A DNA stretch of 32,850 bases from Magnetovibrio sp. (GTDB taxonomy: Bacteria > Pseudomonadota > Alphaproteobacteria > Rhodospirillales > Casp-alpha2): positions 5,381 through 38,230 of the forward strand of contig PARE01000044.1 in NCBI GenBank assembly GCA_002709525.1, given 5' to 3'. Of this stretch, positions 1 through 32,850 are shown piece by piece. Each line of letters begins with the position of its first letter. Within the stretch, counting starts at the first letter, position 1. The position numbers and the translations under genes are program-made. The notes below the pieces were generated by a model, which saw nothing but the letters and a program-made list of their open reading frames with translations, was not told the origin of the DNA and made no database searches.

Positions 1-1
1 A

Positions 2-301
2 GTAATAACCTTTAAGATTCCTGATGACATGACATACGAAAAACTTCTTGAAAATTACAAGGAAACGACCGGGAAGTGGCGTGGCGTCGAAGAACTAATT
101 CGAAAGAATTACATATACAATGAAAAAGAGCGGCTAGGTGGTGGCGTATACCATTGGAAGAACATCGAAGCTGCCGATTCCTGGCATGGTGAAGAGTGGA
201 GAGAATTCGTCCGGGAATTGTACGGAAACGACCCTGTTGTCCAAAGGTTTACCGTTCCCATCGTCGCCGATAATGAACTTTGCAAAACTATAGAGTTTTA
301 A
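2..301 (+). CDS. YdhR-like / ABM-fold monooxygenase, 5' end outside the window
   Basis: The reading frame is open to the left edge. The first ATG, at 29, is preceded in frame by codons for VITFKIPDD with no stop, so the gene very probably starts upstream and only its last ~99 codons are seen. The pattern GVEELIRKNYIYN...GGGVYHWKN...ADSWH...VPIVADN near the C-terminus matches small dimeric ferredoxin-like-fold proteins of the YdhR / antibiotic-biosynthesis-monooxygenase type, about 100 residues long. Members are thought to act on quinone-like or polyketide substrates or to be detoxifying; the substrate cannot be inferred here. The stop at 299-301 lies just before the in-frame ATG of the next gene at 301, suggesting co-transcription. 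Confidence 0.75.
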   Translation, partial: VITFKIPDDMTYEKLLENYKETTGKWRGVEELIRKNYIYNEKERLGGGVYHWKNIEAADSWHGEEWREFVRELYGNDPVVQRFTVPIVADNELCKTIEF

Positions 302-549
302 TGATTTGCTGTTCCATTGGTTCCACCAAGATCATCAAATATCATTTAGCCTTGAGCCAAATTTACCATTCAATCACGTGCTATTTCTGCTTTGAAACCT
401 TTGAGGTTGATCTGGAAGTAGACGATCATTTTAACGGTCATAATGATGAGATTTATGACTGCGTCGTGTGCTGCAATCCTAACAGGATTGAGTATGACGT
501 ATATGACGGTGAGGTAAGAGGCATTGTGGTTGGTGATGGCAATGAGTGA
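301..549 (+). CDS. CPXCG-type cysteine-rich small protein
   Basis: This is a short acidic protein with a CxxC pair (CYFC) and a second cysteine group (DCVVCC) about 40 residues later, followed by a hydrophobic C-terminal strand. The spacing and the 'DCxVCC-P' block match the CPXCG family of predicted zinc-ribbon proteins (about 60-70 aa). Here the usual Pro and Gly of CPxCG are Tyr and Phe. The start is uncertain. ATG 280 overlaps the upstream gene, ATG 301 coincides with its stop, and TTG 352 would give the usual family length beginning just before the first cysteine. I list the 301 start. The function of the family is unknown; metal binding is inferred from the cysteines. Confidence 0.65.
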   Translation: MICCSIGSTKIIKYHLALSQIYHSITCYFCFETFEVDLEVDDHFNGHNDEIYDCVVCCNPNRIEYDVYDGEVRGIVVGDGNE

Positions 550-563
550 CTATCATTAAATGA

Positions 564-908
564 TTAGAGGGATTTTAAACTGAAAAACGCAATATTATGA
601 TTTATAAATGTGAGGGTAGACTGAATGCTTTCTTGGTCACGTAATCGCTTAGCTGCCTCAGATATAAAGCGCTTAGGGTTTTCACGCGGATCGATCTCGT
701 TTGCGATAGACGCAACATCATTTGTCGCATTTATCAAGGAGGACTTCGCCTTTTGAAGTCTAGGTTCGGCCTTTTTCCATCCTGCTCTTAGTCCCGGAAC
801 AACATGCCCTTCAACGATCTTCGCCGCCTTGGCTTGGACCTCAGGTTTTTTTGCTAACTCTACGACAGTAACTTTAGCAATATTATAGAATAGTTTTGAA
901 ACAAGCAT
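564..908 (-). CDS. Hypothetical small alanine/lysine-rich protein
   Basis: A 114-residue frame from ATG 908 (a TTG 30 nt upstream is an alternative). The N-terminal part MLVSKLFYNIAKVTVVELAK is followed by an Ala/Lys/Glu-rich, helix-forming middle and a charged segment ENPKRFISEAAKRLRDQE. No catalytic motif, signal peptide or clear membrane span is visible. The regular amphipathic composition and the absence of a better frame on either strand suggest it is really coding. It is convergent with the CPXCG gene. I do not recognise the family. Confidence 0.45.
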   Translation of the reverse strand: MLVSKLFYNIAKVTVVELAKKPEVQAKAAKIVEGHVVPGLRAGWKKAEPRLQKAKSSLINATNDVASIANEIDPRENPKRFISEAAKRLRDQESIQSTLTFINHNIAFFSLKSL

Positions 909-1041
909 TGCTCTATTTCTGATCCTTAGCCGGTGCAATCATCATCATTTACGCTAAGTGAGGACGAGCATTGAGTGTGCAAGTGTTCATGATCACTTAA
1001 ATTCCTCTTTCTCTAGAAGCGGCCTTGATGATGTCGCAATA

Positions 1042-1896
1042 CTATATTTGTTGTGATTCAAATATCGACCTTTGACCTTTCAAGGGGGGTAAAGGGCAGG
1101 GTTCCATATCCATCTCTGGAAATTTGGGGTGCTTCCCGCGCACAATTGCACCGTTATATTGACTATCTTGGTTATAGGGCATGATCGGAAGGGAGGCTGC
1201 TTTTGAATACGCGAAGAGAAGAAGGGGCCGCGGCTTGATTGGATTTAAATTTGGTTGGGAACCATGGACTGCTCTGCAGTGATGTACGGTGACTGTCCCA
1301 ATCGACCCTGTATTGTATCTCGCCTTGCCCGTCGCAATGGCATCAAGATCATCATCGTTTATGAAGCCCTGCCATCTTCCATCGGGGTCATAATGATTGT
1401 AAATCGGACCTTTATGCGATCCGGGGATGACACCCATCGGGCCCATGGTTTCATCAATATGATCAAGAGCCACACCTATGGTTAGGACATTATACGAGGT
1501 GTGCGGCCAGAACGGGATATCTTGGTGCCATTTGACCTCTGCACCACCATCGGACCATTTATAATTTAGCTTTCCGTGATGAAACTTGACATTCGGTCCA
1601 AGAAGGTCCGCGGCCAAATCAGCGAACGGGCCCTGACTGGCCAACTCCCAGAACACTGGATCATAATCTTGCGGCTTCATAAGTCGGCGAAGACGCGGCT
1701 TTTCCACACTATGATCACTCTCTAAATCAAACCAATCGTTCGTTTTGCTCACACTTCGGCTATCCTCAATAGCACGGTCAGCCGCATTATTAAGTCGCGT
1801 TAACCACTCGTCGTTTATAAATCGCGGTAGAAATAAAAAACCATCACAATAAAAAGTCGCTCTTTGTTTTGTCGATAACAGGTTAAGTCTACTCAT
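1042..1896 (-). CDS. Phytanoyl-CoA dioxygenase (PhyH) family protein
   Basis: A 284-residue Fe(II)/2-oxoglutarate dioxygenase of the PhyH family. The iron-binding triad is visible: H124 and D126 in KWHQDIPFW, and the distal histidine H211 in VHHCRAVHGSQPN, with R223 in KPRPLLLF as the probable 2-oxoglutarate anchor. The segment GPMGVIPGSHKGP is the usual PhyH strand-turn. These enzymes hydroxylate unactivated C-H bonds of small acids, CoA esters or osmolytes; the substrate is not evident. The frame is open upstream to 1959, but ATG 1896 has AGAAGG 8 nt before it and fits family length, so I chose it. It is the most downstream minus-strand gene of the catabolic island, about 310 nt after the TcuA-like gene. 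Confidence 0.88.
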   Translation of the reverse strand: MSRLNLLSTKQRATFYCDGFLFLPRFINDEWLTRLNNAADRAIEDSRSVSKTNDWFDLESDHSVEKPRLRRLMKPQDYDPVFWELASQGPFADLAADLLGPNVKFHHGKLNYKWSDGGAEVKWHQDIPFWPHTSYNVLTIGVALDHIDETMGPMGVIPGSHKGPIYNHYDPDGRWQGFINDDDLDAIATGKARYNTGSIGTVTVHHCRAVHGSQPNLNPIKPRPLLLFAYSKAASLPIMPYNQDSQYNGAIVRGKHPKFPEMDMEPCPLPPLKGQRSIFESQQI

Positions 1897-2207
1897 TCTG
1901 TTTAACCTTCTCTCAAGCATACAGAACCTTTGCTCCGCTATTAAATAACACACTCCCACGTCTTGGTCTAAGCTGCAAAAGCCATCATTAGTTGCGCTTC
2001 AAGAAGCCTGACTGCTCATATGAGCATCGGAGCGCGGGCGTCTTAGGGCCTTGTCTAAGCTGGCGGGTTGCCATTCCGATTAATGCAGAATATCAGGCGA
2101 AACTCACTACATTGTATCCTAACTGTCGACTGAACAAACACCACCTATTCCCAGAGGTCGCTAGATCAGGGGCATTGGTCGTCGGCTAAGTCGAATAGCT
2201 CCAATGT
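1897..2207. other. Spacer between PhyH and TcuA-like genes
   Basis: This 311-base stretch has no convincing gene. It contains the perfect 14-bp palindrome described separately, and the 10-mer gtctaagctg occurs twice (1966-1975 and 2053-2062). A 65-codon plus-strand frame (1992-2189) has no ribosome-binding site and no recognisable content. The spacer is long enough to hold a separate promoter for the PhyH gene. Confidence 0.5.
2013..2026. repeat. 14-bp perfect palindrome, possible operator
   Basis: TGCTCATATGAGCA reads identically on both strands. It lies about 117 bases upstream of the PhyH start in the PhyH/TcuA-like spacer, a position compatible with binding by a dimeric transcription factor. 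No regulator gene is encoded nearby, so the role is only inferred. Confidence 0.35.
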
Positions 2208-3695
2208 TTAACTTCTTCGTGCAGCCTCGCCTGCAGATGTGCCTGCTAAGCGCCCAAAAACAGAACCAGAGGTCAACCCTGTACCACCAGGATAATTAAA
2301 GAAGAACAGTCCTCCAACGAGTTCACCGGCAGCATAAAGACCTGGAATTGGATGCATATCTACATCCATCACTTGGCCTGACTGTGGATCTATTTTAAGG
2401 CCGCCAAATGTAAAAGTGATACCACAAGTAATTTGATATGCCTCATAGGGAGGGTGATCTAATTTATTTGCCCAGTTCGTTTTTGGAACATCTAAGCCTC
2501 GCGTGCCGCGGCCATCTAATATCGTGGGATCAAAATGAACTTCATCCATCACCGCATCGTTAAAGTTTTCAATAGTTCTAATAAACTCACTGGAATTGAC
2601 TCCAGCCAGCTTTGTAGAAAGCTCCTCGATGCTATCAGCTGTCACCTTGGTAATTTGTCTGATTCGATACTCATCACGAAGCTTATCAGTAACTTTCTGG
2701 TCAAATACTTGCCAAGCTAATTGGTTTGGTTGTTTAAGAATTTCCGCGCCATACTTTGCATATGTATAATTGCGAAAATCTGCACCCTCATCAATAAATC
2801 GCTTACCGTCGGCGTTTACTATAATCCCGAGTGGATAACTATGTTTCTGGAAATTATCGCCAACTTCCAAGTCTCCATATGGTGGCGCATTGAAGTCCCA
2901 ACCCACAGAGTGGCACCCAGACCAATTACCGTATGGCATAGCACCGATATCAAGGGCCATCCGAATTCCATCGCCAGTGTTGTATTTGGTTCCACGGACT
3001 TTAGCGAGTTCCCATCCAGGCCCAAGATAACGAGAGCGCATTTCCGCGTTGGCTTCGAAACCTCCGGCAGCAAGCACCACAGATTTGGACCTTATTTCGC
3101 GGATCTTGCCCTTCTCCTTGACCTTGACGCCCAAAACTTTTTCACCGTCATAAATTAGTGAAAGCACACGAGTCTCAAAAAGCACCTCAACCCCGGCCTC
3201 TCGAGCAATTTTAAGCTCAGTCTCTACCAGACCGGGGCCACCGCCCCATGCTTCAACACAAAGACCACCCCAAAATTTATATTTTCCGTCTACCTTGAAA
3301 GCCTGTCGACCATAACTCGGTTGGAAACGTACACCCTTTCCTTTCATCCATTGAAGAGTTGAAAGACTGTGGGTAACGAGCACTTCTACTAAATCTGCAT
3401 CGCATCGAAAGTTCGTTACGCGGTACATATCGTCATAAAAGTCATCCGCCGTATATATGCCGAAATCTGTGTTCTCACGTTCCTCCGGATTTATATCAAT
3501 TATTGTTTCGAGGTCTTGAAGACCGTGATGTGCAAATCGAATTGCACCTGCGGTGTATCTGCTATTACCGCCAAAATCTTCATCGGGCGCTCTTTCGAGA
3601 ACAGCAACTTTGGCATTTTTGTCTATTGCGGCAGCAAGAGCTGAGCAAAACGCAGCGTTGCCTGCACCAACCACAATCACGTCATAGTCATTCAT
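2208..3695 (-). CDS. FAD-dependent dehydrogenase, TcuA (tricarballylate dehydrogenase)-like
   Basis: A 495-residue flavoprotein of the fumarate reductase / 3-ketosteroid dehydrogenase superfamily. The N-terminus has the FAD dinucleotide motif VVGAGNAAFCSALAAA and the flavin-contact segment FGGNSRYTAGAIRF, which is characteristic of TcuA-type proteins. The C-terminal FAD-capping motif is GLYAAGELVGG...NYPGGTGLTSGSVFGR. TcuA oxidises tricarballylate to cis-aconitate; related enzymes introduce C=C bonds into other polycarboxylates. The usual partner TcuB (Fe-S/heme electron-transfer protein) and TcuC transporter are not present, so electron acceptor and substrate are open. ATG 3695 has a GGA 9 nt upstream. 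The neighbouring LeuC/LeuD-type hydratase would be a logical next enzyme. Confidence 0.8.
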   Translation of the reverse strand: MNDYDVIVVGAGNAAFCSALAAAIDKNAKVAVLERAPDEDFGGNSRYTAGAIRFAHHGLQDLETIIDINPEERENTDFGIYTADDFYDDMYRVTNFRCDADLVEVLVTHSLSTLQWMKGKGVRFQPSYGRQAFKVDGKYKFWGGLCVEAWGGGPGLVETELKIAREAGVEVLFETRVLSLIYDGEKVLGVKVKEKGKIREIRSKSVVLAAGGFEANAEMRSRYLGPGWELAKVRGTKYNTGDGIRMALDIGAMPYGNWSGCHSVGWDFNAPPYGDLEVGDNFQKHSYPLGIIVNADGKRFIDEGADFRNYTYAKYGAEILKQPNQLAWQVFDQKVTDKLRDEYRIRQITKVTADSIEELSTKLAGVNSSEFIRTIENFNDAVMDEVHFDPTILDGRGTRGLDVPKTNWANKLDHPPYEAYQITCGITFTFGGLKIDPQSGQVMDVDMHPIPGLYAAGELVGGLFFFNYPGGTGLTSGSVFGRLAGTSAGEAARRS

Positions 3696-3994
3696 TATAA
3701 TTCATCCAATCAAAACACTCAGATTTTCAATGGTGCAGCACTCATATTGTGACGTATTGGATCAAATTTGAACCAAGCGATCAATATGGTCTACCTCGTT
3801 TTTTTGGTAATGTGCGCGTTTTAATCACTGTCAGGTTTGGGTTAGGGACAACCGCTGTTACCGTATGGGTGTTTAAGCTACCATCGCGGATTTATTTTCT
3901 ATTAAAGCTTAGCGGTACGGGCAAGCTGAGATGGATTGACATAGATTTTAAAGCTATTGCTATAGGTGATTGAAATTCCGCCAGGTCATACGAG
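3696..3994. other. Divergent intergenic region (TcuA-like / YHYH genes)
   Basis: About 300 bases between the divergent starts of the TcuA-like gene and the YHYH gene. It should hold both promoters. A 74-codon plus-strand frame (3749-3973) has no ribosome-binding site or family signature and I regard it as chance. No strong inverted repeat was seen. Confidence 0.45.
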
Positions 3995-4794
3995 ATGAAA
4001 AGTCCGCTTAAATTAGTTGTCTTTGCAACAATGTCATTTGCATTAATGCTGCAGGCTTGGGGCGCCAGTAACAATAAGGTCAGTATATCAACAAAAATGG
4101 AAAGCGATGTTTTTCGGCTAATGGAATTCCGGATCACCCAACAGGGAAGTTTCCCAATCGTGGAAATCCAAATGTTATCAGGGCACAGGATATCAATATT
4201 TGCATCACGATGAAGCCCAGAAAAGGTACGGTTCCCAAGCCGATAAAAGGAATCATGGGTATAGCAATAAATGGTGTACCGTTTCGGCCAAATACAGCCG
4301 GGTTTTGGGATCCAAGCGCGCGACATGGTCACAGTCGTCGCGGTAATAAACACTGGAGCCTGGAAATATTTGGCACCCCTGTAAAACTAGGACTTGATTC
4401 ACACAATGCCCACGTGGGGAGAGGCGGCATGTATCATTACCACGGAATTGCGCAAAGCCTGACAAGAACTTCTGGTACTTCTCTTGTTGGTTATGCGGGA
4501 GATGGTTTTAAAATCTACTATCGTCCCATTAAAATCTACTATCGTCCCAGTGAGAAGAAATCGGGCTGGCGACTTAAGAAGGGGACGCGCCCGATTGGAG
4601 GACCACCTGGCGTTTATAACGGATTATACAATGAGGACTATGAATATGTTGGAGATGAAAATGCACTTGACCGATGCAATGGTGCCCATACAGATGAAGA
4701 TTATGCATACTTTATAACGGACAATTACCCATTTTTACCTCGATGTTTATACGGAGATATCAGCTCTTATGTTAACAGAAGGGAGCATCGATAA
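3995..4794 (+). pseudogene. YHYH-domain exported protein, split by a one-base frameshift
   Basis: Two frames together encode one protein. The first (from ATG 3995) starts with a clear Sec signal peptide (MKSPLKLVVFATMSFALMLQAWGA) and reads NNKVSISTK up to an A5 run at 4093-4097. After that run the sensible sequence continues in the other frame: NGKRCFSANGIPDHPTGKFP..., joining in frame with the second part that ends at 4794. That part has the hallmark GMYHYHGI and the ending DRCNGAH...YFITDNYPFLPRCLYG, both typical of YHYH proteins. Adding one A to the run would restore about 267 codons. YHYH proteins are exported and of unknown function; the histidines may bind metal. The stretch also contains an in-frame 21-bp tandem duplication. 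The break could be a real mutation, a sequencing error or slippage. Confidence 0.8.
4510..4549 (+). repeat. 21-bp-period tandem duplication inside the YHYH gene
   Basis: The 19-mer AAAATCTACTATCGTCCCA occurs at 4510-4528 and again at 4531-4549, period 21. It keeps the frame and makes the protein read KIYYRPIKIYYRP, a seven-residue duplication that looks recent because the copies are identical. Confidence 0.85.
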
Positions 4795-4837
4795 AGAATT
4801 ATTCGACGCGATGAGCCATATGATGACTTGGGCTTCA

Positions 4838-5344
4838 CTATTCGGCATCCTCTAAAAGCCCCTCTGACTGCAACATTGGGATCACACCGCCGGCCTCAGC
4901 AATTTCCAATAAGGGTTGCGGGAGAGCACTACCAGAAATCCCATTAGCCTTGGTTAAATTTTGAACGCTTCCAGATTGCCAATCTACCAAAATGCGATCC
5001 CCGTCACTTATTCCGGTGGTAGCCCCGAGACAGGTCAGAACGTGGACTCCATAGTTGACACAATTGCGCATACCTAGACCATTGAAAGTAGAAGCGATTA
5101 CACCAGCAACCCCGAGATGAGCGAAAACTTTTCCTATAGGCCTTGCTGAGCCCAGACCAAAGTTCGTCCCGGCGACGATAATGTCGCCAGGCTGGACTTT
5201 ATCGCTCCAACCTGGACGATTAGCAGAAAAGCAATACTTGCTTTGCTCCTCAACCGGCAAAAGAAATGCCATGCCTGGCAAAATTAGATCCGTATTAATA
5301 TCATCTCCAAAGACCCAGGCGATCCCCTCATTTTTCAGAGCCAT
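4838..5344 (-). CDS. LeuD/aconitase-swivel-type hydro-lyase small subunit
   Basis: A 168-residue small subunit of the 3-isopropylmalate dehydratase / homoaconitase family. The swivelling-domain signatures are present: WVFGDDINTDLILPG at the N-terminus and the substrate-loop GTNFGLGSARP, where the usual Ser-Ser-Arg region reads GSARP. It partners the large subunit encoded immediately upstream, whose stop ends 2 nt before this ATG, so the two are cotranscribed. The length fits the short LeuD2/DmdB/HACN type rather than the long bacterial LeuD. Because leucine genes (leuA, leuB) are absent and catabolic genes surround it, I expect a degradative hydratase/dehydratase rather than leucine biosynthesis. 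Confidence 0.82.
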   Translation of the reverse strand: MALKNEGIAWVFGDDINTDLILPGMAFLLPVEEQSKYCFSANRPGWSDKVQPGDIIVAGTNFGLGSARPIGKVFAHLGVAGVIASTFNGLGMRNCVNYGVHVLTCLGATTGISDGDRILVDWQSGSVQNLTKANGISGSALPQPLLEIAEAGGVIPMLQSEGLLEDAE

Positions 5345-5346
5345 GT

Positions 5347-6594
5347 CTAAAGATCTCGCGGATCTGTAATGAAACCGCGAACTGCAGACGCTGCAACAGT
5401 GGCCGGCGAGCCCAGATAGATCTCTGCTTCAGAGCTCCCCATTCGGCCCTGGAAATTTCGGGTACTTGCGGTGATGCAAACTTCGCCGTCACCAAGAACG
5501 CCCATGTGACCACCATAACAAGCACCGCAGGTCGAATTAGTTACAACGGCTCCCGCACTCATTAGGGTCTCGACATAACCCTTAGCGAGGGCTTCTTGCA
5601 GAACTTTTTGGCTACCAGGGGTGACGATCATTCTCACGCCCGGCGCTACTTGCCGGCCTGACATAATTTCTGCAGCCACCTCAAAATCTTCGATACGGCC
5701 ATTAGCGCAAGATCCAATGAAGGCTTGATCTATCCTGGTTTCAGCAAGCAAATTGGCTTCAGTTGCGTTATGCGCAACCTTATGCGGAAGCACAACCAAA
5801 GGTTCAATTTTAGAAATATCGATCCGAATAACTTCGTCGTAGGCAGCATCTGGATCAGGATCTACGGGTTCATAACCTTTGGATGCACGGCCATTAAGAT
5901 ATTTGCGTAAGATATCATCATGTCGAAATAGTGAAAATTCTGCCGAAAGCTCTGCAGATAGAGTTGCCAATGTGAAACGGCCTTGCATTGGCATTGCGGC
6001 AACCGCATCGCCATCCCATTCCAGGTTCTTGCCAGGAAAGGCGCCATAAACATTAGCGATGTGATGGAGAATATCGCGAGCATAAACCCGCTCATTTAAA
6101 TTGCCGTCGAGGATAAGCTTGACGGTTGGGCCAACCATGTACCAGGCTTGCCCTTTACAAAGCGCGTACATCATGTCTGCAAGTCCGAGACCACGTGCTA
6201 AGCAATTAAGTGCTCCTGAGGAACACGAATGTGAGTCATCGCAAGCAATTGTCATACCCGGCAACGCAAGGCCCTCCTCACCAAGAATGACATGCGCGAT
6301 GCCGTGCCGGCCCTCCGCAAAGAATTTCTCTATTTCAAATTTTTCAACAAATTGTCGCATGCGCCGCATTGCGTTTGCAGCAGAAATACTAGGTGCTGGT
6401 ACCGTATGATCGGCTACCACTACGATCTTATCCGGGTCAAAAATACTTTTTGGTACTTGGTGACCATCGGTAATTCCAAATACAATATCAAGGTCGACGA
6501 CTAGGTCGAGATCCGCCATGACAATATCACCAGGCGCAATCTCTTTCTTACCGGAATGTGCCGAGAGGATTTTCTCTGTAATCGTGTGACCCAT
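5347..6594 (-). CDS. LeuC/homoaconitase-type hydro-lyase large subunit
   Basis: A 415-residue aconitase-superfamily large subunit of the short LeuC2/HACN/DmdA kind. The three [4Fe-4S] cysteines are visible: C296 in GSCANGR and C356 and C359 in STCGACYGG. Other family blocks are DSHSCSSGALNC and SSEAEIYLGSPATVAASAV. The enzyme should hydrate or dehydrate a polycarboxylate (isopropylmalate, homoaconitate, dimethylmalate, citramalate or aconitate type). The frame is open to 6660, but ATG 6594 has AAGG 8 nt upstream and starts at the conserved MGHTITEKIL, so I chose it. It heads the LeuC-LeuD pair after a long AT-rich spacer that probably carries the promoter. Confidence 0.87.
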   Translation of the reverse strand: MGHTITEKILSAHSGKKEIAPGDIVMADLDLVVDLDIVFGITDGHQVPKSIFDPDKIVVVADHTVPAPSISAANAMRRMRQFVEKFEIEKFFAEGRHGIAHVILGEEGLALPGMTIACDDSHSCSSGALNCLARGLGLADMMYALCKGQAWYMVGPTVKLILDGNLNERVYARDILHHIANVYGAFPGKNLEWDGDAVAAMPMQGRFTLATLSAELSAEFSLFRHDDILRKYLNGRASKGYEPVDPDPDAAYDEVIRIDISKIEPLVVLPHKVAHNATEANLLAETRIDQAFIGSCANGRIEDFEVAAEIMSGRQVAPGVRMIVTPGSQKVLQEALAKGYVETLMSAGAVVTNSTCGACYGGHMGVLGDGEVCITASTRNFQGRMGSSEAEIYLGSPATVAASAVRGFITDPRDL

Positions 6595-7132
6595 GATACA
6601 TACCTTGACTATCTTTTTTATTTCTGACGAAACCACCGAATATCTCAATACGCACGACAAGTCAGATAAAATTAACGCATTATTTATTGTTCTTTAATGA
6701 ATAGTTTCTTTGAGACTGCCAACAAATATATTCCTTTCTAATATCCCGTGTTTGCATTAGCCCTAAGAGTAGAGTCGAATATTATTCCATCCTACTTTAT
6801 AGAAAATGAAGAAAATATGCAAAACATGAGGGGAAATAGGATAATAATAAAGCTTTATTTAAAAAATATATTTATAATAATTAAACCTTAAATAATTGAT
6901 ATATAAATACATAAACAAGGAAATGTCTTTAAATGTAATCAACTAACTCTATTTTATTGAGTCTTAGAAGAATCGCAAATAAGATTATTCAAATAGCTCG
7001 TATCTTTTTCTTAGTGCGCATTCAGGAACAATCTAAATTAAACATATGATAGATTAAAATTGGTTTGGGAATATGATGTCTCACTTCTGTCTGTTATTCG
7101 TGAGGGTTGAGCATTGTAAAGTTACAGATCTA
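6595..7132. other. Strongly AT-rich spacer without genes
   Basis: About 540 bases with no supportable gene on either strand. The core, roughly 6660-6990, is almost entirely A and T with many short runs such as ttatttaaaaaatatattt. It lies between the MFS gene (ending at 7133) and the LeuC-type gene, so it should contain that gene's promoter and any terminator of the MFS transcript. No clear hairpin with a U-tract was seen. Its composition would also suit a xenogeneic-silencing or IHF-type binding region; this is inference only. Confidence 0.5.
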
Positions 7133-8362
7133 TTATTGTCGTGCGCGAAGGGCCAGTAGCAAGAGCAAGAGAATAACACTCATCCCCGTAAGCATGTACA
7201 GTGCGGCTGAAAAGCCGCCACTTAAATCAGAGACTACTCCGACTAATACGGGGCCGCCGACACCACCAACTTCGGCCGCGGAAAAAAACATGCCTCCAGC
7301 AACCCCGGCACGCTCCGTGCCAACACCCGGGATATCCAACAACACTAAAATAGAGAGTGTCATAGCACTACCTCGCGCAATGCCTTGAACAATCAATCCC
7401 ACTGTCAACCAAAGCCCGTCAAATGCTTGCAACATGATTGATGAAGCACCAAAACATAGAAATAGAAAGCCTAAAATCCATACCCGTCTCATGGGAACGG
7501 CAAGTCTGGGAATTGCGAGCGAAGACAGAACGGAGAACACGACAGGAATGGATGCCAAGTAACCCGCCGTGGTCGCATCAATGCCCTTGGATCGTAGAAT
7601 TTCCGGCAGCCAATTATTCATACTGTGATTGCAAAAGAAAATACCAATGCTAATCGCTAACACGATTTGAAAAGCTGGAATGCGAATGAGGCGCTTGAAG
7701 TTCTCCTTTTGCGACCCGCTTGGCTTGGTGCTGAGTTCACCTTCCACTTTTTTACAGCCTGGATGCGCTGTGATCAGCCACCAAACGAGACTTGAGGCAG
7801 CAATAAAAACGGCATAAAGAAGCATAACAGCGCGCCAATCCCCATTCATTATTGGCATGAACAGCCCATTAGTCAAAGAAAGCCCAGACATGGAACCAAG
7901 CATCGGTGCTGTCATATAAATTCCCATTGCCATGCCGCGACCACTACCCTCAAACCAAAGATTTATCGTCTTAGGTGCGCCAACTGAGACTAATGGGCCC
8001 CCTAAACCAAACACAGCTACCGCCAGAAACAAGCTTGCATAGTCAACAGCCTGAGAGCGCAGCACAACCGATACGGCTATCATTATAAAAGCTAGCATCA
8101 GACCCCGCCTAATCCCTGTCCGATCCAGAAGAATTCCAAGCGGAACGGCGGACCCGATATAGACAAGCTGCCAGGCGCCAAGTACTCCCCCCATCTGAGA
8201 ACGACTGAGACCAAGTTCAGTTGAGATTTCCGCAACCAATGGCGCTAAACTGACGATGGTCAGTCCAAAGCAATAATAGGCAAGCCAAACCCCGGCCAAG
8301 ACCGCCCAACGGAGCGGACTACTGCTAGCCTCAAAGCTTGATATATCTTCTCTATCGTTCAC
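7133..8362 (-). CDS. MFS transporter
   Basis: A 409-residue protein with about twelve hydrophobic segments. The MFS signature between TM2 and TM3 is seen as GILLDRTGIRRG. A short cytoplasmic loop (CKKVEGELSTKPSGSQKENFK) separates the two six-helix halves, and a second GAPKTINLWFEG block lies near TM4-5. It resembles MFS members that move small organic anions. The GTG start at 8362 has only a weak upstream Shine-Dalgarno. Placed between the LeuCD-type and the lyase/CoA-transferase genes, it is the obvious candidate importer of the pathway's substrate, although that is contextual. It contains no tcuC-specific mark that I can see. Confidence 0.85.
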   Translation of the reverse strand: MNDREDISSFEASSSPLRWAVLAGVWLAYYCFGLTIVSLAPLVAEISTELGLSRSQMGGVLGAWQLVYIGSAVPLGILLDRTGIRRGLMLAFIMIAVSVVLRSQAVDYASLFLAVAVFGLGGPLVSVGAPKTINLWFEGSGRGMAMGIYMTAPMLGSMSGLSLTNGLFMPIMNGDWRAVMLLYAVFIAASSLVWWLITAHPGCKKVEGELSTKPSGSQKENFKRLIRIPAFQIVLAISIGIFFCNHSMNNWLPEILRSKGIDATTAGYLASIPVVFSVLSSLAIPRLAVPMRRVWILGFLFLCFGASSIMLQAFDGLWLTVGLIVQGIARGSAMTLSILVLLDIPGVGTERAGVAGGMFFSAAEVGGVGGPVLVGVVSDLSGGFSAALYMLTGMSVILLLLLLALRARQ

Positions 8363-8714
8363 GATTTCGCCAGTTTATTGTCTCAAAGTATCCTTGGGCT
8401 AAAATTCCAACGCTCAGCCCTTTGAAAACCAAGAAAGCTCAATCGTCCATTTCAGAAGAGAGTGAGGACTTGATCGCTACCATACCACCGATGACTTAGG
8501 TGAATTTCTATATAATCTATGGTGGGACGCTGGCTTGGACTTCGCAAGGTCACTTACTCACTCACGTTATGCGGAAATTTACTAGGCAACGGTTAAATCA
8601 ATATATTAAACAACTCCCATTATTTACTTCTTATTTCAGGAGCAGATACAGACCGTTCGTGTGGAGTTTGAACTAAATTTTTTCAAAATATTTGTATGGT
8701 AACTTTCTAGTGAG
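8363..8714. other. Spacer between MFS and lyase genes
   Basis: This 352-base stretch lacks an intact gene. It includes a 40-codon plus-strand open stretch (8466-8585), described separately as a possible gene remnant, and an AT-rich tail near 8590-8700. No good terminator hairpin was found. Confidence 0.4.
8466..8585 (+). pseudogene. Possible remnant of a GlnD-like nucleotidyltransferase gene
   Basis: A start-less frame bounded by TGA (8463-8465) and TAG (8583-8585) reads ...DLGEFLYNLWWDAGLDF and then ARSLTHSRYAEIY. The block 'LY-LWWDAGLD' resembles the segment after the nucleotidyltransferase active site in GlnD (PII uridylyltransferase), usually LYxLWDxGLKVGHA. The match is short and from memory, so this is only a hint that a larger gene once occupied the spacer. 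Confidence 0.25.
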
Positions 8715-9608
8715 TTAATGCCCAAGGCGACTAGGAATATCGAGGATACCCTCAATCTCTTTGGCGGTCTTTAATACCAGATTTGTATCTAAACCCGTTT
8801 CGATCTCCGACCTGTTTAGCATGTTCACTATGTCCTCTGTCCGCAGGTTCCCAATATCACCCGTTCCATCCGGCATCGCAATGCCGCCACCGATACCACA
8901 AATAGACCCCTCAACTGATTTTGCATCCGCGAGTATTGCGCCGTACATGTTCGCAGCCGCCATGCCAGTTTTTTCGTGCACATGAAAACCCAACTCAATC
9001 TCGGGCCAACGAGTGCGAATACTTGAGAAAACCCTATGAACATGGATTGGATTCTCCATTCCCGTGCTGGCTGCCAAGTAAAGTCGTCTAATACCTTTTT
9101 GATAAAGTTTTTCTACAACGTCAAAGACAGATTTATCTGATAAAGTGCCTTCATAAGGACAAAAGAAGGCGATACCTATCGCCATTACAAATCTAATCCC
9201 CGCATTTTGAGCTAAGTGGAAACAGTCTCCCGCGGTCTCTATTGCTTGATCCATTGTCATATTTTGATTTTTCTTGAGATAGGTCTCGCTGACGGTAAGC
9301 AAGCCGAGTATTTCATCCACTAAACCCGACTCTATCGCGCGGAGAGCACCCTTTTTGTTTGGAACCAATGCGCGATAAATAGTTCCAGATCGTCGCTTTA
9401 TTCGCTCAAGTACCGCCTCGCCATCGGACAACATTGGCACAACCTTTGGGTGTGCAAAACTTGTTACTTCTATTACAGGAAATCCTGCGTCAGAGAGCAA
9501 ATCAACCATGGAAATTTTATCATTGGTCGAGATCCAACGAGGAAAAGATTGAAGACCATCTCTTGGCCCCACTTCTGCCACAACAATTCTTCGACCCTTT
9601 TTACTCAT
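8715..9608 (-). CDS. HMG-CoA lyase-like (DRE-TIM) enzyme with altered active site
   Basis: A 297-residue TIM-barrel protein of the hydroxymethylglutaryl-CoA lyase family. The opening motif EVGPRDGLQ (R16, D17), the SFAHPKVVPMLSD strand, and the metal histidines H209 and H211 in FHVHEKTG are present, as is the Asn (N254) after the mobile loop. However, the loop that normally reads GGCPYAxGASGN reads GGGIAMPDGTGDIGN, so the catalytic cysteine is replaced by glycine; the usual LGDTIG also reads LAASTG. It therefore probably cleaves a different 3-hydroxyacyl-CoA (citramalyl- or alkylmalyl-CoA type) or catalyses a related reaction. Its ATG lies inside the end of the CoA-transferase gene (8-nt overlap ATGAGTAA), so the two are translationally coupled. 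Confidence 0.8.
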   Translation of the reverse strand: MSKKGRRIVVAEVGPRDGLQSFPRWISTNDKISMVDLLSDAGFPVIEVTSFAHPKVVPMLSDGEAVLERIKRRSGTIYRALVPNKKGALRAIESGLVDEILGLLTVSETYLKKNQNMTMDQAIETAGDCFHLAQNAGIRFVMAIGIAFFCPYEGTLSDKSVFDVVEKLYQKGIRRLYLAASTGMENPIHVHRVFSSIRTRWPEIELGFHVHEKTGMAAANMYGAILADAKSVEGSICGIGGGIAMPDGTGDIGNLRTEDIVNMLNRSEIETGLDTNLVLKTAKEIEGILDIPSRLGH

Positions 9609-10848
9609 GATCTTTTCTCACTCCAGAAATATTTATTTCATATCCCTCTCGAATTAATCGCTGTGGGTCAAAACCAAGCATATCAACCAATATCTCTTTA
9701 TTATGTTCCCCAAGCTTCGGTCCAGCATGTTTAATTTTTCCCGGTGTACGAGAGAAATTCCCAACAACATTCTGCATTTTGAGGGGGCCGTTTAACTCCG
9801 CGTCGTCAACGGCAACAATATTACCTCTCGCAGCAAAATGAGGGTCCTCAAATATTTCAGCTATATTATTACAAGCGGCAACAGCCGCTCCGAATTCATC
9901 AAAAATTTCAATTAAAGTATCCCTATCAAATTTAAGGATCGCCTCTTGCAATGCATCGTCTAACTTCTCTGCATTTTGAATTCGAAGTCTATTGTCTAAA
10001 AACCGCGGATCGTTGATCAGTTCGGGCACATGCAAAGCCTCGCACATGCGCTCAAAAGTTGATTGAGCACTCCCAGAAATTGAAACCCATTTATCATCTT
10101 TGGTACGGAACGTATTTCGAGGCGCGGTGAATGGCAGTCGGCTTCCGTTTCTCTCCTGAATTATTCCCAATTGGTCATAATCAACGACCTGAGGGCCAAG
10201 AAGTGTAAACAGTGGTTCGTAGATACCAAACTCTACAATCTGACCTCTGCCGCTCTTCTGATCTCTCTCGCGCAATGCTGCTAATGCTAAATATGCGCCC
10301 ATCAAGCCAGACGTTTCATCAGCAAGCCCAAATCCGGGTAGCAGCGGAGGCCGGTCAGCATAACCGGTAATTGATGCAAAACCCGCATAACCCTCGGCCA
10401 AAGTGCCAAAACCTGGACGGTGGCTATTGGGGCCGGTTTGGCCGAACCCAGTAATTCTTATCATAATCAAACCAGGGTTAATCTCACTCAGCGTGTTATA
10501 ATCAAGTCCCCATTTTTCTAGTGTACCTTTGCGATAATTCTCAATAATTATATCTGCATCTCTGATTAATTCCTTTACGATTTCGACGCCTAATGGCGTA
10601 CGTAAATCTGCCGTGACAGAACGCTTGTTTCGGTTGACCAATTTGTACATCAACCCAACACCGTCTTTATTATTACCCCAAAACCTTATTTCATCTCCTG
10701 TGCCAGGCCGCTCTACTTTGATAACATCGGCGCCATAATCGCCGAGAAACATGGAGGAAATCGGTCCCGCAAGAAAATTTGAGATATCAATAACCCGAAC
10801 ACCGCTCAACGCCTCATTCATGAGGTCATCAAAATTTTTATTTTCCAC
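9601..10848 (-). CDS. Class III (CaiB/BaiF) acyl-CoA transferase
   Basis: A 415-residue family III CoA-transferase. It begins with the typical LSGVRVIDISNFLAGP and the glycine-rich GDYGADVIKVERPGTGDE. The middle holds the NRNKRSVTADL and TGFGQTGP blocks and the probable catalytic Asp (~177) in GFGLADETSGLMGAYLA. Such enzymes move CoA between acids such as succinate, malate, citramalate or formate/oxalate. The frame is open to 10911. I chose the GTG at 10848 because GGAGG lies 9 nt upstream; an ATG at 10821 without a clear site is an alternative. It is the first gene of a two-gene unit with the lyase-like gene, implying activation of a hydroxy acid to its CoA ester followed by cleavage. Confidence 0.88.
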   Translation of the reverse strand: MENKNFDDLMNEALSGVRVIDISNFLAGPISSMFLGDYGADVIKVERPGTGDEIRFWGNNKDGVGLMYKLVNRNKRSVTADLRTPLGVEIVKELIRDADIIIENYRKGTLEKWGLDYNTLSEINPGLIMIRITGFGQTGPNSHRPGFGTLAEGYAGFASITGYADRPPLLPGFGLADETSGLMGAYLALAALRERDQKSGRGQIVEFGIYEPLFTLLGPQVVDYDQLGIIQERNGSRLPFTAPRNTFRTKDDKWVSISGSAQSTFERMCEALHVPELINDPRFLDNRLRIQNAEKLDDALQEAILKFDRDTLIEIFDEFGAAVAACNNIAEIFEDPHFAARGNIVAVDDAELNGPLKMQNVVGNFSRTPGKIKHAGPKLGEHNKEILVDMLGFDPQRLIREGYEINISGVRKDHE

Positions 10849-10937
10849 TAGAATATTCCTCCAAAAATTCTTTAGAATGACAAATATACCCCGGGTTAAA
10901 ACATACCACACCTCATAATTCTTAGTATAGAAGCAGC

Positions 10938-11942
10938 ATGAAACTCGCTATTCTCGATGATTATCAATCGGTCGCACATCGCTTTGTTGATTGGTCTGGG
11001 GTCCCCAATATCAAAGTGGTGGCTTTCAATGACCATATAGAGAAAGAAGATGAATTGATTGGTCGATTAAGTGATTTTGATGCCGTAATGCGCATCCGCG
11101 AACGAACTCAGTTTTCAAGACGTGTTTTAGAATCTTTACCCAAGTTGCGTCTGATTTTGGCGACCGGTATGCGTAACGGAAGATCAATTGATCTAAATGC
11201 TACTGATGAGCTTGGAATCACAGTCTGCACCACAGACGCTTTGCACCAAACAACAGTCGAGGTTACATGGTTGCTGATCCTCGCTTTGTTTCGGGGGTTT
11301 CCGGCAGAGTATAAACTATTGAGAAGCGGCGGCTGGCAATATGGAGTAGGCACAGGCCTCGCAGGTAAAACCCTTGGCGTTCTGGGGCTGGGTAACATGG
11401 GTAAGCCCGTGGCTAAAATTGGTCAAGGTTTCGGGATGGACGTGATTGCCTGGAGCCCAAATCTCACGCCAGAGCGAACCCAGCCTCTTAACATTAAATG
11501 TGTCTCAAAAGAAGACCTATTCCGGCGGTCCGATGCGCTTACCATTCATATCCCGCATACAGATACTACAGAAGGATTAGTAGACGCGCGTTCAATTTCC
11601 TGTATGAAACAGCAGTCTTTCCTGATCAACACATCTCGTCCAAAACTTGTGGATGACGACGCTTTAATCGATGCCCTGGTGTCTGGAAGGATAGGAGGAG
11701 CTGGTCTTGACGTATTTGAAATTGAGCCGCTTCCCCGCAACCATCCGTACCGAACATTAAATAACGTTATTGCAACCCCCCATTTAGGTTTCGTAACCGA
11801 AGAGAATTACCGTATATTTTTCTGCGAAAGCAAAGAAAACTTGGTTGCCTATCTTGAAGAAGACCCAATCCGCATAATCACAAGTGATACTCCTTTTCTG
11901 CCTGACTCTCAGGTCGCCCAACAAATGCACCGCGGAAAGTAA
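10938..11942 (+). CDS. D-2-hydroxyacid dehydrogenase, NAD-binding
   Basis: A 334-residue member of the D-isomer-specific 2-hydroxyacid dehydrogenase family (SerA/PdxB/LdhA relatives). The Rossmann motif GLGNMG is at 150-155. The catalytic residues are R234 (NTSRPKLV), E263 (FEIEPLP) and H282 (ATPHLGFV). It would interconvert a 2-oxo acid and a D-2-hydroxy acid with NAD(P)H. It lacks the ACT domain of classical SerA, so serine synthesis is not specifically supported. It is divergent from the CoA-transferase, with 89 bases between the starts. A CATAAT at 10914-10919 could be the -10 box of a short-leader promoter. The position suggests it belongs to the same metabolic island. Confidence 0.86.
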   Translation: MKLAILDDYQSVAHRFVDWSGVPNIKVVAFNDHIEKEDELIGRLSDFDAVMRIRERTQFSRRVLESLPKLRLILATGMRNGRSIDLNATDELGITVCTTDALHQTTVEVTWLLILALFRGFPAEYKLLRSGGWQYGVGTGLAGKTLGVLGLGNMGKPVAKIGQGFGMDVIAWSPNLTPERTQPLNIKCVSKEDLFRRSDALTIHIPHTDTTEGLVDARSISCMKQQSFLINTSRPKLVDDDALIDALVSGRIGGAGLDVFEIEPLPRNHPYRTLNNVIATPHLGFVTEENYRIFFCESKENLVAYLEEDPIRIITSDTPFLPDSQVAQQMHRGK

Positions 11943-12458
11943 TAACAATATTTTAATCTGTTATAACGACAGGAGGATGCAAACGGCACTGATTGGGGTC
12001 GAAGTATCTTTTATCTTGGATACACGTAAAAATTTCAAATGGATATCGAGAATATCGGAGTCAACCACACTCGTGTAATTAATTCTCATTTTAAAGTCGG
12101 TTGACCATTGCCAGCTATACTTGGTTAGAGCTTTTGATTACGATGGCAAAGTAACGGGCGTAGCTGAAATTCTTGAATATTTGGTGAAGTAGTCAGAAAT
12201 TAAGAGACCTTTTTATAGAAGATCAAAATTGCCTGAAAAATTTTAATTATGTGATTATATAATGATATAATAAATGGGTAAATTTAATCTTAACTATATC
12301 AATATACTAATATATTTCTATTATTTGATCGGTTTAATTTAATAATCCATACGCTATTATTGGATACTATTTAAGCTAAAAACATTTCTAGTTACTGTCC
12401 TGAGTTACAAGATCCCACCACTGTGAAAAATTTTTAGTATTAACTTGTGGCACTTAGA
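11943..12458. other. Gene-free AT-rich spacer between convergent genes
   Basis: This 516-base stretch lies between the ends of the hydroxyacid dehydrogenase and the TPR gene, which converge. The 12230-12380 part is very AT-rich. A short start-less plus-strand frame ends at about 12192 with VRAFDYDGKVTGVAEILEYL and looks faintly coding, but I could not assign it. No clear Rho-independent terminator was found; taata-rich weak repeats follow the dehydrogenase stop. Confidence 0.45.
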
Positions 12459-13748
12459 TCAATGTGATGCTGGGGTTAATCCAGATACAAGCTCTTTTCG
12501 CAATGCCCGAGGCCTGGTAATCGAAAGAACGGTCCTCGCTTCCTGTCGTCGCCCGTCTTTTATCAGGCAAAACGCAAGCGAGAAATCAATTAGATCGCGT
12601 TGAGCATTGGAACCACCCAGGCGGGCGTGATCACGTAGAACCGTACTGAAAAATTTAGCAGCCCTTGCCCAATTCTGGTCCTCCATTTCCCGATAGCCTC
12701 TGGCGAGTGTCCTCGTGATGTCGCCTGCCGGTCCACTTCCACTTTCGATAATATTGTTTAGAGCTACTTGATCCCCACCGCGAGCATGCGCTATCGCAGC
12801 GTGCACATCTGCAAATGCAAGTCCAGTGTTAGGAAACTTAGTTAACGCATAGCGGCTCAGTGCGCTCCATCGCTCGGAGGGTACCTCAACGCCTGCAAGC
12901 TCAGCACGGAACAATAACGCCACGGAGTCTGTTAATATATTTAAGGGCGGCCCTTTGCTCGTTAAAGGTGAAATATCCACGTCTAACACTTGCCACATCC
13001 GACCCAAGTCACCACTTTCAAGTGACCATAAGCCTACGTGCCAAGAAACGTGGTTATATAGTGCCGCAGATGGGTCGTAGTGCTTCCAAAACTTGATCAA
13101 GTAGGGAAGGCCCTCGCCATCCTGAATATTTTCATAATATAAATGAGCGCGAATGTGCATGGAATGTGCACTATGGGGGTTTGCATCTATGGCAGCGTCA
13201 ATATTTCTCTCTGCCTCATTAAGTTGTCCAACTTCTAATTGGGCAAACGCAAGTTGTGCGCGGAGCCACCAATTATCTCCGTAATGAGGAATGAGTTGCG
13301 AGATAAAAGCTAATTGCTCGGCCTCTCGACCCGGGAGGCCTGAGAACCCAATCAAGCCAAAAACACTCGTACACATTTGAGCGATTAAAACGTCTTTAGG
13401 CCAATTCTTTACGTGCTCATAAACCGCAGTACGGGCCGCAGAGGATTTTCCTTCAAGCAGCAAGGTTGATACATGCAAGTGAGATTGCTCTCTATCACTA
13501 ATATTGGAAGTCAATTCATGAGCGCGATTAAGGCTTGCCCTTAGCTGGCTTGGCTGACCCCGCAACTGCATTTCTCGCGCGAGACCTATATGCGCAAGTG
13601 CAAAACCCTCATCCGCATCGATTGCTGATTGGAAAGCAGTTTCGACGCCAGGCTCCGCACCTAAAAAACGGTGGACGCCCAGGTCGTATGCCTCGCGAGC
13701 CTCATTGGAGAGAGTGCTAATAGAATTTTCATAAGCATCAGATAGCAT
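12459..13748 (-). CDS. TTC38-like tetratricopeptide-repeat protein
   Basis: A 429-residue soluble helical repeat protein without signal peptide or membrane span. Degenerate TPR units can be seen around GFALAHIGLAREMQLRG, NWWLRAQLAFAQLEVGQ and NEAERNIDAAIDANPHSAHS, and the segment HVSWHVGLWSLESGD is reminiscent of the TTC38 family (tetratricopeptide repeat protein 38), common in alphaproteobacteria. The molecular role of the family is not established; protein-protein interaction is the general inference. ATG 13748 has AGGA 8 nt upstream. It is transcribed away from the cyclase gene, with 276 bases between them. Confidence 0.8.
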   Translation of the reverse strand: MLSDAYENSISTLSNEAREAYDLGVHRFLGAEPGVETAFQSAIDADEGFALAHIGLAREMQLRGQPSQLRASLNRAHELTSNISDREQSHLHVSTLLLEGKSSAARTAVYEHVKNWPKDVLIAQMCTSVFGLIGFSGLPGREAEQLAFISQLIPHYGDNWWLRAQLAFAQLEVGQLNEAERNIDAAIDANPHSAHSMHIRAHLYYENIQDGEGLPYLIKFWKHYDPSAALYNHVSWHVGLWSLESGDLGRMWQVLDVDISPLTSKGPPLNILTDSVALLFRAELAGVEVPSERWSALSRYALTKFPNTGLAFADVHAAIAHARGGDQVALNNIIESGSGPAGDITRTLARGYREMEDQNWARAAKFFSTVLRDHARLGGSNAQRDLIDFSLAFCLIKDGRRQEARTVLSITRPRALRKELVSGLTPASH

Positions 13749-13866
13749 TTAATAATTCCTGCGTTGTCATATTATAAGATTAATTTTGAATACATCACAT
13801 GGATTGAGAGTTAAGATCACGCGACGAACTAATCTGTGAGGCAAGCAACTGTTGTATTATCCAAAA

Positions 13867-13950
13867 GAAAGACGGTTATGCAAATTGTCTAAACAAGTGT
13901 TACAACCATTGAGAATTGGTGCAATTTACCGATTTTAATGACCGTCTTTT
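13867..13950. repeat. Long inverted repeat upstream of the cyclase gene
   Basis: The arms 13867-13879 and 13938-13950 pair over 13 positions (9 Watson-Crick in AAAGACGGT/ACCGTCTTT plus outer and inner pairs that include G-U wobbles). Inside, AAATTG (13882-13887) pairs with CAATTT (13922-13927), giving a nested stem. The right arm ends in CGTCTTTT. It lies 75-160 nt before the cyclase start, so it could be a structured leader, a terminator-like element or a protein-binding site. Confidence 0.4.
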
Positions 13951-14024
13951 GAGTTAAGGCTCAAGGCGCAACGGATCAAATCCACGTCCATGAAACCATC
14001 TAAGACCCATAAGGACCGAGTATC

Positions 14025-15230
14025 GTGACTAATACCTTTCCAATTCCTGATAGAGAGGAAGAGCGCGTCGCAGAACTTGAGGAATATCAAATTCTTGACA
14101 CGGTCCCAGAGGCCGCATTTGACGAAATAACAGAGTTAGCTGCCGAAATATTGCAATGCCCCGCATCATTCATCGAGTTCATGGATGGAAATAGACAGTG
14201 GTTTAAATCAAAATACGGGCTTCCAGATGATTACACGGAAACACCGCGTGATATCGCAGTTTGCTCGCATACAATCTGCCAGAGTGATCTATTGTGCGTT
14301 CCAGACCTGTCTGAAGATGAGCGATTTGCTGACAATCCCCTTGTAAACAACGCACCCAATGTACGCTTTTATGCCGGCATGCCTCTCATTACTCCAACCG
14401 GGCATGCAATAGGCACCTTGTGCACCGTTGATTTTGAAAAGAGAGAATTGTCCATAAGTCAACAAGAGGCCCTAAGACGGCTATCAAGGCAAGTCGTCAC
14501 ACAACTTGAATTGCGACGCGCTCTTCTTGAAATGAATGACGCTATAAAAACGCGCGACGATATGAATGCGGAGTTACAATCAGAACGGGAAAAGACTGAT
14601 ATCTTGATGGAAAAAATTCTTCCAAAATCTATTGCCGAAGAAATTAAAGATAACGGTAAGGTGACTCCCCGGTATTTTGATGAAGCAAGTATCTTATTCT
14701 CTGACATCGTTGGCTTTACTAAACTCACAGAGACCCTTCCTCCAAACACTCTGGTCGATCTCCTCGATCAAATATTTTGTAGATTTGATACGATAGCTGC
14801 CAAACATGGAGTAGAAAAAATTAAGACTATTGGGGATGCTTACATGTGTGTATCTGGTATCAACAATGACAAAGAAGGACACGCAGAAAAATTATGTGCG
14901 ATGGCAATTGAGATGCGTGATTACATGCAGAAGGCCAATGTACAACGAGAGAAGCTTAGAATGCCACGTTGGGACATTAGGATAGGGATTCATTCAGGAC
15001 CGGTGATATCTGGTGTAGTTGGAGAAAATAAATTCACGTTCGATATCTGGGGAGACGCAGTCAATATCGCATCTTTGATGGAACAAAATTCTGAGAGTGG
15101 TCGGATAAATATCTCGGAAAGTACTCAATATCGAGTGCATCAAAAATTTAATCTAATAGATCGTGGAGAAATCGCATCTTCAAAGAAAGGTAATCTGGCG
15201 ATGTTCTTTCTTGAAAATTCTAAACCTTAA
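14025..15230 (+). CDS. GAF-domain class III adenylate cyclase
   Basis: A 401-residue soluble protein. Residues ~20-165 form a GAF domain (ending AGMPLITPTGHAIGTLCTVDF), ~165-200 a coiled linker, and ~215-385 a class III nucleotidyl cyclase domain. Metal ligands D227 (LFSDIVGFTKL) and D271 (TIGDAYM) are present. The base-specificity pair K267 and D340 (FDIWGD) is that of adenylate rather than guanylate cyclases. N347 is kept, but the transition-state arginine expected four residues later (NxASR) is L351, which may lower activity or require a different partner. The GTG start is preceded by AAGGA at 9 nt spacing. The GAF domain probably binds a small ligand that controls cAMP synthesis. Confidence 0.9.
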   Translation: MTNTFPIPDREEERVAELEEYQILDTVPEAAFDEITELAAEILQCPASFIEFMDGNRQWFKSKYGLPDDYTETPRDIAVCSHTICQSDLLCVPDLSEDERFADNPLVNNAPNVRFYAGMPLITPTGHAIGTLCTVDFEKRELSISQQEALRRLSRQVVTQLELRRALLEMNDAIKTRDDMNAELQSEREKTDILMEKILPKSIAEEIKDNGKVTPRYFDEASILFSDIVGFTKLTETLPPNTLVDLLDQIFCRFDTIAAKHGVEKIKTIGDAYMCVSGINNDKEGHAEKLCAMAIEMRDYMQKANVQREKLRMPRWDIRIGIHSGPVISGVVGENKFTFDIWGDAVNIASLMEQNSESGRINISESTQYRVHQKFNLIDRGEIASSKKGNLAMFFLENSKP

Positions 15231-15540
15231 CAGTTCAAGGTCACCTCTCTGTTTCCTCCTGATCTCATCCCAGTACGTGTAATTTCTCACTTTCATTATA
15301 CCTATTATTCTACTGGTATAATTTTATCTATTTTTCACCAAATTAGGTACAAAGAGTTCGATGTTTTGCACCTAAACTTATCATTTTTCTTTCTTGGAAG
15401 AGATTTCTTATGGTGGTGGCGTGCATACGTACGCCAAATTCTTTATAATACCCAGGTGTCGACCAGTCCGACTCTAATCCGGGAATCCAAAGCCTGATAA
15501 TTGACCGTGAAGGGCAACGAGAAACTTCAATGACAAGGTA
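15231..15540. other. Spacer after the cyclase with candidate terminator hairpins
   Basis: These 310 bases have no gene. ATTATACC (15295-15302) can pair with GGTATAAT (15315-15322), followed by TTTATCTATTTTT, a possible though AT-rich Rho-independent terminator of the cyclase gene. TTAGGT (15343-15348) and ACCTAA (15370-15375) form a second small inverted repeat. The rest should hold the promoter of the following glycosyltransferase gene. Confidence 0.45.
15295..15335 (+). terminator. Candidate Rho-independent terminator of the cyclase gene
   Basis: An 8-bp inverted repeat (ATTATACC/GGTATAAT, 12-nt loop) is followed by a T-rich run. The stem is weak because six of its eight pairs are A-T, so confidence is low. 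Confidence 0.35.
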
Positions 15541-16563
15541 ATGATTTCCATGGTGAAAATTTCAGATCATAGTCAGCGCGCTTCAAAAAATCACGACACA
15601 GGCGATATATTACAGCTTTCGGTAATCCTTCCTATCAAGGATGAGGAAGAGAATATCGGACCGCTCTTTGACAAACTCTTCCCTGTTCTAGATGGACTAG
15701 GTTTATCGTATGAGGTCGTTGCTGTGGACGACGGAAGCACTGACAGCACCGCAATTCAACTAAACAAGGAAATCAGCAAACGTGACAACCTTCGGATCGT
15801 CGAATTCCGTCGAAATTATGGGCAGACCGCCGCGATGATGGCGGGAATCGATTTCTCCAATGGTGAATTTCTTGTCTCTCTTGACGCAGACCTACAGAAT
15901 GATCCAGCTGACATTCCATTGCTGTTGGAAAAATTAGTTGAGGGTTACGATGTTGTTTCGGGATGGCGCGCCGATCGTAAAGACGCCAAAATACATCGCA
16001 ACTTTGTCAGCCGTGTGGCCAATAAATTGATTTCAACTTTATCTGGCGTTCATTTGAACGACTACGGGTGCACTCTAAAAGCCTATCGGAGTGAAGTTAT
16101 TCGCGACATAAATCTGTATGGAGAAATGCACCGCTTCATCCCGATTTATGCCTCGTGGCAAGGTGCACGTGTGACAGAGATTCCAGTTCGCCATCACCCA
16201 CGATGTCATGGAAAATCTAAATACGGTCTGGAACGCATAGCAAAAGTTCTTCTGGATCTCTTGGTCGTGATGTTCCTTGATCGGTTTTTTACCAAACCGA
16301 TTTACGTATTCGGCGGTTTTAGCATTCTGGCAATTCTTGGGACCATCGTCAGCGGTTCGTACATGTTCTATCTGAAATATTTTGAATCTGTATCATTAAT
16401 CTCGACGCCGCTACCCTTATTGACTGTTTTTACGTTCATGGTCGCTATCTTAAGCCTACTGCTGGGGCTGATCGCGGAGATCCTCGTGCGGGTTTATTTT
16501 GAGTCCCAAAATCGCCGTGCGTTCTCGCTGCGAAAAGTCGTTAACTTTGACGAGAAGGATTAG
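15541..16563 (+). CDS. GT2 glycosyltransferase, GtrB/DPM1-like, membrane-bound
   Basis: A 340-residue family 2 glycosyltransferase. The GT-A catalytic part has VVAVDDGSTDST at ~60 and the metal/nucleotide-sugar DxD in SLDADLQNDP at ~115, typical of enzymes that transfer a sugar to polyprenyl phosphate (GtrB, ArnC, Dpm1). Two C-terminal membrane helices (~248-275 and ~292-320) anchor it. It likely makes an undecaprenyl-phosphate-linked monosaccharide used by periplasmic GT-C transferases, of which two candidates lie downstream. ATG 15541 or ATG 15550 may be the start; AAGG precedes both at imperfect distances. The amidotransferase gene follows after 4 nt. Confidence 0.87.
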   Translation: MISMVKISDHSQRASKNHDTGDILQLSVILPIKDEEENIGPLFDKLFPVLDGLGLSYEVVAVDDGSTDSTAIQLNKEISKRDNLRIVEFRRNYGQTAAMMAGIDFSNGEFLVSLDADLQNDPADIPLLLEKLVEGYDVVSGWRADRKDAKIHRNFVSRVANKLISTLSGVHLNDYGCTLKAYRSEVIRDINLYGEMHRFIPIYASWQGARVTEIPVRHHPRCHGKSKYGLERIAKVLLDLLVVMFLDRFFTKPIYVFGGFSILAILGTIVSGSYMFYLKYFESVSLISTPLPLLTVFTFMVAILSLLLGLIAEILVRVYFESQNRRAFSLRKVVNFDEKD

Positions 16564-16567
16564 ATTC

Positions 16568-18418
16568 GTGTGCGGAATTATCGGCTTTGTGGGGGCAGGT
16601 GATTCCCAAGACCTGACGAAAATGATCAAAGCCGCTTACCATAGGGGCCCCGATGGGGCCGGGAGGTTCGAGGATCCAGAAAACCGTGTCTATCTCGGTC
16701 ATCGACGACTAGCTATCGTCGATGTCGAAGGCGGCATCCAACCCATGTGGAGCGCGGACCACAAAATTTGTGTTATATTTAATGGTGAGATCTATAATCA
16801 ATATGACTTGCGGCGGGAGCTAGAGTGTAAAGGGCATGTCTTTCAAACCAGCCATTCGGACACCGAGGTCTTGGTTCATGGCTACCGCGAATGGGGTACG
16901 GACTTAAGCCTTAGACTGAACGGTATGTTCGCCTTCGCAATTTACGACTTGCACCAGCGAACTTTATTCTTGTCGAGAGATCGGTTCGGTGAAAAGCCGT
17001 TATACTATGCACGTAATAAAAATCTATTTCTATTTGCTAGCGAGATCCATGGGATCTGCGTACATCAACATTTTGAGCCTCAGATTGATATATACGCGAT
17101 ACAGAAATTTTTCGCCCATGGATATCTCCCAGCCCCAACGGCACTCTACCGAGATACCAGAATGCTTCCAGCGGGCCATAGTCTTCTTTTAAACATCTCT
17201 GACGGATCGCTCCGAGAATATCCATACTGGACCTTTCAACTGGAGCCCGATGAGGGTCTCAAGGACGCAGACGAAGACCTATTGTGTGAGGAACTTCGTT
17301 CCCTGATCATTCAGTCGGTGGAACGTCGGTTGATGTCGGATATACCCATCGGTGTGTTTCTGAGCGGTGGGCTCGACTCTTCGATCGTTCTTTCCGCATT
17401 AGCCACGCTCCGTTCGCCAGAGAAAATTGATACCTTTTGCGTTGGCTTCGACGATCCATACTTTGATGAATCGGAATACGCACGCGAGGCCGCCGCATAT
17501 TTCGGCGTCAATCACCATGAACGCCGGATTAAGATGCACGATGCATTGGCGCGATTACCAGATATCTTGGGCACACTTGATGAACCGTTAGGTGACCCAT
17601 CGTACCTCCCAACCTATATTCTCTGCGAATTTGCGCGACAACAGGTAACGGTTGCCCTAACCGGAGATGGTGGTGATGAAATGTTTGCCGGATATGATCC
17701 ATTTTTAGCGCTTGCGTCCGCCAATATCTACCAGAGGCTGGTGCCAGGTCCAGTACACAAAATACTGCGCTGGCTTGCAACTTTACTTCCAAGATCCGAC
17801 CGCAACATGAGCCTAGACTTCAAAATTAATCGAGCATTGATGGGACTTTCTCATGCGCCTGAATTTTGGAACCCAGTCTGGCTATCGCCCCTTAAGCCAG
17901 AGGATGGCGCGCATTTGTTCTCGGTTCCTTATGAACTCGAAAACGTCTACAGCGAATTGCTTGCGCGTTGGCGGCGTGACGACAAACTTGATCTGGTCGA
18001 TCGGACGTTAGAGTTTTATGTGGGGTCCTATTTACACAATGGGATCTTGACAAAAATTGACCGCGCATCGATGAGTGTGTCCCTGGAGACCCGCGCCGTC
18101 TTCTTGGATTATGATTTAGTGGAGTTTTGCAGGACGTTGCCGAATTCTTTCAAAATCCGTAACGGCGAGCGGAAATATTTGTTGCGAAAAGCCTTCGCTG
18201 ACAGATTGCCAAAAAACACGCTGAGTCGACAGAAAAAGGGGTTTGGTGTCCCACTAAACAACTGGATGCGAAACTTTGAGACTGAGGGCGATCTACCTGC
18301 GGTCCCTGGAGTAAACGAAACGTGGCTCTCCAATCGCCAAGAACAACACCGCCTTGGGCAAGCTGACCACAGGTTACTAATCTGGTGTTGGTTGAACCTG
18401 CGTCATATGAAGCGTTAA
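16568..18418 (+). CDS. Glutamine-dependent asparagine synthase-like amidotransferase (AsnB-type)
   Basis: A 616-residue protein with an N-terminal class II glutaminase domain and a C-terminal asparagine-synthase ATP-pyrophosphatase domain. The nucleophilic cysteine must be residue 2, which fixes the start at GTG 16568 (VCGIIGFVGAG after Met removal); GAAGGA lies 8 nt upstream. Further glutaminase motifs are HRGPDGAG and FNGEIYN; the PP-loop LSGGLDSS is at ~265. True AsnB makes asparagine, but in polysaccharide clusters such proteins amidate uronic acids or other carboxylates. Its coupling with the glycosyltransferase (4-nt gap) favours this second role; I cannot tell the acceptor. Confidence 0.9.
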   Translation: MCGIIGFVGAGDSQDLTKMIKAAYHRGPDGAGRFEDPENRVYLGHRRLAIVDVEGGIQPMWSADHKICVIFNGEIYNQYDLRRELECKGHVFQTSHSDTEVLVHGYREWGTDLSLRLNGMFAFAIYDLHQRTLFLSRDRFGEKPLYYARNKNLFLFASEIHGICVHQHFEPQIDIYAIQKFFAHGYLPAPTALYRDTRMLPAGHSLLLNISDGSLREYPYWTFQLEPDEGLKDADEDLLCEELRSLIIQSVERRLMSDIPIGVFLSGGLDSSIVLSALATLRSPEKIDTFCVGFDDPYFDESEYAREAAAYFGVNHHERRIKMHDALARLPDILGTLDEPLGDPSYLPTYILCEFARQQVTVALTGDGGDEMFAGYDPFLALASANIYQRLVPGPVHKILRWLATLLPRSDRNMSLDFKINRALMGLSHAPEFWNPVWLSPLKPEDGAHLFSVPYELENVYSELLARWRRDDKLDLVDRTLEFYVGSYLHNGILTKIDRASMSVSLETRAVFLDYDLVEFCRTLPNSFKIRNGERKYLLRKAFADRLPKNTLSRQKKGFGVPLNNWMRNFETEGDLPAVPGVNETWLSNRQEQHRLGQADHRLLIWCWLNLRHMKR

Positions 18419-18428
18419 AAACACCTCT

Positions 18429-20426
18429 CTAGTGTTCAGGTTTTCGAACCACAAAAAACCGTGCACTTTTGTAAGTAACTACGCGCTCAATCCAAGGCAA
18501 CTGCTCAAGATTTTGCAAATCCTTAGAAAACTTCCGCCAGCCATTGTTGAAATAGCTACCGTAGGTAATACTTGCGCCAAGGCTCAAATAAATATTAGGT
18601 GAACCAAGGCGAAGGATCAGATCTTCCAAGTTTTTAGAGGCAGGAAAATGCTTTGCAACAGTATCACTCCAAAAATCAAAATCTTGGAAAAACTTCCCAC
18701 CAAGGAATAGTCTAAGAGATATACCTGGCTCATAGTGGAAATATACGATGGGTCGATCCCGAATGGTGTCACTGTGATCGCCATAAGTGGCTTTCAATTT
18801 CTTTGCGACGTTCAGGTCATGGTTCCAATCGCGATATGTTTGGAACGCCCAACTAAGGTACTCATTCGTATCTCTAGTTATGAGGGGATGCGTTTTCAGG
18901 CGCTCCACAACTATCGAAACGACAGTAACCATAACCGCAAGCATACCAGCAATCAGCAACCGACGACTTTTTTCCCACATACTCGTTAAAATGGGTGGGG
19001 GGATCAATTTCTCAATCGCATAACAGGCGTACCAAGAGGGCAGAAAAATGCCTAAAGCAAATACCTTGCTGAAATGTGGACCCGTTCGGTACCCGGAAAC
19101 GGTCTGCAATAAAAACGGCAACGCGAACACAGCAAATGGCGCTAAATAGACAACAACACGTCTTGGCCATCGCGCAATCTTACTGCGATGATGCCAAAAT
19201 AATAATGCGAGAAGAATAATATATAGGCTTCGCCAACCAATGCCCGTAGGTGGCCATTCGCTTTGGGAGAGTAGGCCAATGTCGTTTAAGGTGCCAAAAA
19301 GCGCAACACTTGTTGGCATGGCCCGCGTATCCAGTTGCGAGACTCCAGGGTAAAATGGACTTGGGTGCTCAAACAGGTAGTACAGGTCACGCATGGTAAA
19401 CAAAGTCAACATGACTCCAAGTGCCAGCCACCGCGCAGCAGGACGTCCACCAGAACCACCTCGGTCAAGATGCTTCATATCAAGTATTGCGCCAGAGATC
19501 AGGATTAATGCGCCAAAAAACGCCCCATAATGCCGAGAAAACACTAGGAAAATACCAACTGTCGCGGCCATCACTATAGCGTCACGACGACCATTTCCTT
19601 TCGCTAAATAATAGATGATTTGAGCGCCGCCCAGATAGATTATCACTTCGAACCAATTGTAGCCGAGAAACAAGCGGTAGATTCCGTCAGTACGAAGAAC
19701 TATTAACGTTAACAAAGAAAAACAGATCAAAGCCAATTTATGCTTTCGCAGACCAAAAGCCAGAAGCACGAACCCCAAAATTGAAGCCAGCGTACTGACA
19801 CCGTGATAAGCAGGGTAGGGAGCCTCAAGACCAAACCAACGCGCGAGCGCGATGGCACCGTAGAGGTCAAGATAATAATTTAGGCTCGCCATATGCCCGT
19901 TAGAGAAATTGCTCGAAGCAACATCAAAGAACATGTCGCGTGAAAAAGCCTCTTGGATATACAGGACAGGCCAAGCCTGAAGACTGGCAAGATCAGCGCT
20001 CGGGTCCGGTTGTATGATGTTTACCAAGTAGAATGCTGCGACAGGTGGTGAGACAGTTAAGACAAAAAACCAACCAATAGAATCTCGTGTTCCCTCAGAT
20101 ACCATGACAAAACGCCTTAGCACCATTATCACAGCGCCGGAGATCGCGGCCGTTAGGAATCCAAAAGACCATGTTGGCAAACCAAGGCCCATGGATACTA
20201 TGAGCGTGATATTAGTAGTCCCACACAGAGTGAGAAGTCCGATCGCTGCAGCTTCGATAAATGACCTACGTAGTTGCCGACCAATCAGTATTGCAAGCCC
20301 CAGCGTAGCTAGGATGGATAAAAAAATCTGAAATTGAGGCGGCCTCAAAAAAAAGTGTTCAAAAACGCTAAACATCAACTGTATTGCGCTCACCGAGCCT
20401 TGATAGGGCGTGGGGTATTCCCTCAA
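18429..20426 (-). CDS. Large polytopic membrane protein, GT-C-like (C-terminal bulk)
   Basis: A 665-codon frame with about ten to twelve hydrophobic helices and a soluble C-terminal tail of ~150 residues beginning after VTVVSIVVERLKTH. No DxD/ExD loop is certain because the N-terminal part appears to lie in another frame (see 20368-20838). The layout, many helices followed by a periplasmic tail, resembles the GT-C transferases and related proteins of O-antigen clusters that use polyprenyl-phosphate sugars, but I do not recognise a specific family. The apparent start is a TTG at 20426 with no good ribosome-binding site, or ATG 20375, both inside the preceding gene. This supports the idea that this is the continuation of a frameshifted gene of ~802 codons. 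It converges with the amidotransferase gene, 10 nt away. Confidence 0.7.
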   Translation of the reverse strand: MREYPTPYQGSVSAIQLMFSVFEHFFLRPPQFQIFLSILATLGLAILIGRQLRRSFIEAAAIGLLTLCGTTNITLIVSMGLGLPTWSFGFLTAAISGAVIMVLRRFVMVSEGTRDSIGWFFVLTVSPPVAAFYLVNIIQPDPSADLASLQAWPVLYIQEAFSRDMFFDVASSNFSNGHMASLNYYLDLYGAIALARWFGLEAPYPAYHGVSTLASILGFVLLAFGLRKHKLALICFSLLTLIVLRTDGIYRLFLGYNWFEVIIYLGGAQIIYYLAKGNGRRDAIVMAATVGIFLVFSRHYGAFFGALILISGAILDMKHLDRGGSGGRPAARWLALGVMLTLFTMRDLYYLFEHPSPFYPGVSQLDTRAMPTSVALFGTLNDIGLLSQSEWPPTGIGWRSLYIILLALLFWHHRSKIARWPRRVVVYLAPFAVFALPFLLQTVSGYRTGPHFSKVFALGIFLPSWYACYAIEKLIPPPILTSMWEKSRRLLIAGMLAVMVTVVSIVVERLKTHPLITRDTNEYLSWAFQTYRDWNHDLNVAKKLKATYGDHSDTIRDRPIVYFHYEPGISLRLFLGGKFFQDFDFWSDTVAKHFPASKNLEDLILRLGSPNIYLSLGASITYGSYFNNGWRKFSKDLQNLEQLPWIERVVTYKSARFFVVRKPEH

Positions 20427-20838
20427 TCAGCACTGGTGTTAAATATCTCGAAGCGAGTGAGGCGTGCCGATAGGAGAACAAAGATTGAGTAATGTTTCTC
20501 TGGCTCCGGTGCCCGGACGATAACCAAGGGCGCAAAGTGTCCTCGCCATGGGCAATGAGGTTAGCACGGAATTTCTCAGAGTTGTTCAACGAGATATGCT
20601 TCGCCAGCTCGTTAGAGCCCATGATTTCAAACTTCCAGGACGGAGCGTCGACAGGTCCCAATTCTACTCGAACAATAAACCACGTAACCTGCGAAAAATT
20701 AAAATAAACGACTCTGAAAATAACGATGAGTTTACGTTCCCGCAGCAAAACGAGACGCGCTAAGTTGGGACAGGCCGTTGTTATCAAATTAAAAAGCGCC
20801 CGGCCAAAAGAATTAGAAAGTGAGTAACCACGCCTCAT
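20368..20838 (-). CDS. N-terminal part of the membrane protein, separated by a frameshift
   Basis: ATG 20838 overlaps the methyltransferase stop as ATGA, a classic coupling signal, so translation should enter this frame. It encodes a basic N-terminus (MRRGYSLSNSFGRAL), one probable membrane helix (KLIVIFRVVYFNFSQVTWFI) and an extracytoplasmic-looking region ending LASRYLTPVLIEG. Removing one base from the pair at 20418-20419 would continue this as EGYPTPYQGSVSAIQLMF directly into the large membrane protein. In its own frame it ends in IPHALSRLGERNTVDV. Either it is the broken 5' part of an ~802-residue protein or an independent ~156-residue protein that overlaps its neighbour by 59 nt; I favour the first. 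Confidence 0.6.
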   Translation of the reverse strand: MRRGYSLSNSFGRALFNLITTACPNLARLVLLRERKLIVIFRVVYFNFSQVTWFIVRVELGPVDAPSWKFEIMGSNELAKHISLNNSEKFRANLIAHGEDTLRPWLSSGHRSQRNITQSLFSYRHASLASRYLTPVLIEGIPHALSRLGERNTVDV

Positions 20839-21659
20839 TTTGGGCAAGTACCGATCGCAGCCCAGGACATCTCATTAACCCATTCCAGTTCTATATTTTG
20901 CAAACCAGCTCGATTCATCAGCGCCTCGACTTCATCGCGTCGCCAATAATTGGCGATCTGAGGAAGCATTTGATCAACAATAATGTGGTGCAAATGCCTA
21001 AAGCTGAATTCACGAATCAGGCGGAAATATGAAATGCGACCGAATCCAAGGCGAAGCAAACCCCAGAGCAAAGCCGCCGGCATATACGCCATCCACCATA
21101 CCGTCTTCATTGGTAATTTACTGAAAATATATGTCCTAATCGGGTTCATAAAGTTAACGTACAATTCCATGTTTTCGTAGCCATAAACCCATATCAACAC
21201 CACACCGCCAGGCTTCGTCGCACGAACCATCCGAGCGAGAGCTTTCCCCGGCTCCTCCAGATGGTGGATAACTCCGATACCAAACGCAATATCGACCTTC
21301 TCTGAATATTCCAGATCATAGATGCTTTGTTTTCTCACCTCCATCTCAGGAAAGGCCTCGAGATTAAGTCTCGCCCGCTCCAAGGACCGTTCATCGAGGT
21401 CAATGGCCAATCCGCCGGACGCCCCATATCTCATTGCCCAATAACTGTTGCGTCCCGCGCCGCAGCCAACATCCAAAATTGTACGATTCTTCCAACCAGT
21501 TTTAGGGTCGATCAGGCTTGTCCATAGTCGAAATTGGCTTTCCTGATCATCCGTAAGGTCATAAAAGTGATTCCACGAATATCCGAAGCGATCCGTTGAG
21601 CCGCGGTCTTGTTGGGCGGACTGTGCACTTCTATCAATCATCTCGCCGACAGGCCGCAT
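20835..21659 (-). CDS. Class I SAM-dependent methyltransferase
   Basis: A 274-residue methyltransferase. The SAM-binding motif I is ILDVGCGAGRNSYWA, followed by motif II LAIDLDE and post-motif AFGIGVIHHLEEPGKALA with RATKPGGVVLIWVYG. The C-terminal half carries a hydrophobic stretch (WWMAYMPAALLWGLLRLGFG) that may associate it with the membrane. ATG 21659 overlaps the upstream acetyltransferase stop as TGATG. It probably methylates a sugar or lipid intermediate of the cluster; the acceptor is unknown. Confidence 0.85.
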   Translation of the reverse strand: MRPVGEMIDRSAQSAQQDRGSTDRFGYSWNHFYDLTDDQESQFRLWTSLIDPKTGWKNRTILDVGCGAGRNSYWAMRYGASGGLAIDLDERSLERARLNLEAFPEMEVRKQSIYDLEYSEKVDIAFGIGVIHHLEEPGKALARMVRATKPGGVVLIWVYGYENMELYVNFMNPIRTYIFSKLPMKTVWWMAYMPAALLWGLLRLGFGRISYFRLIREFSFRHLHHIIVDQMLPQIANYWRRDEVEALMNRAGLQNIELEWVNEMSWAAIGTCPK

Positions 21660-22255
21660 CAACCCAATTCCGTCGAGTCTAGAATTTGCTTCTCCAAAAT
21701 CGCCATTGGTCGACCTCCGTGAACGATTGTTCCTGTACGGACAAAAGTCGCGCGATTGTAAAATCTGTGAGTGGCATCATTGGGGTCATCATATGTTCGA
21801 ACATAGTAACCAAAGTAACCGATTGACCTGACGCGGGCTGTACAGTCATTAAGAAGCCTCATGCCAACCCCCTTCTTTCGATGACTTTCGGCCACGTAGA
21901 TCAATAATAACTCCGGTAGGGTGTTGTCTTGCCTCGTGCCTTTCGACTTAACCTTCTCGACGATGGCTCGAAGAAGAGGAGGTGACACCAATGCCAAAGG
22001 AGCGCGCAGCACAAGGTCGGTCGTAAACAGCAACCGCCAAAACAGAGTGTTAGGCGCTTCTGTTAGCAAATATCCACCGATCACGTGATCACCTTGCAAT
22101 TCCAACCCCAAGTGCTCGGTCCGTGTACCAGCTACATACCGATAAAATTGGCGCACGAACCTAGCGCCCAATAAAGAAATCAGCGAGTCTGGCAAGATAG
22201 ACAAATGGAGTTCAGCCAGTTGGTCTAGAACGCCATCGTCAAAGGCTGAGGACAT
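21659..22255 (-). CDS. GNAT-family N-acyltransferase
   Basis: A 198-residue protein whose central block LLLIYVAESHRKKGVGMRLLNDC contains the acetyl-CoA pyrophosphate loop (HRKKGVG, fitting Q/RxxGxG/A) of GNAT enzymes. The C-terminal strand is YYVRTYDDPNDATHRFYNRATF, which matches the FYxxxGF-like end of the fold. The start is placed at ATG 22255, 1 nt after the oxidoreductase stop, with AGGA 9 nt upstream; ATG 22264 is the alternative. Together with the DegT aminotransferase it could acylate a newly made amino sugar. Confidence 0.82.
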   Translation of the reverse strand: MSSAFDDGVLDQLAELHLSILPDSLISLLGARFVRQFYRYVAGTRTEHLGLELQGDHVIGGYLLTEAPNTLFWRLLFTTDLVLRAPLALVSPPLLRAIVEKVKSKGTRQDNTLPELLLIYVAESHRKKGVGMRLLNDCTARVRSIGYFGYYVRTYDDPNDATHRFYNRATFVRTGTIVHGGRPMAILEKQILDSTELG

Positions 22256-22256
22256 T

Positions 22257-23843
22257 TTATCCATTCCTACCAATTGGCGCTTTATCGGCGATCCGCATGG
22301 CATTTGCCATTATCGTTAATGCCAGTGTATTTCCTGGGATAGACGGTAAAACGGATCCGTCCACCAAAAACACACGCGTCCAATTAAATGGCCGGCCCAG
22401 AATGTCGGTTCCAAACTCCGAGGAGCGCTCCGTCTCATGAGGAAAAGTGCCGCCACAATGATACCCCGTCCCGGGTTGTGAGAGCCGCATTGCCGGCGTG
22501 ACGAACCATGAATTGAATTTTAACCCATGCCGAAAGAGTGCCTTGCCGGCTAATTTTGCTGTCTTCTTCGATCGATCTGGCCCGACGGACCGGACCTTCA
22601 ACAAAGGAGTAGAGGAACACCCATTTTTGTGTTCAAGACTAATCGCTATATCGGTGCTGTGGTCCGAGTGCATACCACACCACGCAATCATCAAGCGGCT
22701 TAGAAATGGTTCGGCAAGCTTACGTTTCCAATATCGCTCTTGCCCCGGTCGCATCCCAAGTGCCTCCAACATCATCGCGCTCGCCGAGGATACCTGTACA
22801 TGGAACCAATTATCGGCAAACCCAGGAATCTTATACTCCATGAAAATTTGCGGTAACGCGATTGACGGTTCCTCCCACGGTGCCGAAGTGGCGTGGCGGC
22901 GCAATATCGGGATCAGGAACTTTCCGCTTTGAAGGGCTCGCAGAGAACGATCATACACCCGCTTCGACCGAAGAAGTATACGTGATGAACCCAATACACC
23001 GGCGGCGATAAAAATAGCGTCGAAGTGGTCACTCTGGCTTGTCCCGGAATTGAGATCCGTGTACCGAAGGGTGGCTTTCGAGCCGTTTTCATCAACCTCA
23101 TCGACCAAAATGCCACGGCGATAAGAAATTTTACCCGTCTCAATATAGCTTTGTAAAACCTGGTCTGTCCGAAAGATGGCCCCTCGAGGACAGCCTGAAA
23201 GGCATAATCCACATGGGTCGCAACGCGAAGAGCTAACGGCGAGACGTGACTCGCCGTAGACAAAATGGGTTTTATCAAGGCTCCGCTCGCTCGCTCGGAG
23301 GTCATCAAGAAGGTACTTGGCTTGACGGTTCTTAGGAAGATTTCCCAAATGATCAGTATGAAACGGATAGACCTCATTGATCGTACCTTCGCCGCCGACA
23401 AGTGGCATTCTCGTGAGAATTTTGCGGTAATATGGCGTAAGTTCGTCTGCACCAAACGGCCATCCTGTCATGTCACATTCGGCAACGGGAAGTGACGCGG
23501 CACCCCATAATGTACTATATCCACCTTGTGCAACACTTGGCGCAAAATGGTCATTTTTTATATCGAGAGGCAAATAAGGTTTATCATGGCCATAAGCAAA
23601 TTCATGTCCAAACAGGAATTTGCGCGGTATAGCACGTCGAAGTGTTGAGTTAGCCGTCATGGCAGCGCGGTCCGATTTCGTCCAATTAGCTACCGGCAAA
23701 GACGCAAGCCGTCGAGCACGATCTTGAACCTCCCGCGGCAACACTTCCCCAATGTCAAAAATTGTGACGCGTATACCGCGAGCTAACAGAGCTTCCGAGC
23801 TAGCAAGCCCGGATGGTCCGCTTCCTATTACAGCGACATTCAA
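22257..23843 (-). CDS. GMC-family oxidoreductase with ferredoxin-like cysteine motif
   Basis: A 528-residue FAD enzyme. It starts with the dinucleotide fold VAVIGSGPSGLASSEALL and ends with the GMC C-terminal blocks GTGYHCGGTFP (putative active-site His) and VFLVDGSVLPSIPGNTLALTIMANA. In between, residues 208-219 read CDPCGLCLSGCP, a Cx2Cx2Cx3CP pattern as in [4Fe-4S] ferredoxins, so an iron-sulfur cluster probably passes electrons to or from the flavin. The start is TTG 23843, 1 nt after the DegT stop, with GGGAGA 7 nt upstream; longer in-frame starts would lie inside DegT. It likely oxidises or reduces a sugar or lipid hydroxyl in the pathway. Confidence 0.85.
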   Translation of the reverse strand: MNVAVIGSGPSGLASSEALLARGIRVTIFDIGEVLPREVQDRARRLASLPVANWTKSDRAAMTANSTLRRAIPRKFLFGHEFAYGHDKPYLPLDIKNDHFAPSVAQGGYSTLWGAASLPVAECDMTGWPFGADELTPYYRKILTRMPLVGGEGTINEVYPFHTDHLGNLPKNRQAKYLLDDLRASERSLDKTHFVYGESRLAVSSSRCDPCGLCLSGCPRGAIFRTDQVLQSYIETGKISYRRGILVDEVDENGSKATLRYTDLNSGTSQSDHFDAIFIAAGVLGSSRILLRSKRVYDRSLRALQSGKFLIPILRRHATSAPWEEPSIALPQIFMEYKIPGFADNWFHVQVSSASAMMLEALGMRPGQERYWKRKLAEPFLSRLMIAWCGMHSDHSTDIAISLEHKNGCSSTPLLKVRSVGPDRSKKTAKLAGKALFRHGLKFNSWFVTPAMRLSQPGTGYHCGGTFPHETERSSEFGTDILGRPFNWTRVFLVDGSVLPSIPGNTLALTIMANAMRIADKAPIGRNG

Positions 23844-23844
23844 A

Positions 23845-25095
23845 CTATGCTCTCCCAAAATACCTGCGAATTGCCATGATATTTCGCCGGACAGCAGCAT
23901 GGGGATAACCGGGGTATGTTGGCAAATACACAACCGCATCGGCGGCGAAGGCCGCTGCCGGGCAAGTCTGATTGAACTCCTGGAAACAGCTCATATCGGC
24001 GCAATTTCGATGATAACTCGGACCAATATCGCAGCCATCTTTCATAACCATAGCAACCAAATTGGTCCGGTTTGAAAACTGAATCGGATAGTACCAGTAA
24101 CAATGCGAACCATCATCTCGAAAGGGAGGAATTGAAATCTCTTCAATATCCCGCAAGCCAGCATCATACATACGAGCGCAATTGATGCGCTCGATTATTC
24201 GGTCCTCGATTTCGGTAAGCTGCGGTAGTATTAATTTCGCTTGCAGGTTGGATGTCCTTTTCAAATAGCTTGACGGCATCTGTTGACGTCGGACTGGTGC
24301 GATGTCGTTCTTGACGCGGTTATTAATCGCATCAACATTTTTTAAAAACCCAAAACGAAGTACGCGATACGTTAACAACCCATAGATCAAAGGGTGGGTC
24401 GCAAGGTCTGTGATCAAGCCAGATACAACTGACTGCAGAAAATTTCGTTTCGGCATGATTGGATAGCCCGCCAATTCAATCCTGACCTTTTCTGCCAAAG
24501 CCGCGTTGTTCGTGACAATCGCTCCACCGAGAAACGAACTCAGGGACTTGTACAGATTGAAGCTGAAAACCGCGGCGTCGCCAAAACTCCCGGCGGGTCG
24601 GCCATCAATTTGAGCTCCGAAGGCTTGCGCAGCGTCTTCAATCATCGGAATCCCGCGTTCACGACAGATCTGACCAAGACGCTCCACCTCACAGATTAAC
24701 CCATAGAAGTGTGTCACCAAGACGCCACCTGTATCGTCATCAATCATGACATCGACCGCCTCGGGGGAAATATTGCAGGTCGCTGTATCAATATCGGCAA
24801 ATACCGGTTCAAGACCGGCACAAATTGCCATATTGACGACTTCAGAAACCGTATAAGGCGACATGATGATCTTCCGTCCCTTAGGGATGAGGTGCTTGAA
24901 AATTAGGTAGAGACCGGTCCTCGCCAATGGAACCGCAACCGCTTCAGTAGTTTTCACCCGTTCGGCGAGCTCAGATTCAAGGGCAGCAACATCCGGGCCC
25001 TCAGCGTAACCCGACGACGCCAATCCGGTCATGACTTTGAAGTACTCTCGCATTGAAGTCGAAAGTCTGAGACGAGCTGGGGGTAAACTGAACAT
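23845..25095 (-). CDS. DegT/DnrJ/EryC1/StrS-family PLP aminotransferase
   Basis: A 416-residue fold-type I aminotransferase. The cofactor lysine is in SFNLYKSLSSFLGGAIVT, and the PLP-ring region is MIEDAAQAFGA; TRTG-like contact residues are seen in LARTGLYLIF. Family members transfer an amino group from glutamate to a 3- or 4-keto nucleotide sugar. The sequence around the lysine is the variant with Tyr-Lys-Ser rather than the common HGTK/SxxK. It is the first gene of the minus-strand operon, with a 222-base divergent region before the GtrA-like gene. Its keto substrate might be made by the following GMC oxidoreductase or by enzymes outside the window. Confidence 0.88.
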   Translation of the reverse strand: MFSLPPARLRLSTSMREYFKVMTGLASSGYAEGPDVAALESELAERVKTTEAVAVPLARTGLYLIFKHLIPKGRKIIMSPYTVSEVVNMAICAGLEPVFADIDTATCNISPEAVDVMIDDDTGGVLVTHFYGLICEVERLGQICRERGIPMIEDAAQAFGAQIDGRPAGSFGDAAVFSFNLYKSLSSFLGGAIVTNNAALAEKVRIELAGYPIMPKRNFLQSVVSGLITDLATHPLIYGLLTYRVLRFGFLKNVDAINNRVKNDIAPVRRQQMPSSYLKRTSNLQAKLILPQLTEIEDRIIERINCARMYDAGLRDIEEISIPPFRDDGSHCYWYYPIQFSNRTNLVAMVMKDGCDIGPSYHRNCADMSCFQEFNQTCPAAAFAADAVVYLPTYPGYPHAAVRRNIMAIRRYFGRA

Positions 25096-25317
25096 CTCGA
25101 GGGTTAAAAACCGTACAAGGCAGAACAGCGCGAAGAAACAAATTCACTCATTTCGCCACCATAGCACACAAGGCAAAAAATACGTCCATATGCGAATAGT
25201 GCACCAACGAGAAACAACGTCTATTAATACAATACTCACATTTTGCATAACAACTATGCGTGATATCAATCGAATATACTCCTGTAAAATCAAGCATGGA
25301 TTTATTAAGTCTTTGTC
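25096..25317. promoter_or_regulatory. Divergent intergenic region, DegT operon / GtrA-like gene
   Basis: 222 bases separate the two divergent starts, so promoters for both must lie here. The stretch is AT-richer than its flanks. I see no operator-like palindrome and cannot assign -35/-10 boxes with confidence. Confidence 0.4.
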
Positions 25318-25719
25318 ATGTTCTGCAACAGTTCGCTCGCGTCCCGCAAACAGCTATCCAGTTTTGGCTTGGTTGGTGTTCTCGGCTTGGGCGCCAATCT
25401 CGTGGTGACGGCGTTTGTTAGTGAGGCCATAAATGTGGCTGTGGAATTGGCCTATCTGATGGGTTACGTCAGTGCCTTAGTGATTGGATTTGTGCTCTGC
25501 CGTTATTTTGTTTTCAAAACCACAAACTACACTCCAGGCGCGCAACTCACCGCCTTCGTGATCTCGTCAACTATTTTCCGAGGATTAGAGTACGGAGCTA
25601 GCCTATTTCTACATGTGGTGCTCGGTGTGAACTATCTGCTGGCGATCGTCATCGTCGCGGTCGGGGGATTTTTCCTGAAATTCGCTTTCTACCGTAGTCA
25701 CATTTTTGCCAAAACCTGA
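25318..25719 (+). CDS. GtrA-like four-helix membrane protein
   Basis: A 133-residue protein with four hydrophobic helices: LVGVLGLGANLVVTAFV, AYLMGYVSALVIGFVLCRYFVF, LTAFVISSTIFRGLEYG and YLLAIVIVAVGGFFLKFAFYRSHIF. The short loop RYFVFK and the C-terminal F-x-R-S-H-I-F are typical of GtrA. GtrA proteins are proposed to flip polyprenyl-phosphate-linked sugars across the inner membrane and usually pair with a GtrB-type glycosyltransferase; two such genes are in this cluster. No good ribosome-binding site precedes ATG 25318. It converges with the next membrane protein gene. Confidence 0.85.
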   Translation: MFCNSSLASRKQLSSFGLVGVLGLGANLVVTAFVSEAINVAVELAYLMGYVSALVIGFVLCRYFVFKTTNYTPGAQLTAFVISSTIFRGLEYGASLFLHVVLGVNYLLAIVIVAVGGFFLKFAFYRSHIFAKT

Positions 25720-25749
25720 ATGTTATAATCCGTGGCGCTTCTGGATTCA

Positions 25750-27744
25750 TCAAAAGGTGGTGGTACGGGGCACGCAAGACCAGTGCCGCGAACCTTTGCT
25801 CGACTTAATTAGATAAAAAGCGTAAGGAGCCTTGGCGCAATCATGCGACGAGAGCAGGGGACGGAGCCGCTCCACCACAGCGGGAATGGGGTCGCGCAGC
25901 CATATCACGTCGTAATCTTCGAATTGAAAGTCCAAAGTCCCGTCAGCGGCCTTTGTATCTTCTCTTTGCGCAAACCGGGCATGCTCAAGCCGCCATCGCG
26001 AAATTGGATCCGGCTCCGGTGCAGCAACAGATGGAGCGACATCAGGCAAATCTACTTTACGATCCGGAAAGCCGTGATGGCGGGCAACGAGATAAGGAAA
26101 CAATTCCCAGTAGACATAGATCATGAGAACACGAGGCCGTTTGGTGTTTGTGGCCGCCCCGACGCGCAGCACTTCTTCCACTTCGCCCGGTATGTCCGTC
26201 ACAAACTGGGACATACGTGATCCTATAGATGGCGACGCCATTTGTTTAAAGGAACCGTCGACGGCCACACATTGATAAAATGTCAGCATCACGACAATCG
26301 TGGGGCCAACGATCCAGGCAGGCCTTCGGAATTGGTCCCATTCCAGGCGTCGACCGAAATCGATAACGGTGACGATGAGCACCCAAATTCCAACGAAATG
26401 CAGCACCCGCACTGGAAGCTGCAGATAGCGGGCCAAGGATGACAGATAGGCATTGAACCCTGCCGGACAACCAACGTAGGTCAAGTAGACGGCAATCATA
26501 TAAATACAGGCATAGCCAACCACCGCCAAGCAGAGCCATCGTGTATAAGTGCGCGTTAGTCCCCAACAAAGACCGATCAAGGCGACGATAGTCACCGGCA
26601 GCTTGTACCGCCAAAGATAACCGCCAGTCTCAACCAGGAGATCACGGCCAATGGTCATCCACGACGATCCGGACCGGCCGAATTCAGCAAGGCTCCCAGA
26701 GAGAATTTGGCCAACATTGAGGTTACACTTCACTGAAGCGGGACTGACTATTTTCCAGCTCAGGATATCTATTAATGCCGGAAGAGCCGCCAGCACAGCG
26801 AACCAGCCGGCAACTGCGAGCCACGGGCCAATGCGCGCACGGGTCACCAATATCGCGGCGAACACGGCCATTACCATCAGAGGCACCAAGGCCAACCCTT
26901 GGCTTTTTAGAAGATAGTGGGCGCTCATTCCAATCCCGATGGCAAGCGCTACGCGCCAGCCCATCGCGCCAGGCAGCCAAAATATGGCCAGCATCAAGAT
27001 CACCCCGATGGCGCTGTAGAACAATGGCATCCCCGGAAGGAGAAGTGTTGGCATTAGTTTCCAGGCCCCTTCGATGGCCAATAGAAACAATATCGCGAAC
27101 AGTGCAAGCCATGATGACGTTAGGTGTGGAAGTTCAAGCCGGCGGCGCAAAACAAGCCGGAACAAGTCGAACGCCATAGCCAATAGGGCGACATGGAAAA
27201 CCATCGGCGCGGCCAGGGCATGGGTTTCGATAAAGCTACCCCAGAAACCACCGGTGAAAGCTAATAATAAGTGCCAGCCCGGAGGGTATCCCAATGCAGC
27301 CGACACCATGCCTGGGAACCAAAAATCGTTGACCAGCCAGATCTGCTTGGCGTGACTCAACCAATTGGCATAAGTGTCATCGCCATAGGGAAGGAACGAA
27401 ACCGGTGCCGACGCTAGCCCTGAGCCAATGATGATGACGGGCAGCAAAACCAGGGGATGCAAGGCTAAACTCAGCGCCACGTAGTAGGATACTGAAATAG
27501 TTGGCCGGGCTGTTCGGTACCAACGTATCCAACCCAACATCGCCAACGCCACCACTCCCGTGAGCGTCGTAGCAAACGACAACCCAGCAATAACGATCAA
27601 CATGTATAGAAGATTAACCAACATGCATACACCGACGAAAGACAGGTAGCCCGGAGCCTTAGATAAATCGTCGTTAGTTGCTGGTATTAGGCTCCCAAGG
27701 CCAATGCATATGGCGAGAATGAGCAGAAATTCAGTAAAAAGCAT
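25750..27744 (-). CDS. Large polytopic membrane protein, GT-C-like
   Basis: A 664-residue protein with about 12-14 hydrophobic helices across residues 1-500 and a soluble C-terminal tail. After TM3-4 lies a loop with PYGDDTYANWLSHAKQIW, whose acidic pair DD is where GT-C glycosyltransferases carry their metal-binding or catalytic acid. Further features are LGYPPGWHLLLAF and an ending rich in Arg/Asp. I infer a transferase using polyprenyl-phosphate sugars in the periplasm, but no family is certain. It differs in sequence from the split membrane protein at 18429-20838 yet shares its general layout. It is divergent from the GT2 gene at 27878. Confidence 0.7.
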   Translation of the reverse strand: MLFTEFLLILAICIGLGSLIPATNDDLSKAPGYLSFVGVCMLVNLLYMLIVIAGLSFATTLTGVVALAMLGWIRWYRTARPTISVSYYVALSLALHPLVLLPVIIIGSGLASAPVSFLPYGDDTYANWLSHAKQIWLVNDFWFPGMVSAALGYPPGWHLLLAFTGGFWGSFIETHALAAPMVFHVALLAMAFDLFRLVLRRRLELPHLTSSWLALFAILFLLAIEGAWKLMPTLLLPGMPLFYSAIGVILMLAIFWLPGAMGWRVALAIGIGMSAHYLLKSQGLALVPLMVMAVFAAILVTRARIGPWLAVAGWFAVLAALPALIDILSWKIVSPASVKCNLNVGQILSGSLAEFGRSGSSWMTIGRDLLVETGGYLWRYKLPVTIVALIGLCWGLTRTYTRWLCLAVVGYACIYMIAVYLTYVGCPAGFNAYLSSLARYLQLPVRVLHFVGIWVLIVTVIDFGRRLEWDQFRRPAWIVGPTIVVMLTFYQCVAVDGSFKQMASPSIGSRMSQFVTDIPGEVEEVLRVGAATNTKRPRVLMIYVYWELFPYLVARHHGFPDRKVDLPDVAPSVAAPEPDPISRWRLEHARFAQREDTKAADGTLDFQFEDYDVIWLRDPIPAVVERLRPLLSSHDCAKAPYAFYLIKSSKGSRHWSCVPRTTTF

Positions 27745-27877
27745 CGGCGAATGGCACCGCTATGCAGGATGGAATGATGGTATATCAATCAAAGATAGTT
27801 TAAAAGTCGACTAATTTAGAAGATCAGGGGGAAACCGCACATGTACCTCTATTGGCCAAGGCCCACGGAGATCGGAA

Positions 27878-28762
27878 ATGTCCTCTGAAAAGACCATGAC
27901 ATTGAGCATTATTGTACCGTGTTTTAACGAACGGGCGGCCATTGCCGATACAATTGAGGTCTTGTCTAAGGTTCTGGATAAAAGCGAAACCGACGAGATC
28001 ATTGTTGTTGATGACGGCTCCACAGATGGGAGTTTTGAAATCGCCAGAGACCTGAAGGCTCACCATCCCAAATTGAACGTCCTACGCCATGAGAGCAACC
28101 GCGGCTATGGAGCGGCCCTGAAAACCGGAATCCGCCGGGCCCAAGGAGAGCTGATTGCCATCACCGACGCGGATGGCACTTATCCAAACGTGCGGCTTCC
28201 CGATCTGGTCAACGAAATTACCGACGCAGATATGGTAGTCGGCGCGCGTACGGGCGAAAACGTGAACTATTCACCGATCCGCCGGATCCCAAAGTTCTTT
28301 CTGCAACACTATTGCCGGTGGATCACCAACCAGCCAATTCCAGATATCAATTCGGGGCTCCGAGTTTTTAAAAAATCTGTGATTGATCGGTTCCTTCACC
28401 TACTACCTGACACCTTCAGTTTTACCACCACAATAACTTTGGCAATGATGACAAACAACTATGCGGTCCGTTTTGTTCCCATAGATTATTCGCAACGAAC
28501 GGGAAAGTCGAAAATTAATCCAATCCGAGACACAATTAGATTTTGCCAGTTGATCTTCCGGACGGGTATCTATTTCGCACCGCTTCGCGCCTTCAGTCCA
28601 ATCATTGCCTGTCTGGCGCTAGCTTTTCTCGGATGCGCGGCCCATGATGTGTTCGTAGCTCATAATCTCACAGACAAGACCCTGGTGTTCCTTACCTTGA
28701 CCGTCAATTCCTTGTTGTTCGTCCTGCTGGCGGACATCATAGACAAGCGTATTGGTCGCTAG
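27878..28762 (+). CDS. GT2 glycosyltransferase, DPM1/GtrB-like, membrane-bound
   Basis: A 294-residue GT-A enzyme. Motifs are LSIIVPCFNERAAI, IIVVDDGSTDGS and the DxD in ITDADGTYP; later come SGLRVFKKS and SQRTGKSKINP, typical of polyprenyl-phosphate glycosyltransferases. Two hydrophobic helices close the protein (SPIIACLALAFLGCAAHDVF and LVFLTLTVNSLLFVLLADI). ATG 27878 has GGAG 7 nt upstream. It is unlike the copy at 15541 in loop sequence, so the two probably load different sugars. It leads a plus-strand run with the methyltransferase and flippase-like genes. Confidence 0.87.
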   Translation: MSSEKTMTLSIIVPCFNERAAIADTIEVLSKVLDKSETDEIIVVDDGSTDGSFEIARDLKAHHPKLNVLRHESNRGYGAALKTGIRRAQGELIAITDADGTYPNVRLPDLVNEITDADMVVGARTGENVNYSPIRRIPKFFLQHYCRWITNQPIPDINSGLRVFKKSVIDRFLHLLPDTFSFTTTITLAMMTNNYAVRFVPIDYSQRTGKSKINPIRDTIRFCQLIFRTGIYFAPLRAFSPIIACLALAFLGCAAHDVFVAHNLTDKTLVFLTLTVNSLLFVLLADIIDKRIGR

Positions 28763-28839
28763 TCTTCGTATACTTCCTTAGCAAGATCCGTCACTACATC
28801 TCCAAACCTCGAGACTTTACCCCTGAATGGATTGTGCTC

Positions 28840-29625
28840 ATGGCGACATCATCCAACTCCAGCCAACATGAAGAAATCGATCGTGCGCTTTTTGATAAAA
28901 TTTCCAAATCCTACGCCCGCAAGGACGTGGTACCCAGCACCAGAGCAGCAAGACGTGCCATTGTAAAACGGGCTATGCGCCCAATCATTGCGGAACGCGG
29001 AGGGTTGGGAACCGTGATAGATATCGGCTGCGGAATCGGCGCACAAGCCAAGTACCTGGAGGGCGATTTCGACAACTACATTGGTGTCGATTATTCCCAC
29101 GAGTTAATCGAGATTGGCCGACGCACCTTTGCTGACAGATCGGACATTCGCTTCGTCGAGGCCAACGTGAAGAACCTGCCGTTTGCGGAGGAAATGGCGG
29201 ATGTAATCCTGATAGTAGGAGCTCTCCATCACATGACAGATCTAGAGACCGTAATGCTCTCGCTAACGCGGATCGCCAAACCAGGTGCAAACTTCGTCGC
29301 TATAGAACCGCAATGCGGCAACCCACTTATCCAGTGCCTACGCTGGATGCGCATGCAGTTGGACACCCACTACAGTTCGGACCAAAAATTTTTCTCAGAT
29401 CGCGAACTCCACGCCATCTTAGACTTCGCCCCCTTGACGAAAACGCGCGTCGAGTATCAGGGTTTTCTGACCCCGCCATTTGGACAAGCCGGCGTGCGGC
29501 CGCAGATTCTATTCCGGCCATTATCGGCGCTCGCCCGCGCGCTGGAACCCGTAGCAGAGTTTATTTGCATCGGGCCACTAGCGAGACTGAGTTGGAACGC
29601 CGTTTGCTATGGGAAATTCGAATAA
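28840..29625 (+). CDS. Class I SAM-dependent methyltransferase
   Basis: A 261-residue protein with motif I as TVIDIGCGIGAQAKYL, the acidic ribose ligand in YIGVDYSHEL, and DVILIVGALHHMTDLETVM as motif IV, all of the Methyltransf_11 type. It is distinct from the methyltransferase at 20835. GTG 28834 lies two codons upstream of ATG 28840 and is an alternative start; neither has a strong ribosome-binding site. Its end overlaps the next gene by 17 nt. A sugar, lipid or polyprenyl acceptor is likely but unproven. Confidence 0.83.
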   Translation: MATSSNSSQHEEIDRALFDKISKSYARKDVVPSTRAARRAIVKRAMRPIIAERGGLGTVIDIGCGIGAQAKYLEGDFDNYIGVDYSHELIEIGRRTFADRSDIRFVEANVKNLPFAEEMADVILIVGALHHMTDLETVMLSLTRIAKPGANFVAIEPQCGNPLIQCLRWMRMQLDTHYSSDQKFFSDRELHAILDFAPLTKTRVEYQGFLTPPFGQAGVRPQILFRPLSALARALEPVAEFICIGPLARLSWNAVCYGKFE

Positions 29626-30613
29626 TTTTAGCAGCCGTATACCTGGTTACAATTACATCATGTCAAAAACCCAAGCGCGCCGCGTCATTATCTTCGTCTT
29701 GAAGCTAACCGTCTCTGTTTCCATCCTTATATGGGTTTTCCACAAGTTCAATTGGCAGGATCTGACCTCGGTAATTTACGCCGTGTTCACGATTGAATTT
29801 GTTGTGGCCATCGCACTAATGGGTATACAACCAATTTTCGCATCTTTTCGCTGGCATCTGGTGTTGGTGAGACTCAATGGCTACGCGCCCGCTATTGGGA
29901 GACTGATCTCGTACTATTTTGTCGGCTTGTTCGTCGGCCAAATACTACCGTCTACTCTCGGCGGCGACTTTGTTCGCGGCCATTATACCTATACCGATAG
30001 AGTGCCTCTAAAGATCGTGGCTCTGAGCATCTTCATGGAACGCCTGATGTCATTCCTTGTTCTATTAGTCATGGCCGGAGTATCCGCTATCCTATTCACG
30101 GTTGCCGACCATCAAGGTGAGGTCCCATTCCAATATCTCGCCCTAGCGTTGTTCCTGACCTGTATCGCGTTCGCACCCTTTTCATTACCAGACCGCCTAG
30201 TGACCTGGTTGGATAACCGTCCTCAGTGTCAGGTCATCGCGATGGTGATCCATAATGGCAAAAACCTTTTGGTATCAGCAAACACATGGGTTCGGATTAT
30301 CGGGTTCTCCTTCCTGAGCCAGAGCGCCGTTCTGGCATCTGCCTTTATGATCTCTCAAAGCCTCGACTTATCTTTGTCAGTAATGGCCATCGTTACGACA
30401 ATGCCGTTAGTCATGCTAGCAGCCATGCTACCCATCAGTCTCGCAGGCTGGGGCGTGCGCGAAGGGACATTGGTCTTTTTATTGGCGCAATACGGAGTCA
30501 ATAGTCTCCAAGCCGCAAGCATGGGCGTAATGATCGGCCTGGCGATCCTAGCCGTTTCGTTGGTCGGATTCTTGCCCTGGTTGACCAATGGCGACGCAGT
30601 GCCGCCCGATTAA
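29609..30613 (+). CDS. YbhN/AglD-type flippase-like membrane protein
   Basis: A 334-residue protein of about eight helices belonging to the family of lysylphosphatidylglycerol-synthase TM region / AglD / YbhN. The signature loops are LPSTLGGDFVRG and PISLAGWGVREGTLVFLL, both typical. Members accompany lipid or polyprenyl-sugar pathways and are thought to help lipid translocation or transfer. ATG 29609 overlaps the methyltransferase; ATG 29660 (MSKTQARR) is an alternative closer to the first helix. It is the last gene of the plus-strand run. Confidence 0.84.
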   Translation: MGNSNNFSSRIPGYNYIMSKTQARRVIIFVLKLTVSVSILIWVFHKFNWQDLTSVIYAVFTIEFVVAIALMGIQPIFASFRWHLVLVRLNGYAPAIGRLISYYFVGLFVGQILPSTLGGDFVRGHYTYTDRVPLKIVALSIFMERLMSFLVLLVMAGVSAILFTVADHQGEVPFQYLALALFLTCIAFAPFSLPDRLVTWLDNRPQCQVIAMVIHNGKNLLVSANTWVRIIGFSFLSQSAVLASAFMISQSLDLSLSVMAIVTTMPLVMLAAMLPISLAGWGVREGTLVFLLAQYGVNSLQAASMGVMIGLAILAVSLVGFLPWLTNGDAVPPD

Positions 30614-31005
30614 TTCCTCGCCAGTGCGATCTGCGCAGCCAGACAACTGACCGCATCCACCAAAGTTGCTTCCGAGGCCCGCCCCTGGATAAAATGTCGT
30701 GGTCATTTTCATGGGCCGCAAACCAAAACAAGATAGGCGTATCGATTATGATAGCTGACGAAGCGTCTAGGTAAGTCACTCTCAATCGGTATGTCTACCT
30801 GGTCATGTAATTCAGCGCTTAAGCAGGTGTAATTCCAACTGGGCTCATTGAGCAAGCGTTCATTTTCCAGGTCGTACTTGACCGGATCATTTTAGCCGCG
30901 GCAGGGAACATACGTCAGGCCATCATTTATCCAACGCAGCGAGTCAGCAATGGGAGCCGCCAAAATTTACTCTCTATCATAGGCAATCGCTGCAACCTTG
31001 AGCTC
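30610..31005 (-). pseudogene. Decayed gene of unknown family with four internal stops
   Basis: One minus-strand frame reads as protein-like sequence through this whole stretch but is broken by TAA (30967-30969), TAA (30892-30894), TGA (30709-30711) and TGA (30703-30705), ending with TAA at 30610-30612. Pieces are ELKVAAIAYDRE, APIADSLRWINDGLTYVPCRG, NDPVKYDLENERLLNEPSWN (continuing to SYHNRYAYLVLVCGP, 60 open codons) and RASEATLVDAVSCLAAQIAL. I do not recognise the family. The remnant ends on the stop codon of the opposite-strand flippase-like gene. The remaining ~110 bases up to the VOC gene hold only its promoter region. Confidence 0.55.
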
Positions 31006-31115
31006 TTAACCTCGCAAAGCCAATTCCCAAGGTTTTTTCTGAAACTTGCTTTTTGCGCAATAGATGCCAACTCTTAGCGTCGACCATACAATCGCTAGTG
31101 TCCAAGGGCTGTACC

Positions 31116-31625
31116 ATGACTGACATCTCAATTGAAGGCCTACATCACAGTGCGTACCGTTGCCGCGACGCCGAAGAAACCCGTCAATTTTATGAGGATT
31201 TCCTTGGTCTGCCCTTAGCTGATGCCTTCGAAATAACAATTACGCAGACGGGTCGCGATACCAGCGTCCTTCATGTGTTCTTCGAAATGGCCGATGGGTC
31301 ATTCATGGCCTTCTTTGACGATCCTGATACGCCCTTCAATTTTAAGAAACAGCGGGATTTCGACCTTCACATTGCCCTAAAAGTCGGCATGGACCATCTG
31401 CACGCCATGCACGCCAAGGGAACAAACGAAGGTCGGCATGTTCGCGGCCCTGTTGACCACGGCTTCATTCATTCCATTTACTTCCGTGACCCCAACGGAT
31501 ACGTGGTTGAACTGGCGGCGCCGACCGGTCACAACCAACACCAATCCGAGGCGGTCACTCGGGCGAATAGTCGTGACGTTCTGACAAATTGGTCCAGTCG
31601 GAAGGCGATTATGTCTCTGGAGTAG
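31116..31625 (+). CDS. VOC-family (glyoxalase/dioxygenase-like) protein
   Basis: A 169-residue protein with two βαβββ units of the vicinal-oxygen-chelate fold. The first metal histidine is in LHHSAYRCRD, followed by ETRQFYEDFLGLPL. The second unit has FDLHIALKV with a further histidine, and the ending IYFRDPNGYVVELAAP supplies the glutamate. Such proteins are lyases, epimerases, ring-cleaving dioxygenases or resistance proteins; the substrate is not evident. The frame is open 63 nt further upstream, but ATG 31116 has AAGGG 7 nt before it and begins at the conserved fold, so I chose it. Confidence 0.87.
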   Translation: MTDISIEGLHHSAYRCRDAEETRQFYEDFLGLPLADAFEITITQTGRDTSVLHVFFEMADGSFMAFFDDPDTPFNFKKQRDFDLHIALKVGMDHLHAMHAKGTNEGRHVRGPVDHGFIHSIYFRDPNGYVVELAAPTGHNQHQSEAVTRANSRDVLTNWSSRKAIMSLE

Positions 31626-31667
31626 CGGACCCTTTCCTCTGACTTCATCTTAATATACATTTAAAAT

Positions 31668-31832
31668 ATGAAATTGCAGGTCGCGTTTATAATTGGAGCT
31701 CTGGCCTCTGCCATTACGATCACATGGTCCGGAGAGGTGCTTGCGCTCGGCCGTGCCGTATCCAACACTATTCATAATGCTTATGCCGCCCATTTCTTCG
31801 ACAAGGCAACTTTTCTTGTGAATTGCCTATGA
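31668..31832 (+). CDS. Small exported or membrane protein, 54 residues
   Basis: ATG 31668 opens a 54-codon frame whose N-terminus MKLQVAFIIGALASAITITW is a signal peptide or membrane helix, followed by SGEVLALGRAVSNTIHNAYA and a short end with one cysteine (FLVNCL). Its stop overlaps the next gene's start as ATGA (31829-31832), which suggests the two are translated together. No upstream ribosome-binding site is obvious. The family is not recognised. Confidence 0.5.
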   Translation: MKLQVAFIIGALASAITITWSGEVLALGRAVSNTIHNAYAAHFFDKATFLVNCL

Positions 31833-32197
31833 TGCGGTGTTTAATTCTTGTAACTTTGGCAGTTGCTTTTACGTATTTGGCTCTGGCTTCCGATGCGTCG
31901 GCCAATCGGACCAAACGTCAATACGCCACCAGCAAGCAACCCTATTGGCAAGTTGGTCAACTGGACCCTTTGCTTTCGAAAGCCTGTCGCAAAGGCGAGT
32001 TTGGTCAACGTAAACTGAAACTACTGACAATTGGTTTCATTGGAGGGAAGGGCCGCGCGCAAACAGGAATCGCAAAGACTGGTTGGAACCTCGCTGACCC
32101 AAATGGCCTGGCGCAACCCAAGATGACCTATCATTTCTTTAATCAAGGCTATTCCAATTGCAAGGTCTACAAAGCGCGCAATCCCAGGTCGCGATAG
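31829..32197 (+). CDS. Small secreted protein with signal peptide, unknown function
   Basis: A 122-residue protein. MMRCLILVTLAVAFTYLALA followed by SDASA-NR is a clear Sec signal peptide with an A-x-A cleavage site. The mature part is small and basic, has two cysteines (KACRKGEF and SNCKVYKA) that could form a disulfide, and a conserved-looking GGKGRAQTGIAKTGWNLADP. A second ATG at 31832 is equally possible. It is coupled to the preceding 54-residue gene and followed by the 2OG oxygenase gene after 20 nt. Confidence 0.65.
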   Translation: MMRCLILVTLAVAFTYLALASDASANRTKRQYATSKQPYWQVGQLDPLLSKACRKGEFGQRKLKLLTIGFIGGKGRAQTGIAKTGWNLADPNGLAQPKMTYHFFNQGYSNCKVYKARNPRSR

Positions 32198-32217
32198 GAC
32201 TGAACTCCCATCCTACA

Positions 32218-32850
32218 ATGAACGACACGAGTGACGGCATTTTAGATCTTTTTCCAACCAAGATGCTGCAACGGAATTTGCCGGACTTTGAGGCCCCGAA
32301 TCAGGAACTCCTCAAGCTTGTTCGCGATTTGGAGAAGGCTAACCGCAATCTGACCATCGATTATCGCAATAACAATCTTCTCAACCTGGACCATCCAGGT
32401 GCCAATTGGTTGCGCGGCGAAGTGAATAGTTCGGTCATAATGTACATGCAGTCCGTCGGTATCGACTACCCTGTGGATTGGCAAATCCACGCCTGGGCGA
32501 ACGTCAACCGCATGGGCGATTATCATGATCTTCATAACCACCCCCACAGCTATCTTTCCGGGACCTACTATTTGAAGGTACCGCGGCTCGCAGAGGCTGG
32601 AAGACGCAAGGACCTACGGCCAAATCGGATCACCTTTTACGATCCGCGTCCAGGTATCAATATGGGTTCTATTCGTAACGATCCCTACGTGGACCCTGAG
32701 TTCACAATCTTGCCGAAGCCTGGGCAATTGATGTTGTGGCCAGCGTTTCTCAACCATTTTGTTCATCCCAACCTGTCGAAGGAGACCCGGGTCTCAGTCA
32801 GCTTCAACATCATTCTGAAATGGGCCGACCACTATCTACCTTCACAGGAG
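32218..32850 (+). CDS. Putative 2OG-Fe(II) oxygenase, 3' end outside the window
   Basis: An open frame of 211 codons runs from ATG 32218 to the right edge without a stop. It starts DLFPTKMLQRNLPD, which matches the opening of the 2OG-FeII_Oxy_5 family (TIGR02466-type proteins). The core NxHxHPxSyLSGTYYL is present as DLHNHPHSYLSGTYYLKVP (H106/H108), with the distal iron histidine in FVHPN (H183) and the 2-oxoglutarate arginine in TRVSVSFNI (R191). Only a few C-terminal residues are likely missing. There is no strong ribosome-binding site, so it may depend on the upstream gene. The substrate is unknown. Confidence 0.85.
   Translation, partial: MNDTSDGILDLFPTKMLQRNLPDFEAPNQELLKLVRDLEKANRNLTIDYRNNNLLNLDHPGANWLRGEVNSSVIMYMQSVGIDYPVDWQIHAWANVNRMGDYHDLHNHPHSYLSGTYYLKVPRLAEAGRRKDLRPNRITFYDPRPGINMGSIRNDPYVDPEFTILPKPGQLMLWPAFLNHFVHPNLSKETRVSVSFNIILKWADHYLPSQE

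Follow-up and report, generated by a model that had tools for sequence, protein, structure and literature searches.

A four-gene core encoding a class III CoA-transferase (CaiB), an HMGL-like acyl-CoA lyase and the LeuC and LeuD subunits of an aconitase-type hydro-lyase is a recurring unit, shared by a Magnetovibrio contig and haloarchaeal plasmids; the complete island did not turn up in any other of the genomes examined. The window, a 32,850-nt stretch of Magnetovibrio sp. (GCA_002709525.1, contig PARE01000044.1; coordinates below are window positions), contained this core among further genes, and we see nearly an even chance that the set consists of horizontally acquired catabolic genes for a 2-substituted C4 diacid.

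Gene content and organization

The eight genes named in a sequence-only reading of this DNA were all present as open frames, identified here by Pfam and NCBIfam profiles and listed together with a YHYH-domain gene.

1042-1959, minus strand: PhyH-family Fe(II)/2-oxoglutarate dioxygenase (PF05721, 101 bits)
2208-3695, minus strand: TcuA-like FAD dehydrogenase (NF006130, 576.8 bits; cut-off 369)
3995-4794, plus strand: YHYH-domain protein gene, apparently split over two frames (PF14240 on 4210-4794)
4838-5344, minus strand: LeuD/DmdB-family small subunit of an aconitase-type hydro-lyase (TIGR02087, 115.8; cut-off 108.95)
5347-6594, minus strand: LeuC/homoaconitase-family large subunit (6594 used as the start, with the ORF open to 6660; TIGR01343, 434.7; cut-off 385.7; NF001614)
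7133-8362, minus strand: MFS transporter, CynX/NimT-like (PF07690; TIGR00896, 95 bits, below cut-off)
8715-9608, minus strand: HMGL-like (DRE-TIM) acyl-CoA lyase (PF00682)
9601-10848, minus strand: class III CoA-transferase, CaiB (ORF open to 10911; PF02515)
10938-11942, plus strand: D-2-hydroxyacid dehydrogenase, divergent (PF02826; TIGR01327, 199.6 bits, below cut-off)

Only two gene pairs were tight, LeuD-LeuC (2-nt gap) and HMGL-CaiB (8-nt overlap), and therefore the gene set probably comprises several transcription units. A single operon was unsupported, since the gaps of 248 nt (PhyH-TcuA), 538 nt (LeuC-MFS) and 352 nt (MFS-HMGL) and the opposite-strand YHYH gene between TcuA and LeuD count against it. 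The YHYH gene, in which a signal-peptide-like ORF (3995-4213) lies in a frame different from that of the PF14240 part, is probably unrelated to the pathway. Neither promoter-like sites (22 versus 22.8 in shuffles) nor terminator-like sites (11 versus 10.9) were in excess, and no regulator family was matched among the proteins scanned from 1 to 13.7 kb, in agreement with the earlier remark that a regulator was missing.

The HMGL-like lyase and its CoA-transferase partner

The metal and substrate residues of HMG-CoA lyase are described in PMC6941031 as Arg41, Asp42, Glu72, Tyr167, His233, His235 and Asn275, with Cys266 as the catalytic residue. Equivalents of the former were retained by the window HMGL in 7/7 alignment columns, of which the variable Tyr167 column, our own assignment (28 F, 27 Y and 12 M in 69 rows), was the weakest. 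The equivalent of Cys266 was absent, the motif reading GIGGGIAMPDG, with a 3-residue insertion, versus the canonical GLGGCPYAPG or similar. Cys was kept in 60 of the 69 aligned rows; eight rows without it formed one clade (SH-aLRT 97, in a tree with the motif columns excluded), and the ninth, L064, was a mis-called ORF and not counted as Cys-less. Three more haloarchaeal HMGL proteins besides these rows likewise lacked Cys. On alignment and tree, the window HMGL belongs to a small clade that has lost the HMG-CoA lyase catalytic cysteine, a loss that could also signal a different reaction. With 241.2 bits, the protein fell short of the HMG-CoA lyase cut-off of 246 (NF004283), versus 341.8 for a member of a canonical CaiB-HMGL pair on the HMG-CoA lyase profile; a canonical HMG-CoA lyase was rejected because of the missing Cys and this score. 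Its nearest PDB relatives were HMG-CoA lyases, and the host genome encoded two additional HMGLs, both with Cys. The structure predicted from the single sequence had a mean pLDDT of 46.5, too low for use.

The CaiB protein matched PF02515 over profile positions 1-366 of 366 (388.5 bits), as expected of a class III CoA-transferase, and reached none of the listed NCBIfam cut-offs; its better start was a GTG at 10848, preceded by GGAGG. The human-type succinate-hydroxymethylglutarate CoA-transferase was among its nearest solved relatives (219 bits). Pairing with HMGL was common: of the 29 best loci for HMGL, the window not included, 25 had CaiB no more than about 1.5 kb away. Among relatives of the HMGL/CaiB pair elsewhere, the best was in G241, where the CaiB partner was 61% identical and no LeuCD of the window's type was found. 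In 20 regions selected from these 29 loci and examined further out, some of them ending at contig ends, LysR-type genes occurred in 16, MFS in 4 and TctC in 4; an aconitase-type match was nearby in 2 and LeuD of the window's type in 0, in a scan where one reference row was in the wrong frame and unable to match. The set of P. caribensis comprised CaiB-HMGL, DctA, MFS, SMP-30, a D-2-hydroxyacid dehydrogenase and glycerate kinase; one idea is that it might cleave itatartarate to hydroxypyruvate.

The LeuC/LeuD hydro-lyase

The window LeuC had the cluster cysteine motifs IGSC and TCGAC and was of the LeuC/HacA type of the aconitase superfamily. In the LeuC tree it grouped within a clade of 27 rows (100/99) that did not include the leucine-type LeuC on contig C49 of the same genome, which thus has another leuCD. 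The LeuD loop had Leu at the position of an Arg in homoaconitase from the PDB, which we take to be a carboxylate-binding residue. GSSRE is given in PMC7308503 as the substrate-binding motif of the isopropylmalate isomerase small subunit; the window LeuD had GSARP in its place, and nearly all rows of its clade in the alignment had GS(A/G/S)R followed by P. A role in leucine biosynthesis was rejected on the basis of the second leuCD, the tree placement and the GSARP motif. As no leuA- or leuB-type protein was present among the window genes scanned, the earlier view that this is not a leucine set held, and LeuCD phylogeny, named then as a possible refutation, did not place the window copy with the leucine-type LeuC. 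LeuC and LeuD were under constraint (pN 0.07-0.21, pS saturated).

Among 28 loci with LeuCD of the window's clade, MmgE/PrpD and/or ICL/PEPM-type genes lay within 3 kb in at least 22, a lower bound as several loci ended less than 1 kb from LeuCD; within the same distance, HMGL was found in 0/28, TcuA in 0/28 and CaiB in 3/28. In this count L045 was excluded, being outside the clade in the tree; the contig-end pieces L046 and L047 were included although not in the tree; L037, with two LeuCD copies, was counted once; and the LeuC of L083 was absent from the tree, its ORF having been called too long.

Conservation of the four-gene core

The haloarchaeal sample consisted of plasmid records only, ten of which had HMGL matches with E of 1e-50 or better; of the eight stretches examined, seven had CaiB, HMGL, LeuC and LeuD as contiguous genes arranged in the window's order. 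A gene for an FAD oxidoreductase was inside the cluster in 5 of these 7; that of Natrinema versiforme was flavocytochrome-c/TcuA-like, below the cut-offs and 28% identical to the window's. Outside the eight, the CaiB, HMGL and LeuC matches of Haloferax alexandrinus and H. gibbonsii CP011949 adjoined by coordinates, and in Halorussus halophilus, chosen by its CaiB match, the genes after CaiB encoded a CoA ester lyase and an ABC transporter, and HMGL and LeuCD were both missing. The haloarchaeal LeuC belonged to a clade different from the window's in the LeuC tree, and hence two different LeuCDs have become partners of CaiB-HMGL. The co-occurrence anticipated in the sequence-only reading was thus borne out for the core and not for the whole island; window-clade LeuCD loci and TcuA regions (below) gave no clustering with HMGL, nor the latter with LeuC.

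Genes flanking the core

The TcuA-like protein passed the NF006130 equivalog cut-off and not that of TIGR02485 (243.5 vs 372.55), and is predicted to introduce a C=C bond into acids of the succinate type. The best TcuB match in the host genome had 40.9 bits vs a cut-off of 246.6, so the absence of TcuB noted earlier stands as far as this search goes, in a genome 82% complete and with 0/14 control genomes passing and no positive control; neither TcuB nor another electron acceptor for TcuA was identified. In the regions of the 20 best TcuA homologues outside the window, some ending at contig ends, neither LeuC nor HMGL occurred (0/20), and CaiB was present in 2. G038 had the arrangement TctC-TctA-TcuA (55%)-LeuC-LeuD-PEP-mutase-type protein, in which a matching front end is coupled to a different cleaving enzyme. 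The PhyH protein had same-class homologues up to 51% identical; a PhyH-family match was near TcuA in 1 of the 20 TcuA regions (L198; 26% identical, about 2.7 kb away), and in genomes appearing in both the PhyH and the TcuA listings, the listed homologues of the two were more than 10 kb apart throughout, the nearest pair, in G126, being separated by about 12 kb. With so little linkage seen, PhyH is at most a putative member of the pathway. The MFS protein is presumed to be an importer, and the divergent dehydrogenase was, at family level, of the PGDH or glyoxylate-hydroxypyruvate reductase type. We infer the membership of TcuA, PhyH, MFS and the dehydrogenase in the island from position only.

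Composition and alternative explanations

The island had a G+C content of 45.3% versus 53.1% over a 161-kb sampling of the genome, and its tetranucleotide correlation to the genome was 0.39 versus 0.76-0.96 among genome samples. This foreign composition, the wide intergenic gaps and the fact that every part has other partners elsewhere would suit a chance accretion in a genomic island, in which CaiB-HMGL and LeuCD are separate pairs and TcuA, PhyH, MFS, YHYH and the dehydrogenase are passengers. We consider this unlikely, though by no means negligible, as the strand and core order match those in haloarchaea and the enzyme families act on di- and tricarboxylates. That the contig is chimeric or misbinned, the island coming from another organism, is improbable: the assembly is fragmented (79 contigs, 5.15% contamination) and composition differs between the two sides of 18.4 kb, a cut chosen by us (correlation 0.36-0.39 to the left, 0.83 to the right), but the right part is genome-like, the least similar genome sample having 0.76, and a chimera would alter the host, not the gene set.

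Two narrower functions appear quite improbable. CaiB-HMGL might degrade 3-hydroxy-3-methylglutarate or another glutaryl-type acid, as a SUGCT-like transferase plus HMG-CoA lyase with LeuCD separate, which the solved relatives of both proteins favour; the lost Cys266 equivalent, the insertion, the score below the cut-off and the two Cys-containing HMGLs elsewhere in the genome argue against it. Plain use of tricarballylate, with TcuA forming cis-aconitate, LeuCD serving as an accessory aconitase and the other genes incidental, has a similarly low probability: TcuA exceeds the NF006130 cut-off and TctC-TctA adjoin TcuA-LeuCD in G038, but no TcuB passed in the search described above, an aconitase product needs neither CoA transfer nor a lyase, and the LeuD loop has Leu versus the Arg of homoaconitase.

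Proposed pathway

For the preferred reading, degradation of a 2-substituted C4 diacid, we infer the reactions and substrate from the enzyme families. The MFS carrier would take up the acid, and the TcuA-like flavoenzyme would convert R-CH(COOH)-CH2-COOH into R-C(COOH)=CH-COOH. LeuCD would hydrate the 2-substituted maleate to the (R)-2-substituted malate R-C(OH)(COOH)-CH2-COOH; enzymes of the LeuCD type convert citraconate to (R)-citramalate. The class III CoA-transferase would place CoA on the CH2-COOH carboxyl, and the cysteine-less lyase would cleave the CoA ester, releasing acetyl-CoA and R-CO-COOH, a 2-oxo acid that the divergent dehydrogenase might subsequently reduce. Methylsuccinate, citraconate and (R)-citramalate, with R = CH3, or closely homologous acids would be the simplest fit; R may also be CH2COOH, making the substrate a tricarboxylate. 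As (S)-citramalyl-CoA corresponds to (R)-HMG-CoA according to PMC6689899, a lyase of the (S)-HMG-CoA type should, by analogy, act on (R)-citramalyl-CoA. The oxidise-hydrate-activate-cleave logic put forward in the sequence-only reading fits the families, with both the substrate and any contribution of TcuA and PhyH conjectural.

Tentatively, and with more doubt than for a catabolic role as such, these genes may constitute a novel CoA-dependent pathway that handles 2-substituted succinates or malates in both proteobacteria and haloarchaea. In it, LeuCD would supply the tertiary hydroxy acid, and a distinct Cys-free lyase family derived from HMG-CoA lyase would cleave it. If true, this would provide a function both for a lyase clade named HMG-CoA lyase in plasmid records despite the missing catalytic cysteine and for the four-gene cassette of haloarchaeal plasmids, which has no named substrate. 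A modular logic is suggested, consisting of a C=C maker, a LeuCD hydratase and an exchangeable cleaving enzyme; under this logic, LeuC/LeuD paralogues that carry leucine-gene annotations have substrates open to direct testing.

Comparison with known systems

The clusters of Natrinema, Halorubrum, Haloferax and Halomarina resembled the window in core order and in the cysteine-less kind of lyase, but differed in that their LeuCD came from a separate clade and had GSSRE, and in that amidohydrolase genes were present in 6/7 and LLM monooxygenase genes in 5/7; their plasmid records gave family names only and named no substrate. The MmgE/PrpD-LeuCD-ICL/PEPM-lyase clusters, in contrast, shared LeuCD of the window's own clade, with MmgE/PrpD and ICL/PEPM-type genes replacing TcuA and CaiB-HMGL. 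Tricarballylate utilisation (TcuABC) had the TcuA-like flavoenzyme in common with the window, whereas TcuB was not found in the host genome and a CoA-transferase and lyase were added. The pseudomonad itaconate/methylsuccinate cluster, described in PMC12290011 and PMC9875883 as including (S)-citramalyl-CoA lyase, itaconyl-CoA hydratase and methylsuccinate dehydrogenase, was similar in handling branched C5 diacids, CoA activation and citramalyl-CoA cleavage; no match to the MaoC, CitE-type or acyl-CoA dehydrogenase families was found among the window proteins scanned.

A close parallel in enzyme class was (R)-citramalate cleavage, whose Chloroflexus enzymes are a class III CoA-transferase and a member of the HMGL family. 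This cleavage proceeds by succinyl-CoA:(R)-citramalate CoA-transferase (EC 2.8.3.20) and (R)-citramalyl-CoA lyase (EC 4.1.3.46), as described in PMC8307300. The same two enzyme classes occur in the window, and if the proposal is correct the reaction type would be the same, with the window set fed by LeuCD and TcuA.

Gene content and organization of the island

The island is a real catabolic gene set. All eight genes named in the sequence-only reading were present as open frames matching the expected families, and its strand arrangement was correct, with six enzyme genes and the carrier on the minus strand and one dehydrogenase divergent. CaiB (class III CoA-transferase) and HMGL (HMG-CoA-lyase-like lyase) formed a tight pair with an 8-nt overlap, as did LeuC and LeuD, 2 nt apart. 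The remaining minus-strand gaps were 248–538 nt or occupied by a YHYH gene lying between TcuA and LeuD:

Window 3995-4794, plus strand: YHYH-domain gene, with the signal-peptide part and the main domain in different frames, overlapping at ATGA

This gene may be broken, or the frame change may be a sequencing error. Promoter and terminator scans of the island showed no excess over shuffled sequence.

Origin of the island

By composition, the contig's left part is foreign, the island having 45.3% G+C versus 53.1% for the genome (161 kb from ten stretches) and a tetranucleotide correlation to the genome of 0.39, compared with 0.76–0.96 for genome samples. Among 60 relatives (36 from the window's own genus or family), the top LeuC matches spanning most of the length shared 33% to 40% identity, and short C-terminal pieces up to 46%. 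The nearest relatives in the named genome collection (82% to 88% identity) were from Rhodospirillaceae or alphaproteobacterial metagenome assemblies, and an end piece with 86% identity was found in a gammaproteobacterial metagenome assembly. Horizontal transfer is consistent with both the foreign composition and the distribution of relatives; the contig may instead be chimeric. The island was probably acquired. To the right of 18.4 kb in the window, composition was nearer to that of the genome. The region 14025-30613 resembled a surface-polysaccharide region, encoding a GAF-adenylate/guanylate cyclase, glycosyltransferases, asparagine synthase, methyltransferases, a DegT aminotransferase and large membrane proteins.

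LeuCD

Assignment of LeuCD to leucine biosynthesis was ruled out by a second leuC-leuD on contig C49 of the same genome, a separate LeuC clade and an altered LeuD motif. In a 59-row tree, in which several long branches elsewhere leave the deep joins unsure, the window LeuC fell in a 27-row clade (support 100/99) that excluded the C49 copy, five haloarchaeal LeuC and the LeuC of the family relatives. With the window copy outside the group of the genome's own leuC, the earlier claim that this is not a leucine set withstood the phylogeny. In alignments, the window LeuD had GSARP at the position of the substrate motif GSSRE, described as highly conserved in small subunits in the excerpted text of PMC7308503. 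Compared with their nearest relatives, LeuC and LeuD had pN of 0.07–0.21 with saturated pS; therefore, both are maintained by selection.

Within 3 kb of this LeuCD clade in other genomes, MmgE/PrpD was found at 14 of 28 loci, ICL/PEPM-type lyases at 14, one or the other at 22, CaiB at three, and HMGL and TcuA at none. A different CoA-transferase-LeuC-LeuD arrangement occurred in genome G020 (locus L082) and at LeuC loci of other same-family genomes; in G020 it was accompanied by MaoC, acyl-CoA dehydrogenase, MmgE/PrpD and rhodanese-domain genes, and its LeuC belonged to another clade.

A loop of LeuD sets substrate preference, according to the same excerpt (PMC7308503). It reads AFLL in the window versus YLRT in the PDB homoaconitase. 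The Arg of YLRT binds the extra carboxylate and, because AFLL lacks it, a substrate with an alkyl side chain would be slightly favoured over a tricarboxylate.

The CaiB-HMGL pair and its cysteine-less lyase

The CaiB-HMGL pair is a genuine unit. Among 398 sampled genomes of the phylum, 168 had a match, and at 25 of the 29 best HMGL loci outside the window CaiB lay within about 1.5 kb of HMGL. Twenty such regions read further out contained LysR-type genes (16), TctC (4), MFS (4), aconitase-type matches (2) and a TRAP permease (1). The closest relative, in genome G241 (CaiB 61%, HMGL 52% identity), was followed by TctC, TctB and TctA, and no LeuCD of the window's type was found in G241. On a Paraburkholderia caribensis plasmid (L146, 6799-16454), the pair was accompanied by DctA, MFS, an SMP-30-type lactonase, a D-2-hydroxyacid dehydrogenase and a glycerate kinase. 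Such a gene complement would fit a route splitting itatartarate into hydroxypyruvate and acetyl-CoA.

The lyase is unusual. Its motif, GGGIAMPDG, is three residues longer and lacks the catalytic Cys (Cys266) present (GGCPYAPG or similar) in 60 of 69 aligned rows and included among the HMG-CoA lyase residues in the excerpted list of PMC6941031. The remaining listed residues were all present, the Tyr column being our own assignment. Cysteine-less rows (window, G241, five haloarchaea and Aminobacter) formed one clade (SH-aLRT 97) in a quick tree built without bootstrap and with motif columns excluded; three more haloarchaeal proteins also lacked the cysteine. No such loss was observed among the best 29 matches of the phylum sample, and the genome's two other HMGLs retained it. 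The window protein scored 5 bits under the NCBIfam HMG-CoA lyase cut-off. It was also about 20 residues shorter at its end than related proteins, and no other frame encoded a matching extension.

Recurrence of the core in haloarchaea

The island core recurs in haloarchaea. The order CaiB, HMGL, LeuC, LeuD was observed on plasmids in seven of the eight stretches read with an HMGL of this kind:

Hosts of CaiB-HMGL-LeuC-LeuD plasmids: Natrinema versiforme, N. zhouii, Halorubrum ezzemoulense, Haloferax lucentense, H. gibbonsii and two Halomarina

The exception was a second N. zhouii plasmid with CaiB-HMGL, a TctC gene and no LeuCD within 5 kb; a ninth stretch, from Halorussus and read for CaiB alone, had no HMGL. 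An FAD-dependent oxidoreductase was part of the cluster in five of the seven, and the one profiled was flavocytochrome-c/TcuA-like with a score below cut-offs. The haloarchaeal LeuCD belonged to another clade than the window's and kept GSSRE; CaiB-HMGL has therefore been joined to two different LeuCDs, which is the best evidence for functional pairing in the window.

Neighbours of the cassette on four haloarchaeal plasmids (L083, L084, L086 and L227) included LLM monooxygenase, NTF2-like, isochorismatase and amidohydrolase genes, with hut genes next to it in the two Haloferax stretches; they hint at a nitrogen-heterocycle source for the acid in these plasmids. UGSC-family proteins were encoded near polycarboxylate clusters in a proteobacterium (L080:7957-9573, with TcuA-LeuCD) and a haloarchaeon (L226:529-1176, with CaiB-HMGL).

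Membership of the remaining genes

No second occurrence of the complete island was found in the material examined, PhyH homologues showed little linkage to TcuA, and no TcuB was found in the genome by a search without a positive control; therefore, TcuA, MFS, PhyH and D-2-hydroxyacid dehydrogenase belong by position only. In 20 regions around TcuA homologues (61% to 67% identity), neither LeuC nor HMGL was found and CaiB occurred in two. The window's divergent arrangement of CaiB and D-2-hydroxyacid dehydrogenase recurred in genome G601, one of the 20 CaiB-HMGL regions read further out.

Proposed pathway and comparison with known systems

Enzymes of the LeuCD type hydrate double bonds of the maleate or aconitate kind, class III transferases carry CoA from one carboxylate to another, and DRE-TIM lyases convert 3-hydroxyacyl-CoAs with a tertiary hydroxyl to acetyl-CoA and an oxo compound. 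The island is predicted to encode a variant of CoA-dependent hydroxy-acid cleavage, in which TcuA would first convert a saturated acid to one with a double bond, and LeuCD, CaiB and HMGL, in series, would convert a 2-substituted maleate to a 2-oxo acid and acetyl-CoA. Genome G038 has the run TctC-TctA-TcuA (55% identity)-LeuC-LeuD followed by a PEP-mutase/isocitrate-lyase-type protein, which would correspond to the same scheme ending in a cleavage that does not depend on CoA. An (R)-malate from LeuCD would suit the stereochemistry of HMG-CoA and citramalyl-CoA as given in the excerpt of PMC6689899.

No paper describing this gene combination was found in open-licence full-text literature, and the itaconate and methylsuccinate systems, in the excerpts of PMC12290011 and PMC9875883, use enzymes different from those of the island. 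According to the excerpted part of PMC8307300, the known EC 2.8.3.20/EC 4.1.3.46 pair acts on (R)-citramalate, for which it catalyses the same two final steps as those proposed for CaiB and HMGL.
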